This document shows, piece by piece, positions 1 to 53,236 of a stretch of 53,236 nucleotides of DNA. Under the pieces are notes generated by a model. That model searched no databases, was not told where the DNA came from, and saw nothing but the letters and a program-made list of their open reading frames with translations. The DNA lies in IMG/VR virus record IMGVR_UViG_3300030098_002282, positions 1 to 53,236 of that record; one strand, written 5' to 3'. The position numbers and the translations under genes are program-made. How positions within the stretch are numbered: the first letter of the stretch is position 1; each line of letters starts with the position of its first letter. The DNA comes from a virus.

Positions 1-152
1 CCAAATGATTCGTATCATACGGCGATGAAAGAGGCAAAAATGGCTTCTGCTCATAAATACTCTTTATTAGAAGAGAAGAAAATGCTTACACCGAATATGA
101 GCTTTGAAAATGGAAAGTTCTATCACAGTCATAATTCTTTTGATTTTAGATA
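1..152. repeat. Left copy of terminal direct repeat
   Basis: Bases 1-152 match 53085-53236 except at position 64 (t versus c) and position 75 (g versus a). Both differences fall in the coding frame of the E2-like gene and are synonymous (Leu and Glu codons). The repeat shows that the contig closes on itself, with a unique length of about 53,084 bp. The mismatches suggest a consensus from a mixed population rather than a perfect physical terminal repeat. Confidence 0.95.
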
Positions 153-777
153 TGAACTGCCTTATCATTTCTTGATTGGCAGAGTAATGTCTACAATTTC
201 ATCTGCTTTTAAAAATCTTGTGAAATACTCAAGTTATTGTTCAGTTAGTATGCAACAAACCTTCTTTAGTGCTCTATATAATTCTACACCAGATGAATTA
301 GAAAACATAGACTTTGAAGGTAAGTTTAGTAAAGTTAAAGTGAACAAAGAACAACAGTGGTTAGAGATGATGAGAAAGTTAATGGTTATGCGTAAAATAG
401 ATGAATTATCTCATGACACTGGATGGTTTTGGGATGAACTAAACGATTCTAGAGAAAACTTCGAAGAAGGAATTTCACTAAGAGACTTACGAGTTTGCTT
501 TGGTGGAGAAATCCATTTAATGGATGCATCTCAGAGAAGAGAATGGCAAGATATAGCAGTTCGACACTGGTATAAGTTCTTTCCATCATTTCCAAATTCT
601 ATAGAAGAAATAGCTGAGCTACGATTCAAATTAGATAGGGAAATAATAACACACGCTATGTTAAAATTTAAAAAAGACATGGCAAAAGCTAAAAAGGAGT
701 ATGAGAATGTACTTAAGAATACCTTACCGAGTGTGGAACAAGGTGAATTATTTTCTCAAGAGATTTCCGTCAACTGA
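1..777 (+). CDS. C-terminal part of E2-like conjugation protein (gene cut by window edge)
   Basis: This is the end of the gene that starts at 51741. The reading frame enters through the terminal repeat and continues to the TGA at 775-777, giving a protein of about 706 residues when the ends are joined. An ATG at 25 lies inside the frame and is not the real start. This portion has no motif I recognise; it is rich in charged and aromatic residues and ends in a short acidic tail. The ribosome site and start of the JAB gene lie inside its last 80 bases, so translation of the two is coupled. The E2-like motif lies in the other part (see 51741-53236). Confidence 0.85.
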   Translation, partial: PNDSYHTAMKEAKMASAHKYSLLEEKKMLTPNMSFENGKFYHSHNSFDFRYELPYHFLIGRVMSTISSAFKNLVKYSSYCSVSMQQTFFSALYNSTPDELENIDFEGKFSKVKVNKEQQWLEMMRKLMVMRKIDELSHDTGWFWDELNDSRENFEEGISLRDLRVCFGGEIHLMDASQRREWQDIAVRHWYKFFPSFPNSIEEIAELRFKLDREIITHAMLKFKKDMAKAKKEYENVLKNTLPSVEQGELFSQEISVN

Positions 778-1636
778 ATGGTCTGGACCAGCTTGGTACA
801 AACCAATTATGAAGAAAGGCGAGAAGTATCCTGAGGGATTTAAACTAATTCATTTTCATCCTGTAGACCTTGGACACGGAACAGCAACCACAATAGAGGC
901 AGGAGATACAGCCAAGATTCTTGAAAAGACTTGGAAAGATTATCCTGAAACTGAGAAATGTATGATGGGGATTATTCATTCTCATCATACTATGGGTGCG
1001 TTCTTTAGTGGCACTGATAAAGATTGCTTAAAAGACAATGCACCACAGAAGAACTTTTATTGTTCTACTGTAGTAGCAAGTAAGAAAGAGAAATTTGCAT
1101 TCGGTGTTTCTTACAAGGACCAGTTTGAGAGAGTTCATTTAGATATTGCTGAAGAAGGCAGTACTCAAATGATACTACCACCTGATACAGAAGAAAGTAA
1201 ATGGAAATACATTGCAAAGAAAATAGAGAAAGCAAAGAAAGAAACAACAGTTACAGGTTATTACGGTACTGGGGGGCGATACAATCAGGGAACATTTTGG
1301 GGTCATGGCAGTAGCCAAGCAGTTAATGGATATGGTTATCCAATTAATTACAAAGATGACAACCCTGATGAAAGAACCATTGAATGGTTGCAAAGAAGAG
1401 CAGACATAATGGATGACCCTGAGAGTGCGTATATTGAACTGTTAACTGAGGCATATAGTAAGAATAAGATTCTATATGAAACTTTTTCCGATGAACTCAA
1501 ATTATTGGGAATTGACGCAGTGTCTTACATACATGCTTGGAATGAACCAGAAACTAAAAAAGGAGGTACAAATGTCCTTGCTCTCCCGAAAGCATCTAAG
1601 GAATCAGGACTTGATTCCCCAGACCCTGTTGGATGA
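707..1636 (+). CDS. JAMM/JAB-domain metallopeptidase (deubiquitinase-like)
   Basis: A 309-residue protein with a complete JAMM zinc-protease signature: Glu24 in an EWSGPAWYK context, then H91-S-H93, seven residues, S101 and D104 in HSHHTMGAFFSGTD. JAMM/MPN+ enzymes cut isopeptide or peptide bonds after a ubiquitin-like C-terminus. The JAB domain covers about the first 150 residues; the remainder has a Gly/Tyr-rich stretch and no known fold. The start is ATG 707 because the AAGGAG at 693-698 is well spaced from it; ATG 701 is too close. It lies between the E2-like gene and the E1-like gene and overlaps both. I infer that it trims or removes the phage ubiquitin-like protein. Confidence 0.9.
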   Translation: MYLRIPYRVWNKVNYFLKRFPSTEWSGPAWYKPIMKKGEKYPEGFKLIHFHPVDLGHGTATTIEAGDTAKILEKTWKDYPETEKCMMGIIHSHHTMGAFFSGTDKDCLKDNAPQKNFYCSTVVASKKEKFAFGVSYKDQFERVHLDIAEEGSTQMILPPDTEESKWKYIAKKIEKAKKETTVTGYYGTGGRYNQGTFWGHGSSQAVNGYGYPINYKDDNPDERTIEWLQRRADIMDDPESAYIELLTEAYSKNKILYETFSDELKLLGIDAVSYIHAWNEPETKKGGTNVLALPKASKESGLDSPDPVG

Positions 1637-2339
1637 TATAACAGTTGTAGGATTAGGTGGCATAGGAAGTTCAGTAGTAATGCTATTGGCTACTATGGGA
1701 TTTGATTTTATAAGAGGATATGATTCAGACAACATGGAGGAACATAACTTTGGCACTACCTTGTATCCAGAGTCTATGTTTGATGGAGGAGGGGATAATT
1801 CTAAGACCTTAATGGCTAAAAACATCATAGAGAATTATGGTGGTGATGATGTCACTGTCCAAATGAACAATCAAAAGTTTATGGGCAGAGGTCAAGTATT
1901 GTCTCCTAAAACTATCGTCTGTACAGATGATATGACATCAAGGAAATGTGTGTATGACAGTTGGAAAGAGATGGAAAATAGGCAAGTCTTTATAGATATG
2001 CGTATGGATGCTCTAACAATGTCTTGCATAACTGTAACAAGAGAAAGTGATGTGTATGAAAAGTATTGGTTTGAGAACGGAGAAAGTGGCGAAGAGGCAC
2101 CTTGTACAATGAAACACACTATCTTTTGTGCATCATTAATCAGTGGTATAGGGGTTACACAGTTGTTTAATTACTTGACTGAAAGACCTTTTTATCAGTA
2201 TATTTGGCAAGGTCTTTCGCCTCTAGATATGAAGATGGAAGACTTCTATTGTGGAGAAACAATAGTGGAGAATAATACTGATAACATATTAACTGAAGAG
2301 GTGTCGTATGAAAATACAAACTCGTACAGTTACAACTAA
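1572..2339 (+). CDS. ThiF/E1-like adenylating enzyme
   Basis: A 255-residue minimal E1-type protein. The nucleotide-binding loop is G27-L-G-G-I-G32, followed by an acidic strand end and Asn in YDSDNMEEHNFG, the usual ThiF/MoeB/E1 arrangement for ATP and substrate. A cysteine (C178, in EEAPCTMKHT) sits at the start of a helix where phage and bacterial ThiF partners of JAB proteins keep their conserved cysteine, so it may form the thioester. ATG 1572 was chosen because AGGAGGT precedes it by about five bases; this makes the gene overlap the JAB gene by 65 bases. It also overlaps the next ATPase gene. The expected role is to activate the C-terminal glycine of the Ubl encoded at 51400. Confidence 0.9.
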   Translation: MSLLSRKHLRNQDLIPQTLLDDITVVGLGGIGSSVVMLLATMGFDFIRGYDSDNMEEHNFGTTLYPESMFDGGGDNSKTLMAKNIIENYGGDDVTVQMNNQKFMGRGQVLSPKTIVCTDDMTSRKCVYDSWKEMENRQVFIDMRMDALTMSCITVTRESDVYEKYWFENGESGEEAPCTMKHTIFCASLISGIGVTQLFNYLTERPFYQYIWQGLSPLDMKMEDFYCGETIVENNTDNILTEEVSYENTNSYSYN

Positions 2340-3144
2340 TTGGCAGGAAACGCCCGGTGGGCTGACATGGTATTTTATCGGTCAGCCCAAAACTGGGAAG
2401 ACTACTGCCGCCGCTAACTGGTCAAGTAAAGGTGCTAAAGGTGTCTTAATACTTGATACAGATTTAGGGGCTGATTTTGTTGATGGTGCAAATGTTGTAA
2501 CTATAACATCATTAAACCCACCCTATGAAGGAGAAGGTGATGATAGAAAAATCATTCCGTCAGAAGAAAGAGGATTTTATCATCGTGTAGGACCTGATAA
2601 GGGTAAACCTATGGAAGTGTATTCTTTAGCAGAGGTATTCCTCTGGTTAAAGGATGAATGGTCTCAATTACCTTACGAAACCCTAGTCATTGATACAGTT
2701 GATACTGTTAATCAATGGATAGAGCACGCCGTATGTAAGGAATTAGGCATAACTGCTATGGGTGAAGGTCAGTGGGGTGCTGACTGGGGAAAAGCAAGAA
2801 GGAAAAATGTTGACATAGTTAAGCGTTTACAACAGCTTATGAAACAACATGGTTCTAACTTGATAATAACATCCCACTCAAAGCAATCCCAAATGAACGA
2901 TGGCAAAGTGCAATTAAGTCCAGAACTCCCAAGAGGTCTGGGTTACGCACTCTGTGCTAGAGCTGATGTCATTGGGTATAGTACTGTCGTAAAAGATGAG
3001 ATTATACCAAAAGTTTCTTTTCAAGCATATGATGAGAGAACTGTTGGCTCCAGACTTAAGCCGTTGAATGGGAAAATACTGCCTTTTACCTACAATGACA
3101 TTACAAAGGCAATAACTGAATACAAGGAAGAAGAAGGAGAATAA
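2308..3144 (+). CDS. Sak4/RecA-like ATPase (single-strand annealing or recombination)
   Basis: A 278-residue P-loop ATPase with Walker A G25-Q-P-K-T-G-K-T32 and a Walker B strand in TLVIDTVDTVNQW. The short, C-terminally reduced RecA core matches the phage Sak4 family, which works with an SSB in recombination. The SSB is the very next gene, three bases downstream, and a primase-helicase follows, which supports the call. Its start overlaps the E1-like gene by 32 bases, tying the conjugation cassette to the replication operon. A general AAA-type ATPase is the alternative. Confidence 0.85.
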   Translation: MKIQTRTVTTNWQETPGGLTWYFIGQPKTGKTTAAANWSSKGAKGVLILDTDLGADFVDGANVVTITSLNPPYEGEGDDRKIIPSEERGFYHRVGPDKGKPMEVYSLAEVFLWLKDEWSQLPYETLVIDTVDTVNQWIEHAVCKELGITAMGEGQWGADWGKARRKNVDIVKRLQQLMKQHGSNLIITSHSKQSQMNDGKVQLSPELPRGLGYALCARADVIGYSTVVKDEIIPKVSFQAYDERTVGSRLKPLNGKILPFTYNDITKAITEYKEEEGE

Positions 3145-3147
3145 TGT

Positions 3148-3774
3148 ATGGCATTATTACAAACTACAACTTCTAGTGGTGCTAAGAATGACTTTACTGG
3201 TTACTTTGAGGCTGGTGTAGTCAAAGTTGAAGATAAATCTGGTCAATTTGATTGGGCTGATGTATGGCTAGATGTACATTTCAACATTAAAGGAAGTCAG
3301 TATCCCCAAATACATTCTATTAAAGGTTCTTTTGATAAAGGTCCTGATGGAACTGTAGAAATCAATAAAATGGTTAGACAATTTAACTATTTTAAAGATG
3401 CAATTGGGTTTACTGGTGGAATCAACACTGAAGGTAAATACGAGACTGTTGATGGAGAGCATATTGAGTCTATTTCAGACGCTTTAAACTCTTTTATTAA
3501 TATGATGAATGGTTCTGATAACCCAATGTTAGAACCACCTTTAGACTTTTATATATATGTTTATAAAGAGGCTCCTAAAAAGCCCGGTGATAAAATATAT
3601 AAAAGAGTTCTTGGCAAGATATGTTCTAATGATGCAAAAGGTAAAGCAGAACTGGAAAGTTATGTAACCTATATGCAACAGAAGAAATATATCAAGGAGG
3701 CATCCGAAGAGGATGTTGCTAAGAGTCCTTCAACAACGACATCTGGGTCCTCACTGGATGAGATGCCCTTTTAG
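3148..3774 (+). CDS. Single-stranded DNA-binding protein
   Basis: A 208-residue protein that ends in an acidic, hydrophobic tip (LDEMPF) after a low-complexity Ser/Thr linker. That is the hallmark of SSB proteins, whose tip recruits partner enzymes. The N-terminal 170 residues are predicted beta-rich, consistent with an OB fold, although the sequence is divergent from bacterial SSB. It sits between the Sak4-like ATPase and the primase-helicase, as in many phages. The start ATG at 3148 is preceded by AAGAAGGAGA. Confidence 0.8.
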   Translation: MALLQTTTSSGAKNDFTGYFEAGVVKVEDKSGQFDWADVWLDVHFNIKGSQYPQIHSIKGSFDKGPDGTVEINKMVRQFNYFKDAIGFTGGINTEGKYETVDGEHIESISDALNSFINMMNGSDNPMLEPPLDFYIYVYKEAPKKPGDKIYKRVLGKICSNDAKGKAELESYVTYMQQKKYIKEASEEDVAKSPSTTTSGSSLDEMPF

Positions 3775-3803
3775 TTTCAAATAACTAACATTGGTTAACT
3801 AAA

Positions 3804-5603
3804 ATGGAACTATATGTTGAAGTAGCAATAGGGAGTCCCCATCAAAGGGGGCTCCTTATGACTCTAGGTGATTACGAGAAAAACATTAATGAGTTTTTCA
3901 AGGCTGGTAGGACATTGCCTATTTTTAGGTCTCATTACTTGTATGATACAAATGCAGTTGATTTTGTTCAAGCAAACAACACATTAAAAGATTATATGGG
4001 TAAAAGATATATTGATAGTGTCTTAATAGATATTGATAAAAAAGACAATAGTGATAACTATACTTTAAATCAAGCAAAGTCAGTAGTGCAGGAGTTAATG
4101 GAGTTAGGTCTTAAAGAGGGTAATTATAAAATATATTATAGTGGAACGGGTTATCATATACTTGTTTGCTCTGATTGTTTTGGCTTTAAACCTCATGAAG
4201 ATTTACCTTATATGGTTAAGCAGACTATGACACAGTTAATTACTAGTGTTGACATAGACCCTGCTGTCTATATGAGAACAGCCATTTATAGAGAAGAAGG
4301 TACTAAAAACCCTAAGTCTAATCTATTTAAAACTCTCATGCCCTTTACCAGTTTTATAGCAATGGAATTTGATGAAGTAAAAGTTCTGGCAAAAGAACCA
4401 TCTAGTATAGATTGGGAAGATGTTATGTGGGGAGATGGCTCTTTAGAAACATCTATTCAAACTGCCGTTGAGCCCGTTAGGGCTTTTAAAGCGATTCAAG
4501 AACCTACTAAAGTTGTACCTTGTGTACAAAAAATGTGGAAAGAAGGACCAACGGAAGGCAGTAGGAATAATATACTACTCAGAATTGCATCACACTTTAG
4601 AAGAAATGGTATACCAAGTGACGCTACAAAAGCGGCTTTAATACATTGGAACCAAGATATGTTATCTGAAAACATTATTCTAGAGAAGGTCGAATCAGTG
4701 TACAATAATGGGTATCAATATGGTTGTCAAGACCCAGAAATGAAATCAAGATGTCAAACTCATTGCATTCACTATAAAAGAAAAGATTACACAATAAATG
4801 TAAAAGACTTTACGCAATTACAACAGAAACTAGAAGAAAGATTGTCAACAGATTTTAGTGGTCGAACAATAGACTTATCAAAAATCTTTGGATTACCAAA
4901 TCTTGACTGTACAATATATCCCGGGGAATTAGTGACCATCTTTGGTCCTACTGGTGCTGGGAAAACAACAGTTGCTCAAAACATTGTCTTGGGGTATAAC
5001 GCTTCACAAGATAGAATAGACCCAGACCAACAACTGAATACATTGTATTTAAGTTTAGAATTGAGTGATTGGTATATGCATAAAAGACATATTCAAATAG
5101 TTGCTGATGTAGATAAACAACAAGTAGAGGCAAATGCAAAACAAATAGCAGATGACCATAAAGAATTATTAGACCATATAATTATACAGACCATACAACC
5201 AACAGTTGAAGATATTGCTCACAAGATTAAAGAGTTAGACCCTCAAGTTGTGGTTGTAGATTACATTGACTTGATAGATGCTGGTCCTTCTCACCGTGGT
5301 GAATATGAAGGTATTAGATACATAAGTCACAGTTTATCTAATATGGCAGTTAATAATGATATAATAATTATACAATTATCTCAGGTAAGTAGAGAATATT
5401 CAAAAAATGATGTTCTTGATTTATATGCTGGTAAGGGTAGTGGTGCTATAGAAAATGCATCTCGAAAAGTAATAGGTATTAATGGGCAATCTAAAGACCC
5501 TATTAAACACTTATCGTTGTTTAAAAACTCAGACGGAGAACTCTTTGAGGATGTTCCTTTAAGATGGAGACCGTCATTTAGATTAAGGAGAGACTATGAG
5601 TAA
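3804..5603 (+). CDS. Primase-helicase: AEP primase fused to RecA/DnaB-like helicase
   Basis: A 599-residue fusion. The N-terminal half has archaeo-eukaryotic primase motifs: an acidic DxD in LIDIDKKD, a SGTGYH motif, and a third acidic site in VDIDPAVY. A cysteine cluster of the type seen after such primases (CQDPEMKSRCQTHC) follows. The C-terminal half has a Walker A (GPTGAGKTT) and a Walker B (VVVVDYIDLID) of the DnaB/RecA helicase class. It would unwind and prime the replication fork. No DNA polymerase gene is seen, so the host enzyme is probably used. The start is uncertain: ATG 3804 has no clear ribosome site, and ATG 3858 lies just after a strong hairpin. Confidence 0.9.
   Translation: MELYVEVAIGSPHQRGLLMTLGDYEKNINEFFKAGRTLPIFRSHYLYDTNAVDFVQANNTLKDYMGKRYIDSVLIDIDKKDNSDNYTLNQAKSVVQELMELGLKEGNYKIYYSGTGYHILVCSDCFGFKPHEDLPYMVKQTMTQLITSVDIDPAVYMRTAIYREEGTKNPKSNLFKTLMPFTSFIAMEFDEVKVLAKEPSSIDWEDVMWGDGSLETSIQTAVEPVRAFKAIQEPTKVVPCVQKMWKEGPTEGSRNNILLRIASHFRRNGIPSDATKAALIHWNQDMLSENIILEKVESVYNNGYQYGCQDPEMKSRCQTHCIHYKRKDYTINVKDFTQLQQKLEERLSTDFSGRTIDLSKIFGLPNLDCTIYPGELVTIFGPTGAGKTTVAQNIVLGYNASQDRIDPDQQLNTLYLSLELSDWYMHKRHIQIVADVDKQQVEANAKQIADDHKELLDHIIIQTIQPTVEDIAHKIKELDPQVVVVDYIDLIDAGPSHRGEYEGIRYISHSLSNMAVNNDIIIIQLSQVSREYSKNDVLDLYAGKGSGAIENASRKVIGINGQSKDPIKHLSLFKNSDGELFEDVPLRWRPSFRLRRDYE
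3832..3855 (+). promoter_or_regulatory. Strong hairpin at 5' end of primase-helicase gene
   Basis: GGAGTCCCC (3832-3840) pairs with GGGGGCTCC (3847-3855) around the loop atcaaa, a 9-bp stem with one G-U pair. It lies inside the coding region if translation starts at 3804, or directly before the alternative ATG at 3858. It may be an attenuator or a translation control. Confidence 0.55.
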
Positions 5604-6159
5604 AAAGCAAAAAGAAACAGCAAAAGAGTTAATTGGAGAACATATGGATGTGATGTTAAGGATGGAATTAGAACCAATTGACAAAGAAAACAATCTACCT
5701 GCTTTATTAGAAGAACAAGCCTTGATACAAGGAAAGATTAAAGACAAAGCTGATAGCATTGACTTTTTCTCTCAAAATATCAAGGAAAGAGAATATCTAA
5801 TAGACGCAGAGATTGAAGCTCATAAAGATGAAATAGCAAGATTACGAAATAGAAAGACCGCCTTAAATAATACATCTGATTATCTAAATAAAGTTCTACT
5901 ACCAATGTTAATAGAAGAACTTGGAGATGATAATGGTGTACTAGAAACTGATACCGCAAGGTATAAGTTATATGAAACATTTGGTTCTGTGGTTATAATA
6001 GACCATAATGCACTGCCAGATGATTTCATTAAAACAGAGATAGTGCAAAAAGTAGATAAAGCTTTGCTCAGAAAGGCTTGTATGTCTCTTGCCAAAGAAG
6101 GTAAGGATTTACCTAGCGGAGCAAGCATAACTAAGGTTAAAAGAGTTAAAAGGTCGTGA
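5596..6159 (+). CDS. Siphovirus Gp157-family protein
   Basis: A 187-residue protein matching the layout of the phage Gp157 family: an N-terminal region of about 110 residues rich in Glu, Lys and Ala that should form a coiled coil, then a beta-rich end with VVIIDHNALPDDFIKTE, a VDKALLRKA segment and a final lysine-rich strand. Gp157 proteins are common next to Sak/SSB genes and were linked in one streptococcal phage to resistance to infection, but their biochemical role is unclear. The start overlaps the primase-helicase stop by eight bases with a GGAGAG site upstream. Confidence 0.8.
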   Translation: MSKKQKETAKELIGEHMDVMLRMELEPIDKENNLPALLEEQALIQGKIKDKADSIDFFSQNIKEREYLIDAEIEAHKDEIARLRNRKTALNNTSDYLNKVLLPMLIEELGDDNGVLETDTARYKLYETFGSVVIIDHNALPDDFIKTEIVQKVDKALLRKACMSLAKEGKDLPSGASITKVKRVKRS

Positions 6160-6317
6160 CTAACCTCTTCTACATAAGAACAGGGACAGGCTCTATAGTA
6201 TTTGTTTTACTTAGAGTCTTCTCCCTTGGTATCGTTATAACTAGAGATGGAAGTCATATATTATTCAACCTTGTGCTCTGGAAACTGGAACTAACACTTG
6301 AATTAGGAGTGAAATAA
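6156..6317 (+). CDS. Small hydrophobic protein (53 aa, GTG start)
   Basis: An unbroken frame exactly bridges the Gp157 gene and the next gene. The GTG start at 6156 overlaps the upstream TGA (GTGA) and the TAA stop overlaps the next ATG (TAATG). An AAGG precedes the start. The product is about 53 residues with a hydrophobic stretch (SIVFVLLRVFSLGIVI) that could be a membrane segment. I do not recognise the family. The two tight junctions are the main evidence that it is translated. Confidence 0.65.
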   Translation: MTNLFYIRTGTGSIVFVLLRVFSLGIVITRDGSHILFNLVLWKLELTLELGVK

Positions 6318-6520
6318 TGAAACTACTACATAACCCATTTAAAAAGAAAAATAATGGGATTTGGAAAAGACTCAATGTTTTGGGTAACTTTACTTGGTCA
6401 AATAAGAAACAGATAATAAGATTGGAACATAAAGTAAATGAGTTACAGCTTATATTGGAAAATAAGTTGTTACAGATGCAAAAACCTGCAAAAAGAGGAA
6501 GACCAAAGAAAAATGCGTAA
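6317..6520 (+). CDS. Small basic coiled-coil protein with AT-hook-like tail
   Basis: A 67-residue protein. The N-terminus is basic (HNPFKKKNNG), the middle is a probable coiled coil (IIRLEHKVNELQLIL), and the tail is KRGRPKKN, which resembles an AT-hook (GRP core flanked by basic residues). This suggests DNA binding in the minor groove of AT-rich DNA, an inference from one short motif. Its start overlaps the previous stop (TAATG), with TTAGGAG upstream, and its end overlaps the next start. Confidence 0.75.
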   Translation: MKLLHNPFKKKNNGIWKRLNVLGNFTWSNKKQIIRLEHKVNELQLILENKLLQMQKPAKRGRPKKNA

Positions 6521-6698
6521 CTTACCAATAGGTGGAGACCCTACAGACCATATCGAATGTATTGTTTGTGGCAGTATAGATACTGTATGGGAAGAATCTG
6601 GTGATTCTGGAAGTGATGAATCTGAACTAAGTGTTGCTTGCATCACTTGTGAAGAAAACGCTGAGTTTCCAGAAGAAGGTTACGAAAACATAGATTAA
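6513..6698 (+). CDS. Small acidic zinc-finger-like protein
   Basis: A 61-residue acidic protein with two CxxC pairs about 30 residues apart (ECIVCGS and CITCEE), which could bind one zinc ion as a ribbon. I chose ATG 6513, inside the end of the previous gene, because AAAGAGGAAG lies upstream and no other ATG occurs in this frame near it. Similar tiny zinc ribbons are common in phage early operons, often without known function. A structured RNA element follows its stop codon. Confidence 0.7.
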   Translation: MRNLPIGGDPTDHIECIVCGSIDTVWEESGDSGSDESELSVACITCEENAEFPEEGYENID

Positions 6699-6706
6699 TA
6701 AACCTC

Positions 6707-6768
6707 GGGGAGTCGCTCCTTCTCCACAGCTACGGTGCATTTGCACAGTATTTATAATGTGGCTCCCC
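6707..6768 (+). ncRNA. Compact structured RNA element in intergenic gap
   Basis: GGGGAGTC (6707-6714) pairs with GGCTCCCC (6761-6768), including one T-G pair that only works on the plus strand. Inside, CACA (6725-6728) can pair with TGTG (6758-6761), and GTGCA (6735-6739) pairs with TGCAC (6742-6746). There is no T tract, so it does not look like a simple terminator. It lies in the leader of the 6787 gene. Confidence 0.55.
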
Positions 6769-6786
6769 AACCTTTAAGGAGGAAAT

Positions 6787-6975
6787 ATGAGATACTATTG
6801 GGAAGTTTTATTCAGCACTGAATATTTTCCATATTGGGAGTTTACAATGTTAATGATGTTAGCATTACAACTAAGCCAATTATGGAGACTTCATAGAATA
6901 GAAGAAATTGCAAAGATGGAAAGGTCAGCAAATACAAAGTTACTAGAGTATTTAATGGGCGAAGATGATGAGTAA
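6787..6975 (+). CDS. Small membrane-anchored protein
   Basis: A 62-residue protein with an aromatic N-terminus and one hydrophobic segment (FTMLMMLALQLSQLW), then a charged amphipathic helix. It is preceded by a strong AAGGAGG. It probably spans or lies on the inner membrane with the acidic C-terminus (GEDDE) in the cytoplasm. The family is not recognised. Its stop codon overlaps the start of the nuclease-like gene. Confidence 0.7.
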   Translation: MRYYWEVLFSTEYFPYWEFTMLMMLALQLSQLWRLHRIEEIAKMERSANTKLLEYLMGEDDE

Positions 6976-7513
6976 TTTGCAAGACTTAAAAGATAAAGAA
7001 GAATTAGCAAAGAAATTAGTTGATACATTTGATGGTACAGTTAGTGATGCAGACGGAACATTTGAAATGAGAAATACGAATAGAGTAGATGTTGCACAAG
7101 AAGATGCAGAAAAATGGTTAACTAAAAAGAAGATTCCGTTTAAAAGTATAGGATTTGATTCAAAAAACGACAGAATACCAAGTGAAATATGGTTTAAATT
7201 ACCTCCGTTTTTAAGATGTATGCCTGACTTGATTGTATATGCAAAAAACTCAGTATGGTTTTTAGAAGTAAAAGGTTGTACAGATAATGTAAATTTCAAA
7301 GTAGAAGACTTACAAGAATATAGTCTATGGAATGGTATATTACCTGTAAAAGTTTTTATTTACTCAAAACAGCAAAATAAAAGATGGATTGTTAATTTAA
7401 AAGATATATGGAATAAGTTTGATACAGCAGAATGGTCAAGATACGATGATAATAATAAGATATATTTAAGTATACCGACAATTCTTTTTACACATGAAGG
7501 GATGGAAAGATGA
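6965..7513 (+). CDS. PD-(D/E)XK-like nuclease
   Basis: A 182-residue protein (start ATG 6965 or 6968). The core MPDLIVYAKNSVWFLEVKG has the Pro-Asp, then about a dozen residues, then Glu-x-Lys arrangement on two beta strands that defines the PD-(D/E)XK nuclease superfamily (Holliday junction resolvases, VRR-NUC and restriction-like enzymes). A predicted helix-strand pair follows (DLQEYSLWNGILPVKVFIYS). Possible jobs are junction resolution or host DNA degradation; the sequence alone does not decide. It overlaps neighbouring genes on both sides. Confidence 0.75.
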   Translation: MMSNLQDLKDKEELAKKLVDTFDGTVSDADGTFEMRNTNRVDVAQEDAEKWLTKKKIPFKSIGFDSKNDRIPSEIWFKLPPFLRCMPDLIVYAKNSVWFLEVKGCTDNVNFKVEDLQEYSLWNGILPVKVFIYSKQQNKRWIVNLKDIWNKFDTAEWSRYDDNNKIYLSIPTILFTHEGMER

Positions 7514-7671
7514 GAGTAGATGAAACATTAACAGGACCTAAACAGAATAGGCAAAGGAAGTTAATTAAACATCTAGAGAGACAGATGAAGAAAGGTGTAA
7601 AGTTTAAACAGAGTAAACAATTAAAGAATGATACTATAAAAGTAAAAGTTGGAATGGAATATAAGAAATGA
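7510..7671 (+). CDS. Small basic protein (53 aa)
   Basis: The ATG at 7510 overlaps the preceding TGA (ATGA), and the stop overlaps the HNH gene start in the same way. The product is 53 residues, very rich in Lys, Arg and Gln (for example QNRQRKLIKHLERQMKKG), and could bind nucleic acid. I see no known domain. The site GGGATGGAAAG lies just upstream. Confidence 0.75.
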   Translation: MRVDETLTGPKQNRQRKLIKHLERQMKKGVKFKQSKQLKNDTIKVKVGMEYKK

Positions 7672-8102
7672 AAAAAGAGGATTTCAAAAAGGTACTGATT
7701 CCTATTCACGGTAATTTTTGGCAAAGAGCCTATAAAAAACTGTTGCGTAAAATCAGTACCTTGAAATCCACCCTTAAGAGGCGGTCAAAAGAAAACAATA
7801 TAAAGTTTGATATTGATTCGCCTACATTAAAGAAAATGATTATGGAGGTATATGGTAAAGAATGCACATATTGTAATAAGGTATTAACTTATAGAAACAT
7901 TGTTTGTGACCATATAGTTCCAGTAGTCAAAGGAGGACCAAGTATAGAAGAAAACTTGCAGTTTATATGTAAGACTTGTAATACTAGAAAAGGTCCTTTA
8001 AATGAACAAGATTTCTCTTTACTCATTGACTTGGTAGAAGATTTACCTGATGAACTAAGTCAATATGTGATGAGAAAATTAGCCAAAGGAGGTAGATATT
8101 GA
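7668..8102 (+). CDS. HNH endonuclease
   Basis: A 144-residue protein with a classical HNH module: CTYCNKV, then CDHIVPVVKGGPS with the catalytic His, then LQFICKTCNTRKG with the Asn and the second zinc pair. The two CxxC pairs hold a structural zinc. It may be a free-standing homing-type endonuclease or a nuclease that assists packaging or replication. It lies in the middle of the early operon and far from the terminase, so a packaging role is less likely. The N-terminal 50 residues are basic. Confidence 0.9.
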   Translation: MKKEDFKKVLIPIHGNFWQRAYKKLLRKISTLKSTLKRRSKENNIKFDIDSPTLKKMIMEVYGKECTYCNKVLTYRNIVCDHIVPVVKGGPSIEENLQFICKTCNTRKGPLNEQDFSLLIDLVEDLPDELSQYVMRKLAKGGRY

Positions 8103-8371
8103 AGATATTTACTGGAGAAGAACTTTTAAATTCAAAAACTGATAAAAGTGGAGAAATATTAGAAGAATCAACTTATAGAAGAGGATATTATCACGGATAT
8201 GATTCAGCAATAGATGATATGCGTGCATATAGCCATAAAAAGGTTATTGGATTTTTTAATAAGACTTTACTAAAATGGCGTTATGGTAAAATACCATTTA
8301 AAAAGACATTTGATTTTCCACCTAGTATGAAACCAAAACTTAAGGAGGTAGATACTAATGGCGATGTTTAA
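8099..8371 (+). CDS. Hypothetical protein (90 aa, TTG start)
   Basis: TTG at 8099 overlaps the HNH stop (TTGA) and follows AAAGGAGGTAGATA at ideal spacing, so a TTG start is well supported. The protein contains a tyrosine-rich patch (YRRGYYHGYDSAIDDM) and a basic C-terminal half. I do not recognise it. Phages often carry short proteins with such a Gly-Tyr motif near a helix, but I cannot assign a family. The ribosome site of the next gene lies inside its end. Confidence 0.75.
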   Translation: MKIFTGEELLNSKTDKSGEILEESTYRRGYYHGYDSAIDDMRAYSHKKVIGFFNKTLLKWRYGKIPFKKTFDFPPSMKPKLKEVDTNGDV

Positions 8372-8672
8372 AAATCTCAAGAATGCTGAAGAAATAAGAA
8401 GTAGTGGTAATTCACTAAACTCAAATATAGAGTTGATGAAATTTTATATGGTATTAGCAAATAAAGGTGCTATTAAACTGGGCTCTTCTGGATTCAGTCG
8501 ATTGATTGAAATTAAAAATCGTGTTAAAAGACACGAAAATGCAATCGAAAAAGGAAGAGATAAATACGGAAAATGCTTAAAAGCATTACAAAAGTCCGTA
8601 AGCTATAGGGCTTATGTTGGAGAACTTGTTAAGCAAGTTGACGCTAAAGAAAATTCACTAACCACAAATTAA
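8358..8672 (+). CDS. Hypothetical helical protein (104 aa)
   Basis: ATG 8358 is preceded by AAGGAGGTAGATACT. The product is largely helical and basic, with a long charged helix (RLIEIKNRVKRHENAIEKG) and a tail rich in Lys and Asn. No domain is recognised. It is the last gene of the run that starts at the conjugation cassette. A 217-base gap with a terminator-like hairpin follows. Confidence 0.7.
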   Translation: MAMFKNLKNAEEIRSSGNSLNSNIELMKFYMVLANKGAIKLGSSGFSRLIEIKNRVKRHENAIEKGRDKYGKCLKALQKSVSYRAYVGELVKQVDAKENSLTTN

Positions 8673-8889
8673 TACTCTTTATTGTCTGACTATAGATTTA
8701 TTTCTTAGGAAATGAAGAGTCTAATGAAAGAGTGATGACAAATAAATTACACGGTTGGCACTAGTAATTTAACTGTTTGTGGTTAAATGTGATGGGGGGT
8801 GAGTAAATCTCGATTAACTGAGTACACCCCCTAAAATTTTAACTAAAATTGGGAATTGGGAATTATCCCAATTTAACTAGGAGAAGAAT
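8673..8889 (+). promoter_or_regulatory. Intergenic regulatory region with terminator-like hairpin and palindromic operator-like site
   Basis: Two structures stand out. GGGGGTG (8795-8801) pairs with CACCCCC (8825-8831) and is followed by TAAAATTTT, resembling a terminator. Then AAATTGGG (8846-8853) and CCCAATTT (8867-8874) form an inverted repeat around a direct repeat of gggaatt, ending just before the ribosome site of the next gene. The second could be an operator or a translation control. I found no confident promoter. Confidence 0.5.
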
Positions 8890-9111
8890 ATGAATCAGAT
8901 ATTATATTTATTTGAAGAAAAGATTGAAGATATAACTAAAGTTTACCTATCTGATGGAATATGGTACAGAGTAACAGAGCTTGAAGTATTTGGGCATTTT
9001 GGACAAAAACCCCAGTATTTTACTTTACTTACTCAAGGTGATGTATTAATGAAAAAGATATGTGGTAAAGCTAGTGATATAAGGCTAATAGAAATGGAGT
9101 ATAACCAATGA
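8890..9111 (+). CDS. Hypothetical protein (73 aa)
   Basis: The start ATG 8890 follows TAGGAGAAGAAT. The product is 73 residues and beta-rich, with alternating hydrophobic strands (TKVYLSDGIWYRVTELEVFG). No family is recognised. It starts a new small operon after the hairpin region and its stop overlaps the next start (ATGA). Confidence 0.65.
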   Translation: MNQILYLFEEKIEDITKVYLSDGIWYRVTELEVFGHFGQKPQYFTLLTQGDVLMKKICGKASDIRLIEMEYNQ

Positions 9112-9464
9112 GAAAGTTAATAAGTGCAATACTATTTTCTAGTGATGTTGAATTATCAAAAGAACAGAGAATAACATTGTCAGGGAAAATAGAAGATGCA
9201 ATTAAATCACAATATGATTATACACATAAAACACAAAGAGAGCCGTTAAATAACGGAGCAAATATTAGAGAACATAATACTGCAGTTGTTAGATTGACAC
9301 AGGAAGAGCTTTATACCTGTGCTATGGAATTACAAGACAAATCTTTGTCTATATTCTTTGGAGGTCTATCTAATCAATTACAGAAAATGGACGAAGAAAG
9401 ACAAAGAGAGGAAATGGCTAATCGTGGTGTAGACTTTTGCGAACCCGGTGTTAACTGTGAATAA
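9108..9464 (+). CDS. Hypothetical protein (118 aa)
   Basis: A 118-residue protein, mainly helical and charged, with a conserved-looking segment (VVRLTQEELYTCAMELQDK) and a C-terminal run of Glu, Arg and Gln. No known domain is visible. It is coupled to the previous gene by an ATGA overlap, with AATGGAGT just before it, and its end overlaps the cysteine-rich gene. Confidence 0.65.
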   Translation: MRKLISAILFSSDVELSKEQRITLSGKIEDAIKSQYDYTHKTQREPLNNGANIREHNTAVVRLTQEELYTCAMELQDKSLSIFFGGLSNQLQKMDEERQREEMANRGVDFCEPGVNCE

Positions 9465-9642
9465 AAGAAGTGACGCCTTACGCTCTTGTGCTAACTGGGA
9501 TGCAGGTAAATGTATCGGTTGCTTGATTAGATGTGAACTTGATGGAACAATACTAATGATAATAAACAAGAAAATGCAAGGCAAGGAATGTAACCCTGAA
9601 GGTTGCAAATATTTTGAAGAGCTGGTAGTACCAGTTCTTTAG
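9448..9642 (+). CDS. Cysteine-rich small protein (probable zinc binder)
   Basis: A 64-residue product from GTG 9448 (GTG 9457 is an alternative). It has a dense cysteine pattern: CANWDAGKCIGCLIRC, then CNPEGCKYFEEL. A Cys-aromatic-Asp-x-Gly-Lys-Cys-x-Gly-Cys cluster of this kind occurs in short phage proteins of unknown role and suggests one zinc site. It is the last gene of the plus-strand early block and is followed directly by a terminator. The frame overlaps the previous gene by 17 bases. Confidence 0.7.
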   Translation: MLTVNKRSDALRSCANWDAGKCIGCLIRCELDGTILMIINKKMQGKECNPEGCKYFEELVVPVL

Positions 9643-9664
9643 TGACTCCGTGTCTAAAGAAGGT

Positions 9665-9697
9665 GGGGATAACGCTCTCTTTTATCCCCCCTTTTCT
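9665..9697 (+). terminator. Rho-independent terminator ending the plus-strand block
   Basis: GGGGATAA (9665-9672) pairs with TTATCCCC (9682-9689) and is followed by CCTTTTCT. It lies between the convergent plus- and minus-strand blocks. A second small hairpin (TGAGT 9744-9748, ACTCA 9753-9757) lies after a T-rich stretch, and may stop leftward or rightward readthrough. Confidence 0.7.
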
Positions 9698-9786
9698 AAA
9701 ATTATACCAAAATTTAAATTCGTTTTTATTTTTTTTATTTTGGTGAGTATGCACTCAGGATTTTCATTTTTCGTTGAAAAGTAAAA

Positions 9787-11715
9787 TTATATAATTTCGT
9801 CCAATTCTTTTTCACCCTCTTTCTGACCTATCAAATGCCAAGCAAGTAAACCTGCTCCCATTGCAACAGGATGTAAAGCTAAGCCGGGTATCCTTTTTCC
9901 TGCAAACTTTAAAAAACTCTTTGGGTTTTCGAGAGCCTTTCGTTTAATATATCTTAAAGATTCCGTACTCATTCCTTTTTTTCTTACATAATGTTTAACA
10001 TCACCTCTTGTAAGTTTCTTTTCTTTCAACTCATTTAATCTATTATCTTGACCATAAAAAGGATTTGCTCGAGTCATATTACGAGTCATTTCTTTACCAC
10101 TTCTACCATCATAAGTTCTAAACTCTTCTTCAACTATAAAAGGAATGTTTCTTTGAAATCCAGAATGTCCACTCATTGGAAGGTCACTTAAATCACTAGT
10201 CACCATTCTTTGTGCTATTTTAGTTGCTCTGCTTCCGGGCTCTATAAAAGGTTTATAATCTACTGTAGCATTAATCCCACCTTCTAAATAACTATTTGTT
10301 ACTCTACCTATCCCACTTAACTGGAATTGACCACGACTACCTGCTCTAAATGCTCCCTGCTTTTTCATTTGATATGCTATTTTACGAGCTTCGTTTTGAG
10401 AGTATTGATTAGACATTTCTTTAAGCAAGAACTGTCCTCTTTCAGACCTTCTAGCATTTATAGACATTCCTTTATATTCATTCATATACTTGTTATATCT
10501 TCGCAAACCTTTAGGTGGTTTATCTGCTTCATTTGACCAGTTTTCACCATATTCTCTCAAGTCTCTCCATTTATATGTAAAAGCACCTCCTAGATTTAAA
10601 TTTTTTAATGCTAATTGAATTTCTTTCATACCAAAGTGTGGATTTTCATATGCTATTTGAGATGCATACCTACCCATCTTTTGAAAGACCCTTGAAGGTC
10701 CTCTTTTAATTCTCATATCATGCTGATGAACATTTCTTATTAAATTAATAGCAGTCTCGTCATTAAGCATCATACCTTTTTTAAGACCTAATCTATTTGT
10801 TAATTTATTAGAGTATTTATTAACATCATTTTCCCATTGTTGACCGCCAATACTTTTCATATAATCTTTAACATCACCCCATCTATATTGACCAGCGTAC
10901 TCATAACCTGCCATTTTCAATCTTTCATTAGACCATCTTCTATTTGCCCACATAGCGTGTGATTCGCTCTTTGCTATTTCGTGTCTCCATTTTCTATCAA
11001 ACTCTCCATATCTTTCGTATTTTCTTTTTGCTTTCTGTTTATCTAGTGTGAGTTGTGCGGTTCTTCTATAATGTTGTTCTTGATTTATCACACCTTGAGA
11101 CCTAGCTTTATCAAGTTGACCTAGTTCTGCATCTATATTGCTTATCCTACCATCAATTCCTAAATTGTTTCTTCTAGCAGTATCTCTTTTTAAAAACCAA
11201 AGTGACTCTTCTGGAGTTACATTCATACCGCCTTTCATATCTTTTTTGTACCATTTATAATAATCCATAGCTGTACGATTCTGACCGTTCTTTTTTAATT
11301 CATATTGAAGGTCCTCAAATTGAGTAGGATTTTTTAAATTTTTATATACTTTATTAGCATCATCCATAGATGAGTTTTGTATCGCCTGTAAAGCACCTTG
11401 GTCAAAACCAAATTGTTGAGCCTTACCTTTTATTGTACCAGTAAGGTTTCTTTTTATACTTGTTGCTTTATTACCAAGTGCTTCCTCTGTCTTAGTCATA
11501 TCTTTTAGAGGGTCTTGGTCATAGTAACCAGCACTAAAGTTTCTCATATTCATACCAGCCCAAGCCATTGCTGGCTTAGGTAAGGTCATTATACTTGAGC
11601 CAATTACTGCACCTAATGCACTGTTGCCCATTGCATCATCAGGGTCATCTGTTGCAACATAAGAAGCACCTCCCCCTATTAAAGCCCCCAGCATTCCGTG
11701 AGTACCGTATAGCAT
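9787..11715 (-). CDS. Putative internal virion protein (642 aa)
   Basis: Last gene of the late operon. The N-terminus has a small-residue, glycine-zipper-like stretch (GALIGGGASYVATDD, then LGAVIGSSIM) that could insert into a membrane. The remainder is basic and rich in Arg, Tyr and Asn, with many predicted helices. Its start overlaps the stop of the giant 3037-residue gene. Position and composition suggest an ejection protein that enters the host with the giant protein. No enzymatic motif is seen. Confidence 0.65.
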   Translation of the reverse strand: MLYGTHGMLGALIGGGASYVATDDPDDAMGNSALGAVIGSSIMTLPKPAMAWAGMNMRNFSAGYYDQDPLKDMTKTEEALGNKATSIKRNLTGTIKGKAQQFGFDQGALQAIQNSSMDDANKVYKNLKNPTQFEDLQYELKKNGQNRTAMDYYKWYKKDMKGGMNVTPEESLWFLKRDTARRNNLGIDGRISNIDAELGQLDKARSQGVINQEQHYRRTAQLTLDKQKAKRKYERYGEFDRKWRHEIAKSESHAMWANRRWSNERLKMAGYEYAGQYRWGDVKDYMKSIGGQQWENDVNKYSNKLTNRLGLKKGMMLNDETAINLIRNVHQHDMRIKRGPSRVFQKMGRYASQIAYENPHFGMKEIQLALKNLNLGGAFTYKWRDLREYGENWSNEADKPPKGLRRYNKYMNEYKGMSINARRSERGQFLLKEMSNQYSQNEARKIAYQMKKQGAFRAGSRGQFQLSGIGRVTNSYLEGGINATVDYKPFIEPGSRATKIAQRMVTSDLSDLPMSGHSGFQRNIPFIVEEEFRTYDGRSGKEMTRNMTRANPFYGQDNRLNELKEKKLTRGDVKHYVRKKGMSTESLRYIKRKALENPKSFLKFAGKRIPGLALHPVAMGAGLLAWHLIGQKEGEKELDEII

Positions 11716-14700
11716 TATGCTTCCTCAGTTCCTGCAAAGTAATTAGATGCTTTCATTCCCGGTGGTGTCCAAAACTCTGTACCTTTCTCTTCTTCTTTCT
11801 TTCTCTTGGTAGATATTCTTTTTGCACCTACTATTGGTAGTCCAGTTAATTTGTCTAATCCGTAGTATGGATTCTCAGTTAATCCTCCCGGTCCAACTAA
11901 GTCTCTTGCTAACCTACCAAATGGAAACATTGTCCAAGTATAATAATTAGCCATCTTTTCCCAATCATCATTGATAAGACCATTAAGTATTGGTCCTGTT
12001 AATCTAAATGATGGTGGTGTAATCAATTGTAACGGGGCTAATTTACCGGGATAAGCTCCAAAGAAAGCTCTGTCTCTTTCTTCTTCATTACCAAATAACC
12101 AATCACCTAAGTCTTGAAACCAAGCGTATGGTTGTGGCATTTGTGAGCCAAATAATGAGTACATAAACATAGAACCTAATGCTAATGATAAAGTATCTGC
12201 TATCATTAGTCTTTTAAACCTACCAAATTCAGGGCTTCCTTGACTTATACCTCTTAAAGCCGCCTCTCTAATTATAGTATTTCTATATCTTACACTATTC
12301 CAAGCCCATAATTGGAACCTAGATATCACTTTACCCATAGCAGTGCCAGCAAACATAGGTCTAAATGGTACAGAATACAAAAATTGTGTGGCTTTAACGC
12401 CTTTTTTACCCATTTCTATAAGGTAGGGGTGGTCTTTTGGCAGTGTTCTTCCACCTAATTTATCTCTAGCTTGTATATAATGAGCTATAAATGAGTCTCT
12501 ACGCAATGCTCGTTCAGGTAATGACATAAATTTCCCTGCAACATCCATCATACCTTTACCTAAATTATGTTTTTTCATTAAATCACGAAAAGAAATGTCA
12601 GGTAAGTCAGGGTCTTTCTTTACTGCTCTTCTAAAATCTTTTAAAAATGCTTGCCAATTAGCACCAGTTAATTGTGGGTTGGCACCAATCTCACGAATGA
12701 TAAACTCTTCAATGATGCCAAGCTCTCTTACCCACCTATTAACATCTTCCCAGCTCTTAAACTCTGGGTCAATAGTCTTTCTTAGATAGTCTAGTTTCTT
12801 TGCTTTAATAAAGTTATTAAATCCTGCATTAACAATAGTCATTTGACTACCACCTAAATAGTTACCGATACTTGATTTAGGATGTGCTAATAATGTAGCA
12901 AGTGCATACTTTGCTTCCATATTACCTAAGTTAATAACGGCTTGTGCACTAACTTTATCTAAGGATTTTAATTCAGGTGGCAACCCTTTACCCTTACCAA
13001 CTAGACCTAATTTTCTACCTATCTGGTCAAATCTTGTAGCCACTCTGTTGTCTGCTAATGAACCATATAATGTACCTTTGATTTTCATCTTATCATTATC
13101 AAACATTTCTTTAGGAATAATAGCAGGAAAGCCTAACGATTGTTGTGCGTACAACTTAAAGTAATTCATCCAACTTGTTCTTAAGTCTGTTGGCATATCC
13201 TTATGCTGTTTAGCAAACTCATTAATAGTTTCTCTTGATAATATTTGACCCAAGTTTCTATAAAATGTTTTTGTTATACTTTGAGTATAATCTAGGTACG
13301 CCTCAGGTGCTGTAGACCATCCTTCTATATGATTCTCTCTTGAGAACTGATTTCCTATTCTTTGTAGGTTATCAAACCATTTTATTTCTTCATTAGTTTT
13401 CTTACCTTGTTGCTTTTTTATTATAGCATCAGTTATATGCTCCCAAGTTTCATTAATAATATCTGCTTCAACAAAATCACCTGATAATTGTTTTGATTTC
13501 ATATACAACTTAGCAATCATTTGTTTCTTTTCTGCTACAGGTCTATTGCTTTGCCAAATAATCTCAATCTTTTTTGTTAAATCACCCATCATAATACCTT
13601 TCTCAAAATGTTTTGCAACATGAGGAAAGTATCCATAGATACCGGGTTTGTCTCCAACAGTTTTTAATTCACCAAGCATTCCTGTATCAAAGTTTATCTT
13701 TTTATTAGAAAGTTTTTCTGATAAACCCCCAAGTAACACCTGCCTTATAGGGTTTTTATCACCTGCCAGTCTTTCAGCTTCTCTTATTTGTCCCATCTGC
13801 ATACCAAGAATAATCTTTCTTTGCCCATCCATACCAAGTTTCTCTATTGGGAATGGTTTATTATTGACAAAGTGGTCAGTGACCCACTTAATCATTTTCT
13901 TTCTGGACACTACAGGTATTTCTGTGTTAACAATATTACCTTCAGCGTCAACTGTTGTGTAAAATTCTAACTTATTCCTCTTCTTCTCAACAAATTCTTT
14001 CCAAACTTTCTGGTCACCTACTAATTTCTGGTGATTCTCAAAGTTTTTTAATGCAAGTAATTGATGTATTTCTTCAACTAACTGTCGTGCAGGTTTTCTA
14101 ACACCACTAGTAAGAGTTAGTAATCTATTTTGAGTATTCTCCCAGTCTATTTTCTCAGACATTTCAGCAGTTCTTCTTTCATAGTTTCTAGCATACTCTT
14201 CAGTTAACTTATCTCCTGTTAATGCCCGTTCCCTTAATCGTCTAGGCATATAATCAGATTCAAATTTCATAGCGGCAAAATCCCATAAGTCTCTACCTAA
14301 TTCAGTAGTCATATATGGTTCACTTAAGTTACCCCATTCACGCTCTTCTCTTTGATTCTCCATAGTAGCAACTTCTTGGCTAAGATGAATATTTCTTTGT
14401 AGCTCACCCATCCATCCTTGAGCAGTCTTACCTTTACCTGTTACCCAGTTTCCATGTCTATCTTTATAAATAGTATCAACTGTGTTCCAATTTATCTCAT
14501 GTCTCATTATATCTCTATCAACTGCCTCTGGAAACATTCTATAAAATCTTTTAGCTAGTTTTGGAAACTCTCCTTCAACTTTAGCAAATGTCTTTTGGAA
14601 CCAAGTACCTTCTCTATGGTCTCTAAATATATTATTAACAACCTCCCAGTCCTCTAGAGTCATAGTGTTTATATCTTTGTTTATCATATCTCTTACAATA

Positions 14701-17700
14701 AGATGTAGATTTTCTCTAGTTTGTGGACCATAGTAATCCATATTAGATATAATCTCATTCATTACTTTCTTTGCTTTACTTGACACTATAACATCTTTAT
14801 GTTGTTCTAACTGTGAAAATGGAGCGTAATCCTCTAAATATTTCTGCGTTTTCTTAGAGTAATCATGTTGGTTTATAGCCAAACCTTCTGTTCTTTTACC
14901 TCCCTCATCAAACAAGGGTTGCTTTTTATTCTCAGCCTCCAGATTTTTTGTTATCTGTTTAGCAACCCTCGTATCTCTCCCGGAATCTTCGTACCTAAAT
15001 TGTTCGTACGCTTGCTCCATTAAATCAAGCTGTCGTTTGATTATATGGTCGCCTACTTCCTTGGATGCGAATCCCACTCTATTAAATTGTGTGTTGTGTA
15101 ACTGCCTTGACTTTGTATCTAAATACCTTTGTAAAGCCATATATGATTTATAACCATATTCTTTTTTACTATTATCAATTTTCTTTTTTGCATTTTGTAA
15201 TCTACCTACTATCTCTGGGTCACCTCTTTTCCAACTAGATATTAACATAGCGTCAAATAAATCACTCTCTGCTCTAGTCATCCCATCTTTATACTTTGCA
15301 ATAGCATCATCAAGCTGTCTCTGGTCCATTTCTCTAGTAGTAGTTTGACCCTCTATTGTTCTATCTAATTCAAGAATCATTCTCTTTGTCTTATCATCCA
15401 TCTCTAAATCTTTTAGAGGTTCAAGAGCGTCTCTTTCTTTGTCTTGTTTAGACTTTAATCTTTGTATAGCATCTACTACTTTAGCGTACTCTGCAAACTG
15501 TTCAGGGGGAATAACATCTTTATTCCAAACTTCTTTTAATAATCTAGCACTAGCCCAGTCTCCCATATCATTTGATAAAGAATCACCAGCTAGTTTAATT
15601 ATATTTTCTAGTATTTTCTTTCTAGCGTTTCTAGGAATTGCATCTACACCACCAGCTAATTCGATAATATCACCTTTGGTAATTTTATTATGTGCCTTTC
15701 CAAATAAAGTCCATTGTATTCTTCTTCCTATTTTTTTCTTTTCATGAAGACCAAATGTATTACCTTTTGCACCCATCTTTCTCATGGCTTTATCTACTCT
15801 ATCATTAACTCTAGGTAGTTCAGAAAATACATCAGGGCTTTCATGCATTCTCTTGTATTCATTAAAGAAATAGTCGGGATGCCTAGATAGTAATTCACCA
15901 AACCCTTCATTCCATATAAATTCTTTTCTACTATCTACATTAAATAAATCATATTTTTGAACTATTTCTAATGGTCTATTCTTAGGTATCGTCATACTAC
16001 CCCTACCAAGCAAACCCATTATCTCTTGGTAATCAGTGTTTGATAATGTTTCTTGAACATTCTTATACCAATTATCAAGCTTTGCTCTATCCATACGGTG
16101 TAATAAACTATCTGAAAAATCTAAATCTTTAGTTAAGTTGGCAACTTTTCCATTAAATGAAAGGTCAGTCCTTTCGTTTGGACCTTTTGGAACTTGTTTA
16201 ATTCTATTTATAGACTGAATAAAGTCAAATACATTATGAGCCTTACCAGTCTCTAAGTTCCTACCAAAAGATGCACTATTTATACCAGACATTATGCCTA
16301 CAAATGCTTTCTTTCTCTCTTGAGTTGTTAAAGCTTCATTATCTTTAGTCCATTTTCTACCATCTCTTGCACTATGATGTGTCTTCATCTTAAATAATGA
16401 ATCAAATATAGCATTAAAGAATACATCTGTACCTTTTAATCCAGCTTCATCCATAGGGTCAGATGCAAAAGCAACAGTAGCACGAGCTATTTTTCTAAAC
16501 TTCTTTAAACCTTCCTTGCTTGTAATAGGAGTAAGTTCATACTTTATATTTCCCCATCTATCTATTTCATAATAAGTATCTTTACCTTCAAATTCTAAGT
16601 GTGACCTTACTTGATTATAGGCGGCTAAAATAGAAGACCTATTTACAACAGATGGACCAAGCATATTCCTACCAACATGAGCTCCTGTACTTGCTTGATA
16701 CCTAAGCAATGGTGACCACCTTAATGATGGAGTTTTTATTCTATCTAGCAACTCATAGTCTTGAGAAGTTAACAACTCTTTCATATCTTTAGGTTTATTA
16801 TGAGCAATCTCAGTCAAACCAGTCTTTTTATTTTTTACATAGTACTCTTCTTTTTGTGAACCATAAGCCTCACGCCATTCTTTTTTAAATCCATTCTTTT
16901 CACCACCAAAAAAGATAGATGCTTTATCACCATCTAAATCGGCTCCTCCCAGTGCTTCCATAGTTCTTGGATGTAAGACACTACCAAATCCTTTTCTGCC
17001 CGTAAAGCCCTTAAATTGGAGCTTATGAGCCCCACTGAGTGAGTCCATAGGTACTCTTACTACTACTGCTTCTAATACATCTTCAAATCTTTTCTTAACT
17101 TCTTGGTTTAACCTTGGTTTTTGTAACTGTTCCCATATATAACCCAGTTTTAATGTAGCCCCATCGTCCATATGTATTTTTAAATCACGGAATCCTTCAT
17201 CAAGATAAAAGATACTATCATTCTCATTAAGCTCAGGTAATTTTTTCTGTAGATACTCATCGTAACCTGTCATTCTAGATGTTGCACTATTTCTCAACCT
17301 TGGTTTAACTATTTGAGAAAGTATATAGTTTCTCATAACGCTTTGTCTATAACTATCTCCAACTTTATGTAACAATGGAACAAGTGAATCTGGTTTTAAC
17401 TGAACTATTCTATCAAACACGCTTTGCCACTCCATAGCATCTAGTTTTAAACTGTGTGCATCTTGTGCTGACATCTCACCTTCAGATTGGAGCTCACCTA
17501 CTATCTGGTCATTGATTCTTAAAATTTTATTGTATGCTTTAGTAGCAAAGCTTTCGTGTGCTGGACTATTTATTAAGTCTAATAATTGTCTAATACCTAT
17601 ATCTTCTATATTACTAAGCAACTGTGCTTCAGTCTTAGTATCGCCCGGATTTTTTAATAATGTTTCTGCTAATGTGTTCTGTTCTTTTGTTCCATTAAAT

Positions 17701-20700
17701 GACTCAACACTTGCTCTTTCAAATATACCATCTATAACCCGTTGCTTTATTGGATTAAAGCCAAATGGTGTAAGATTAGATTGCATCTGTTTAGGAAGTC
17801 TTTGTGGTTTGATAAACTTATCACTTGTTATTTCTGATGCTACAACTTTTATATCTTTTACAGGTAATGTGTAACGATGCCTAGTATTCTGACCTGTTGG
17901 ACCAACCAATTTTATTCCTCTACCTGTCCATTCCCACTTATCCCATATATCTCTTTGACCATACTGCTTAGCAGATGATTCAGGTATTATCATTTCAATC
18001 TTTGCTCTTCTCATTGCCTCTGCTTGTGCTTCAGGAGCCGCCTTGAATTGATACTTACCAAGCAATGCTCCAAATTGAGCATCAGGTGAGACTATAAAAG
18101 ATTTATTTACACCACCAGATTTGTCACCATAAGGCAACCCTTGACCAGCATTTAAAGCGTCTACTATCTCAGGTAGTGCTATTATCTCACCATCCATTGT
18201 ATGCACATAATCTTCAGCCTTACTACCAGCGTGTGTTTTTTTATTAACATCTTTAGTTAATACATATCTTATACCCTCTGGTAATAACTGATGCCCAGTG
18301 GCTTCTGAAACAAATTGGTTTACATAATTAGGGTCAGAAGGTATACCATTAGTATGCCATATTTGAGACCTTTTATTATAAGCTTTTGCTGTACTTACAT
18401 TTAAGTTTTCTAGTGTTTCAAATCCTTTCCTACTAAATGGCAATCCATTTTGACTTAAATCGTATAATATATTATTTAAATAAGACCTATCAAATAGTCT
18501 TCCAGCTTGTGCCCTGTTTAATGTGTTGGCTCTTTGAAATTTAGACATAGAAGATTTTGTTGCAAAAGCATCCTGAAACAACTCTTTCTCTCTTTCATAT
18601 AACTTCACTGATTCAGGGTCTTTCTTTTTCATTGTTTCCAGAAGTTCTTTTACAACAGCATTAGGCTTTCTTCTCTTAGTTCCATCTAGGAATTTCATTC
18701 TAGACTGTAACTTTGGGTGTTCTTTTACAAAGTAAAGCCTTTCTGCATCACCCTTACCTCCAAGATACATATACCCAGACTCAGCCATTTGCTTTGTAAT
18801 AGTAGCCATAACATTATTATACTGGGTCTCAACTTCCTTTTCCATCCATTTATCAATAGCTTCTCTTTTAGCTTTCCCTTTTAACTCACTCCATTGTCCA
18901 TGTTCTGCTTCAAGTATTCCAGCTTTAGCCTCAACTTCTTTTATTAAATCCCTTCTCCAATCAGCGAAAGTTTGTTCCTGATAATACTTCCCATTAGCCT
19001 TCTTATTTGTTGTTATATCTTGGACTATTGCATAAACAGGCTCAGTTTTAGGGTCAATTTCAACACCATATCTTTCATAATATTCTCTTTGATATGCTTC
19101 TTCTATATTCTTTACAGGTTCTCTTAATTGCTTTGCGTTTCCTGCTAAATTAACAGCATCAGGTTCTAGATTTGGATTAAGAATATTTAATCTAACATCT
19201 GGGTTGTAATCAATTTCGATATCATCATCTTTAGTTTTTCTTAATCTTTCTTTTGCTGGATTCATATCCATAACAATAGATGCAACCTGAACAGGTTTAT
19301 TATGTATCCTAGCGTTACCCCATTTTACCCAGAATGACCACTCTGGGTCTTCAGGTGACTCGACAATATTCTTTTTAAATCTTTTATTAACCCACTTTAT
19401 CATATTGACCGCAGGATTTTCAGTAGAACCTGCTTGTATATTCTCACCTACAACTTGATTCCATTTTCTATTTATCAACCTCCAAGTATCTTCCATGGCA
19501 GTCTGTGGTTCAGGTGCTTCCTTCCACTGGTCTTCTAAAAATCGCTGTACATAATGCTTTGACTTGGTAAATAAAGCCTCATAACTTTGAGATGAATCAA
19601 TTAACTCAGGACTATTCTCACCATCAGTACCTTTTCCTTCTCTGCTTTCAGTAAGTTCTTCTTCTGGTTTTCTTATCCTCTCTACTGGCTCTCCTTCGTA
19701 TATCTCTTTAGCTTTTGTTTCTGCTTCTTGCATTTCTTTCATTCTACCAAGCTGGTCTCTTGCTAGTATATAACTTATTACACCACCTTGCTCTGCATCC
19801 CTAGTAGTTATTTCTTTAACAAGGTCTTTTGTTTTTGGGTCCATAGTTTCCCAACCCTCAACTAATTCAGGTGATGCAGTACCTCTTGCACCAGTTTCAG
19901 GGTCTTTGTATTGGGTTTTCATTTTATGGAGATGTTCTATAGCTCTCCTATTTTTTATATATTGCTCACCCTGACCAAAGAAAGCACCAAGTAGATAATC
20001 ATATATTTGTTCTTCAGTAGTAGCACCTCTAAGAGTAGCAGGCAATCCCATCATAAGGGAACCTGCAATACCTTTTAAAACTTTCTCATTTACCTGTTCA
20101 CTTGTTAAATCTTTTAACTTAGTTCCGGGTATAATAGGCTTAGCACCGGGTACCCTAATTAAATTACCTATAGCTCTAAAACCTGCACCTGCTATACCAC
20201 CACCTAAAGTAGCATCTGCTACTGCGTGTATACCTTCTTGCCAAGCAGATACACCTGATGCTATACCAAGATTAACTGCACCTTCCATCATATCTCCGGG
20301 TACAGTATTCATAAATTTCTCTACTGTATTAACAGCCTCGCCTTTCTTATTAATACCCTTTTTACTAAGACCTATTGCAGTTTTCTTTATACCACCAGTA
20401 GCCCATTTACCAACCATTAATGGGACAGAATGACCTCTAAGTTTCATTAAGTTAGTAGATAGCTTACTTGCCATACCTAGTTTAGATAGGACTCTTAAGC
20501 CCGGTACATACCCTATAAAGCCACCTAAATGACCAAGACTCCTTGCTATTCTTTCATAGCTAGTACGAGGTTGTTTATCTGCTTCTCCGTGGTCTATGTT
20601 TAGTGTGGTAAAACCTGCTATCCAGCCTTTACCTGCTTGAGACATCAAGCTACCAAAACTATTTTCCCCTAATGAAGTGTCCGGGGAAGACATTTTATAA

Positions 20701-20828
20701 TGCTCAGCGTGTTCTCTAATCAACTCAGATTGAGTATAATCGAACTGATTAGGGTCGCTTTTATATTGGTCTACTAGTTGAGCAGTAGTTTGCTCATCTA
20801 TGGTAGGTTCAAAACCGTACCTTACCAT
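11715..20828 (-). CDS. Giant virion protein with RNA-polymerase-like active-site motif (candidate virion RNAP)
   Basis: A 3037-residue protein, 17 percent of the genome. Around residues 1265-1310 it reads like the second catalytic double-psi beta-barrel of cellular RNA polymerases: R.PMDSL, a basic strand, HPRTMEALGGADLDGDKAS. Asp1297, Asp1299 and Asp1301 of ADLDGDK match the metal-binding NADFDGD site of RpoC and the DFDxDK form in crAss-like virion polymerases. About 370 residues earlier, a DGE (Asp879), a G.NKSF strand and LLGKYQFK (Lys925, Lys929) could be the first barrel. The C-terminal third is helical with hydrophobic segments (SLALGSMFMYSLFG), as in ejected proteins. The neighbours are internal virion proteins. 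The polymerase role is inferred from motifs only. Confidence 0.7.
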   Translation of the reverse strand: MVRYGFEPTIDEQTTAQLVDQYKSDPNQFDYTQSELIREHAEHYKMSSPDTSLGENSFGSLMSQAGKGWIAGFTTLNIDHGEADKQPRTSYERIARSLGHLGGFIGYVPGLRVLSKLGMASKLSTNLMKLRGHSVPLMVGKWATGGIKKTAIGLSKKGINKKGEAVNTVEKFMNTVPGDMMEGAVNLGIASGVSAWQEGIHAVADATLGGGIAGAGFRAIGNLIRVPGAKPIIPGTKLKDLTSEQVNEKVLKGIAGSLMMGLPATLRGATTEEQIYDYLLGAFFGQGEQYIKNRRAIEHLHKMKTQYKDPETGARGTASPELVEGWETMDPKTKDLVKEITTRDAEQGGVISYILARDQLGRMKEMQEAETKAKEIYEGEPVERIRKPEEELTESREGKGTDGENSPELIDSSQSYEALFTKSKHYVQRFLEDQWKEAPEPQTAMEDTWRLINRKWNQVVGENIQAGSTENPAVNMIKWVNKRFKKNIVESPEDPEWSFWVKWGNARIHNKPVQVASIVMDMNPAKERLRKTKDDDIEIDYNPDVRLNILNPNLEPDAVNLAGNAKQLREPVKNIEEAYQREYYERYGVEIDPKTEPVYAIVQDITTNKKANGKYYQEQTFADWRRDLIKEVEAKAGILEAEHGQWSELKGKAKREAIDKWMEKEVETQYNNVMATITKQMAESGYMYLGGKGDAERLYFVKEHPKLQSRMKFLDGTKRRKPNAVVKELLETMKKKDPESVKLYEREKELFQDAFATKSSMSKFQRANTLNRAQAGRLFDRSYLNNILYDLSQNGLPFSRKGFETLENLNVSTAKAYNKRSQIWHTNGIPSDPNYVNQFVSEATGHQLLPEGIRYVLTKDVNKKTHAGSKAEDYVHTMDGEIIALPEIVDALNAGQGLPYGDKSGGVNKSFIVSPDAQFGALLGKYQFKAAPEAQAEAMRRAKIEMIIPESSAKQYGQRDIWDKWEWTGRGIKLVGPTGQNTRHRYTLPVKDIKVVASEITSDKFIKPQRLPKQMQSNLTPFGFNPIKQRVIDGIFERASVESFNGTKEQNTLAETLLKNPGDTKTEAQLLSNIEDIGIRQLLDLINSPAHESFATKAYNKILRINDQIVGELQSEGEMSAQDAHSLKLDAMEWQSVFDRIVQLKPDSLVPLLHKVGDSYRQSVMRNYILSQIVKPRLRNSATSRMTGYDEYLQKKLPELNENDSIFYLDEGFRDLKIHMDDGATLKLGYIWEQLQKPRLNQEVKKRFEDVLEAVVVRVPMDSLSGAHKLQFKGFTGRKGFGSVLHPRTMEALGGADLDGDKASIFFGGEKNGFKKEWREAYGSQKEEYYVKNKKTGLTEIAHNKPKDMKELLTSQDYELLDRIKTPSLRWSPLLRYQASTGAHVGRNMLGPSVVNRSSILAAYNQVRSHLEFEGKDTYYEIDRWGNIKYELTPITSKEGLKKFRKIARATVAFASDPMDEAGLKGTDVFFNAIFDSLFKMKTHHSARDGRKWTKDNEALTTQERKKAFVGIMSGINSASFGRNLETGKAHNVFDFIQSINRIKQVPKGPNERTDLSFNGKVANLTKDLDFSDSLLHRMDRAKLDNWYKNVQETLSNTDYQEIMGLLGRGSMTIPKNRPLEIVQKYDLFNVDSRKEFIWNEGFGELLSRHPDYFFNEYKRMHESPDVFSELPRVNDRVDKAMRKMGAKGNTFGLHEKKKIGRRIQWTLFGKAHNKITKGDIIELAGGVDAIPRNARKKILENIIKLAGDSLSNDMGDWASARLLKEVWNKDVIPPEQFAEYAKVVDAIQRLKSKQDKERDALEPLKDLEMDDKTKRMILELDRTIEGQTTTREMDQRQLDDAIAKYKDGMTRAESDLFDAMLISSWKRGDPEIVGRLQNAKKKIDNSKKEYGYKSYMALQRYLDTKSRQLHNTQFNRVGFASKEVGDHIIKRQLDLMEQAYEQFRYEDSGRDTRVAKQITKNLEAENKKQPLFDEGGKRTEGLAINQHDYSKKTQKYLEDYAPFSQLEQHKDVIVSSKAKKVMNEIISNMDYYGPQTRENLHLIVRDMINKDINTMTLEDWEVVNNIFRDHREGTWFQKTFAKVEGEFPKLAKRFYRMFPEAVDRDIMRHEINWNTVDTIYKDRHGNWVTGKGKTAQGWMGELQRNIHLSQEVATMENQREEREWGNLSEPYMTTELGRDLWDFAAMKFESDYMPRRLRERALTGDKLTEEYARNYERRTAEMSEKIDWENTQNRLLTLTSGVRKPARQLVEEIHQLLALKNFENHQKLVGDQKVWKEFVEKKRNKLEFYTTVDAEGNIVNTEIPVVSRKKMIKWVTDHFVNNKPFPIEKLGMDGQRKIILGMQMGQIREAERLAGDKNPIRQVLLGGLSEKLSNKKINFDTGMLGELKTVGDKPGIYGYFPHVAKHFEKGIMMGDLTKKIEIIWQSNRPVAEKKQMIAKLYMKSKQLSGDFVEADIINETWEHITDAIIKKQQGKKTNEEIKWFDNLQRIGNQFSRENHIEGWSTAPEAYLDYTQSITKTFYRNLGQILSRETINEFAKQHKDMPTDLRTSWMNYFKLYAQQSLGFPAIIPKEMFDNDKMKIKGTLYGSLADNRVATRFDQIGRKLGLVGKGKGLPPELKSLDKVSAQAVINLGNMEAKYALATLLAHPKSSIGNYLGGSQMTIVNAGFNNFIKAKKLDYLRKTIDPEFKSWEDVNRWVRELGIIEEFIIREIGANPQLTGANWQAFLKDFRRAVKKDPDLPDISFRDLMKKHNLGKGMMDVAGKFMSLPERALRRDSFIAHYIQARDKLGGRTLPKDHPYLIEMGKKGVKATQFLYSVPFRPMFAGTAMGKVISRFQLWAWNSVRYRNTIIREAALRGISQGSPEFGRFKRLMIADTLSLALGSMFMYSLFGSQMPQPYAWFQDLGDWLFGNEEERDRAFFGAYPGKLAPLQLITPPSFRLTGPILNGLINDDWEKMANYYTWTMFPFGRLARDLVGPGGLTENPYYGLDKLTGLPIVGAKRISTKRKKEEEKGTEFWTPPGMKASNYFAGTEEA

Positions 20829-20832
20829 ATCT

Positions 20833-22149
20833 TTAGTCGTTTAAAGCGGCGTCTAGTAAAGAACCTGCTCCATAAGCAAGAGCACCTAAACCAGTTCCAA
20901 CCCAATGCTTACCTGCTCCAGCCTTGCCAGCTAGTTTTAAAAGCTGTGCGGCTCTAGGACCATATTTTGCTATCAATGAAGGACCTCCAATACCACCTGC
21001 TATTTCACCTAGTATTCTATAGTCCTCTCCACCAATAGCCTCAGTTACAGAACCAAGAAGCTTTCCTCCTCCCATTGAACCAAGAAGACCAACACCAATT
21101 CCTTTAGCCGTATTTAAAGCCCCCTTTTTTCCTGCTTCAATTTGTCCTTTTTTAAATTCATCACGAAGCCTATCTTCTTCAACCTGCAATTTTTCATTTC
21201 TAGCTCTTGAAAATTTACTTCTTTCATTTATCATCTTTTTCTTTTCAGCATCTATTGCAGTTATTCGCTTTTGTTTAGCTTTAAGATTGTTTTGTTCTGT
21301 CTTATTTAGATTACCTTTTTTATTTAAAGCTCCTATTTCTTTCTTTAACTTGGCTCTTTCTGAGGAAAGCTTTTTCTGGGCTTCTCTAAAGCTCCTATCT
21401 TTACCATAGAGCTCACGAAGTTCCTTGCCTTCATCGCCTTTAATAAATTTTTTGTATGCCGCTTGTCCTTTCTGCGTTGCATATCTTTTTCCTGCTTGAA
21501 GACCTTTATAACCAAGGTACCCAGTTCCTACTAATGCAGGACCTAATACACCAGTAGCAGACTTACCCTGTGCTTTCCTTGCTTCCATCCAATCAGGAAC
21601 CCAAGCTTCATTTTTTTGACCCGGTACATATCCTAAAGTCATAAGCCTCTGCCTAAGGTTATCATCAGTTATATTTTTATACCAATCATGAAAGTTTTCT
21701 CCACCTGTTTCTTTTATCTTAGGAACTACTTTCCATATATCATCAGTACCCATTTCTGTCATTCTTCTTTCTATGGCACTAACTATCTCCATGTCTCTTT
21801 CATTGGTTTTGTTCTTGAAAAAATCTTGTATTTGTTGTGGAGTAGTATCTCTACCAAATGCTCTCCTCATTTCCCTAGCTTTTCTTTTACCCTTAGAAAG
21901 CTCATCATAATGCTGTTTCCAAGATTTACTAGAACCTACTTGCATATGACCATCTTGAAAACTATCATAAAAATCTGTGGATATCTTACCCATAGCGTTT
22001 GCATTAGCATTTATTTTATCAAGGAAAGCCTGTTCCCTGTCAGCTTGTTTAATCTCTTGAGCTCTTTGCATAGTTTCACTTAGTTGTGAAAACATAGAGT
22101 TTCCACCACCTTGAAAAGCCATTCCTCTACCACCTTGGTATATTGCCAT
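20833..22149 (-). CDS. Putative internal virion/ejection protein (438 aa)
   Basis: A 438-residue protein whose central 230-340 region is strongly charged and helical, a probable long coiled coil (KKLSSERAKLKKEIGALNK). A Gly/Ala-rich hydrophobic C-terminus follows (GIGVGLLGSMGGGKLLG and more) that could span a membrane. This composition is typical of podovirus core or ejection proteins, though no family match is evident. It lies directly upstream of the giant gene, with four bases between them. Confidence 0.6.
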   Translation of the reverse strand: MAIYQGGRGMAFQGGGNSMFSQLSETMQRAQEIKQADREQAFLDKINANANAMGKISTDFYDSFQDGHMQVGSSKSWKQHYDELSKGKRKAREMRRAFGRDTTPQQIQDFFKNKTNERDMEIVSAIERRMTEMGTDDIWKVVPKIKETGGENFHDWYKNITDDNLRQRLMTLGYVPGQKNEAWVPDWMEARKAQGKSATGVLGPALVGTGYLGYKGLQAGKRYATQKGQAAYKKFIKGDEGKELRELYGKDRSFREAQKKLSSERAKLKKEIGALNKKGNLNKTEQNNLKAKQKRITAIDAEKKKMINERSKFSRARNEKLQVEEDRLRDEFKKGQIEAGKKGALNTAKGIGVGLLGSMGGGKLLGSVTEAIGGEDYRILGEIAGGIGGPSLIAKYGPRAAQLLKLAGKAGAGKHWVGTGLGALAYGAGSLLDAALND

Positions 22150-22171
22150 AATCTATACTCCTTTATAATCC

Positions 22172-22702
22172 TTACTTTGGAAAGAATCCTTTAGCCAGAA
22201 GTCCGATACCACCCTGCATCATAGCCCCTCTATTAGCGGCTTTATCAGCTTCTACATTAGCCATTGATGTATTTAAGTCACTTTGCATAGCCCCTGCTTG
22301 TTGTAACATAGCTCCTTGTTGTCCTAAGTAACCAGCACCTAATTTTTGTTGATTCATAAATGCTTGTAATCCTTGAGTACCTGCACCCATCATATTTTTA
22401 TACGCTTGGTTATTGGTTGCTTGTTGTAATAATCCTGAGCCACCCATACCTTGCTGAGCCGCCATTCTTTGAGCTTGCATTCCTCCAGCCGCAGTTGCAT
22501 CAGCCGCCGCAGTTTGTAATAAATTTCTTTGATTAGTATTTATACCACTATTAAAATTCATTGAAGCATCGGCAAGATTACCGAATTGACTCCCCAATGC
22601 GTTTAAGCCAGAAGTATACTGACCCATGCCCTTATTAATCATACTATTCATTTTATCTTGATTGGGATTACCTGCTATAAAATCTATTATACCACCTAAC
22701 AT
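22172..22702 (-). CDS. Ala/Gly/Gln/Met-rich internal virion protein
   Basis: A 176-residue low-complexity protein dominated by Ala, Gly, Gln, Met and Asn (for example GMQAQRMAAQQGMGGSG). The N-terminus (MLGGIIDFIAGNP) and the C-terminus (GIGLLAKGFF) are hydrophobic. Small internal core proteins of short-tailed phages share this composition and are injected with the DNA. It belongs to the ejection-protein set 9787-22702. Confidence 0.65.
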   Translation of the reverse strand: MLGGIIDFIAGNPNQDKMNSMINKGMGQYTSGLNALGSQFGNLADASMNFNSGINTNQRNLLQTAAADATAAGGMQAQRMAAQQGMGGSGLLQQATNNQAYKNMMGAGTQGLQAFMNQQKLGAGYLGQQGAMLQQAGAMQSDLNTSMANVEADKAANRGAMMQGGIGLLAKGFFPK

Positions 22703-22704
22703 AA

Positions 22705-22935
22705 CTACCTCAAATTAAATGTAGATGAATCTGACCTAATCCATCCATCTTTGTGTTTAAACTCAACATAATGTTTACCATCTTCTTTAATAACTCTATA
22801 AGTATTTAACTGAGCTTCAGAGTTTTTAGCAGATGAAGACTCCCTGTCTCCTTTGATAGACTGCTCTAACTTATTAACTCTTTCATCTAAATCTTCAAGT
22901 TCCATTTTTATTGTAGGGTCGTCTACTCTACTCAT
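22705..22935 (-). CDS. Hypothetical protein (76 aa)
   Basis: A small protein with an N-terminal coiled-coil segment (IKMELEDLDERVNKLEQSIKG), a polar linker and a short beta-rich end (YRVIKEDGKHYVEFKHKDGW). Its start overlaps the end of the nozzle gene. Given its place between nozzle and ejection genes it may be a minor tail component, but no motif identifies it. Confidence 0.65.
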   Translation of the reverse strand: MSRVDDPTIKMELEDLDERVNKLEQSIKGDRESSSAKNSEAQLNTYRVIKEDGKHYVEFKHKDGWIRSDSSTFNLR

Positions 22936-25900
22936 ACTTTACTACTCCTCGCTTTAATAGGTCTTAAGTGAACTCCTATAGACTCTAAAGTCCTTTGTCC
23001 ATTATCATCCACAACCTGTACCTGTAGAGACTTAGACTTTCTATCACTCGAAGATACCCGATTAGAAGTTAATGTTTGGAAAGAACTATTACTAGCATTT
23101 TTATACTTAGTTACAAGACCTGAACTACCCTCAGTATGAATCTCAGAAAAAGACTTATCGTAAGTATCAAAACCAGCAGTGATTTTCTTTGATTGAAACT
23201 CCCAAGCTTTTCTAGTAGAACTAGTCCCTATTTGCATTAATTTTCCGTCTGATGCAATTATCTCTCCAAACTTACCTTGAGTAATAGACTTTACTTTATT
23301 AACAAAAGTCCAGAAGTCCCACCTTCTGGTCATCACACTATATACCCAAGCGTATGATGAATTGCTAACTTCAAATATTACCATTAAGGCTTTTCTTTCT
23401 CCATCAAATGCTAACATAGGTGGAGAGGTTTCAAGAGATGTGCTTATACTATCCCAAGTAAAGTTTGTTAAATCTGTATTGTCTGAGCTATATATAGGGG
23501 TGCTAATTATCTTAGAAGCTTTGCCATTGTGTAAATAAACTCCGTACTTATCTGCAAAAAACATTCCATAATCGGTTGCTATTATACTTTTTTGACTCAA
23601 TGCACCAGCACCTTCCATTTTGTCTATAATTGATAAGTTATTAGGGTTTATTGCATAGATATTTGACTCTGTAAAAGCATACAATATATTATTATACGAC
23701 TTTAATGCAGTAGGCTTGTCTTGTAATGCACAATATTCATTAGCCCAATTAAAGACACTAAACTTACCTGCTTTGCTTCTAAATATATAGTTGCCAACAT
23801 TAGTTATTTCTGGATTATTAGCATCTCCAACAAATAAATACCCAGCACATTGTTCTGATATTTTATATGACAACCAATTCGTCGTCATAGCTGGTGATAT
23901 ACCAGTTAAAGCTTCGTAAGAACCAAAGTTTTTTCCTTTTTGGTCTTTTACAACATATTCTACATAGCCATTACTACCACTAGACCAACCACTATTATCT
24001 AGAGACACAGATTCAACTAGTTGATAATCTAAATCAGGTTCAGTGGCACTTCCATCAAAAGCCTTACCTCTATATATATTTATATGAGACAACCTCGGTG
24101 ATACCTTATCAGGTAAGAGTCCAATAGTTATCTTATGACCATGTTTAAATGGATTGTTACTAGCATTAGAATACAAAGTTTCACCTAAACAACTTTCTTG
24201 ATACCCATCATAAAGCATAGATATCCTATAGAAGTTTTTATAGTAATGTGAGTTATCATCTTTATCAGTACCATCAGGTAATAAATTAGAGTTATCTTTC
24301 TCACCTGCTCCGTCAGCAATAGCAACAGTAATAGAACTTAATACATCTATCTTACTCCAACTAGCAGTTTCAGCAACATCCCCTACATCATCAAGGTAAA
24401 AGCAACTAAATGATAGACTTGTTGTTACTGCTATCCAATCAAAATCTGAAGCTGTATCGTTATAATTAAGTGTCTGAGATGGTCCTTTCCAATCGTTTAT
24501 ATTCTCACTAGGTGTATACTTTTTCCTTGATATAGAAGAGTTTAAAAAGACCCGTCCATCTAAATCATTTTGATTTAATTTGCTATTATTTAAAGTTAAT
24601 AAATCATAGAATATCACAGAGTCTTTTTCTGTACATACTATTCCCCTTGGCTGAAGTATTGTTGTATTAGGCATAAATGAATTAATACTTGACAAGCCAG
24701 TATATTGCCCACCATCACCGTACCACTGCATACTTAGTTCTTCACTTCCGTATGAACCTGAGATTGATACATCTATCTTAGTGTCAATATCAACACTTGA
24801 ATTGTTTAATGCAATTCTTTTTATACCTGCATATGAAGTACTGCTTTCAGGTTGCCAAGATTCGCTATCAGTGTAAACTTCGATATGGGCACCTAATGCA
24901 GTTGTCTTGGTATCTTGTTTTATAAATGGTCCTATTTGTTTATATCTATAAATCACGCCTTGACCATCACTATTACTAGAAGGGCTCTCAGTGTCATATG
25001 TATGCGAATAATCTTCATTTTCAAAAGTATTAAAAACCCAAGGTATAGCTACAGCAACTGTTTCAGAGCCTGATTTATTACTATATAAAAATAATCCTTT
25101 TGGATGTATTGCCTTCTTCAGTCTCCAATCTGGAGTATTACTTCCGTAAATCTCTTGCTGACTGTAACCTTCACCACCAGTTCCTTGACCGGGGTCTGAG
25201 GTGTTTTCATACCACCATTCATCGTGTAAATATCTAAACCAATAAGCATCTACTTCAGCGTTATTACTATTATCACTTGTTTGAAATGGTCCAGTTATAT
25301 TAGTAAACTCAATAGCAGTGTAACCAATATCTGGGAGACTACCGGGTGCACTTGTTATGTCAGTGCTTCTCCATAAATACTCTGTTTTATGATTACCTAT
25401 ACCAAATGATTTCTCTTCCCAAGAAGCGTCACTATCATAATAATTTGATGAAGAAGCTAGGACATAAACGAAACCATCAAGTACTAATACATCACTAAGC
25501 TTTACAGTATCATTCATAAATGGCGTAGCTAAAGTAGAACCTGAAGCACTTGTTAATTTATAGCTTCTATTACCACTCAAAGACATAGCTGTTCCACTAG
25601 CACCTATTGTATATTTTTTTAAATGATAGTCAGATACATTGTCATATAATACCCAAATATCAGTATTTGTTTCGTGGTCAAGATATATACCACAAATTGT
25701 TCCACCAACATTTAGACTGCTTTCTACTCCATCTGAACGATTGGCTTTTAATAACCAAGAACTTCCTTTAACATACCCAACTATTAATTGAGATGAGGAA
25801 GTTAAATCTATATTAGCATCTTCTGCATCATCACTACTAGGTGCAGGAAGACAAAACTCCTCAAAGGCAGGCAAAACTGATGTACTAACAGATATAGCAC

Positions 25901-26858
25901 CATTAGTTAATAGAAAAGTTTCACCCATATCTCTACCAAATTGTTTCACATTTGGATACCCCATATATAATGGTTCATTTTGTGGACCTATCCCTGCAAA
26001 AGTATCATCCCCTCTAGTAGCAAATGTAGGTTCATTTTTTACTGCATTTTGATAAGGTAAATAAGTTTGACTCGAAGGATAACTTTTAGCTTCTGCTTTT
26101 ACAGAATACACATCTTCAAGCATAGAAAATGCTTCTTGAGACTTGTCCCATCCTAATATATTATGTGCTCCATTTTTATTTATTCTAGTCATTTTATCAG
26201 CACTGTACTCTCGTATAGGAAATCCAGTAAAATTCCAATGTATATAACTACCTGCTTGCATAGCAGTATTTTGGTCTATTCCAGAAAAATAAAACTCTAA
26301 GCCATGCATATATGCTTTACCACTACCAAATTTTTCATTACTAGCATCGTGGCTTAGGACACTCGTGCTTCCATCATGAAGTTGGCAAACATAAGAACAA
26401 TAAGCGTCTACTTTAGCAGTACCTGATATAGCAGAATTATGAATACCTGCGGTTCCTGACCCATTATCTATTGTAAATTTCTTAACTGAATCACCCTCAG
26501 TTCCTGTAGTTATAGCGGTTACTCTACCTATGAATCCATTATTATTACTTGTTACGGAATTACTAGCTCCAGTTGCACCATCACCGCCATTTGAAGAGTA
26601 GATATAATCACCAACCCATATAGGCACACCTTCAGTTGAATCACTAAAAGTACCATCTCCTTCATCTTTTCTAAGTGTCACGGTTGAAGACCCACCTTGA
26701 AATTGAAGAAAGTATTGAGCGTCCCAATTCTTTATAATTACACCAAAAGTCTCATTAGTACCTGTTGCTGTAACTCGAACTTGGTAATCTATTTTTCTAG
26801 AACCTGTATATGTACCAGATAATTTTAAGTTGGCAGGATTAAAATTAGACTTAGGCAT
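22932..26858 (-). CDS. Tail nozzle-like beta-propeller protein (1308 aa)
   Basis: A large beta-rich protein. Its C-terminal third has repeated blades: an IIATDYGMFFADKYGVYLHN segment, an FDGERKALMVIF segment and WVYSVMTRRWDFWTF. These resemble the propeller of podovirus tail nozzle proteins (T7 gp12 / P22 gp10 type), in which each blade reports a value and displays it. The N-terminal 800 residues are Ser/Thr/Gly/Asp-rich and may carry extra receptor-binding or decoration domains, which makes it longer than most nozzles. It is coupled to the 26858 gene by a TAATG overlap. Confidence 0.75.
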   Translation of the reverse strand: MPKSNFNPANLKLSGTYTGSRKIDYQVRVTATGTNETFGVIIKNWDAQYFLQFQGGSSTVTLRKDEGDGTFSDSTEGVPIWVGDYIYSSNGGDGATGASNSVTSNNNGFIGRVTAITTGTEGDSVKKFTIDNGSGTAGIHNSAISGTAKVDAYCSYVCQLHDGSTSVLSHDASNEKFGSGKAYMHGLEFYFSGIDQNTAMQAGSYIHWNFTGFPIREYSADKMTRINKNGAHNILGWDKSQEAFSMLEDVYSVKAEAKSYPSSQTYLPYQNAVKNEPTFATRGDDTFAGIGPQNEPLYMGYPNVKQFGRDMGETFLLTNGAISVSTSVLPAFEEFCLPAPSSDDAEDANIDLTSSSQLIVGYVKGSSWLLKANRSDGVESSLNVGGTICGIYLDHETNTDIWVLYDNVSDYHLKKYTIGASGTAMSLSGNRSYKLTSASGSTLATPFMNDTVKLSDVLVLDGFVYVLASSSNYYDSDASWEEKSFGIGNHKTEYLWRSTDITSAPGSLPDIGYTAIEFTNITGPFQTSDNSNNAEVDAYWFRYLHDEWWYENTSDPGQGTGGEGYSQQEIYGSNTPDWRLKKAIHPKGLFLYSNKSGSETVAVAIPWVFNTFENEDYSHTYDTESPSSNSDGQGVIYRYKQIGPFIKQDTKTTALGAHIEVYTDSESWQPESSTSYAGIKRIALNNSSVDIDTKIDVSISGSYGSEELSMQWYGDGGQYTGLSSINSFMPNTTILQPRGIVCTEKDSVIFYDLLTLNNSKLNQNDLDGRVFLNSSISRKKYTPSENINDWKGPSQTLNYNDTASDFDWIAVTTSLSFSCFYLDDVGDVAETASWSKIDVLSSITVAIADGAGEKDNSNLLPDGTDKDDNSHYYKNFYRISMLYDGYQESCLGETLYSNASNNPFKHGHKITIGLLPDKVSPRLSHINIYRGKAFDGSATEPDLDYQLVESVSLDNSGWSSGSNGYVEYVVKDQKGKNFGSYEALTGISPAMTTNWLSYKISEQCAGYLFVGDANNPEITNVGNYIFRSKAGKFSVFNWANEYCALQDKPTALKSYNNILYAFTESNIYAINPNNLSIIDKMEGAGALSQKSIIATDYGMFFADKYGVYLHNGKASKIISTPIYSSDNTDLTNFTWDSISTSLETSPPMLAFDGERKALMVIFEVSNSSYAWVYSVMTRRWDFWTFVNKVKSITQGKFGEIIASDGKLMQIGTSSTRKAWEFQSKKITAGFDTYDKSFSEIHTEGSSGLVTKYKNASNSSFQTLTSNRVSSSDRKSKSLQVQVVDDNGQRTLESIGVHLRPIKARSSKV

Positions 26859-27118
26859 TAGCCACCTCCACCACCACCACCACCAGATGGTGCTTTATAT
26901 ACACCGACAGTAATAGGTCCTGCTCCAGTACTAGAGGAACTAAAACCACCTAAAGCAGTAGCATAATTTTCTGTTTTCCTACCTTTTAAAAATCCATCAC
27001 TTGCTATTGTTTCAATATCCTTAGAAAAATCAGCCGCATCTGCTGGTATATCTTTAGCATCTGGAGTAGCTACTATACCAGAGTTAAATTGTTTTATTTC
27101 TGCTACTTGTTTTGGCAT
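26858..27118 (-). CDS. N-terminal nozzle-type segment with poly-glycine tail
   Basis: An 86-residue protein that reads like the usual start of a nozzle protein (IKQFNSGIVATPDAKDIPA, then a DGFLKGRKT turn) but stops after eight consecutive glycines encoded by a GGT repeat. The next gene, the big propeller, begins at the overlapping TAATG. I infer that a single ancestral nozzle gene has been split. The poly-glycine end may act as a flexible linker. Confidence 0.7.
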   Translation of the reverse strand: MPKQVAEIKQFNSGIVATPDAKDIPADAADFSKDIETIASDGFLKGRKTENYATALGGFSSSSTGAGPITVGVYKAPSGGGGGGGG

Positions 27119-27891
27119 TAACCTATTATTAACTCCCCATCTACAACTGTTTTACCATCAATTATTGTACAAAGTTCCACATTAAAATTACCCTTATCAT
27201 AGAAGTTCACTATTGCAAATCCTAATTGCCAATTGTGTTGCCTTCCTCCTAACCATACATTTGCTTCTGAACTCATATCCTTTAAACAACCTATACTCCA
27301 AGCTGACTTTGGACCATCCATATGTGTGACTGAGGATTGTTGGAAATCATGATGGTGTCCATACATAACATTACAACCAAGTCGTAGCAAATGATTCCTA
27401 GTGTGGTTAATACCAGCAAAATGGTGACCGTGATAAAAATAAAGATGACCAATCTTAAGCATCTTCCCGATTGGATGAAATTTATAGCCACGCTGTTTAA
27501 GGCGTACTGCGTCTTTAAATAAATAGCCTTTAAGATAGGGATTCTCATCCACAAACCTATTAAGCCAGTCATCATGGTTTCCTTCAGTAATATGCCTTTC
27601 TTTAGTCCCTGCTTTATCAAGTGAAGCATCTATTAAATCCATTCCTGCATTTACTTGCTCAATTTCTTTATCCACGAAAGGTAACTGGTACTCCAATGGA
27701 GGTCTTTTCTTTTTTCTCCATTGCCAGTGGGATACACTTTCCCACTCGCCAGTATCCCCAAGGTCAACATAGATATCTGGTTTAACTTTCTCAATTGCCT
27801 TACAAACAACACTAATCGCTCTAGTATCGTGAAAAGGAAAATGTTTATCTGGCGTAACAATTGCACGCTTTAATTTGGTCCGTTTGCCCAA
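27118..27891 (-). CDS. Calcineurin-like metallophosphoesterase
   Basis: A 257-residue protein with all five metallophosphoesterase blocks in order: D15-K-H17, the GD in VDLGDTGEW, GNHDDW, the FYHGHH strand and GHHHD. These residues hold two metal ions. The substrate could be a phosphoester in nucleic acid, a nucleotide or a protein; homologues occur beside phage tail and lysis genes without clear substrates. It starts at 27891, overlapping the zinc-ribbon gene by 22 bases. Confidence 0.9.
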   Translation of the reverse strand: MGKRTKLKRAIVTPDKHFPFHDTRAISVVCKAIEKVKPDIYVDLGDTGEWESVSHWQWRKKKRPPLEYQLPFVDKEIEQVNAGMDLIDASLDKAGTKERHITEGNHDDWLNRFVDENPYLKGYLFKDAVRLKQRGYKFHPIGKMLKIGHLYFYHGHHFAGINHTRNHLLRLGCNVMYGHHHDFQQSSVTHMDGPKSAWSIGCLKDMSSEANVWLGGRQHNWQLGFAIVNFYDKGNFNVELCTIIDGKTVVDGELIIG

Positions 27892-28151
27892 GCTTCCTCC
27901 CAGTCTTTTTCTGTTAATTCTATTTCAGGAGCTGATTGTAATAATCTCTCCGTTTTTGCTCTAGAGTATCTAAGCATATGTTCATTACAATGCTTACATT
28001 CCCATATTACAGGTCCTTCATTTATACCTATAATTTCGACACCAACAATATCATCACATCCACAATAATAGCACTCAAGAGGTTCTTCTTTGGATAGCTT
28101 ATTGCCCTGTATATTGAAACCGTCAATGCGTTTTTTAGTAGCCATATTCAT
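27870..28151 (-). CDS. Small zinc-ribbon protein
   Basis: A 93-residue protein (ATG 28151, or ATG 28145 six bases later) with two CxxC pairs, CYYCGC and CKHCNE, spaced about 32 residues apart, which should bind zinc. The C-terminal half is acidic and helical. It sits just upstream of the phosphoesterase and overlaps it, so the two are probably made together. The hairpin at 28157-28221 lies in its leader and no strong ribosome site is visible. Confidence 0.75.
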   Translation of the reverse strand: MNMATKKRIDGFNIQGNKLSKEEPLECYYCGCDDIVGVEIIGINEGPVIWECKHCNEHMLRYSRAKTERLLQSAPEIELTEKDWEEAWANGPN

Positions 28152-28156
28152 TATTA

Positions 28157-28221
28157 TTTTAGAGGGACTAACGATAGTTAGCTAAGGAGGAGAAAGCCGT
28201 TCAAGGTTCGCCCCTCTAAAA
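28157..28221 (-). terminator. Long-loop hairpin between late genes
   Basis: TTTTAGAGGG (28157-28166) and CCCTCTAAAA (28212-28221) form a perfect 10-bp inverted repeat with a 45-base loop that contains a purine-rich stretch. The arms end in TAAAA, as other hairpins of this genome do. It could terminate or process the late transcript between the genes at 28224 and 28151. Confidence 0.5.
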
Positions 28222-28223
28222 TT

Positions 28224-28448
28224 CTACTTTTTAAATATACCTTCTATAATATCTGTAACAACATCTACTACCTTTTCAAAAAATATCTGTTCTTTATCTT
28301 CTGATACAAAAGGTATGTCAATACGCTTGTTAATTGCAGTAGCTATTTTATCAGCCATTTCGTCTGAGCTTAAATGCTTCACTGCCTCTTCTTGCATTTT
28401 TTCAGCTTGCTCTTCAGCAAGTTTTACCAACATTGATTTTAAGTCCAT
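28224..28448 (-). CDS. Hypothetical helical protein (74 aa)
   Basis: A 74-residue, acidic, amphipathic helical protein (LVKLAEEQAEKMQEEAVKHL, then VVDVVTDIIEGIFKK). It lies just after the small membrane proteins and has AAGGAGT before its start. Such proteins may peripherally bind a membrane. The role is unknown. Confidence 0.65.
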   Translation of the reverse strand: MDLKSMLVKLAEEQAEKMQEEAVKHLSSDEMADKIATAINKRIDIPFVSEDKEQIFFEKVVDVVTDIIEGIFKK

Positions 28449-28595
28449 TTAAGACTCCTTTATCTTTTTTGTTTTGAGGTACAAGTAGTATATCTGTATT
28501 ACAAACATCACACACATAAGCAACCCAGATATTAAGTCTGTCCAATATACAAAACCTAAACCTGTACTTAATCCTGTAACCTTTAAACTATCCAT
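28449..28595 (-). CDS. Small single-span membrane protein, holin candidate (48 aa)
   Basis: A short frame tightly packed between neighbours: its ATG overlaps the upstream stop (TAATG), and its TAA lies just before the next ATG with AAAGGAGTC as the shared ribosome site. The product has one hydrophobic segment (LISGLLMCVMFVIQIYYLYL) and a basic tail KTKKIKES. This is the layout of a small holin or antiholin. The lysis role is inferred from size and neighbours. Confidence 0.65.
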   Translation of the reverse strand: MDSLKVTGLSTGLGFVYWTDLISGLLMCVMFVIQIYYLYLKTKKIKES

Positions 28596-28912
28596 TAATG
28601 TTTCCCATTTATTCTACTTAAGCTTCCTTTTATCTCAGAAACTTGGTTGTCTAAATCATTCACTTCTTTTGTAAGAGCATCAAATTTTCTATCAAGTTTA
28701 TCATCACTAGAATTCCATCTACTAATTAATTTTATTATCATCCCTTCCATATTTTCTAAAGTTTCTGATTGACCTCTGTTTTCAGTTTTTAAATTTTCTA
28801 ATGTTTCTTGTTGTTTAGCTGATTTGTTACTTAGTGATACTACTAAATATACAAACATTGCACCAACAACTCCAATCATTCCTGCTTCGCCGTATATTGC
28901 TAAAAAATCCAT
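28595..28912 (-). CDS. Holin-like membrane protein with coiled-coil tail
   Basis: A 105-residue protein with an N-terminal membrane segment (GMIGVVGAMFVYLVVSL) and a long charged coiled coil. The layout resembles BhlA/UviB-type small phage membrane proteins, some of which act in lysis. It is in a cluster of four small membrane proteins (28449-29336), far from the endolysin at 46806. A spanin-like or membrane-scaffold role is possible too. Confidence 0.65.
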   Translation of the reverse strand: MDFLAIYGEAGMIGVVGAMFVYLVVSLSNKSAKQQETLENLKTENRGQSETLENMEGMIIKLISRWNSSDDKLDRKFDALTKEVNDLDNQVSEIKGSLSRINGKH

Positions 28913-29211
28913 TATTTATTTTTCTTTTTACCTAGTGCTTTTTCGTACCATTTTAATTCTTCTTCTAGTTCAGCAAATTTTTGTTGCTCTTCTAGTATAT
29001 GTTTTTCTACTAATTCCTGTATCTGAATATCAGACTTTGAAACATTTTTTTCAAGATTAATAATCCTTGTTTCAATCCTCCAATAACTATATACCAAACC
29101 TCCAATAAGTACGAGAATCTGAGCAAGCCATTTAAGGTTAATAGAAACAATGGCGTTATCATCAAGAATAGCAGTCCTATAACTTCTAGCGGTATCCGGT
29201 TTTCCACTCAC
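28912..29211 (-). CDS. Membrane protein with coiled coil (99 aa, GTG start)
   Basis: The start is GTG 29211, overlapping the stop of the lipoprotein-like gene (GTGA). The membrane segment is LAQILVLIGGLVYSYW at about residues 28-43, followed by a coiled coil rich in Glu and Lys and ending in KKKNK. An i-spanin or holin partner is plausible because the upstream gene encodes a small cysteine-containing anchored peptide. The evidence is layout only. Confidence 0.6.
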   Translation of the reverse strand: MSGKPDTARSYRTAILDDNAIVSINLKWLAQILVLIGGLVYSYWRIETRIINLEKNVSKSDIQIQELVEKHILEEQQKFAELEEELKWYEKALGKKKNK

Positions 29212-29336
29212 TTAACTTCCCATCCAGCAACAGACCACCCAGAGTCACATCCTGAAACTACTGTAAATAAAAATAATACAAATAGGAACAAGATGTAACT
29301 AACAATCATTTGCTTTTCTGGGGATGGGTGATTCAT
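29208..29336 (-). CDS. Small lipoprotein-like membrane peptide (42 aa)
   Basis: The chosen start is ATG 29336, four bases after the upstream stop (TAAAATG). The product has a hydrophobic stretch ending in a lipobox-like TVVSGC, then a short exported tail. It might be an o-spanin or another small lipoprotein. The tail of about 13 residues after the cysteine is very short for a spanin, so an anchored lysis helper is an equal possibility. Confidence 0.55.
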   Translation of the reverse strand: MNHPSPEKQMIVSYILFLFVLFLFTVVSGCDSGWSVAGWEVK

Positions 29337-29337
29337 T

Positions 29338-29577
29338 TTAATCTGCAACCACCGCTTCAGCGATTTCATCATCTTGTAAAGCCTTTTCAAGCTTCTTCAT
29401 AAAGAACTTTCGCCCACCTTGTAACTGGTCTAAGTTAAATTGCGAACCTGCAATTTTTCTATCTAAATCAGCTACATGATTAACAAGCATAAGCTGTTCT
29501 TCATTAAAGTCACTTACTTTGTATTCTTTATCATTGATAACTACTACCTGATTTTCTTTTTCTTTTTTATCTGGCAT
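29338..29577 (-). CDS. Hypothetical coiled-coil protein (79 aa)
   Basis: A 79-residue charged protein. A short beta hairpin (VVVINDKEYKVSDF) is followed by a helix pair (EEQLMLVNHVADLDRKIAGS) and a third helix. This layout occurs in small virion or tail-assembly proteins next to fibre genes. No family is assigned with confidence. It has a ribosome site (AAAGGATAG) and starts 16 bases after the previous gene. Confidence 0.6.
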   Translation of the reverse strand: MPDKKEKENQVVVINDKEYKVSDFNEEQLMLVNHVADLDRKIAGSQFNLDQLQGGRKFFMKKLEKALQDDEIAEAVVAD

Positions 29578-29592
29578 TTTCTATCCTTTTTG

Positions 29593-29916
29593 TTATAACG
29601 CTTCGATGTCAGCTTTTAAAGCTGTCCATCCATCTTTTTCTGCTGTGACTTCTGCAATTCTTTTGTCACAGTGTGCAATAGATGCATCACATTGCTCAAC
29701 TGACATTTCTTGTGTAGTATCTGGCAATGCTTTACCTGTTTCTGCATCGTAGCGTTTTTTGATTAATTGAATAGCATCGTGGCTAACTTCAGCTTTTGCT
29801 TTACGAACCACAACGCCTTTATCGTCTTTAACTTCCGTGACTGCTGGGCTAGTAACAACTTTGCTCTTTGCCACAGACCACTTCTTGTTCTTTTTTCGTT
29901 CTGCATAGTCTTTCAT
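29593..29916 (-). CDS. Hypothetical protein (107 aa)
   Basis: A 107-residue protein with a basic N-terminus (ERKKNKKWSVAKSK), a short beta strand region and a helical C-terminus (DASIAHCDKRIAEVTAEKDG). It lies just after the large fibre gene, so it may be a fibre-assembly or late accessory protein, but no motif supports a specific role. AAAGGAGTATAGA precedes the start. Confidence 0.6.
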   Translation of the reverse strand: MKDYAERKKNKKWSVAKSKVVTSPAVTEVKDDKGVVVRKAKAEVSHDAIQLIKKRYDAETGKALPDTTQEMSVEQCDASIAHCDKRIAEVTAEKDGWTALKADIEAL

Positions 29917-29931
29917 TCTATACTCCTTTTA

Positions 29932-32900
29932 TTATTCAAATACGAAGGTTACTAAAAATTGGTCTACTGCTGTGCTATTTGGGTCGATACTGAATCGCAA
30001 TGCATTCCCTTTTGCTATAGACAACCCAGAAGCAATATTCACTGTAGACCCTGATGTAAAGTTTTTTACATATGAGGTAGTAGTAGTAGCTGAACCAGCA
30101 ACAAATACACTATATGTAGTAGCTACTTCCACTTTAAATGTGCAACCAGTGACAGCAGTCTCACTTGTGACATATAAAGCTCTTAATGTAGTTGGGAATG
30201 GAGCGACCCAAGTCATTTGGGTTTTTAAATCTGAAGTAGTGGCTACGCTTGCACTAGCTACACCACCCACAGCAAACGGCATATTCTTCTCAGTAGAAGT
30301 TCCTTTCCAATCCGAAGAAGCATTTATCATAAATGGATAAGCACCGTCAACTGATAAAGCACCTTCCACCTTTAAATCTTCTTTTATTGTTATATCACAA
30401 TCTTGGTCAATAACAAATGCTGTAGTACCACCTGCATCCCCAAGTTTTAACTTATCAGAATCAGAGCCATCGTTATACAACTGCCAAGCCATTGTATCTT
30501 CTTGGTCCCATTGCAGTATAGCATCATAATTATTATCTGCATTTGACTGTATTTTTAAATATGTGTGGTCAGTTTTAACTCTACCATCTACTACAACATC
30601 ACCTGTAAATGTAGCTAATCCATTGCCTTTAATAGTATGAAGAGTAGTTCCCTCTTGATTATCAACCATAAAAGCATTGTAGTTATTACTGTTAGGAGCA
30701 CCTTTAATAAAAAATCCGTGTCCAGTTGTACTACTATTATGAACACCACCACCATATTGCCCTGCCAAAGACCCTTCGACATCTAAAATTCTTATAGGAG
30801 TTTTTCCTATCCCAATGTGACCAATAGAATTAATCGTTAACCTTTTTGCACAATCCCCACCAAATGCCTTTGTCCAAAAGGTCATTTCTGAGCCTTGTTC
30901 TCCACCTGTAGAAGAACCCTGTACATTTGAAACCTGAATCCTAGCTACACCTTCACCACTTCCACCCCAGTAATTAACTCCACTAGCATAGTAGTTATGT
31001 TCATTTCTCCATAGAATATTTCCAATAGCAACATCAGAACCATTGGTGTTTCCAACTAACTCTATAGTTCCTGCTGTATTTGAAGCTGATGACCCAATTT
31101 CTAAAACATTGCTAATACCTACACCATACGCAGTACCTAAAGGTTCTCTACCAATACCAACATCTCCTGCGGCTGAAACGGTCAATATATGGTTAGCTCC
31201 ATAATGTCCTATAGTAACTAGGTTTGCATCAGCACCTGAAGATGAAAATTTATAGCCTATATATCCACTATTTTTTGATGATTCAGCTTGTCCAAATAAA
31301 TGTATATTGGTTTCACCTGAAGCCAAATTCGGACTCATTGAAGATGACATCCAATTAAAAGTATCACTAGCAGAACCTTGTATTCGTAAAATTTCAGTTC
31401 CATCACCACCAGTACCTCGCAAATCCAAAATAGCTGTAGGTGACTGAGTTCCAATTCCTAGTGAACCTCCATCAAGAAAAGAGTCACCACCTGCATGGAT
31501 TCTCACCTTATGTGCAGGGGTGCTATCATTCATATCTATAACTGCATTACTGCCACTTGTCGATAAAACTGTCTTACCTGCATCTGAATTAGCTGTAATG
31601 TTGTCATCAGTTACTATATCACCTGTGAAAGTAGCTTTTTGATTCGCATCCAATGTAAGGGCAGTAGTTGATGCTGTTGTAAATATAAAAGAATTAGGAC
31701 CAGTGCCATCGTTTACATGATGATATTTTATTGAACCTACTGAAGTCGCACCTTCTCTTGAAAAAACTAGAGTACCCGACTTGTTTGCAGGAGTCCATAT
31801 TGATAATCCAGAATCACCACTTCCTTCAATAATCAATTCATCAGCACTAGTATTGGCGGCACTTGTAATACCTGAATCGCCTGTAAAAATGTGAAGTTTT
31901 GCAAGGGGGGTGTCTTCGCCCAATCCCAGATTTCCTCCAGTAAGATAAGAGTTTCCATCAGTAGATAAGCGTACTCGTGTAGTCCCGTTTTGATCTTTCA
32001 TATAATACCAAGCACTACCACTAGAATCATTGTAAAGCAAGAATATATCTTGGTCTGATGAATTAGATATAACTAAAGGAGATGTCGAAGTTCCAGAAGC
32101 TTTTATTTCAAGTCTATAAGCAGGGCTTGGCGTTCCAATACCTAAATTTTGACTAGCATTAATTGTTAAGGCATCTGAACCATTACCACTTCGTAAAGTT
32201 AATATACCATCTGAATGTTGAGTACCAAGCTTCATAGTCTTGGTGTTGTACTCGTAAAAAACATTTGCACCATTCAAATCACTTGTAGAACCAAATACAA
32301 TAGTTGATGTATGACCTGACGATTCCCCTGCCAATATAGATAATCCTGCATCTGCATTATTTCTAATAACTAACTCATCGCCATCACTATCAGGAGTTCC
32401 ACTAACTGTTCCATTGCCACCTACGATGTCTATTTTACCTGCTGGTGACGAATTATTGATCCCTAAATTTCCTCCATTTAAATAAGAATCACCTTCAGTG
32501 TCAAAATTAACTTTTGCAGAACCATCGCTATCAGTTATATACATAGCACCATCGCCACCAACTGTGTTAAAAGTCACTTGAGAACTTCCACCTAAAGTAA
32601 ATCTAACTTCACCATTTACACTTAAAGCGTGACTAGGAGTTGAGGTTCCAATACCGACTTTGCCCTCAACAATAGATAATCTTTTTGTGCTTGAATCATT
32701 TACTCTTGTACTTAAAAATAAAGAACCATCTTCCGTTCCATTAGTCACATCTGCTGATTCTGCGTGAATACCTGCATATCCAGTTGAATTTCCAGCATCA
32801 TCATCACCAAGCCAAGTTATGTGACCCAGCTCATCTCCGTCTGCTGGACTTGCTGAATTTTTATTAAATTTAAGACCGGGTGCATTTACATCTGCGTTAG

Positions 32901-34161
32901 TATTCTCAATTATTACATATGGGTGTTCTGACCCTGCGGATTTTAAATGTAGCATTGATGAAGGACTCGTAGTACCAATCCCGACATTTCCACTAGCGTC
33001 TATGTACATTCTTGTATTATGAGTAGAACCATCAGCAGTTGTTTGAAATGCTATTGTCCCTTCAGAAGAAGTACCACCTCTTGAAATCAGATTGGTAGTA
33101 CCTTGATTCATATTTAATTGTGCATATTGGTCTAGGGCATTTTGAGAATCACCAGCCCTTGAAATCTTAATGCCATCTCCAGCATTATTTGCTCCTATTA
33201 TAAATAGATTTGCACTTGTAGCTGTACCTGATGACTCAACTCCAATCATCATTTTACCATTACGAAATGAGTAAATACCTGCATCAATGTAAAACTGCAT
33301 TCCATTGGCATTGTTATAACTGTTGAAGTATCCCCATCCATTGTCATCATAGCAACCAGTTAAAACATAATTATCACCAGAGCCGTGTATCTTTAATCTT
33401 TTGTTCACTCCTTCAGCCGTTAATGGTGTACCACCCTGTATTAAGGCTCTTCCTTCGTCATCTATAGTAAGACCTGTATATAGTTGATAAGCACTACCAT
33501 TATGACCTTTTGTAATGAGACTTAAATTTGTGGCATAAGCACCATCATCTCCTGCTGTGCATTTGACATATGCAGTAGCACCATCGCTTCGTCTATCAAA
33601 TGTTAGTGAAACATCATTCCCTTCTGCCCCAGTATCTTTGTGAATAATAATTCCAGTATTGACTCGTAAGCTAGTACTAGTATCGTTCCCTGCTGTTCCT
33701 ACCTGAAGACCATTTGTATCTATTTTTGCTTTGTATACGCCCCCAACTTCCCATTCGCAATATTTATTTGCAGGAACATTAAGTCTTATATTGTCTGCAC
33801 TTGTACCTCTTATGTATACACCATCATTTCCTGTGCCTACATTGTTTAAATATACAAATCCATCATCTTTTGAGACTGTTATATTTCCATAAAAATTAGC
33901 ACTTTGGTCACTACTAAGGTTTAATGCTGTATCGCTACTTGACCCTGTATAAAAGTTTATATGTTCGTTGTCTGAAATTATTAAACGAACACCACCTGAA
34001 CCTTTTAAGTCTATCTGACCATCTGTAAACGCAAGGTAAGTTCCTGTATCGTCATTGTGATATAACTTATTTGGAATACCTAAATTACCAGTAAGCGTAC
34101 CACCAGAAGTAGACAAACTGTCATCATCACCTGCTAATAATACTCTTTTCCAAGTAGCCAT
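29932..34161 (-). CDS. Large tail fibre protein (1409 aa)
   Basis: A long beta-structured fibre. It contains many copies of a repeat around NVGIGTTSPSSMLHLKS and related GNLGLGEDTPLAKLHI units, which are common in marine phage fibres and form trimeric beta shafts. The N-terminus (MATWKRVLLAGDDDS) closely resembles that of the 322-residue fibre at 34494 and probably attaches to the virion. The C-terminal 100 residues (from about WKGTSTEKN) differ and are the likely receptor tip. Confidence 0.85.
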   Translation of the reverse strand: MATWKRVLLAGDDDSLSTSGGTLTGNLGIPNKLYHNDDTGTYLAFTDGQIDLKGSGGVRLIISDNEHINFYTGSSSDTALNLSSDQSANFYGNITVSKDDGFVYLNNVGTGNDGVYIRGTSADNIRLNVPANKYCEWEVGGVYKAKIDTNGLQVGTAGNDTSTSLRVNTGIIIHKDTGAEGNDVSLTFDRRSDGATAYVKCTAGDDGAYATNLSLITKGHNGSAYQLYTGLTIDDEGRALIQGGTPLTAEGVNKRLKIHGSGDNYVLTGCYDDNGWGYFNSYNNANGMQFYIDAGIYSFRNGKMMIGVESSGTATSANLFIIGANNAGDGIKISRAGDSQNALDQYAQLNMNQGTTNLISRGGTSSEGTIAFQTTADGSTHNTRMYIDASGNVGIGTTSPSSMLHLKSAGSEHPYVIIENTNADVNAPGLKFNKNSASPADGDELGHITWLGDDDAGNSTGYAGIHAESADVTNGTEDGSLFLSTRVNDSSTKRLSIVEGKVGIGTSTPSHALSVNGEVRFTLGGSSQVTFNTVGGDGAMYITDSDGSAKVNFDTEGDSYLNGGNLGINNSSPAGKIDIVGGNGTVSGTPDSDGDELVIRNNADAGLSILAGESSGHTSTIVFGSTSDLNGANVFYEYNTKTMKLGTQHSDGILTLRSGNGSDALTINASQNLGIGTPSPAYRLEIKASGTSTSPLVISNSSDQDIFLLYNDSSGSAWYYMKDQNGTTRVRLSTDGNSYLTGGNLGLGEDTPLAKLHIFTGDSGITSAANTSADELIIEGSGDSGLSIWTPANKSGTLVFSREGATSVGSIKYHHVNDGTGPNSFIFTTASTTALTLDANQKATFTGDIVTDDNITANSDAGKTVLSTSGSNAVIDMNDSTPAHKVRIHAGGDSFLDGGSLGIGTQSPTAILDLRGTGGDGTEILRIQGSASDTFNWMSSSMSPNLASGETNIHLFGQAESSKNSGYIGYKFSSSGADANLVTIGHYGANHILTVSAAGDVGIGREPLGTAYGVGISNVLEIGSSASNTAGTIELVGNTNGSDVAIGNILWRNEHNYYASGVNYWGGSGEGVARIQVSNVQGSSTGGEQGSEMTFWTKAFGGDCAKRLTINSIGHIGIGKTPIRILDVEGSLAGQYGGGVHNSSTTGHGFFIKGAPNSNNYNAFMVDNQEGTTLHTIKGNGLATFTGDVVVDGRVKTDHTYLKIQSNADNNYDAILQWDQEDTMAWQLYNDGSDSDKLKLGDAGGTTAFVIDQDCDITIKEDLKVEGALSVDGAYPFMINASSDWKGTSTEKNMPFAVGGVASASVATTSDLKTQMTWVAPFPTTLRALYVTSETAVTGCTFKVEVATTYSVFVAGSATTTTSYVKNFTSGSTVNIASGLSIAKGNALRFSIDPNSTAVDQFLVTFVFE

Positions 34162-34319
34162 TATGTAACCTCGTTATCTTTTGCTACTTGCTTTTCGAAA
34201 GCATTACTTAATCTTTGCAATAGCTTAGCAACTCTAGGTGCATCTTTACCCTTGATATTCATATTCTCAATAGATGTTTTGATGATGTACAACTCATCTG
34301 ATGAAAGTTCAACCTTCAA
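34161..34319 (-). CDS. Small helical protein (52 aa, TTG start)
   Basis: A frame bridges the gap between two fibre-region genes. It starts at TTG 34319, inside the end of the upstream gene with AAGGT before it, and its TAA overlaps the fibre ATG (TAATG). The product has helices such as DELYIIKTSIENMNIKG and KDAPRVAKLLQRLSN. Short proteins with this layout are frequent beside phage fibre genes. The function is unknown and the start is uncertain. Confidence 0.6.
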   Translation of the reverse strand: MKVELSSDELYIIKTSIENMNIKGKDAPRVAKLLQRLSNAFEKQVAKDNEVT

Positions 34320-34494
34320 GATTTACCTTGTGCATTTCTGCGAGCTTTGTTAATACAGAGTAAGCCACTTCTAATTCAGCTCCTTCAAAAGTAGACCTCA
34401 TAATAAGTTTTAATAAAAAATCAGTATCTTTTACATTTAATTTATTATCTACTTTTTTATGTGTCTCATGTAAGTTTGCAAATTCTTTAGCCAT
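34309..34494 (-). CDS. Small helical protein (61 aa)
   Basis: A 61-residue protein with predicted amphipathic helices (VKDTDFLLKLIMRSTFEGAE and VAYSVLTKLAEMHKV). Its start overlaps the stop of the preceding fibre gene. Along with the 52-residue gene it lies between two fibre genes, so a chaperone or fibre-linked role is possible but unsupported by motif. Confidence 0.65.
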   Translation of the reverse strand: MAKEFANLHETHKKVDNKLNVKDTDFLLKLIMRSTFEGAELEVAYSVLTKLAEMHKVNLEG

Positions 34495-35462
34495 TATGCA
34501 GTTCTAACATATAATTTATCATCACCTGAATCGAAATGGAATGACCCTACTCCACCTGCATTTCCTGTTGGAGCCGTACTATTACTTGAATGTTCCATAA
34601 TAGCTATTGGAAAAGACCCTGCATTAGCTGTGTCTTCTACTTGCCATCCTGTTAATGCACCTGATTTATTCCAAGTTAGGTTAGCATAGTTAGCAATTGA
34701 ATTTGAATCATTTCCTGAATCAGTTTGCACACTAATACCTGCTCCATCTGCTGTATTTACTGCTCCTGCATCATCAGTATGCGTACCTTTATTTAACAGA
34801 ATGTTTTTATCTTTTATGTTTAAATCAGTAGCATTTACAGTTGTAGTTGTACCAGCGACTGTTAAATTTCCAGATATTGTTACAGTGCTATCAAATGTAG
34901 CCGCACTTGTTACATCTAGCGTTCCTGCTATGTCTATATTATTAGCTAACTTTGAGCCATCTACTGCATCATCTGCAATGTGAGCCGTATCTATAGAGCC
35001 ATCTACATAGTGTTCGCTATCTATTTGGTCATCTGCTATCAAAGCATTTGTAATAGCATCAGCCGCTATCATAGCAGTCTGAACTTGAACTTCTGCAACG
35101 ATACCATCAGCACTTGTACTACCTAATACTCTATTTGCAGTAGCTACATTCTGTATTTTTGCATATGTAACTCCATCGTTAGCTAAAGCTGTAGTTCCAT
35201 CAGCCCCTACTGTAATAGCTCCACTAAGAGTATGTTCTTCTTTTTGTCCACTAGAATTACCAATCCAAAGCTTTTTATGAGATAGTGTTTTATCGCCTTG
35301 TGCCGCTTGATTGTCTACATAAGCAGTTGTTGCTACCTTAGTTGAATTGTCACTAGCTGATTGTGTAGTTGCTGTTGAACTACCTAATACTGCTCCTGTT
35401 AATGTTTTATTTGTTAGCGTCTGCGTTGAACTAACATCAACTAACTCTTTCCATGTTGCCAT
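34494..35462 (-). CDS. Tail fibre protein (322 aa)
   Basis: A beta-rich fibre protein with the start MATWKELVDVSSTQTLTNKT, very like the N-terminus of the large fibre, and repeats containing VTISGNLTVAGTTTTVNA that are widespread in marine phage fibres. The stretch IDTAHIADDAVDGSKLANN is another recurrent fibre segment. It probably forms a short fibre, or the proximal part of one, attached to the same adaptor as the 1409-residue protein. Confidence 0.8.
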   Translation of the reverse strand: MATWKELVDVSSTQTLTNKTLTGAVLGSSTATTQSASDNSTKVATTAYVDNQAAQGDKTLSHKKLWIGNSSGQKEEHTLSGAITVGADGTTALANDGVTYAKIQNVATANRVLGSTSADGIVAEVQVQTAMIAADAITNALIADDQIDSEHYVDGSIDTAHIADDAVDGSKLANNIDIAGTLDVTSAATFDSTVTISGNLTVAGTTTTVNATDLNIKDKNILLNKGTHTDDAGAVNTADGAGISVQTDSGNDSNSIANYANLTWNKSGALTGWQVEDTANAGSFPIAIMEHSSNSTAPTGNAGGVGSFHFDSGDDKLYVRTA

Positions 35463-35474
35463 AATTGACTCCTA

Positions 35475-35822
35475 TTATTTTGCTACATACAAAGCACCAT
35501 CTATATAAGCTATTTGTCCTTCTGCTGGAGAAGACGGTGCTGATGTTTGTTCTTTTAGTTTTAATGTACCATTTACATCTAATGATATCATAGATGTACT
35601 ATTATTTATTACTTCGAACAAGTTACCACTAGATATGGTACTAGTTGTTGTAAATTTTAACCAATGTAAACTATTATTTATTCCAGTATGCCCACCACCT
35701 ATGATTAACTCTACATCTTGAGTTCCATTGTCTCTGTAATATTTACCATCTGATGTTTTATAAAAAACTAAACTTTTATATACATCTTTAATTTTATTAG
35801 GATGACTTAAGCTACCTGCCAT
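35475..35822 (-). CDS. Small tail fibre-like protein (115 aa)
   Basis: ATG 35822 overlaps the upstream stop (TAATG), which supports it over the upstream ATG 35837. The protein has a short beta-rich body and ends with TSAPSSPAEGQIAYIDGALY, a motif seen in the shafts of fibre and whisker proteins. It is probably a minor fibre or head-fibre component. Confidence 0.65.
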   Translation of the reverse strand: MAGSLSHPNKIKDVYKSLVFYKTSDGKYYRDNGTQDVELIIGGGHTGINNSLHWLKFTTTSTISSGNLFEVINNSTSMISLDVNGTLKLKEQTSAPSSPAEGQIAYIDGALYVAK

Positions 35823-36079
35823 TATGCTCCACTCCAAGCTGTGCTTTGTGGGTTAGATACAGTTGAATAACTAGTAGATGTGGGAGAACTAACATTTGAA
35901 AATGTAGCCGAAGAAGAACTAGTATTACTATATGTAGGTTTACTAGGGGTTTTACGAGTAAACGAAGTAGATAATGCCGCCGAAACAGTATCGTATAAAT
36001 TTCTATCTAAGAAGTAATCAAGTCCTAATTTATCAAAGGATTCATCTATCAAGTTGAAGCTACTATTAACATCCCACAT
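35822..36079 (-). CDS. Ser/Thr-rich virion-associated protein (85 aa)
   Basis: The first 45 residues are helical (LIDESFDKLGLDYFLDRNLY) and the second half is a Ser/Thr/Pro-rich repeat with the pattern Pro-x-Ser/Thr-x-x-Ser/Thr (for example SVSSPTSTSYSTVS in outline). This may be an extended linker. It overlaps both neighbours. The family is unknown; its position suggests a virion or tail-adaptor part. Confidence 0.6.
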   Translation of the reverse strand: MWDVNSSFNLIDESFDKLGLDYFLDRNLYDTVSAALSTSFTRKTPSKPTYSNTSSSSATFSNVSSPTSTSYSTVSNPQSTAWSGA

Positions 36080-36477
36080 TAGAAGTCCTGTTGTGCTATT
36101 TCTTTAAATGTACCAGTTCTTGCTCTATAAGCATATTTCCTACCGTTCTTTACATCGTCCTCAAATTTATTATTAAAGTATTGTGCCATCTGTAAACCCT
36201 GAGGGCTTTTTTCATAACCTATTGCTATTGCTTTATTAACTAAAGCATCATGGAATTGTTCAGGTATTTCTGGAGTTTGAGATTCCCAAGCATCACTAGC
36301 AGAAGGTAAATCAAAATGGTCTGATTTTTTATAGTAAAATACAGTTATATTTTTACCTGCAACAGTAGAATCAGGAGAAGCAAACTGGTCTTCTTCTGTT
36401 TTGGTTTCATCGTAGTATCCAATCCAGATAGCACCACGCTCAGTCCACCAAACCCATTGCTTTATTGTAGTACTCAT
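36079..36477 (-). CDS. Head-tail connector-like protein (132 aa)
   Basis: A 132-residue protein with a beta-rich first half (QWVWWTERGAIWIGYYDE, then ITVFYYKK) and a helical second half (PEQFHDALVNKAIAIGYEKS). Tail-adaptor proteins that bind under the portal in short-tailed phages show this strand-then-helix layout and a similar His-x-Ala-Leu-Val helix. It is coupled to the next gene by a TAATG overlap. Confidence 0.6.
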   Translation of the reverse strand: MSTTIKQWVWWTERGAIWIGYYDETKTEEDQFASPDSTVAGKNITVFYYKKSDHFDLPSASDAWESQTPEIPEQFHDALVNKAIAIGYEKSPQGLQMAQYFNNKFEDDVKNGRKYAYRARTGTFKEIAQQDF

Positions 36478-36755
36478 TATGTTAAATCCCTTTTATAAGG
36501 TCTTCCTAAAAATCTTTTTATTGACTTACCATCGAGGTCAACATTCTTTATTTCCATTATCTGGTCATCATTCCCTGAGACACTTAAGCTATAACCTCTT
36601 TGGTCTAAGACTAAGGTAAACTGCACAGCATCTTCTAATAGTCTTGTCCTTGAGCAATACTCATCTTGTGCTCTATTAACCATCTTAACGACTTCTTGAG
36701 CACCTAGATTGGGGTGATGCTGTTGTACTAGCTCTACTATTTCTTTTAGCTTCAT
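36477..36755 (-). CDS. Head-tail adaptor-like protein (92 aa)
   Basis: A short protein whose helix VKMVNRAQDEYCSRTRLLED is typical of the tail-adaptor class (gp11/gp4-like) in short-tailed phages. A beta hairpin follows (FTLVLDQRGYSLSV, then IMEIKNVDLDGKSI). Together with the 132-residue gene it could represent one adaptor split into two genes. It overlaps both neighbouring genes by one to four bases. Confidence 0.6.
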   Translation of the reverse strand: MKLKEIVELVQQHHPNLGAQEVVKMVNRAQDEYCSRTRLLEDAVQFTLVLDQRGYSLSVSGNDDQIMEIKNVDLDGKSIKRFLGRPYKRDLT

Positions 36756-37849
36756 TTACCTATTCCTCCACCCAAAGCTTTTGCTTGTGAGTCTAACTGT
36801 CCTACACCTATCAGTTCCCATCCCTGTGCAATATTTTGCATAACTAATTGCAATTGTCCAGTTAACCATTGATAATCGGTATTTAATTTACTTATTAAAG
36901 TTGTAAATAACTGTATCTTTTTTGCTAGATTGGCTTGATACTCTTGGAGTGCTTGTCCTGCTTCAGCACTCTCTTTAGCAACTTCTGCTTGATATTTGCT
37001 TAACTCTGCTTGATATCCTGATAATATAGCTGAGGCTCTTTGTAATTCTTGCCCTGCAGTAGATAAGGTTCCACTTAGCATCTCAGGGTCTTCATCTATC
37101 AGCCATTTCTGTGCTGAATATATATCTGTACCACTACCATCTGTATTTACATCCCCTCCTATATTTCCTACATCATCTATTAAATGCTGTGCTTTGTCGA
37201 CTGCATCTTGATAATCTGCGTGTATACTTGGTAGTGTTGTTGTTATCCCTAAGGAATCATCGAAATCTCCCAATGCATCAAATACAGTAGTGTCATTTAA
37301 ATCTGTTGGCAAACTGCCAGTAAAAGAACCCAACCTTTGTATTATAACATCTCTTGAAGCTATATTAAGAAGTAAAGGTTTTAAACTAGCAGGCATATTA
37401 GCAACGGTCTCAGCATTATCATTTATAGTACCCGGCTCAACTTTAGTTACCTTACCATTCTCACTTCCAGTTGGTGCTGGGTATATATACACCTTACCTT
37501 TATCTAATGTATACACAGGTGAAGTTTTAGGAGCGTAGTAAATACTATCTGAATCTGTTGCCTTCTCTTTAAACTTCATATCTATGGGAGTGCAATTCCT
37601 AGTTATGCTATTTGTTGAATCATATCTGGTTACATTTAGAACAACAGTGTTTATGTCCAACGGTTCCAAGTCACTGCTATTATCTGTTTGTGTTTCCTCC
37701 GTACTCATAGAATGTAACATATTAGGATTAACTTGACTAATCTTTGCGATTATCTCGTGTTGAGCGTTTAATAAAGCCGTCGATACTGTATTAGCGTCAT
37801 TGTCGCTTGCACTCCCAGTTATTTGTCCAATTTTTGCTGTAAAACTCAT
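36752..37849 (-). CDS. Putative head-tail adaptor or tail protein (365 aa)
   Basis: A 365-residue protein. The first 240 residues have alternating strands and helices (TSPVYTLDKGKVYIYPAPTG is a strand-turn-strand unit often seen in virion adaptors). The last 110 residues form a Gln/Ala-rich coiled coil (ELSKYQAEVAKESAEAGQAL). It lies between head and adaptor genes. The role is inferred from position. Confidence 0.55.
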   Translation of the reverse strand: MSFTAKIGQITGSASDNDANTVSTALLNAQHEIIAKISQVNPNMLHSMSTEETQTDNSSDLEPLDINTVVLNVTRYDSTNSITRNCTPIDMKFKEKATDSDSIYYAPKTSPVYTLDKGKVYIYPAPTGSENGKVTKVEPGTINDNAETVANMPASLKPLLLNIASRDVIIQRLGSFTGSLPTDLNDTTVFDALGDFDDSLGITTTLPSIHADYQDAVDKAQHLIDDVGNIGGDVNTDGSGTDIYSAQKWLIDEDPEMLSGTLSTAGQELQRASAILSGYQAELSKYQAEVAKESAEAGQALQEYQANLAKKIQLFTTLISKLNTDYQWLTGQLQLVMQNIAQGWELIGVGQLDSQAKALGGGIGK

Positions 37850-38583
37850 TATTTAGTTAATGCTCCCCATAAACTTTTTGCACCTTGCCAAGCGTCACCC
37901 AGCCCCTCAAATCCAAATAGAGGATGTGCTCCAGTACCGCCCTTTACTTTAACATTGCCATCCGCATCTTTTGGTACTTGACTTTGTATTCTTTCAATAA
38001 ATCCTTGTTCCTGTACTGGGTCCTGCCATTTCCCATCTACCCAACCATATTGTTCGGCTTGATTAGGGTCAAACCACTTTTCTTGACTAGGGTCCCATCC
38101 CTTACCTCCATCCCTACTTCTAAAGTCAGCCATTTTTGTTTCCATAGTATTAGCACCTTCTTGGGTGCCTTCTGCTGTAGCTTTCACAGTAGACGGGTCT
38201 GCAGTTTGTATTGTTGTATTTGCAACAGTACCACCTCCGGTAGTTGGTTCTTGACTTTTCTTCATAGAATTTAACCTATCTCCGAAGTATTTCCTAACAT
38301 TACCAAAGGCTTCACCCATTGATTTGCCTTGTAATACATCAGGACCTTTATGCTTACCCCAACGAGCTTCTTCATAGACTTTACCATCGTGCTCTAATTC
38401 AGGTTTCCATCCAAGTTTTTTCTTAACACCTGTTTTAAATGCATCTACTTTATCTTGATTATCTACCCTCCAGTTATCAACTGCTCCTCCCAAAGCATCA
38501 AACATATCTGACATTCCTCCCGAATTTTCACTTTCATAACTACCCATACGGGAGGAATCAGTTCTTCTACCATAGATTGCCAT
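37849..38583 (-). CDS. Hypothetical virion-associated protein (244 aa)
   Basis: A 244-residue Gly/Asp/Lys/Gln-rich protein of low complexity, with several Trp residues in repeated short motifs (KWFDPNQAEQYGWVDGKW). No domain is recognised. It lies between two proteins of the head-proximal set and shares overlapping start and stop codons with them, so it is probably structural or an assembly factor. Confidence 0.55.
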   Translation of the reverse strand: MAIYGRRTDSSRMGSYESENSGGMSDMFDALGGAVDNWRVDNQDKVDAFKTGVKKKLGWKPELEHDGKVYEEARWGKHKGPDVLQGKSMGEAFGNVRKYFGDRLNSMKKSQEPTTGGGTVANTTIQTADPSTVKATAEGTQEGANTMETKMADFRSRDGGKGWDPSQEKWFDPNQAEQYGWVDGKWQDPVQEQGFIERIQSQVPKDADGNVKVKGGTGAHPLFGFEGLGDAWQGAKSLWGALTK

Positions 38584-39371
38584 TAGTAATCAGCATCTCC
38601 AGCCCAATTAAAGAAAGATTTCAAACCTTCTTTAGCACCTCTATATGGTGAGGACTCTGCTAACCAAGGTGCGGCTGATTCAATAGCATCATCTATTGAT
38701 TTCGCACCACCCCTGATATTACCAACTGCATCTTCACGCTGTTTAGTATTTATATCATATTCAGGTTCAGTAGTTCGTAATCCACCAGTTCCTGCATAAC
38801 TACCAACTATGGTTTCTTCAGGGATAATCCTATCACCACGACCTTCACGACTTGCTAGATGTTCCTTACCTCTGGTATTTATATTACCTTCAGCATTTGG
38901 ATTTTCAGTAAGGTCTGCTACGGATGCATGGTCAGGTCTATAACCACCCTGCATTCTTCTAAGTGCCGCTTCAGTTTTCCTACCAAACATACCATCTTCA
39001 GCAAGAGGACTCCCATCTGCACTTGTAAAACCAGCTTGGTTTAACATTCTTTGCATCTGTCTTACACTCTCTGCATTAGAAGGGTCAAAACCTTTTCTCA
39101 TAGCGTCCATACTCATCATACCACCTTGAGAGCCTTGTTTTAATACACCTTCTGCTGTAGTCTGAGCAACATTTTGTTTTGCTTGTGCATCAGCAGTAGG
39201 AGGTCCAACTTGAGGAGCCGCATTTCTAGCCGCTTGACCAGCCATTTCTGCCTGCTCCATAGGGTATTTTAACCAAGGAGAACCAAGGTCTTCAGTCCTT
39301 TGTCTCTCATCAGCTCTCTTAGCCTTGTAATCGGATGCTCTGTCTTTTAGATAACTTAATATCCTACTCAT
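38583..39371 (-). CDS. Virion-associated protein with peptidoglycan-binding-like domain
   Basis: A 262-residue protein. Residues about 115-150 carry a PG_binding_1-like unit: VRQMQRMLNQAGFTSADG, then EDGMFGRKTEAALRRMQ, with the usual Gly-Phe-Gly-x-x-Thr turn. Such domains bind cell-wall glycopeptide. The rest is Ala/Gln/Arg-rich and looks disordered. I see no lytic residues, so it may anchor a virion part to the wall during entry. The true endolysin is elsewhere. Confidence 0.65.
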   Translation of the reverse strand: MSRILSYLKDRASDYKAKRADERQRTEDLGSPWLKYPMEQAEMAGQAARNAAPQVGPPTADAQAKQNVAQTTAEGVLKQGSQGGMMSMDAMRKGFDPSNAESVRQMQRMLNQAGFTSADGSPLAEDGMFGRKTEAALRRMQGGYRPDHASVADLTENPNAEGNINTRGKEHLASREGRGDRIIPEETIVGSYAGTGGLRTTEPEYDINTKQREDAVGNIRGGAKSIDDAIESAAPWLAESSPYRGAKEGLKSFFNWAGDADY

Positions 39372-39496
39372 TTTTTACTCCGTTTAGTTTTAGGCTTTGT
39401 CTTAGTTACAGTTCTCCTGCTATTGTTATTAGTATCATCATTGCCAGATTGCCAAGGACCACCAACGCTATTAGAAGTAACCATTCCTTTAGACAT
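39368..39496 (-). CDS. Small basic protein (42 aa)
   Basis: A frame packed by overlap: the ATG overlaps the upstream stop (TAATG) and the TGA overlaps the start of the next gene. The product begins MSKGMVTSNSVGGPWQ and ends with a Lys/Thr-rich tail (KTKPKTKRSKK). It may be a small head decoration or a DNA-binding component. Its existence rests on the tight junctions. Confidence 0.6.
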   Translation of the reverse strand: MSKGMVTSNSVGGPWQSGNDDTNNNSRRTVTKTKPKTKRSKK

Positions 39497-39597
39497 TATT
39501 TGCCTCTTTTATTGTAAACGCCCCTAGTCACTTTAGGCTTAGCCTTTTTTGCAACTTTTTCTTTTGGAGCTTTTACTTTAGTTTCTTTTTTTGCCAT
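39496..39597 (-). CDS. Very small lysine-rich protein (33 aa)
   Basis: An ORF of 33 residues with AAAGG before its ATG and a TAATG overlap at its end. More than a third of the residues are lysine (AKKETKVKAPKEKVAKKAKP). It lies between the major capsid gene and the small basic protein. It may bind packaged DNA like a histone tail, or be a capsid cement peptide; both ideas are speculative. Confidence 0.55.
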   Translation of the reverse strand: MAKKETKVKAPKEKVAKKAKPKVTRGVYNKRGK

Positions 39598-39619
39598 TGT
39601 TTTACCTTTAAGTTAGGAA

Positions 39620-39643
39620 TGAGGGGTAGAAAACTACCCCTCA
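39620..39643 (-). terminator. Perfect hairpin after major capsid gene
   Basis: TGAGGGGTAG (39620-39629) and CTACCCCTCA (39634-39643) form a perfect 10-bp stem with a 4-base loop. No T tract follows on the minus strand. It probably protects or partly terminates the abundant capsid mRNA, so that less transcript continues to the genes beyond. Confidence 0.6.
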
Positions 39644-39662
39644 AACCAAGTTAAGCCAGCTA

Positions 39663-41078
39663 TTACGCCCACTTCAGAATAGCGTGAGTTTCAGGAAGTT
39701 GAATCTCTAAACCGGCTTCGGTTAAGACGATATCTTTTCTTCCGTCCACATTGTTATTCTGAACATTGGTTATAATATGTGTATCACGATTGACACCATT
39801 ACCGGCTAATGGGCGATAGTTAACATTCTTCATGTCAACCATAACCGCATAATCTTCGTACATACCTCTAAATAAAGGCTCTGCAACAAAGTGAAGATTA
39901 CCATAAATGGTATTAACTGTAGATACATTGTGACCAAATGCACCCTTCACATTCTGAATATCAAGTGCGTAGGCATTAGAACCACCGTTGGTGGTTGCTG
40001 TATGTCCTAGTGCAACTGTGTTACCCAAGAATGAGTCAGCACCGAGTTTGTTTAACCAAGTGATAACTTTCCTTGAAGCAAGTACAAGTTTATTTCCACT
40101 GTTACCAGATTCTGGTGCGAAAATATCTTCCATTGCTGTTAGGAAATCATCGTAGGTTGAACTAGCATATGTAAAAGATTTAATCTTTCCATACCTCTCA
40201 GTATAAGGCAAGATTCCCCAAGAGCGTCTTACAGGACCAGTTGATGTAGAATCATCAGAGCCAATACCAAACAGCATAGCGTGTTCGATATCCATCTTAT
40301 GTTCCATTAACTTTTCCTGCCAAACTCTCTTGTACTCATCAGCCTTACCACGATAGCGTGTAGCCATTGCGGTACCTGAGAACATAGGTATAGCAGTTTT
40401 AAAAATCTGTACATATCCTTCACGGTCGTACATTTCGTCCTTCCAACCTTCAGGGTCAGTACCACCTTCTGCGAAAGCACTACCAATTACCTGACCTTTA
40501 CCATCTGCTTCCACTTTAATCTTCGAAGCGTTAGCAGGTGTAATTGCACCTGTTCCCGGCTTTGAAAGTGAAATAAATGAAAGGACAAGTCCTGAAGCGG
40601 CGGCATCCCCTGCTAAATCAGGGTCTGCGTCTATTTTGAATGTTGCGTGATGCACATCTGTGGCATATGTACTACCATCTGAGGCATACTTACATTCAAC
40701 TTGAATTAACTGGTCTTTTAACAAGAACAGTGGTTGAACTGCTGTTGACACAGTCCGTCCATATTTGTCATAAAGACAATCAACTAATACCTTATCGTTA
40801 GAAGCGTAGGCAAAAGCCCCACTTGAATAAGCGGCGGCTACTTCGTTAGTTGTCTTAATCTCAAAGTTACGGCGTTGCCATTGATGACGCTGTTCCAAAA
40901 ATTTGAATACAGGGTCATCCGTGGACTTCTTAGCAACTTTTGAGAGATAGACAAAGAATGGAGACTGGGCTGGTGCCAATTCAGCAACTCTTTCACCGAA
41001 GTTATACATCCGTCTACTATCATTGATAGAAGAAGATTGCATTGCTCCTCCGGCATTTATGCTATATTGATTAGCCAT
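39663..41078 (-). CDS. Major capsid protein (HK97 fold)
   Basis: A 471-residue protein placed after portal and scaffold genes, the standard position. The N-terminal segment (RMYNFGERVAELAPAQSPFF) and the C-terminal segments (PLFRGMYEDYAVMVDMKNV, ITNVQNNNVDGRKDIVLTEA) match the family of large HK97-type capsid proteins in marine and SU10-like phages. Codon use is richer in CGT/CGC arginine codons than in the replication genes, which fits high expression. The start has AGGAG inside a hairpin (41082-41096). Confidence 0.9.
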   Translation of the reverse strand: MANQYSINAGGAMQSSSINDSRRMYNFGERVAELAPAQSPFFVYLSKVAKKSTDDPVFKFLEQRHQWQRRNFEIKTTNEVAAAYSSGAFAYASNDKVLVDCLYDKYGRTVSTAVQPLFLLKDQLIQVECKYASDGSTYATDVHHATFKIDADPDLAGDAAASGLVLSFISLSKPGTGAITPANASKIKVEADGKGQVIGSAFAEGGTDPEGWKDEMYDREGYVQIFKTAIPMFSGTAMATRYRGKADEYKRVWQEKLMEHKMDIEHAMLFGIGSDDSTSTGPVRRSWGILPYTERYGKIKSFTYASSTYDDFLTAMEDIFAPESGNSGNKLVLASRKVITWLNKLGADSFLGNTVALGHTATTNGGSNAYALDIQNVKGAFGHNVSTVNTIYGNLHFVAEPLFRGMYEDYAVMVDMKNVNYRPLAGNGVNRDTHIITNVQNNNVDGRKDIVLTEAGLEIQLPETHAILKWA

Positions 41079-41081
41079 CGT

Positions 41082-41096
41082 TAGACTCCTAGTCTA
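41082..41096 (-). promoter_or_regulatory. Hairpin enclosing capsid-gene ribosome site
   Basis: TAGACT (41082-41087) and AGTCTA (41091-41096) pair around a three-base loop. On the minus strand the AGGAG ribosome site of the capsid gene overlaps the loop and 3' arm, eight bases before the ATG. Folding would hide the site, which suggests a translational control. Confidence 0.45.
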
Positions 41097-41112
41097 TGTG
41101 TTTAAGTTACCC

Positions 41113-42030
41113 TTAGGTATTCCAAGGATTTTTACTTTTATAGTCAGTAATTAAATCATCCATAATGATGTCCTCAGCACTTTTAGAGCTCTGTGCCATA
41201 TTAGCACTTGTTTGAACTCCCATAGGTTGAGGCACTGACTGTGCTCTCTGAACTTGGTTAAACGCAGGAGAGGGCTGTGTAGCTTGTGGTGCAGGTACCT
41301 GTCCTTTGTCCATTTGATACAACTTCCATAGGTTTTCAACTGAGAGAGAATCAGGTGAACTCATCTTCTGCACAAAATCTTGAATTTCATCGTCATTGGC
41401 GTTGTAATTCTGTTTCAATTGATTAGCAATAGTGTTCATCTGTTCAGCATTTCGTTGTTCAGCTTCATAGGCTTCTTGCTGTTTCCGTTGAGACTCCTGT
41501 AAGGATTCTCTTTCCAGTCTTAGTAAGTCAGCTTCGTATTCGACTCTATCATGATTCCATTGGTCCATGCTGTCACGATACTGGTCCATCTGGTCCAGAT
41601 ATTGTGCAGATGCACTATTTGGGTCATCAATAGCCTCTGCTCTGTTAAACCCTGCTGGGCGTTGTGGTTTCTCTGGTGAGTCACGAAAAGGCTCGGGCTC
41701 AGGTTCCGTTGGTTCGGGTTGAGCTACAGCTTGATTAGGATTCTTAAGAGTATCCTGTAGAATTTCTACAGTTTGCTTAAGTCTCTCATTCTCATTTTTG
41801 GCTTTATCTGCTTCAGATTGCCAGTACTGGTATCGAACTTCTTCGTTATTTTGTGGTTCAGCATATCTAATCTGTTCATCCACAATAGCAGAACCTTCAG
41901 CCTGTGGAACAGGTTGCTGTTCTGGTGTATTGTCAGCTACAGGATTAAAAGCTTCTTCTATTACACTTTCCTCAGTGAACAGAGAATCCTCCAAATCTGT
42001 TACTTGACCTTGTTGATTTTCTTGAGACAT
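41113..42030 (-). CDS. Scaffolding protein
   Basis: A 305-residue acidic, Gln/Glu-rich protein with a central coiled coil (AEQRNAEQMNTIANQLKQN) and a Pro-rich linker. It is placed directly between portal and capsid genes, as scaffolds usually are. The C-terminal 60 residues (SAEDIIMDDLITDYKSKNPW) form the likely capsid-binding helix. Scaffolds are poorly conserved, so the call rests on position, charge and coiled coil. Confidence 0.75.
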   Translation of the reverse strand: MSQENQQGQVTDLEDSLFTEESVIEEAFNPVADNTPEQQPVPQAEGSAIVDEQIRYAEPQNNEEVRYQYWQSEADKAKNENERLKQTVEILQDTLKNPNQAVAQPEPTEPEPEPFRDSPEKPQRPAGFNRAEAIDDPNSASAQYLDQMDQYRDSMDQWNHDRVEYEADLLRLERESLQESQRKQQEAYEAEQRNAEQMNTIANQLKQNYNANDDEIQDFVQKMSSPDSLSVENLWKLYQMDKGQVPAPQATQPSPAFNQVQRAQSVPQPMGVQTSANMAQSSKSAEDIIMDDLITDYKSKNPWNT

Positions 42031-42074
42031 ATCAATAGTTCCTCAATATGGAGCCCATCTAGTGCTGGGGTATC

Positions 42075-44225
42075 CTATTTTTTGCCAGCATCTTTCTTCG
42101 CTCTTTTGATTTCAGATGCTATTTCACTAGTAGCGTCATCAAGTCTTTTCTCATATAAGGTTCCTGCGGCTTTTGCACGGTTAGAAGTCTTATCGAGGTC
42201 AGCCTTGAATTTTTCAACTTCAACTCTTTGCTTGAGATTGACATTTTCTCTATCTCTAGTTTGCATATCACCTTGCAATTGTTTAATCTGTTCTTCAGCA
42301 CCTTGCAATTGTGATTGTAACTGTTCAATAGTATCAGTTCTTGTAAGAACACCTTCGACATCAAATATCTCAGTTTTCTTTAGAACTTCTTCTTTGTCTA
42401 TGATGCCATTCTTATAAGCATCCATATACATCTCGAGTTGAGCAAATCTATTTGTAGGTAATGTAGAACCTGTAACTATTACAGCATCATACCTACCAAT
42501 TCCTATGTCGTTCCACTTTTGTACTGAATCAGTAAAGTCGTCATAGTAATTTTTATTTATTAAATATTCGCTGGTCGTATTGTTAGGTTGCACCAGACGG
42601 ATAACTTTTTCTTCTTGGTACAATTGTTGCATAAGTGGGATTGCAACAGCACACACCCGACTCAGACCAGCTTCGATATCAGCTAATTTTGACTTTATCT
42701 TTCTTTGACCGAAGTCATCAATAGATACAGTTGCCTTATAAGTATGAGGGGCGGCTTGAGAATTACCCATCATTAACTCATATAGTCCTAGCTGATGGTC
42801 AATGTCTGATTTAGCAGTTTGTTCGTTTTGATATAACTCATTAGGTAGTGGAAGAGGTTGAACTGGCTGTGGTGCTCCTTGGTCAAAATCAACCTCTATA
42901 GCAACACCGGGTTGAGACCATTTAGATTCAAACTCTCTCATGTCAACAGAACCTGCTGGGACTAAAATTTTTACATTTGTACTTGTAGTAGCGTGTGCAA
43001 TTATCAAAGACCGTGTCTTATTTATATATTCTTGCATATCCTTACACATTCTAATATCAGACATCGGATAAGGTGTCCTAGTGTGGATATTCATAAAAGG
43101 CACTATTGGATAGTGCTCAATTGGAAGAACTCTTTTATAGAGGAGTTGGTCTCCCATAACTACTACTTGACATACTCTGCATACATCTATTTGAACAACC
43201 TTAATTAAACCCTCTTTTATAAACTGACCTATGGTAACTTGTTCTATTGTAGGCTCTGGAGGAAGCTCGTTAGGTGGAACACCTTGTTGTTCAGCTTGTT
43301 GCAACATCTGAGAATGAGCTTCTAATAGTTTTTGCATAGTAAGTTGAGCAACATCTTTGCGAACAAAAGGTCTTCCTTCTATTAACCAAGCAGGTTGTTG
43401 TATATAGTTCTCAAATTCGTCATCTTCCATTACCGCTTCCCTACCAGTAAATGTTTCATGAATACGATATCTTTTAACTATCATCTTATAATATCTTTCA
43501 TAACCTCTTACATATTCTGAACTATTACCAAGAGCATTATCGGTCATTGTTTCAGTATCTTCTGGAAAAATAGCCTTACCATCATACTCTCTTCCAGTAT
43601 TAGGTCTGTCAGATGTCCTATCTGATGTAGCATTCTTTATTTTAGTATCATACATTGGATACATTTTTTGAGCCTGTTCTTTAGTGAACATTCTTGAAAC
43701 AATGATATTCTCTGCATCATCGCAGAATCTGTCTCTTGAGTTAGGGTCAATATATACATCTAACGGGTCTATATCCTTTATGCAAACCTCACCCTTTGAA
43801 TTGTCTTTCATTGGGTCTTGATAACACATCATAATTCCCATACCTGAGACATAGTAATCATCAACAACATTCCTTAGTACGCTTACCCCATCTGATATAT
43901 CCCACATATAAGCGAGTAATCCATTTATCATTTGAGCAACTTGGTTATCACTATCCTCTCTAGGTGATACCCTGAATTGAGGGCGATTAGCAGTTAGCAA
44001 AGCCTTAGCCATTTCAACTGCAGGATGAAGCCTATTTACTACAATTGGAGCTTGACCACGCTCTTTTAATACACGAGCTTGCTCTTTTGTCCATTGTTGT
44101 CCTAATCTAAATTCTCTATCTTCTTGAGCTTGGATAGCCCATTTTTCACGGTTATTAGAATAGTCCGTAAACAGTTTTTGGGTGGATTCCACCAAATCTT
44201 TAGGGGATTTATTTTTCTCAGCCAT
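42075..44225 (-). CDS. Portal protein (P22-like)
   Basis: A 716-residue protein matching the P22 portal type: an N-terminal DREFRLGQQWTKEQARVL segment, NRLHPAVEMAKALLTANRP, DVYIDPNSRDRFCDDAEN (the typical DP.S) and a C-terminal coiled coil from about residue 600 (barrel). It forms the dodecameric ring for DNA passage and docks the terminase encoded next to it. Twenty-four bases separate it from the terminase gene. Confidence 0.9.
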   Translation of the reverse strand: MAEKNKSPKDLVESTQKLFTDYSNNREKWAIQAQEDREFRLGQQWTKEQARVLKERGQAPIVVNRLHPAVEMAKALLTANRPQFRVSPREDSDNQVAQMINGLLAYMWDISDGVSVLRNVVDDYYVSGMGIMMCYQDPMKDNSKGEVCIKDIDPLDVYIDPNSRDRFCDDAENIIVSRMFTKEQAQKMYPMYDTKIKNATSDRTSDRPNTGREYDGKAIFPEDTETMTDNALGNSSEYVRGYERYYKMIVKRYRIHETFTGREAVMEDDEFENYIQQPAWLIEGRPFVRKDVAQLTMQKLLEAHSQMLQQAEQQGVPPNELPPEPTIEQVTIGQFIKEGLIKVVQIDVCRVCQVVVMGDQLLYKRVLPIEHYPIVPFMNIHTRTPYPMSDIRMCKDMQEYINKTRSLIIAHATTSTNVKILVPAGSVDMREFESKWSQPGVAIEVDFDQGAPQPVQPLPLPNELYQNEQTAKSDIDHQLGLYELMMGNSQAAPHTYKATVSIDDFGQRKIKSKLADIEAGLSRVCAVAIPLMQQLYQEEKVIRLVQPNNTTSEYLINKNYYDDFTDSVQKWNDIGIGRYDAVIVTGSTLPTNRFAQLEMYMDAYKNGIIDKEEVLKKTEIFDVEGVLTRTDTIEQLQSQLQGAEEQIKQLQGDMQTRDRENVNLKQRVEVEKFKADLDKTSNRAKAAGTLYEKRLDDATSEIASEIKRAKKDAGKK

Positions 44226-44249
44226 AGTTATCCTGTCAATAAATTAAGG

Positions 44250-45749
44250 TTACATCGTCATCCAGTCAAGTACTTTCTTTCCAAATCCTTCTTGTTCATC
44301 TATTTTAACAAATTCTTTTCTCCTGCTTGGTCTTGAACCATCTAAAGCAGTCCATACTGCATCCATTACATCGTCATGCTTACCTCTAGGATATGATAAA
44401 AACTCTGATTGTGCCTCAATATCTTGAGGTCTAAAGAAAAATTGTTTTTTTGCAAGAAGTGGGACCATCGAAAGTAATCGCTCTGATTTTCTATTTCTGG
44501 GTTTAACGCCTTTCTCCAGTCCGGGGATGTATAATCCTTCTTCTTGCATTTGTTTTCTAACAGCACTTCTTAGTGCTTCTTGATAGGCAACGGTTTCTAT
44601 TTTCATTCTTTTGGGTTTATATTTTTTATATTGCTTAATAATAGCATCAGGTTGTTCAGCAGGGTCGATTTTTGTTCTAACCAAGTTTATCATATAGACA
44701 TTACCCTCGTTACATATCCCTAATGTTGCAATAACAAAAAAGTCAGCTTTCAATGATAGGGAAGATGCTGGGTCTACACCAGAGTATACTGCTACTGGTT
44801 TCAACTCTTCCTTATCGTCAGGTAATTTTTTAACAAGTAGAGCCTGTCCATCTCTAATCTCAAAATCATAATGATGTATCTGGATGTATTCAGGTTTAAA
44901 TGGAGAATCTTCAGGAGACTGTGCTATATTCATATACTCCTGATAGAAGCCATTAAGATTACCTACACTGGCAAACTCGTCTTTTATTTGTAAAATTCTC
45001 TCTCTAGGGAATCTTGCTTCCCATAAGCTTTTTTCGTCATCATCCCATATAGAATACCACAGAACATCCCAAGCAGGTGATTCTTTAGCCCAGCATAAAA
45101 AACAATCTTCTGAGATAACTGTGCCAATCATCGCAATTCTACCATCATCGCTTAATGATGGTATAACCGCTTCGGTTATCCATTTACGGTTCTTAGCTCT
45201 AGCTTCAGGAGTAAATGCGTTCAGCTCTGATTCAAAATCGTCAATAATGATGAGATTAGGTCTAGTGTCACCCTCAATAAATCCCCTAACTCGTTGACCA
45301 GTGCCCACAGCAATAATACGAGCACCATTTGCAAGAATAATATCATTATTAGTCCACCTACGAGCAGTGGAAGGACCCATGTCCCCAAAGTTTTCTGAGA
45401 AGGTTTTAGAATGTGAAAGATGATATTTTATCCTAGAGAGAAAGTTGACAGATTGGCTTTGACTTTCTGATATAATAACGATGAATAAGTCTTCATCTTC
45501 GGATTTAAATGCGACCTTCCATAAGGGGTAAATGAGAGAAACAGTAGTAGACTTAGCAGTGCCACGGGGAGCCGCAACCAAAAGCCTCCGCTTAGCCTCA
45601 TTCCTAAGATGGGAATATAGTTCAGTGTGAAAAGGAGGAATATCCCTGTTAAGAGCAGTAGGGAAACACACTTTCCCAAAAAGACCAATACTTTCCCTAA
45701 ACTTCTTAAGAACCTGAAGTTTCTGATATTTCTCCTCGTAATTCTCCAT
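44250..45749 (-). CDS. Terminase large subunit
   Basis: A 499-residue motor. Walker A is in LLVAAPRGTAKSTTVSL, Walker B is LIIIDDFESE, and the nuclease domain shows its acidic residues in SGVDPASS and DDVMDAVWT. It packages DNA into the head and cuts it, with the small subunit encoded just upstream, which it overlaps by 44 bases. The order small subunit, large subunit, portal, scaffold, capsid is standard. Confidence 0.95.
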   Translation of the reverse strand: MENYEEKYQKLQVLKKFRESIGLFGKVCFPTALNRDIPPFHTELYSHLRNEAKRRLLVAAPRGTAKSTTVSLIYPLWKVAFKSEDEDLFIVIISESQSQSVNFLSRIKYHLSHSKTFSENFGDMGPSTARRWTNNDIILANGARIIAVGTGQRVRGFIEGDTRPNLIIIDDFESELNAFTPEARAKNRKWITEAVIPSLSDDGRIAMIGTVISEDCFLCWAKESPAWDVLWYSIWDDDEKSLWEARFPRERILQIKDEFASVGNLNGFYQEYMNIAQSPEDSPFKPEYIQIHHYDFEIRDGQALLVKKLPDDKEELKPVAVYSGVDPASSLSLKADFFVIATLGICNEGNVYMINLVRTKIDPAEQPDAIIKQYKKYKPKRMKIETVAYQEALRSAVRKQMQEEGLYIPGLEKGVKPRNRKSERLLSMVPLLAKKQFFFRPQDIEAQSEFLSYPRGKHDDVMDAVWTALDGSRPSRRKEFVKIDEQEGFGKKVLDWMTM

Positions 45750-46506
45750 TTCCTTCCGTTGTTTCTGTTAGTTTCAACTTTTGTTCCTCCTCCAGAACAT
45801 CGGCTATTAGTTTCTTAGTTGATACACCCTCTATAGACCTAGTGGTCTTTATAGTGTCTTTATCGTCCATACCATGTAATGACATAAGCTTTTCTGTTGC
45901 TCTCATCATATTAGTAACATCTTTCTTATCTCTTGCCATTTGTATGGCTTCTTCCAGCAATTCCATAACATACTCACGGTCTTTACCAGAATCTTTTAAT
46001 AATACATCTAATTCTTCTCTTACCACTTTCTTAAACTCCTCTGTTCTAATTCTTCGTTTCCAGCGTCTTCTTTGCTGGGGAGTTGTTTGACCCATGACCA
46101 TATCAATAGCAAGGTCAGCATCAAAGTTGGTAGAAACATATGCGAGGGCAAGATTTTTCCACCTTTCGGAACGAGACTGTACTTCAAGGGCTGGTTTCCC
46201 AGAGAGGGTCCAAGGCGTTGACCTGCCCTCAGCATAAAATTTCTGTGTTTTATAGTTTGGATTGTGCATAATGTAACCATATGGGGTACGAATATATAAT
46301 GTTGGTTGATTTCTATCTGATTCATATTTTTTTCTTTTTAATACTATAGCAACATAATCATCGTCAGAAACGCAGTATTCTCCCTCTTGAGCGTCTTTCC
46401 AGTGTTTGCATGGAATCCCCTCTTCTTTTGCTTCCTTTAGGGTGTACACCGGGTACGACTTTCGACCCTTCTTGTGATTTATGCTTATCTCGAACACAAT
46501 CGTCAC
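45706..46506 (-). CDS. Terminase small subunit-like protein
   Basis: About 266 residues. The N-terminal region (KSYPVYTLKEAKEEGIPCKH, then EGEYCVSDDDYVAIVLKRK) matches a class of phage proteins found before the large terminase. The middle (TPQQRRRWKRRIRTEEFKKV) is basic and may be the DNA-binding part, and the end is acidic. GTG 46506 is preferred because GAGGG is five bases upstream; GTG 46518 is possible. The first 140 bases overlap the zinc-finger gene in another frame. Confidence 0.75.
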   Translation of the reverse strand: MTIVFEISINHKKGRKSYPVYTLKEAKEEGIPCKHWKDAQEGEYCVSDDDYVAIVLKRKKYESDRNQPTLYIRTPYGYIMHNPNYKTQKFYAEGRSTPWTLSGKPALEVQSRSERWKNLALAYVSTNFDADLAIDMVMGQTTPQQRRRWKRRIRTEEFKKVVREELDVLLKDSGKDREYVMELLEEAIQMARDKKDVTNMMRATEKLMSLHGMDDKDTIKTTRSIEGVSTKKLIADVLEEEQKLKLTETTEGNGELRGEISETSGS

Positions 46507-46567
46507 ATAATCCCTCACTATTCATTGTTGGCTTATCACATCCGTGACAATGAAATGGTGTAGGCAT
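46364..46567 (-). CDS. Small zinc-finger protein overlapping terminase small subunit
   Basis: A 67-residue protein with CHGCDKPTMNSEGLCDDC, two CxxC pairs eleven residues apart, a plausible treble-clef or ribbon zinc site. The second half is basic (HPKGSKRRGDSMQTLERRSR) and is encoded in the same DNA as the start of the terminase small subunit. Either both are translated from overlapping frames or the zinc protein is shorter in practice. The zinc part (first 25 residues) lies outside the overlap and looks real. Confidence 0.6.
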   Translation of the reverse strand: MPTPFHCHGCDKPTMNSEGLCDDCVRDKHKSQEGSKVVPGVHPKGSKRRGDSMQTLERRSRGRILRF

Positions 46568-46573
46568 TACTCT

Positions 46574-46813
46574 TTAATAGTCCCTCATGTAGCCATCGTT
46601 GCTATATTTACCTACCCTTTCTTCTAATTTAAGAAGTTCAGTTGACAAATAAACACAGGCGTCTAATAGTTCCTCTAATGTCTCTCTAATCATATTTCGT
46701 CCATCCTCAAACTGCATTTCCTGTTTATACTTCTTTTGACCAACTTCTAGTCTATCAGCTATTAGCTTTACAATTTTTTCATTAGTACCTTTTATTACAG
46801 TAAAATCAGACAC
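46574..46813 (-). CDS. MazG-like or nucleotide-pyrophosphohydrolase-like small protein
   Basis: A 79-residue protein. GTG 46813 was chosen because AGGAGG lies seven bases before it. The helical core (KLIADRLEVGQKKYKQEM, then IRETLEELLDACVYLSTEL) resembles small phage MazG-like/dATP-dGTP pyrophosphohydrolase proteins, which have Glu-x-x-Glu and a downstream Asp on helices. The match is partial; a helical scaffold of other function is possible. It overlaps the endolysin gene by eight bases. Confidence 0.6.
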   Translation of the reverse strand: MSDFTVIKGTNEKIVKLIADRLEVGQKKYKQEMQFEDGRNMIRETLEELLDACVYLSTELLKLEERVGKYSNDGYMRDY

Positions 46814-47288
46814 GGACCGCCCTCCTGAACCATCCATACCAGAATTTCTCTTGTTTTTCGTCTTTACACACTATCTCAGCAAACTTTAGTACTCTATAAG
46901 CCCTAAGTCTCTCTGTTTCTAGCTTTTTTATAGCCTTTAATGTCTTAGGACCTACAAAGCCATCCACTACAACACTGTCTTTATACTTACCATTGATAGC
47001 GTGTTGGAGTACTCTACCAGCACCCCTTGGTCCAAAGTTGACAACCATATCAAAATACAACTCTTGTAGCCTTTCTGGAACAAGATATGCCTTTGATGGT
47101 TTCCAATACTTTTCGTGATATATATAAGTAGCCCTTTCCTTCGTTAGATTCTTTATATCCTCCTCAGGAAAAGCTCTTCTAGAGATTCCCATATTAGTTT
47201 CTCCCCCTTTATCTGTGGGGTCATCAACATATCCTCCCTCGTGATGAAGAACTGTCTCTATTATCCTTTCAAAGTTCTCTGAATACAT
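46806..47288 (-). CDS. GH108 endolysin (N-acetylmuramidase)
   Basis: A 160-residue lysozyme with the GH108 signature at the N-terminus: HHEGGYVDDPTDKGGETNMG, with Glu17 of HHEGGY as the catalytic acid. A PG_binding_3-like C-terminal half (VVVDGFVGPKTLKAIKKL) follows. There is no signal peptide, so it would need a holin; small membrane proteins at 28449-29336 are candidates. This size is usual for endolysins of phages of Gram-negative hosts. Confidence 0.9.
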   Translation of the reverse strand: MYSENFERIIETVLHHEGGYVDDPTDKGGETNMGISRRAFPEEDIKNLTKERATYIYHEKYWKPSKAYLVPERLQELYFDMVVNFGPRGAGRVLQHAINGKYKDSVVVDGFVGPKTLKAIKKLETERLRAYRVLKFAEIVCKDEKQEKFWYGWFRRAVRV

Positions 47289-47354
47289 AGATACTCCTTT
47301 AGTAAAATATGATATAACCTAAGAAAATACAACTTACTGCTAAAATACGCCAAT

Positions 47355-47633
47355 TTAACTGTTTTCTGCAACAACATTATCAATAGGTATAGTATTTTCA
47401 TTGTTTTCCTCCTGTAATTTCTTAGCTTTCTCTAGTTTGCTCTTCACATACTCAGCAAACTCATCATCTTTACCCATCATCTCTACAAACATAGAAAAAA
47501 CAGCAAAGAAATCCTGGACTTGGTTATATAATCCGTTGAATTTAGGGATGATATCTCTTAAAGCTTGTTCGTGCATACGAATAGCCTTATCCCTGTCCTT
47601 ATTAGTAGGTTTTTTACCCTTGGTACTAGCCAT
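47355..47633 (-). CDS. Hypothetical helical protein (92 aa)
   Basis: ATG 47633 has AAGGAGG before it; the upstream ATG 47657 lacks one. The product has a basic N-terminus, two long helices (IPKFNGLYNQVQDFFAVFSM and FAEYVKSKLEKAKKLQEEN) and an acidic Asn-rich tail. No family is recognised. It lies between the endolysin gene and the stem-loop at 47670. Confidence 0.65.
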   Translation of the reverse strand: MASTKGKKPTNKDRDKAIRMHEQALRDIIPKFNGLYNQVQDFFAVFSMFVEMMGKDDEFAEYVKSKLEKAKKLQEENNENTIPIDNVVAENS

Positions 47634-47669
47634 TATAGCCTCCTTAGTCTCGTTCATTACTATCTTAGG

Positions 47670-47723
47670 TAGCTAAGAAATCTAAGGACTATACTTGTTA
47701 AAGAAAACCTTAATTCTTAGCTA
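47670..47723 (-). promoter_or_regulatory. Long inverted repeat before the 47355-47633 gene
   Basis: TAGCTAAGAA (47670-47679) and TTCTTAGCTA (47714-47723) form a perfect 10-bp inverted repeat. TAAGG and CCTTA pair inside it, making a long imperfect stem around a 20-base loop. It lies in a gap of about 100 bases. It may be a terminator, an operator or an RNA processing site. Confidence 0.45.
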
Positions 47724-47740
47724 ACTAGGTAGGCTTGAAG

Positions 47741-47992
47741 CTAAGGTCTATTAGCTAGTGTGTCAAGTGTTTTTGGTACTATTTTTAAATTTTCATACTC
47801 CATATGGTACCAGCAGTACTTTTTTCCTTCCTTTAGGTCTAGAAACCAGTGTTCTGCTCCATCACTAGAAATTATCTCTTGAAATATAGTATTAACCACC
47901 TCACCCTTTTCAAAAATCGGGTTGACAGGTTCCCCTTTACCAAGAATCCCTCCAAAAATAATACAAAATAACGATATTGTAACGATTTTCAT
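47741..47992 (-). CDS. Small secreted or periplasmic protein (83 aa)
   Basis: The N-terminus (MKIVTISLFCIIFGGILG) is a typical signal peptide or anchor. The mature part has a short strand-rich domain with Trp and one Cys (HWFLDLKEGKKYCWYHMEY). It is the first gene of the minus-strand late block and has no ribosome site. A TATAAT sequence lies eight bases before the ATG, so it may be read from a nearly leaderless mRNA. The role is unknown; a lysis or superinfection-exclusion role is conceivable. Confidence 0.6.
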   Translation of the reverse strand: MKIVTISLFCIIFGGILGKGEPVNPIFEKGEVVNTIFQEIISSDGAEHWFLDLKEGKKYCWYHMEYENLKIVPKTLDTLANRP

Positions 47993-48020
47993 AGCATGAA
48001 ATTATAAAGATAAAACCGTT
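47993..48020 (-). promoter_or_regulatory. Candidate minus-strand promoter of the late block
   Basis: On the minus strand TATAAT occupies 48006-48001, eight bases before the ATG of the 47741 gene. The only TTGACA on this strand is 29 bases upstream, too far for a sigma-70 pair. If used, the transcript would begin two or three bases before the ATG. It may instead be part of a phage-polymerase promoter. Confidence 0.35.
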
Positions 48021-48232
48021 GAAAAAAGAACCATTTGTCAAAACTAAAACTAGAATGGGAGTTCTTGATATACACCAGCGTGCACCCCGTCAAGTTTCAC
48101 TTGGTAGGGGGTCCACTTAGGTTGAGAGTTAGCACATATAGTATTATGTCACACATCATAGCTTAACAGCACACTATCATAGGCTGGTAATACACTAGCA
48201 CTAGCAGTGTGCTTACTATGAGTGTACCATAC

Positions 48233-48287
48233 AGGCATTGTCCTTATATGTACTATACCTACACCCTATGCCTACAGGAATAAGGAC
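48233..48287 (+). ncRNA. Candidate pseudoknot within the divergent region
   Basis: AGGCAT (48233-48238) pairs with ATGCCT (48268-48273), and GTCCTTAT (48240-48247) pairs with ATAAGGAC (48280-48287). The order is a, b, a', b', an H-type pseudoknot with stems of 6 and 8 bp. The two stems could also be alternatives. Confidence 0.45.
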
Positions 48288-48539
48288 TCTTTCGTAGACA
48301 TACGGCTCGGCTAACTCCAAGGCTCGTCCCTCGCTCACCCTCAGTGTACCTATCCTACCTAGTACTACCGTACTAGTAAACAAGTAAAACTCTAGCGGTG
48401 CACGAACGCACTCTCTTCAGTCGTGCTCTGGGTTAGATGACCTGTCCCCTACTTGCTATCAGCAATAGATTTGTTCTATTAATTGTGGTGTTTCCTCAAT
48501 TCAATAGACCAATGACTTGCAGTCGTATCCCTGATACGC

Positions 48540-48570
48540 CGGCTCATCGGACTAGCCGTTGGAATAGTCC
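48540..48570 (+). ncRNA. Compact H-type pseudoknot upstream of the 48597 gene
   Basis: CGGCT (48540-48544) pairs with AGCCG (48554-48558), and GGACT (48549-48553) pairs with AGTCC (48566-48570). Loop 1 is catc, the two stems abut with no linker, and loop 3 is ttggaat. This is the classical geometry of regulatory pseudoknots. It ends 26 bases before the ATG. Confidence 0.5.
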
Positions 48571-48596
48571 ATTATAACTGTAATACAGGATAAAGC

Positions 48597-48923
48597 ATGG
48601 CTTCACCTTTGTTAGAATGTACCATTTCCAATACATTCGCAGGTAGTCGCAAAGCTGTCAATGGTGTTATGACATTCGTTCATAAAACCGACAGCGATGG
48701 CAACCGTATCCGTACTAACAGTCTTAAAGTCACCTGTTCACAGAAGAGCAAATTGCCAGAGATTCTCTCGGCAAAGCGTATTCGCTCTGCTGTTGACCAG
48801 ATTGACAACCTTAAGGCTGTCCCGGATACTGACTACCGTAGAGCAAGTGAAATCACTGTCTTCGATGACACTAAATCGCATTCTGCGGTTTATAAACCGT
48901 TACCGAAGAAAGTGAAAATCTAG
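48597..48923 (+). CDS. Unknown protein with high-expression codon use (108 aa)
   Basis: A 108-residue basic protein (pI clearly high; ends PLPKKVKI). I do not recognise its family. It looks beta-rich at the start (LLECTISNTFAGS, VMTFVHKTDSDG) with a helix in the middle (KRIRSAVDQIDN). Six of its seven Arg codons are CGT or CGC, whereas replication genes mainly use AGA; the capsid gene has the same bias, so strong expression is likely. It stands alone between a structured leader and a strong terminator, with AGGA before the start. It is probably an abundant early protein, perhaps one that targets the host. Confidence 0.7.
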   Translation: MASPLLECTISNTFAGSRKAVNGVMTFVHKTDSDGNRIRTNSLKVTCSQKSKLPEILSAKRIRSAVDQIDNLKAVPDTDYRRASEITVFDDTKSHSAVYKPLPKKVKI

Positions 48924-48966
48924 TCTAGCGACTGGTTTCACTAGCCCTACTGCAGTATTGGCTGGT

Positions 48967-49017
48967 AAAGGATTCGTGACTCACCTCGGGGTGAGACATT
49001 ATCGAATCCTTTTTTTT
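48967..49017 (+). terminator. Strong Rho-independent terminator after the 48597 gene
   Basis: GGATTCG (48970-48976) pairs with CGAATCC (49003-49009), with an inner CTCACC/GGTGAG stem, followed by eight T's (49010-49017). A smaller hairpin formed by ACTAGCC with GGCTGGT just upstream includes a plus-strand T-G pair. Confidence 0.85.
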
Positions 49018-49065
49018 GTAAAAGCCTTTTAGGTAGTGGCATTCCTGTCACTACCTGCTTTTACA
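49017..49065 (+). promoter_or_regulatory. Long bulged hairpin between terminator and next operon
   Basis: TGTAAAAGC (49017-49025) pairs with GCTTTTACA (49057-49065), and AGGTAGTG (49031-49038) pairs with CACTACCT (49049-49056). The stem is 17 bp with a five-base bulge (ctttt) and a ten-base loop. It begins exactly at the last T of the terminator, so it is not itself part of the terminator. Confidence 0.55.
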
Positions 49066-49106
49066 TTTATTTTGTTATTACAATGATTAAGGTATAGGCA
49101 CTCAAA

Positions 49107-49277
49107 ATGAATAAAGAAGTGATTGAAATTTCTCGTGGCAATAAAATGCGTCAGGTAGTTGAGATAACAACTGTTAAAGGTAAAAAGAACCGCAAGGGTC
49201 AACCTTTAAAGTTATCTGTGACTAAGCATTTGTCACTTAACCCTAAACCTAAAAAGGGGGTATCTGATGCCAAATAA
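49107..49277 (+). CDS. Small basic protein (56 aa)
   Basis: ATG 49107 is preceded by AAGGTATAGG. The 56-residue product has a strand-like start (EVIEISRGNKMRQVVEITTV) and a Lys/Arg/Pro-rich end (KGKKNRKGQPLKL, then NPKPKKG). All three Arg codons are CGT or CGC, as in the 48597 gene. The gene overlaps the next one by 11 bases. It is likely an early nucleic-acid-binding or host-directed protein, but no family is recognised. Confidence 0.65.
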   Translation: MNKEVIEISRGNKMRQVVEITTVKGKKNRKGQPLKLSVTKHLSLNPKPKKGVSDAK

Positions 49278-49398
49278 AAAGGCTAAAGATGCAAAAAGGA
49301 AGAGATTGAAGAAGAATAGTCTTCTGAAGTCTATTGGTAGGACTGCCAATCAGATTAAGCGTATTGCAAAGAAGAAAGCACTAAAGGTGTTAAGATGA
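49267..49398 (+). CDS. Small highly basic protein (43 aa)
   Basis: ATG 49267 follows AAAAAGGGGGTATCTG. About 40 percent of the residues are Lys or Arg (KKAKDAKRKRLKKNSLLKS). Its stop overlaps the next start (ATGA). It should form a basic helix that binds RNA or DNA. The gene is too short for family assignment. Confidence 0.65.
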   Translation: MPNKKAKDAKRKRLKKNSLLKSIGRTANQIKRIAKKKALKVLR

Positions 49399-49697
49399 AT
49401 TGGGATATGATTATAAATGTTGGTATGTTTGGATTGGGCTGTTGTTTTGTCATAGTGGCAATGGCTCTCTTATGGTTTGGTAACTTTGACGATGAAAAGG
49501 AGGAAATTGAGTTTTATCCTCCAGAGCTTTTTGAAAATGATATAGAGGACATTGTCCAAAGTACTCATGATGATATATCAAATAAGCTTGACCAAGTCCA
49601 AAAGGATATTGATGCACTTGACGAACCTATGGTTGCGTCCATCATAGTCAAAATGGCTACAGATGATGTACAGGACATGATAGATGATTTGGAATGA
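49395..49697 (+). CDS. Membrane-anchored acidic protein (100 aa)
   Basis: A 100-residue protein with one membrane segment near the start (MIINVGMFGLGCCFVIVAM) and a very acidic cytoplasmic part (DIEDIVQSTHDDISNKLDQV). The ATG overlaps the previous TGA. The layout is that of an early phage inner-membrane protein, possibly one that affects host transport or superinfection. No family is recognised. Confidence 0.7.
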   Translation: MNWDMIINVGMFGLGCCFVIVAMALLWFGNFDDEKEEIEFYPPELFENDIEDIVQSTHDDISNKLDQVQKDIDALDEPMVASIIVKMATDDVQDMIDDLE

Positions 49698-49860
49698 CCC
49701 GATTCCCTGTTGGAGAAGGGTAGATTTAGTTGAGTGGGCTGTTAGGGCTTTTCCTAATAGTCCACCCTCTAAGTTTAAAAAAATGAAGAAAGCTCAGCTA
49801 TGGGCTATCTATTTTAGCAAACGAAACCGAAATAAAGGAGGTGTAAATGCAGTAATATGA
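49684..49860 (+). CDS. Small protein (58 aa)
   Basis: ATG 49684 lies inside the end of the previous gene (overlap of 14 bases) and the frame runs to TGA 49858-49860. The product has a Trp-rich start (WNDPIPCWRRVDLVEWAVR), a short Pro-Lys motif and a basic C-terminus. Tight coupling at both ends suggests it is real. No domain is recognised. Confidence 0.6.
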   Translation: MIWNDPIPCWRRVDLVEWAVRAFPNSPPSKFKKMKKAQLWAIYFSKRNRNKGGVNAVI

Positions 49861-49931
49861 AACATATAATAATCCGCATTTCAGTCTTATTTATTTGTTT
49901 AGTCATCCATAGTCTTATGACTTATGGTTAA
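49857..49931 (+). CDS. Tiny hydrophobic peptide (24 aa)
   Basis: ATG 49857 overlaps the upstream TGA (ATGA). The product is a hydrophobic peptide (IIIRISVLFICLVIHSLMTY) that would span a membrane. An AGGAGGT lies at about 14 bases, with a minimal ATG-CAG-TAA frame between, so translation could depend on reinitiation. The terminator begins three bases after its stop. Confidence 0.4.
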   Translation: MKHIIIRISVLFICLVIHSLMTYG

Positions 49932-49933
49932 TG

Positions 49934-49959
49934 AAAAGGGGGCTATTTTGTCCCCTTTT
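49934..49959 (+). terminator. Terminator of the 49107-49931 operon
   Basis: AAAAGGGG (49934-49941) pairs with CCCCTTTT (49952-49959), a stem of 8 bp with a ten-base loop. The A arm and T arm make it usable in both directions. Confidence 0.7.
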
Positions 49960-49966
49960 CTATTCT

Positions 49967-50034
49967 GGGGGAGTATAAGTATCGAGTCCTCCGAGACCTC
50001 ACATAAGAACATATTTTTATTCCCCCTAAAATTT
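49967..50034 (+). ncRNA. G/C-armed hairpin with conserved CTAAAATTT tail
   Basis: GGGGGA (49967-49972) pairs with TCCCCC (50021-50026), and TAAAATTT follows. The 13-mer ccccctaaaattt at 50022-50034 is identical to 8827-8839, where it also ends a G-arm hairpin, and both 5' arms are followed by gagta-type sequence. The two may be members of one RNA element family. Confidence 0.5.
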
Positions 50035-50069
50035 GTATCGGGCTCTCAGACAGTATACTGAGCAATGGG

Positions 50070-50180
50070 ATGAAGGCTACGCCAGAACCATTAAACAAAG
50101 TTACTGTGGTTACCATTGATAGCCAAAACACGCCTTATACACTCTTTCCCCTTGCACCAGTCTCGAGATTTTTGGTGTAG
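50070..50180 (+). CDS. Possible short ORF (36 aa)
   Basis: A frame from ATG 50070 to TAG 50180 encodes 36 residues (MKATPEPLNKVTVVTIDSQN and on). Its last 37 bases form the left arm, loop and part of the right arm of the terminator at 50142. There is no good ribosome site. It could be a leader peptide or an accident. Confidence 0.25.
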   Translation: MKATPEPLNKVTVVTIDSQNTPYTLFPLAPVSRFLV

Positions 50181-50203
50181 GGGGAAAGTGCTATATTTTT
50201 TTT
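50142..50203 (+). terminator. Strong terminator
   Basis: CTTTCCCC (50144-50151) and TTGCACCA (50152-50159) pair with TGGTGTAG (50173-50180) and GGGGAAAG (50181-50188). A T-rich tail follows (50191-50203). Since no confident gene lies immediately upstream, the RNA that ends here may be the noncoding transcript covering 49967-50190. Confidence 0.75.
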
Positions 50204-50262
50204 GTACATTGGGGCAAGTATGCCCAGCAAGTCAAAAGTTTAATTTTGTCCTGTAAACGAGT

Positions 50263-50290
50263 GCTAGGGTTTTTATTCATGTTCCCTAGC
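50263..50290 (+). ncRNA. Hairpin in RNA-rich stretch
   Basis: GCTAGGG (50263-50269) pairs with CCCTAGC (50284-50290) around a 14-base T-rich loop. It is the first of three hairpins in a row before the gene at 50532. Confidence 0.5.
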
Positions 50291-50354
50291 ATCCCTGAGA
50301 CATCCATATATAACTGTAGGTTTATTTATTTCCCTACTATCGGATGATTCTCAA

Positions 50355-50408
50355 TTGTAGTGGTCAGTCAAGTGTACACGACTCAACTCCGTAAGCGAGC
50401 CACTACAA
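50355..50408 (+). ncRNA. Three-way-junction RNA candidate
   Basis: The outer stem is TTGTAGTGG (50355-50363) with CCACTACAA (50400-50408). Inside, AGTC pairs with GACT around aagtgtacac, and CTC pairs with GAG around aactccgtaagc. This makes a small multibranched RNA of 54 bases. It is not a tRNA, since it lacks the T-arm and the anticodon-arm geometry. Confidence 0.55.
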
Positions 50409-50413
50409 GATTT

Positions 50414-50484
50414 AAAAGGTTGGCGAAAGTATTATGTGGATTCATTGAAATTATTCAACACATAATGTTAGTAGCCAATCTTTT
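50414..50484 (+). ncRNA. Large two-step hairpin
   Basis: AAAAGGTTGGC (50414-50424) pairs with GCCAATCTTTT (50474-50484), 11 bp with a single G-U pair that works only on the plus strand. The inner ATTATGTG (50431-50438) pairs with CACATAAT (50459-50466). The second arm ends in four T's, so it could terminate transcription, but its size suggests an RNA element. Confidence 0.55.
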
Positions 50485-50531
50485 ACCGGATAGATTTTCA
50501 TTAACAAGTACAAGTGAAAAGGAGGTTTGCT

Positions 50532-50696
50532 ATGAGTAAACCAAAGTTCTCTAAGAGAACACCAACTGAGTTAACTGTGAAGGGTCTTCAAGAGAAGTTC
50601 CCAGATATTGTTTGTGGTGTAGTATCGTATAACAATGGAAAAGTAGCAGTTATAATCCCTAACGGTAGAGTCATTTTTGACTCTCGCCATAAATGA
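50532..50696 (+). CDS. Small protein (54 aa)
   Basis: ATG 50532 is chosen because AAAAGGAGG lies just before it; an in-frame GTG at 50514 precedes that ribosome site and is unlikely. The 54-residue product has a helix (PTELTVKGLQEKFPDIV) and a beta hairpin (VSYNNGKVAVIIPNGRVIF). No family is recognised. It starts the operon that runs through the conjugation cassette into the replication genes. Confidence 0.65.
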   Translation: MSKPKFSKRTPTELTVKGLQEKFPDIVCGVVSYNNGKVAVIIPNGRVIFDSRHK

Positions 50697-50890
50697 GTAA
50701 GGTAGACGAGGCTCTTGATAATATAAAAAAAGAGCTAGAGTTTATGGGTTACTCAAAAGATAAGGCAATTGAATTAGTTAAAAAAGATATAGATGAGGCA
50801 AATAGAATAATTGAAGAGTATTATGAAGAAATAGAAATGATGATAGATAATCATATTAATTCAATGGTCGATATCCGTAAAGGAGGTTAA
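50693..50890 (+). CDS. Small acidic helical protein (65 aa)
   Basis: The ATG overlaps the previous stop (ATGA). The product is a pair of acidic helices (EALDNIKKELEFMGYSKDKA and IIEEYYEEIEMMIDNHI). It could be a small binding partner or an inhibitor protein. No family is recognised. The next gene follows after AAAGGAGG. Confidence 0.65.
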   Translation: MSKVDEALDNIKKELEFMGYSKDKAIELVKKDIDEANRIIEEYYEEIEMMIDNHINSMVDIRKGG

Positions 50891-50891
50891 T

Positions 50892-51107
50892 ATGGAAACA
50901 TTACTTATGATTCCATTAACTGTAACTTTAATTATTGTTGCACTTATGCTAACAATAGTCTTTCTTGTTTTTAAACTTACTTATCTACGAGATAGGATGA
51001 GATGGTGGAGAAGAGAGGCTATGAAATTAAATGGTAAGGTAGAAAAAGATAATAATAACTATTTAAAGAATAAAGCGAGGGCATGGTGGCTACGGAACCA
51101 AAGTTAG
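50892..51107 (+). CDS. Small membrane protein (71 aa)
   Basis: One N-terminal membrane segment (METLLMIPLTVTLIIVALML, extending over about 28 residues) is followed by a basic, Trp-rich amphipathic region (MRWWRREAMKLNGKVEKDN) that would lie on the cytoplasmic face. The start follows AAAGGAGGTTAAT. Its end overlaps the 51083 gene by 25 bases. No family is recognised. Confidence 0.65.
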   Translation: METLLMIPLTVTLIIVALMLTIVFLVFKLTYLRDRMRWWRREAMKLNGKVEKDNNNYLKNKARAWWLRNQS

Positions 51108-51400
51108 AAGGTAAAGGTGAAAACTATGAAGTTAGACAAATTTCATGGTTTAAAACAAAAAAGGTCACTATTAGTGGCGAAAGAAGAGAAGTTCCTATAT
51201 TATGGGAAAAGAGACTGATTGGTATTTATCCAACATACGATGAATCGTTATTTATCTTGAGAAGGACTCAGGGTAATTACAGGAAGGAATGCGGAAAGCA
51301 AGGAATAAAACCAATTGCTCGATTTACCATTAGGAAGACGGGCTTAAAGCCCACAACCAGTAGCGTAGGAAACTACCTACAAAGCACAGGAGGTCATTGA
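51083..51400 (+). CDS. Unknown protein directly upstream of the Ubl gene (105 aa)
   Basis: A 105-residue basic protein with a beta-rich core (WFKTKKVTISGERREVPIL, LIGIYPTYDESLFILRR). The stop codon TGA overlaps the ATG of the Ubl gene (TGATG), so translation is coupled, and the Ubl ribosome site AGGAGG lies inside its last codons. It is a candidate partner of the conjugation system, but no motif (no RING or cysteine pair) supports an E3 role. ATG 51083 has a weak site (GAGGGC). Confidence 0.6.
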   Translation: MVATEPKLEGKGENYEVRQISWFKTKKVTISGERREVPILWEKRLIGIYPTYDESLFILRRTQGNYRKECGKQGIKPIARFTIRKTGLKPTTSSVGNYLQSTGGH

Positions 51401-51654
51401 TGGCTGAAGTACGCTATATGGCATACCACACAGGTGGTGTTCCTAAGACTGTAGATGCGTCTACCCCTGCTGAGATTGCTGAAAAAGAAGGATTTGGCAT
51501 TGACGATTCGCAAGTTGCGATTTATGTCGGTGGGAAATCTGCGACAGCTAATACTCGTCTTAAAGACGGGCAAGTTGTTTCTTTTCAGAAAGCTAGGCAA
51601 GAGTCTGGGAATGATAAGGTAAAAACTTATCTTGTCAAAATCCGAAGAGGTTAA
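51400..51654 (+). CDS. Ubiquitin-like beta-grasp protein with C-terminal glycine
   Basis: An 84-residue protein. ATG 51400 is preceded by CACAGGAGGTCATTG; the TTG at 51397 is not needed. The order of elements matches a beta-grasp fold like ThiS/MoaD/ubiquitin: strand (VRYMAYH), strand (PKTVDA), helix (TPAEIAEKEGF), strand (QVAIYVGGKSAT) and a final strand after a turn (TRLKDGQVVSFQKA). A further tail ends KIRRG, similar to the RLRGG end of ubiquitin but with one glycine. No processing would be needed to expose the glycine. E2-like, JAB and E1-like genes follow. Several CGC/CGT codons suggest strong expression. Confidence 0.7.
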   Translation: MAEVRYMAYHTGGVPKTVDASTPAEIAEKEGFGIDDSQVAIYVGGKSATANTRLKDGQVVSFQKARQESGNDKVKTYLVKIRRG

Positions 51655-51685
51655 CTAGTAACTTCTTCATATAATCGAACACGGG

Positions 51686-51709
51686 GGGCTGGGAAACAAT
51701 AACCAGCCC
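51686..51709 (+). terminator. Attenuator-like hairpin between Ubl and E2-like genes
   Basis: GGGCTGG (51686-51692) pairs with CCAGCCC (51703-51709) around a ten-base loop, with AACaCG/CGgTT pairing possible outside. No T tract follows, so it is probably partial: it would let the Ubl be made in excess over the enzymes. Confidence 0.55.
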
Positions 51710-51740
51710 TCACGGTTCATAAAATAAAAGGAGGACAGAA

Positions 51741-53236
51741 ATGTTCCAATACAATCCAAAAGAATATGAAAGAATAACAGACCCAGAATATATAATAAAA
51801 TGTACCTACTATAATGAAGAACATAAGGTAACAATGAAGAGATTTATAGTAGAAGCTTTCAAAGAAACAAATAAAGACTTTCCGTTTGAAGATTTCTTAA
51901 ATGAATATGAGTTTCTATATGATGACATAAGAGAGCAAGTCTTACTTATTATTAGAGGAGCTAGACTTAGGCTTCGTAAATATTTTCATTTACCACCTAT
52001 TTATATAGCTTTCCCTATGACTGATGCTATGTCTCTTAATTGGGAACCTCAAATGTCTAGGTACTTACAAAAAATGGCTCCAATAGGTTTTCTTAACGAA
52101 GAAAGCAAGGAAGATGCTTATAAGCTATCTGAACATCCTTTCTCAGTATTATATCATCCACATATTGACTCAATGGGCTTTGCCTGTTATGGTAATTGGG
52201 GTGAAATCATACTAGAATGCACTGGTGCTTATCAAATAATAGAGAACTTAAGAGGATTTGTAAATGACTATAATGGTAGAAGTACTTTCTATACTGTAAA
52301 TCCCTATGCTTTTGATAGGAAAGAAAATATCAATACCTATTATGACCATTTTCAATTTCCTCAGCGTATAAATTCATTTGTTGCTTGTGGTTATCCTAGA
52401 ATTTGGCAATCTTGGTCTTCAATTATAGAAGGTGTCTTCGGAAATAATTGGATACTAGAAATGTGTGAAGAATTATCTCTTAATTATGAAACAATGAATT
52501 GGATACATAATTATATCACATATATAGATAAAAATGGTGCTAGCACAAACGACTACTATTCAATATTTGATGATTTTGTTAAAAATGGTGGAATAGAAGG
52601 AGTAGAGTATTATCAATATCCCGGTGACCATAAAGATAGTGAAGGAGAACGAATAAGGTATAACGAAGATGAATGGGAAATAGAAATGAAGAAATATAAG
52701 AAATACGAAGAAGTAAAGAATACTCACACTCCACAGTCTTTTAGTAACTATGTAGGTTTATGGCTACAGAGTAAAATTGGTTACAATTTTTCTAAAGGTG
52801 ATTTATCTGCTATAAAGCATGGATTAAAAAGTTGGGTATCAATAAATCTAGAGCGTGATGTAAGATACACAGAAAAGTATACTAAATGGAAAAGTAAAGA
52901 CCCTCAAGGATTCAGAATACATGGTATGCTGGAAACTATGGGAACTAGAACATTAGATTCAGATGGACCTAATTTTCTAAGCTCGGACTATGCTTCTCTG
53001 GTTTTTCTTTTAGCTAGTAATAGTAATATAGACCAGATTTTGAAAACTCTTTTCAATTTTGAAGATAAAGCAAGAGATTCATTACCAAATGATTCGTATC
53101 ATACGGCGATGAAAGAGGCAAAAATGGCTTCTGCTCATAAATACTCTCTATTAGAAGAAAAGAAAATGCTTACACCGAATATGAGCTTTGAAAATGGAAA
53201 GTTCTATCACAGTCATAATTCTTTTGATTTTAGATA
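51741..53236 (+). CDS. E2-like ubiquitin-conjugation protein (N-terminal part; continues at 1-777)
   Basis: The first 498 codons of a 706-residue protein, starting at ATG 51741 after AAAGGAGGACAGAA. Residues 139-149 read H-P-H-I-D-S-M-G-F-A-C. Ubiquitin-conjugating enzymes have HPNxxxxGxIC with the same ten-residue step from His to catalytic Cys and the same Gly, so C149 is the likely thioester residue, with His in place of Asn in HPN. It is followed by GNW and a helix (AYQIIENLRGFVNDYN), as in E2 enzymes. Residues about 60-200 would be the UBC domain; the remaining 500 residues are unknown and may choose substrates. Neighbours are Ubl, JAB and E1-like genes. Confidence 0.75.
   Translation, partial: MFQYNPKEYERITDPEYIIKCTYYNEEHKVTMKRFIVEAFKETNKDFPFEDFLNEYEFLYDDIREQVLLIIRGARLRLRKYFHLPPIYIAFPMTDAMSLNWEPQMSRYLQKMAPIGFLNEESKEDAYKLSEHPFSVLYHPHIDSMGFACYGNWGEIILECTGAYQIIENLRGFVNDYNGRSTFYTVNPYAFDRKENINTYYDHFQFPQRINSFVACGYPRIWQSWSSIIEGVFGNNWILEMCEELSLNYETMNWIHNYITYIDKNGASTNDYYSIFDDFVKNGGIEGVEYYQYPGDHKDSEGERIRYNEDEWEIEMKKYKKYEEVKNTHTPQSFSNYVGLWLQSKIGYNFSKGDLSAIKHGLKSWVSINLERDVRYTEKYTKWKSKDPQGFRIHGMLETMGTRTLDSDGPNFLSSDYASLVFLLASNSNIDQILKTLFNFEDKARDSLPNDSYHTAMKEAKMASAHKYSLLEEKKMLTPNMSFENGKFYHSHNSFDFR
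53085..53236. repeat. Right copy of terminal direct repeat
   Basis: A repeat of bases 1-152, with c at 53148 and a at 53159 in place of t and g. The reading frame of the E2-like gene passes through it unbroken. Joining the copies gives the complete gene. Confidence 0.95.

Follow-up and report, generated by a model that had tools for sequence, protein, structure and literature searches.

The giant gene and its genomic setting

The window, meaning the whole 53,236-nucleotide stretch of DNA that was analysed, from an uncultured bacterial virus, carries on its minus strand an open reading frame (11715–20828) that starts with ATG, ends at a single stop and encodes a protein of 3037 residues, as the first-pass annotation had described. 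The gene is attested by the reading frame and by about 100 relatives. These ~50-kb phages have a P22-type portal, which suggests a short tail, and carry the gene at the end of their late (structural) operon; both the late-strand position and the synteny are shared with three other genomes of 49–53 kb. Downstream follows the last gene of the late strand, a reading frame of 642 residues (9787–11715), while upstream lie genes for proteins of 438 (20833–22149) and 176 residues (22172–22702), in an order kept in close relatives, and for a late protein of 1308 residues (22932–26858) that is conserved through the phage family; all four are on the minus strand. No family convincingly matched these flanking genes and no ejection function could be recognised among them; the terms “virion protein” and “among ejection proteins”, previously applied to this locus, are to be read as presumptive.

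The replication genes lie on the opposite strand, far from the giant-protein gene, and the genomes encode a primase-helicase. Searches with the PolA, PolB and PolIII-alpha families detected no DNA polymerase, in agreement with the earlier reading of the window; a DNA_pol_B_2 search was also empty, with a control that was likewise silent. The T7-type RNA polymerase family PF00940 matched neither the window nor 14 related records, nor did it match the control genomes. A simple k-mer count revealed no repeated early promoter motif, and tRNA and Rfam searches returned nothing. At the sequence level, placement of the phage in the order Crassvirales through shared capsid, portal and terminase genes found no support: 11 late-protein profiles compared with 21 late proteins of phi14:2 gave nothing at E ≤ 10, and the best matches of the terminase and portal were other phages.

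The predicted catalytic motif and the family of relatives

In the translation, RVPMDSL starts at residue 1258, HPRTMEALG at 1286 and GGADLDGDK at 1294, and these motifs, like D1297, D1299, D1301, K925 and K929, read letter for letter as first reported. The DxDxD pattern occurs once in the protein, as the predicted catalytic metal-binding motif DLDGD (residues 1297–1301; 16926–16940, minus strand), which aligns with D1361/D1363/D1365 of phi14:2 gp66. The bare pattern carries little weight, because composition-preserving shuffles yield it 0.62 times per protein; D[LFMI]DGD arises 0.01 times and GAD[LFMI]DGDK 0 times, and the long motif, together with the conserved context around DxDxD, is weighty evidence.

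The search for related loci returned nothing with the whole protein, two close relatives with part of it, and the family itself with a degenerate motif scan, the relatives being collected with the pattern GADxDGDK and found on about 100 metagenomic viral contigs at 26–76% identity. Since they were gathered by this pattern, the invariance of D1297, D1299, D1301 and K1302 in 67 relatives is partly by construction. Invariant in all 67 are also K925, R1258, P1260, E1328, R1376, R1387 and D1457, and likewise K954 and K1013. The first-pass annotation had placed both Lys925 and Lys929 in a possible first barrel; the former holds, whereas position 929 is not conserved, being histidine in 52 of the relatives and lysine in only 5.

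No family member was present among the isolate phages searched, and a motif scan of GTDB genomes gave nine matches, none with the RVP context of the family. The portal-related phages KPP25 and a Manatee Spring podovirus, considered as carriers of the same enzyme, showed no motif in the right context in the parts of their genomes that were covered. In BFVD, the top structural matches of the core were A0A516LW39 (TM 0.67, 25% identity over the core) and A0A516LAI4 (TM 0.62, 23%), two proteins that have no functional name, appear in no paper found and probably belong to the same family; further unnamed proteins and crAss polymerases came after them. The family was found described nowhere in the literature searched, and may still be listed among the 23 polymerase families in the supplement of PMC10770324. 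The protein represents a widespread family of giant polymerases with two barrels in one chain, which is new and divergent and whose members are most likely virion-borne.

The polymerase core

Residues 785–1970 (14919–18476, minus strand) were modelled with AlphaFold2 from 67 sequences, giving a pLDDT of 84.8 and a pTM of 0.81. Against the PDB, Foldseek found three matches with E < 0.001, namely 6vr4 (phi14:2 gp66), which was the best at 1.9e-7, and two QDE-1 entries. The Z values from VIA were 14.6 for QDE-1, 14.0 for maize RDR2, 11.6 for P23-45 gp64, 10.8 for gp66 and 8.8 for P23-45 gp96, below which they fell to Z < 6, with cellular polymerases and unrelated entries. The alignment with QDE-1 2j7n runs without interruption over both barrels (Z 14.3, rmsd 4.2 Å, 469 residues, model residues 1–789), as does that with 6vr4 (Z 10.8, 618 residues). 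The RpoC-type match proposed at first is thereby refined: the protein is predicted to be a two-barrel polymerase, with its nearest relatives in the QDE-1/crAss clade and not among RpoC proper.

The first barrel (DPBB-B, beta-subunit type) had been anticipated at about residues 875–935. It is present in the model, but the strands, the invariant lysines and the hhalign alignment to gp66 extend it to about residues 880–1017 (17778–18188, minus strand). It carries conserved basic residues, and the continuous alignments put the barrel where the solved 2j7n and 6vr4 enzymes have theirs. Its lysines are K925, K954 (consensus ESAAKQ) and K1013 (QRLPKQM), the last two of which hhalign pairs with gp66 K1065 and K1119, respectively. 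The second barrel (DPBB-A, beta'-subunit type; about residues 1180–1310, 16899–17291, minus strand) is supported by model strands and by hhalign of this block alone, and contains DxDxD in both the predicted fold and the alignment to gp66. As to whether ADLDGD might lie outside a double-psi barrel, or lack an adjacent second one, as the first-pass annotation had asked, the confident model places it within the second barrel and the alignment spans both.

Residues 1331–1345 (16794–16838, minus strand) mark a variable insertion site, which is empty in the window and holds 100–490 extra residues in some relatives; in one of them (L005) a split cpYpsA (SLOG) domain is inserted at the equivalent site. 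Two model helices follow the second barrel (residues 1373–1414, SP..R...S..A..GR..LG; 16587–16712, minus strand), in which R1376, G1386, R1387 and L1390 are invariant, and these are a candidate bridge helix, assigned by order only. The helices in this region come in the right order and the structural alignment reaches model residue 789, with no accompanying sequence signal.

Independently of the model, the comparison of sequence profiles points in the same direction over both barrels. Against the crAss profile, hhalign gave 54.7 for the full comparison (shuffled maximum 21.1), 39.9 for the upstream half alone (20.2) and 31.5 for the second barrel alone (15.6), so that both halves pair with crAss gp66 well above shuffled controls; the part downstream of the second barrel taken alone, where the bridge helix and trigger loop would lie, gave no homology signal. 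A tblastn search with 296 residues around the motif found as its sole matches crAss proteins annotated as “putative RNA polymerase” (E 3e-3). The single protein gave nothing useful against Pfam, PHROGs or, with phmmer, PDB sequences, and the A2 profile gave only chance matches against PDB sequences.

The terminal parts

The core is flanked by an N-terminal part (residues 1–784; 18477–20828, minus strand), with a conserved block at about residues 50–300 in the conservation profile of 44 long relatives, and by a mostly helical C-terminal part (residues 1935–3037; 11718–15026, minus strand). About 1070 residues of the latter are conserved, and in the same 44 relatives residues 2550–3000 are as conserved as the barrels. 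It is a candidate packaging or ejection domain whose structural matches are weak: Foldseek gave no match with E < 0.7, and VIA aligned it with the T7 core protein 9jyy at Z 4.5 over 248 residues, with other phage core proteins among the weak matches. For a relationship to T7 gp16 the structural hint is too weak to count, and the profile alignment (23.6) falls below the shuffled maximum (28.1). A tape-measure fusion like that of P23-45 gp96 was considered; the core matches gp96 at Z 8.8, the C-terminal matches are weak and the portal is P22-like.

Proposed role and alternatives

The protein is probably a giant virion-borne RNA polymerase with a predicted two-barrel fold, injected to transcribe early genes; packaging and injection we infer from the gene position, the size and the gp66 and gp96 precedents. 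Residues ~785–1970 would form a DNA-dependent RNA polymerase with two barrels in one chain, belonging to the crAss gp66/QDE-1 clade; its first barrel would contribute the lysines K954 and K1013, together with K925, and its second the catalytic aspartates D1297/D1299/D1301. Expressed late as part of the structural operon, the protein would be packed into the head by means of its N- and C-terminal parts and ejected ahead of or together with the DNA. It would then transcribe the opposite-strand early genes at a time when neither a phage-made polymerase nor a redirected host one is yet at hand. A bolder version, speculative and rather doubtful, would place the polymerase covalently in the ejection channel, with the C-terminal part as a T7-gp16-like ejectosome component and the enzyme where the channel opens inwards, transcribing the first genes and pulling the genome in by transcription.

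An active two-barrel RNA polymerase that is not injected, and instead works late in infection, within the cell as P23-45 gp64 does, or makes replication primers, with the extra domains serving regulation, appears unlikely. The fold matches gp64, a non-virion enzyme, no less well than gp66 (Z 11.6 vs. 10.8), and the genomes have a primase-helicase and no detectable DNA polymerase; however, the late structural strand carries the gene at its end, while the genes for replication are distant and on the opposite strand, and its huge conserved N- and C-terminal parts would be needless for a solitary enzyme, the solved gp64 having only about 600 residues. Less probable still is a structural or ejection protein of polymerase descent that has lost catalysis, a reading suited to a giant late-operon protein of predicted activity; against it, the metal-binding aspartates, K954, K1013 and many nearby residues are invariant down to 26% identity, and the invariance of the lysines, unlike that of the aspartates, is independent of how the relatives were collected. 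Very improbable is a PolD-like two-barrel DNA polymerase supplying the missing replicative enzyme: PolD has the two barrels too (PMC10770324) and the PolA, PolB and PolIII-alpha searches found no other candidate, but it is RNA polymerases, those of the QDE-1/crAss clade, that the protein matches, the gene is in the late operon, and no exonuclease subunit was seen beside the single chain. A motif arisen by chance in a giant virion protein unrelated to polymerases, conceivable from the composition of the protein for bare DxDxD, is refuted by the fold, profile and conservation results.

An injected, virion-borne enzyme of this kind would extend the injected two-barrel polymerases to a diverse ~50-kb phage lineage whose late genes do not detectably resemble those of a crAss-like phage, and in a protein that Pfam and PHROGs fail to recognise. 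The family bears on how phages came by single-chain two-barrel polymerases, whether through repeated acquisition or as an ancient part of their make-up, and the wide sequence range of the relatives offers material for studying sigma-free promoter recognition and the coupling of transcription to DNA entry.

Comparison with known systems

The closest parallels are phi14:2 gp66 (6vr4) and crAss001 gp50, which are giant late proteins whose single chain holds the two barrels in the order seen here, with DxDxD in the second; gp66 is also the first Foldseek match, and its profile alignment is colinear over both barrels. The crAss001 gp50 protein was found in virions by mass spectrometry (PMC10172136), and the phi14:2 relative is annotated as a structural protein by MS/MS. 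The identity to these proteins is only about 10–18%, the motif is DLDGD here and DFDID there, and the N- and C-terminal parts differ. The phage lineages differ too: the genomes here are of 50 kb and not ~100 kb as in crAss phages, their late genes lack detectable sequence homology to phi14:2, and there is one giant protein here versus the three polymerase-associated giants of crAss001.

The RNA-silencing polymerases QDE-1, which is fungal, and plant RDR2 share the two-barrel core and give the highest structural Z (14.6 and 14.0), but these are cellular enzymes, not fused to virion domains, at 9–12% identity. P23-45 provides both a virion (gp96) and a non-virion (gp64) single-chain two-barrel enzyme, gp96 being a virion RNA polymerase that is active and forms part of a giant protein of 5002 residues (PMC10770324). 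In gp96 the polymerase lies on the N-terminal side of a tape measure in a long-tailed phage, whereas here the core is mid-protein in a phage with a P22-type portal, and the match is lower (Z 8.8). The virion RNA polymerase of the podovirus N4 is a giant injected enzyme that is T7-like and not two-barrel; by analogy, the protein described here would resemble it in its mode of working, while differing in fold class.

Fold of the Core

The open reading frame at 11715-20828 (minus strand) encodes a giant protein of 3037 residues, which the first-pass annotation had proposed as an injected RNA polymerase of the two-barrel class, and all of the motifs that it quoted were found where it had placed them. 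By chance (composition shuffles), bare DxDxD is expected 0.62 times in this protein and D[LFMI]DGD 0.01 times, and GADxDGDK did not occur in 2000 such shuffles. An AlphaFold2 model of the core, residues 785-1970, was built with 67 sequences and had a pLDDT of 84.8 and a pTM of 0.81. Foldseek against the PDB returned at E<0.001 solely the phi14:2 virion polymerase gp66 and two structures of the RNA-silencing polymerase QDE-1. VIA-align scored the core model at 14.6 with QDE-1, 14.0 with RDR2, 11.6 and 8.8 with the P23-45 polymerases gp64 and gp96, and 10.8 with gp66 (618 residues, 4.8 Å), unrelated rows being below 6. The QDE-1 2j7n alignment runs over model residues 1-789 without a break (469 residues, 4.2 Å), so that the model has both barrels, in the same relative place as in QDE-1.

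Sequence Relationship to the crAss Polymerases

The single giant protein had no match in Pfam, PHROG or PDB sequences; when its middle part was compared with phage records by tblastn, only crAss-like “putative RNA polymerase” genes came up (E 3e-3). Using hhalign, the family profile was then compared with a crAss polymerase profile (11 sequences, gp66 first); in gp66, D1361/D1363/D1365 sit in SDFDIDK. The whole core scored 54.7 (column-shuffled maximum 21.1), and two independent matches were obtained from the motif block of the second barrel alone (31.5; shuffled maximum 15.6) and from the segment upstream of it (39.9; 20.2), with no signal from the segment downstream. The upstream match pairs ESAAKQ (K954) with LDGVKVG of gp66 (K1065), and QRLPKQM (K1013) with GSQIQKNI (K1119). 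K954 and K1013 are invariant in 67/67 sequences, as is K925 in the 66 of 66 covering it, whereas K929 is not conserved; the first barrel had thus been roughly placed at about residues 875-935, but with the wrong second lysine.

Relatives and Domain Arrangement

Relatives were collected from viral contigs with a degenerate DNA pattern encoding GADxDGDK, which gave at least 119 stretches (a few records enter as more than one locus), at least about 100 of them sharing the upstream context R-V-P-M-D-S; the family is larger than these ~100 members among the matches listed. Their longest reading frames are ~2,400-3,600 residues, with a core identity of 26-76%. At the sensitivity of tblastn, isolate phages yielded no member, and a motif scan of GTDB genomes met none either. 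The GTDB scan did show ~1010-aa frames with GGADFDGDK and no RVPMDS context in genomes of rumen Clostridia and of one Bacteroidales (L138, L140-L146), possibly another family of single-chain two-barrel polymerases.

Some relatives have extra residues immediately after the second barrel. In loci L005 (3581-14344) and L023, a large insertion, absent in the window, lies right behind the catalytic motif block; in L005 the insertion contains a cpYpsA (SLOG) domain in split form (PF12694, E 1.6e-26), which places a domain of nucleotide-binding type within a polymerase.

Residues 2550-3000 are conserved to the same degree as the barrels. The C-terminal model is helical and of moderate confidence (pLDDT 71.7), and Foldseek found no match for it. 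The weak VIA rows included, at Z 2.7-4.5, T7 core proteins, a related core protein and a cyanophage pre-ejectosome, but a T7 gp16-relative profile aligned with this part no better than with shuffles. Hypothetically, it might serve in ejection.

Genome Context

The window is a complete IMG/VR record of 53,236 bases, and the genome itself may or may not be complete. Three more records of 49-53 kb (G005, G007, G008), read end to end, are syntenic with it and differ in start point, as expected of circularly permuted or circular genomes. One strand carries the JAB, ThiF, Sak4, primase-helicase, Gam-like and endonuclease VII genes, and the opposite strand the terminase, P22-type portal, capsid and tail genes, with the giant protein at or near the end. 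The earlier failure to find a DNA polymerase gene agrees with the searches for PolA, PolB and PolIII-alpha, whose models found nothing in these records while the controls responded; searches for DNA_pol_B_2 and a T7-type polymerase were also empty, though there the controls were silent too.

The adjoining JAB-protease-like (PF14464) and E1/ThiF-like (PF00899) genes (701-2339, plus strand), beside Sak4 and the primase-helicase, are kept in three other family genomes. The JAB gene has a weak PRTRC_A match, so the pair may form a conjugation cassette of PRTRC-like or ubiquitin-like type in a phage. Ahead of the JAB gene lies a fast-evolving gene without a family match (51741-53234 and 1-777, plus strand), which the record ends may cut, and there is no direct join between the frames at the two ends; relatives carry a 476-584 aa gene at the same place.

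Comparison with Known Virion Polymerases

Profiles of 11 late proteins were run against 21 late phi14:2 proteins without finding a homolog, and at the sequence level the phage is therefore not recognisable as a member of the Crassvirales. A metallophosphoesterase gene (phrog_221; 27118-27891, minus strand), conserved in the family, is found in the late operon, and the late block of phi14:2 likewise has one.

The crAss001 polymerase was found in particles (PMC10172136), and gp96 of P23-45 is an active virion polymerase within a giant virion protein (PMC10770324). By analogy with these and with gp66, the giant protein would probably be made late, packed into the particle and injected, and would then catalyse transcription of the early strand from early promoters. 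The giant proteins form a new and divergent single-chain two-barrel polymerase family, carried by uncultured phages of ~50 kb. Literature searches found no description of their lineage or domain arrangement; both appear new as far as the literature searched shows, in a kind of polymerase that is already known.

Follow-up and report, generated by a model that had tools for sequence, protein, structure and literature searches.

Background

To our knowledge, few large structured RNAs have been described from phages, and GOLLD and ROOL, which are among them, have no known function. Both are large phage RNAs which are often found near tRNA islands and which form cages, and the structure of ROOL is ornate and complex, with pseudoknots among its elements (PMC12286853). 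Candidate structured RNAs of the human microbiome were surveyed in 2021 (PMC8040213).

The locus described here lies in a virus record of 53,236 bases, the whole of which was analysed and is referred to below as the window. It is well supported that a gap between two divergent gene blocks of this record encodes a conserved structured RNA, and that this RNA is read from the minus strand. The folded RNA, which runs leftward for about 390-400 bases, matches no family of Rfam 15, and at the syntenic gap its long-range helices are maintained by compensatory changes in more than 12 uncultivated relatives.

Results

Genomic setting and relatives

A gap of 604 bases (47993-48596) separates the open reading frame at 47741-47992 on the minus strand from that at 48597-48923 on the plus strand, and it is the point of divergence between a leftward structural block and a rightward block which runs on across the contig ends and includes replication genes. 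The gap is gene-free, and no conserved open reading frame was found in it across the relatives, in agreement with a first-pass annotation of the sequence which had described gene-free DNA between divergent operons. The same annotation had remarked on a base composition unlike that of the flanks, and this holds as well, at 43% GC against 36% in the left flank and 35% in the right; the raised GC extends across p108, the first rightward gene (43.6%). No tRNA genes were found in the window. The contig ends (1-100 and 53137-53236) repeat one another with mismatches, which suggests circular or redundant ends. Elsewhere in the window, an open reading frame of 3037 amino acids (11715-20828, minus strand) was checked as a possible giant virion protein or polymerase and has no Pfam or PHROG match, and a JAB-domain protein (701-1636), a ThiF/E1-like protein (1476-2339) and an 85-amino-acid protein (51397-51654) whose TGS-like (beta-grasp) match is weak and sub-threshold form a possible ubiquitin-like set, which is perhaps related to PRTRC genes.

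Relatives were collected with a p108 search, which returned L001 and L002, with a sequence pattern from the gap, which returned L003 together with a hit in L006 that was rejected as a chance match within a coding frame, and with a terminase search, which returned many more. A pattern composed of a P1 strand and the adjoining box (ATATACAYNNGCRKGYACCCC) matched 16 viral contigs, every one of them in this phage group. Clade A consists of the window, L003, L008, L002, L009 and L017/L001, the last being a composite, joined for the gap only, of two contigs with an identical overlap of 129 bases, and clade B consists of L020-L030 and L095. The syntenic gap is common to all members of both clades. 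Searches of the phage records with the DNA and with p108 gave no isolate relative, the best terminase match among those listed has about 28% identity, and p108 was not found in the searched genome contigs (genome_contigs); the relatives are uncultivated contigs.

Table 1. Features of the gap and of the neighbouring genes, in window positions
Feature	Position	Strand	Remarks
Capsid protein	39663-41078		leftward block
P22-like portal	42075-44225		leftward block
Terminase	44250-45749		leftward block
Endolysin	46806-47288		leftward block
p83	47741-47992	-	83-aa ORF, first leftward gene after the RNA; relatives in L002, L003, L008, L009
Conserved box AGAATG-N9-GATATAC	48052-48073		adjoins P1 end; single copy in window
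Core structured RNA	48079-48466	-	P7 hairpin (5') to P1 closing strand; compensated helices, strand asymmetry, fold z; both transcript ends putative
P1 3' strand	48079-48086	-	pairs with 48397-48404
P2 3' strand	48093-48103	-	pairs with 48381-48391
P3 3' strand	48126-48133	-	pairs with 48310-48317
P4	48134-48264	-	long variable branched arm, predicted from RNAfold and partial pairing counts; length and sequence vary
P5 arm	48265-48305	-	conserved GUAUGUCUACGAAAG block, kept in nearly all members
P3 5' strand	48310-48317	-	pairs with 48126-48133
P6 hairpin AGUAC-GGUA-GUACU (RNA sense)	48361-48374	-	stem fully compensated in most lineages
P2 5' strand	48381-48391	-	pairs with 48093-48103; 11 columns, most changed on both sides
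P1 5' strand	48397-48404	-	RNA CGUGCACC; pairs with 48079-48086
P7 hairpin UUGCU-GAU-AGCAA	48453-48465	-	near-invariant in clades A and B; likely near RNA 5' end
P8	48476-48507		variable long hairpin; differing sequences still pair in window, L003, L001
P9 hairpin CGTATC-NNT-GATACG	48524-48538		stem invariant in four members
H-type pseudoknot	48540-48570		directly upstream of p108; six lineages keep full pairing in each stem
p108	48597-48923	+	108-aa ORF, first rightward gene; possible TTG start at 48609

Fold of the core and compensatory change

RNAalifold, when applied to clade B alone, yielded a closed domain, and the same helices were then found in clade A with different bases (Table 1). 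P1, for example, is formed by CGTGCACC/GGTGCACG in the window and by CAGGTACC/GGTACCTG in other members. Tandem G.A pairs occur in P2 in clade B, L009 and L017/L001, and in the P6 stem of L003; the P6 loop varies among GGUA, GGCA and GGAA in the minus sense. P5 is closed in clade B as GUCUAC-GAAA-GUAGAC, while its pairing in clade A is less certain. The counterpart of P7 is TTGCAC-CCTA-GTGCAA on the plus strand in L009, and in L040 it has, as read from the sequence in the leftward sense, a GNRA-type GCAA loop. Compared to dinucleotide shuffles, the 345-nt core fold has a z of -4.3 on the plus strand and -5.9 on the minus strand.

The counting of paired cells was carried out on a hand-curated, gap-free alignment of 12 sequences (A6), because the full MAFFT alignments (A2 and A5) misplace P2, shifting it by one column between clades; the helices in A6 were picked by eye, and bulged bases were omitted in L17c, L009, L021 and L025. 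In A6, 90.6% of the cells are paired compared to 72.4+/-1.3% in shuffles, the double-change cells number 75 as against 25.7+/-3.9, and the covariation score is 0.571 compared to 0.229+/-0.019, with none of 500 shuffles reaching the observed value of any of these measures; given the choice of helices by eye, the omitted bulges and the kinship of the sequences, the shuffle counts are not to be read as probabilities and it is the effect size which carries weight. The number of further pair types is not above that of the shuffles (451/500). If the helices are slid by 1-3 columns, then the paired cells fall to 27-41%. When the 3' arms were permuted among lineages, pairing equal to that observed was reached in none of 20000 permutations for P1/P2, for P2 and for P6, and in 29 and 168 of 20000 for P3 and P1, respectively.

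The covariance analysis of homologous phages that the first-pass annotation had proposed has thus found compensation in the closing helices, and the judgement offered there, that a plain divergent promoter would not account for so much structure, is supported by these compensatory changes. The long-range helices which close the domain, and which provide the strongest evidence, did not figure in that annotation, nor did the strand of the core. The element evolves fast enough for strong covariation.

Strand of the core

On the minus strand, the A6 helices comprise 326 Watson-Crick, 22 G.U, 2 A.C and 20 G.A pairs, many of the G.A pairs being the tandem pairs in P2, whereas on the plus strand the same helices comprise 22 A.C and 2 G.U pairs, with C.U replacing G.A. 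A strand-neutral aligner applied to P1-P3 gave 3 G.U against 23 A.C on the plus strand. The fold z of the minus strand is below that of the plus strand in 9 of 10 members, and the P5 loop is GAAA in the minus sense. Because of the asymmetries between G.U and A.C and between G.A and C.U, the GAAA-type loops and the fold z, the core is most likely a leftward RNA, and it therefore points to the block which contains endolysin, terminase and portal rather than forming a leader of the rightward p108. The plus strand had first been assumed to be the sense of the core, as a rightward leader, and was dropped on the two pair counts and the fold z. The strand can thus be read from the wobble and G.A asymmetry, a reading which changed the interpretation here.

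Elements to the right of the core

The first-pass annotation had described two pseudoknots, one of which is retained. The stems of the pseudoknot at 48540-48570 keep pairing with different bases, and 2 of 720 permutations equal the observed pairing, which is the minimum possible for stem S2 because L020 and L028 share S2; every pair is Watson-Crick, so that this pseudoknot gives no strand signal. It is lost in the L021 group, and it is read as a separate element, which probably belongs to the leader of the p108 mRNA. At 48233-48287, in contrast, the interleaved stems are rejected: in the close relatives L008 and L003, the pairing of both GTCCTTAT/ATAAGGAC and GGCAT/ATGCC is disrupted, and no compensating change restores it. 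These stems compete with the P5 hairpin, which relatives share in part. P9 appears as GTATTC/GAATAC in L020/L023 and is missing from L021/L028.

The identity of p108 is 79-81% in L001/L002 and about 50% in clade B, and the protein has no match in Pfam, NCBIfam or PDB and no significant match in PHROG, with the result that an assignment as a coat-like protein of single-stranded RNA phages, or as another known protein, was rejected. In L009, its place (4000-5600, minus strand) is taken by a different, longer open reading frame whose C-terminal end resembles p108, and which is a possible distant homologue. A terminator-like hairpin with T8 follows p108 (48970-49017), and its internal loop, GTGA ... 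ACATTATC, is conserved in the window and L002; in L009, L020 and L028 the hairpin is branched, its GTGA/TATC sides being similar, and this hairpin may be a binding site for a protein or an RNA. Upstream of p108 in L020 and L028, a short palindrome on the plus strand carries the ribosome-binding sequence in its loop; in L028 this palindrome precedes the ATG as TAATTAAT-AGG-ATTAATTA, and it might control p108 translation.

Box, promoter and terminator signals

The box which adjoins the end of P1 occurs once per record in six of eight related records (G001, G002, G004, G006, G007 and G008). Its spacing is fixed and it does not covary, and it is therefore more likely to be a DNA site than a part of the fold; it could be a rightward promoter, in which case p108 would have a long leader antisense to the core RNA. 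Scans for consensus promoters and terminators gave numbers in line with chance, and no clear sigma-70 promoter was seen near P7 on the minus strand. A T-run with a weak, terminator-like stem is present in clade A and in some distant relatives but missing from clade B; a T-rich stretch lies at about 48020-48035, and p83 is immediately preceded by a TATAAT-like hexamer in several members.

More distant phages

At a terminase identity of about 70-73%, phages have a folded stretch at the same spot, which is a shorter element. Several of these distant stretches have a closing helix, and they adjoin GTATATC-N9-CATTCT and a T-rich tract; their fold z ranges from none to -7, and their strand signal is mixed. 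When the P1-P5 part was made into a covariance model (R1), it recovered known members only and left the distant short forms unmatched, and the likeness is therefore one of place and layout, which does not imply homology. The lengths of natural members run from about 115-190 nt in the short forms to about 540 nt, a range which makes a minimal version testable.

Discussion

Possible roles

The explanation which is considered best, though we hold it with somewhat less than even confidence, is that the core is a cis-acting leftward leader of the late block, or a short RNA ahead of that block, its function being one that we infer. What suggests a read-through leader is that the element lies ahead of the late block, has a leftward sense and, in clade A, has an end rich in T. 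Transcription would start just left of p108 and proceed leftward, and the resulting core of about 390 nt, bounded by P7 (48465) and by the strand that closes the long terminal helix P1/P2 (48079), would carry the P5 and P6 hairpins, the P3 helix and the variable branched P4 arm. Such an RNA would lead, or precede as a short RNA, the block with the genes for endolysin, terminase, portal and capsid. It would most likely act in cis, folding while it emerges from RNA polymerase, and the polymerase would stop or read on into the late block near the T-rich stretch, as is the case for the late leaders of phages and for antiterminator RNAs of the put type. The mechanism is put forward as conjecture, since there is no consensus promoter near P7 and the terminator is weak.

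If the core were instead a stand-alone noncoding RNA acting in trans, working in the manner of GOLLD or ROOL, then it would be a discrete leftward transcript which folds independently of the downstream genes and perhaps assembles. The size, the long closing helix, the GNRA-type loops, the tandem G.A pairs and the variable arm on a conserved core fit this reading, and the T-run of clade A and the hexamer before p83 would part the RNA from the late genes; the missing Rfam match, the lack of a tRNA island and a weak terminator which is absent in clade B weigh against it, and it is regarded as unlikely. A wider proposal, which is doubtful but somewhat more probable, is that the element represents a class of large phage RNAs not described before, which Rfam search does not relate to GOLLD and ROOL. 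At the hub of a whole uncultivated phage group, such an RNA would serve as a stand-alone machine or in a replication origin, and its arm varies in length and sequence while the closing helix and the single-copy box stay.

An origin of replication, in which a leftward RNA or single-stranded minus-strand DNA would fold to prime or load replication beside the AT-rich stretch, has analogies in ColE1 RNA II and in single-strand origins. The T/A-rich tract and single-copy box at the RNA end are in keeping with it, structured single-stranded DNA of the minus strand could also tolerate GT and GA pairs, and the cumulative GC skew has its global minimum at 48601; gene direction switches at this point, however, and because the switch alone accounts for the minimum, the skew is not decisive for an origin, which is judged distinctly improbable. 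A rightward 5' leader that controls p108 translation, in which the box would serve as promoter and the pseudoknot would lie close to the ribosome-binding site, would explain the fixed spacing of the box, the A-rich sequence upstream of it, the covarying pseudoknot directly before the start codon and the z of the P8/P9/pseudoknot segment, which is lower on the plus strand in L001 and L009. Such a leader would nevertheless have to accommodate the A.C and C.U pairs and the weaker z of the P1-P6 domain on the plus strand, and the L021 group keeps p108 though it has lost the pseudoknot; as an account of the core, it is very doubtful. Hairpins that arose by chance between divergent promoters would match the unconserved pairings at 48233-48287, but they are scarcely credible as the source of helices which are compensated in 12 sequences beyond all 500 shuffles and which come apart when slid.

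Comparison with known RNAs

With the Rfam 15 models, those of GOLLD, ROOL, introns and ribozymes included, neither the window nor any of 14 locus records from relatives gave a match at the gathering score, and relaxing the threshold to E up to 10 gave only chance matches. This was the outcome of the Rfam search which the first-pass annotation had called for, and the resemblance to GOLLD and ROOL proposed there remains one of setting: that the locus encodes a structured phage RNA is supported by compensation, while membership of either class is not supported. The earlier observation is in this sense partly confirmed and its interpretation partly supported. GOLLD is like the present element in being a large folded noncoding phage RNA, but many of its members exceed 800 nt compared to about 390 nt for the core, and its covariance model is unmatched here; that the window has no tRNA is supportive only, since GOLLD is described as 'often' near tRNA islands. 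The ROOL model is likewise unmatched, and the element is not near a tRNA island in the window; among 12 relatives scanned, a single tRNA was found, in L063.

The phage group in which the element occupies a regulatory hub is represented here by uncultivated contigs only. By its position ahead of late genes, the element resembles the late leader of lambda, in which 6S RNA, a transcript of about 194 nt, belongs to the pR'-tR' region where Q antitermination acts. This is an analogy of position only, and no Q-like gene was identified here. The put sites of HK022, at about 65-70 nt, are far shorter than the core; put RNA is likened to the core in that it, too, is structured, opens a phage operon and acts in cis on RNA polymerase.

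Follow-up and report, generated by a model that had tools for sequence, protein, structure and literature searches.

The virus record IMGVR_UViG_3300030098_002282 carries four co-directional genes that resemble those for a ubiquitin-like modifier (Ubl), an E2, a JAB protease, and an E1. This raises the question of whether a phage owns a complete Ubl conjugation pathway and, if so, on which proteins it would act. The window analyzed here is the whole record (positions 1 to 53,236). Its termini share a 152-bp repeat with 2 mismatches, giving a circle of 53,084 bases. The join is considered genuine because the E2-like gene that crosses it is a single unbroken open reading frame (ORF) of 691 to 731 amino acids (aa) in close relatives. 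All four ORFs lie where the initial annotation had placed them, and joining yields an E2-like protein of 706 aa (Table 1). Across the join, the + strand runs from Ubl, E2-like, JAB, and E1/ThiF genes into genes for Sak4, a probable SSB, a primase/DnaB-type helicase, and a Gp157/Gam-like protein. The adjoining Sak4, SSB-like, and primase-helicase genes agree with the proposed placement of the cassette in a replication operon rather than in a tail module. The probable SSB had no family match in Pfam and phrog searches; the SSB-like C termini in close relatives read DEMPF, DDLPF, DELPF, and DDMPF.

Table 1. Features of the Ubl cassette and the adjoining replication genes (window positions)
Feature	Position	Strand	Basis
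Ubl, beta-grasp of ThiS/MoaD type, 84 aa	51400-51654	+	Profile match to ThiS, TGS/ThiS models
Ser69-Gly70, predicted mature C terminus of Ubl	51604-51609	+	Invariant in relatives
Stable RNA hairpin between ubl and e2	51677-51718	+	z -6.3, compensatory changes
E2-like protein, residues 1-498	51741-53236	+	ORF; protein continues past circle junction
E2 active-site motif HPHIDSMGFACYG (H139, H141, C149, G151)	52155-52193	+	Invariant in relatives
E2-like protein, residues 499-706 (stop 775-777)	153-777	+	ORF joined after repeat removal
QGELF, E2 residues 695-699 (QxxLF peptide, sliding-clamp-motif-like)	739-753	+	Enrichment
JAB/JAMM metalloprotease, 309 aa	707-1636	+	Pfam Prok-JAB 4.9e-6
JAB HSH-x7-S-x2-D; E24	977-1018; 776-778	+	Invariant motif
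E1-like ThiF enzyme, 255 aa	1572-2339	+	Pfam ThiF 1.6e-10
E1 GLGGIG; C178 of PCTMKHT	1650-1667; 2103-2105	+	Conserved sites
Sak4-like single-strand annealing ATPase	2308-3144	+	phrog_124, 1.2e-26
Probable phage SSB, acidic C terminus ...DEMPF	3148-3774	+	C-terminal sequence
Primase/DnaB-type helicase	3804-5603	+	DnaB_C 1.5e-17, PriCT_1 3.2e-6, phrog_19 5.7e-36
Gp157/Gam-like protein	5596-6159	+	Sipho_Gp157 6.4e-10

As a single sequence, the Ubl had no significant Pfam match. A profile of 35 relatives matched ThiS (2cu3) at 6.4e-5. In Pfam, 12 of these 35 proteins matched TGS, with 0.0027 as the best value, and 5 matched ThiS, with 0.048 as the best. By these profile matches, the protein is a beta-grasp protein of the ThiS/ubiquitin type, as had been suspected. 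Its reactive end, by contrast, is not the terminal RRG that was originally proposed. RRG is not conserved and closes a variable, dispensable extension of 14 residues, whereas the invariant element is Ser69-Gly70 (29/29 and 35/35 relatives in two alignments), which in the window does not stand at the end of the ORF. This pair supplies the conserved C-terminal glycine that an E1 could use. The Ser-Gly is followed by 1 residue in 34 proteins, 2 in 9, 9 in 5, 14 in 2, 28 in 1, and 76 in 1, and two relatives terminate precisely at the glycine. An invariant Ser-Gly with tails of variable length is the pattern expected of a precursor that is cleaved behind the Gly by the JAB, which probably removes these tails. 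Ends with a single Gly are workable, since Cap2 uses the C-terminal Gly of cGAS (PMC10097602).

Pfam recognized both the JAB and the E1 of the window. The JAB has a full JAMM site, as first noted, with E24, H91, H93, S101, and D104 invariant in 40/40 dereplicated relatives and the JAMM residues invariant in 27/27 proteins when crAss-like members are included. Likewise, the ThiF/E1 reading of the GLGGIG protein holds: R10, the ATP-site GxGxIG, D51, N59, K78, D119, and C178 (PCTMKHT) are invariant in 37/37 dereplicated relatives, as are C178 and K181 in 28/28 with crAss-like members included. The E1 profile matched UBA5 (ranked first), UBA6, SAE2, MccB, ThiF, BubCD, and Cap2, and its cysteine sits in an E1-like PCTxK context.

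The E2-like protein had no significant Pfam or PDB sequence match, and profile comparison with single bacterial E2s was weak. Nevertheless, H139, H141, C149, and G151 are invariant in 37/37 dereplicated relatives and in 40/40 of a second set. The HPN-like motif before the active-site Cys reads HPHI...C.G, with His replacing Asn, and the HPHI-x(n)-C spacing is identical to that in a bacterial E2 annotated on a Crinalium plasmid (LYHPNVFSHGGFC), in line with the E2-like spacing claimed at the outset. About 35 residues past the Cys comes another conserved element, S-x-[FY]-[WFY], which is similar to the NSYWNIN of an E2-E1 fusion protein from an Aeromonas plasmid. An AlphaFold2 model of residues 1 to 498 (pLDDT, 80.7; pTM, 0.79) was compared to the PDB using Foldseek; the best matches were mostly UBC enzymes, but with E values of 1.9 or worse. 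After VIA realignment, all 50 listed rows were E2/UEV proteins (Z, 4.3 to 5.3), the alignments mostly starting near model residue 27 and the shorter ones stopping near residue 181. Because this realignment just re-ranks the matches from Foldseek, the evidence for a UBC fold is consistent but weak, and not conclusive. When queried against viral models, Foldseek gave one full-length match, A0A516LW79 (2.2e-3).

All four conjugation components are thus encoded together, and the sequences make a catalytically competent Ubl conjugation pathway highly probable. For the proposal that a lytic phage carries its own complete pathway, the four-gene set in the replication operon and the invariant active sites hold up well; the UBC fold is its weak part. 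A different use of the same chemistry is sulfur transfer, in which the Ubl would be a ThiS/MoaD-like thiocarboxylate donor, activated by ThiF and matured by the JAB, and the fourth protein, instead of being an E2, would use the sulfur, e.g., for a modified nucleotide. The relationship of the Ubl and E1 to ThiS and ThiF would suit this role, and ThiS/MoaD-JAB-E1 sets with sulfur-assimilation genes have been described (PMC1779556). We consider it very unlikely, as the scanned neighbors include no rhodanese or sulfurtransferase partner, the E1 is of the PCTxK type, and the fourth protein has an invariant HxH...C.G and E2-like best fold matches. A role in thiamine or molybdenum-cofactor synthesis was rejected as well, the partner genes not being seen among the scanned neighbors.

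The arrangement of the genes is also informative about how the conjugation components may be produced. The e2, jab, and e1 genes overlap (medians of -68 and -38 nucleotides [nt]), whereas a median of 93 nt, containing an RNA hairpin, lies between ubl and e2. A hairpin with z < -2 occurs at the same place in 27 of 34 loci (median z, -3.4), and compensatory changes were found in 5 of 11 pairs across five homologous loci. The hairpin and the separate ubl, set against overlapping enzyme genes, would fit a consumable modifier produced in excess of its enzymes.

To determine how the cassette is distributed, IMG/VR was queried with the E1, and 80 of the 141 relatives were analyzed with iterated profiles. 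The gene order UBL, E2, JAB, E1, SAK4, SSB-like, helicase is kept in nearly all of the relatives analyzed, and Ubl, E2, JAB, E1, and helicase occur together in about 45 IMG/VR loci. Of the loci from a helicase-seeded scan, which is independent of the cassette, 11 include 5.5 kb or more of upstream sequence. The full cassette is present in 11/11, which marks it as a core, vertically inherited module of this phage lineage; in one locus (L191), the E2 was recognized by its KHPHMSNGQPCLG motif. In addition, E1 distances follow helicase distances (r = 0.95), and distance correlations between pairs of cassette proteins range from 0.78 to 0.92.

This pattern of inheritance bears on counter-defense, in which the phage pathway would mimic, consume, or remove the Ubl marks of Bil- or type II CBASS-like systems. 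Host systems with E1/E2/JAB chemistry do exist (PMC10097602; PMC1779556), but the cassette is fixed in all 11 testable relatives and co-inherited with the helicase, unlike patchy anti-defense genes. Moreover, all of its enzymes look active, and PADLOC gave no Bil or CBASS match for the Ubl, E2, or JAB. Counter-defense is therefore quite unlikely in our judgment. The initial annotation had offered three roles, namely, tagging of host proteins, tagging of phage replication proteins, and a decoy against host defense; support is lowest for the decoy, given that the cassette is fixed, passes down by vertical inheritance, and keeps its catalytic sites intact, while replication-fork proteins are favored because of the gene context and the QxxLF motif described below.

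Although the cassette was first presented for one phage, it is not peculiar to it. Besides being core in its own lineage and present in many marine phages, it occurs as a diverged set in crAss-like and Flavobacterium phages. In crAss001, gp79 (Ubl), gp78 (E2-like), gp77 (JAB), and gp76 (E1) follow the same order between the primase and uracil-DNA glycosylase genes. Further diverged sets are found in DAC15, the PhiCrAssBcn phages, and Flavobacterium phage FpV4, as well as in the uncultured cr126_1 and Dulem virus 41. The database entries for the crAss001 and FpV4 homologs name them hypothetical, metalloprotease, and thiamine biosynthesis proteins. A scan with the E1 of these phages returned 78 loci, and among the 84 loci subsequently analyzed, the E2 was found in 78, the JAB in 78, and the Ubl in 76. 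Between the marine and crAss-like sets, the E1 and JAB are clearly homologous (E values of 1e-20 to 1e-34), the Ubl aligns over its full length with the Ser-Gly in register (pairwise E value, 5.8e-5; probability, 66%), and the E2 is alignable in profile-profile comparison at the active-site motif only. The sets of crAss001 and FpV4 share with the window the gene order, the Ser-Gly Ubl, the HSH...C.G E2-like protein, the JAMM and E1 enzymes, and the replication-gene setting. They differ by strong divergence, by a Ubl fused to an extra C-terminal extension, and by a QxxLF peptide that, if present, lies in the JAB and not in the E2.

A third version, in a Xanthomonas jumbo phage, consists of a Ubl ending in SGG, an E2-like protein with HPHM...CLG, and an E1. 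In three crAss-like loci (L098, L104, and L128), jab is interrupted at or just after its HSH codons by an Rfam-confirmed group I intron, and in another (L121), a group I intron interrupts e2 at its HSH-motif codons. Highly conserved codons are the usual targets of homing elements, and the intron positions here match that expectation. Outside phages, a first genome scan gave no host chromosomal homologs, and the sole match of a second scan, a short contig of a Spirochaetia metagenome-assembled genome, was discarded, being itself a crAss-like fragment. Plasmids gave distant ThiF matches only and no JAB. Among the openly accessible papers searched, none described phage-encoded E1-E2-Ubl sets, crAss-like phages included.

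In the crAss-like Ubl, the counterpart of the Ser-Gly (S in 58/61, G in 61/61) is followed by a longer C-terminal extension. The fusion of the Ubl to a conserved extension past this site would suit a self-contained circuit, in which the processed Ubl and its tail serve as regulated partners of replication proteins, with neither covalent tagging nor an external substrate. Such a circuit needs no E1 or E2, yet the active sites of both are invariant, and we regard it as highly improbable.

A conjugation pathway that acts on replication proteins would need to reach them, and a short peptide suggests how this may occur. QxxLF or QxxL[PSF]F is present near the C terminus of 30 of 34 dereplicated marine E2s, compared to 3.6 expected from shuffles, while other long marine ORFs used as a control gave 2/36 (3.5 expected). 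In the JAB, QxxLF is found mostly in a linker, in 7/32 marine proteins (1.4 expected) and in 17/62 crAss-like proteins (about 3.9 expected). Counting a peptide in either the E2 or the JAB, 25/28 marine loci carry it (4.0 expected). The bacterial sliding-clamp motif is QL(S/D)LF and is typically C-terminal (PMC9690074). The phage peptide lacks the Leu that is preferred at position 2 and is missing from most crAss-like JABs, and it could bind a partner other than the clamp. No gene for a clamp or a DNA polymerase could be recognized in the window, which would make the beta clamp of the host the natural partner. The same docking could equally steer tags to host partners of the clamp. The cassette might tag host proteins such as replication or transcription factors for takeover or shutdown, sharing the replication operon by way of early expression. 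Its early-operon location and co-direction with the replication genes are compatible with this role. However, very different phages preserve the cassette, and its place within the replication module varies among them; this suggests that its function is bound up with replication and not with one host target, and tagging of host proteins is, in our estimate, unlikely.

The explanation that we favor as a whole is a phage-owned Ubl conjugation pathway that acts in the replication module with a clamp-targeted E2, to which we assign a probability of roughly 0.55. The sequences themselves show the genes, the invariance of the catalytic residues, the core status and synteny of the set, and the enrichment of the motif. 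For the thioester relay, conjugation, clamp binding, and substrates, we infer the following scheme. The Ubl would be made in excess as a precursor, consistent with the hairpin and the separate position of its gene, and its tail would be trimmed after Ser69-Gly70 by the JAB, whose JAMM site, together with the variable tails, hints that it may later reverse the conjugates. The E1, with its conserved ATP site, would adenylate the Gly carboxylate and load the Ubl onto Cys178, and the E2 would accept it at Cys149, within the HPHI-C-G site, before handing it to lysines of proteins located at the phage replication fork. Targeting would depend on the QxxLF at the end of the E2, or in the JAB linker of some phages, docking on the beta sliding clamp, most likely that of the host. 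No E3 was identified for the phage pathway. Whether the replisome is the site of action we judge to be an even question. The broader generalization, a widespread virus Ubl pathway that belongs to the replication machinery, docks on the bacterial sliding clamp, and is shared by marine and, in diverged form, crAss-like gut phages, is tentative. The pathway may let bacterial viruses modify proteins at the replication fork; if so, protein tagging would join the phage replication toolkit, and new lineages would be added to the origin of ubiquitin systems. Because crAss001 (in Bacteroides intestinalis), DAC15, and FpV4 are cultured phages that share this gene order, the idea is testable at once.

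To our knowledge, known prokaryotic E1/E2/JAB Ubl pathways are bacterial or plasmid-borne and, where tested, mainly anti-phage, whereas here the pathway would be the phage's own, forming a core gene set for replication. The type 6d operons of Iyer, Burroughs and Aravind (2006) resemble the phage set in having separate Ubl, E2-like, JAB, and E1 genes, a stand-alone Ubl with a conserved C-terminal Gly, and a mobile-element setting. However, type 6d E2s have no classical His before the Cys, which the phage E2s retain (HPHI), and replication genes take the place of the type 6d partner genes. We take type 6d to be the PRTRC system, and the phage proteins scored 14.7 bits against PRTRC_A (cutoff, 101.8) and 10.9 bits against PRTRC_ThiF (cutoff, 144.75). 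The Bil (BilABCD) and Bub operons also unite Ubl, E1, E2, and JAB, and the phage E1 profile matches BubCD. These are bacterial anti-phage or stress systems, in contrast to a pathway owned by the phage; no window protein matched a Bil model in PADLOC, and a crAss-like E1 matched BilD (5.4e-6) over the ThiF core only. Type II CBASS Cap2/Cap3 combines an E1/E2 relay with a JAB, as in the phage set, and a PH[IV]...G.xC...S.[FY]W-like pattern is common to the phage E2 and the E2-E1 fusion protein of the Aeromonas plasmid. Yet Cap2, in which E1 and E2 are fused, conjugates cGAS and has no Ubl, while the phage encodes Ubl, E1, and E2 in three separate genes, with no cGAS and no CD-NTase among the scanned neighbors. 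By these membership tests, the phage set is a variant of the bacterial Ubl/E1/E2/JAB kind that falls outside PRTRC, Bil, and CBASS. Phages themselves have the tail proteins TAPI and TAPK (lambda and T1), a Ubl whose Gly is conserved and a JAB for which cleavage after that Gly has been predicted (PMC1779556). That pair belongs to the tail-assembly genes and comes with no E1 or E2, whereas here the full set lies in the replication module. Beyond bacteria, a pathway docked on the clamp in this manner could be the viral counterpart of the ubiquitin and SUMO modification of PCNA, an analogy that we put forward as a possibility with less than even odds.

In the diverged crAss-like cassettes, the Ubls continue past the Ser-Gly with a conserved C-terminal extension of approximately 30 residues, which contains a K.FGKNFTQ-like sequence (L083, L084, and L085). 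This extension may form a small domain that binds DNA or protein and is freed by the JAB protease. In addition, several crAss-like cassette genes are interrupted. Based on Rfam matches, group I introns split jab in loci L098, L104, and L128 and e2 in L121; splits without an Rfam match occur in L111, whose insertion probably holds a homing-endonuclease ORF, and in L146. Insertions in the JAB and E2 genes lie at, or directly past, the catalytic HSH codons. L087 (SABI01000248.1), a contig filed under a Spirochaetia MAG that carries E1 followed by a uracil-DNA glycosylase-like gene, is a fragment of a crAss-like phage; its place in that MAG is therefore probably due to contamination during binning or to a phage infecting the organism.

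Within the window, ubl and e2 are separated by a hairpin with compensatory stem changes and a loop conserved in close relatives (GGGAAACAAUAACC). The 152-base terminal overlap contains two mismatches, suggesting that two population variants were joined during assembly. Downstream of the cassette, the acidic ...DEMPF terminus seen in close relatives points to a probable phage single-strand binding protein, for which no family match was found. A 3,037-aa protein without a PHROG match is encoded among the structural genes.

Features of the window and of jumbo phage locus L167
Feature	Location	Strand
Terminal overlap	window 1-152 and 53085-53236	
Candidate single-strand binding protein	window 3148-3774	
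3,037-aa protein	window 11715-20828	-
Hairpin, ubl-e2 gap	window 51677-51718	
Ubl, 892-aa protein, and E1	L167 2709-6588	

Xanthomonas jumbo phage PhiXhv-15 (L167) encodes a Ubl and an E1, with no JAB seen near these genes, together with an 892-aa protein that has an HPHM...CLG motif and a cysteine-rich C terminus. Its Ubl ends in ...KASGG.
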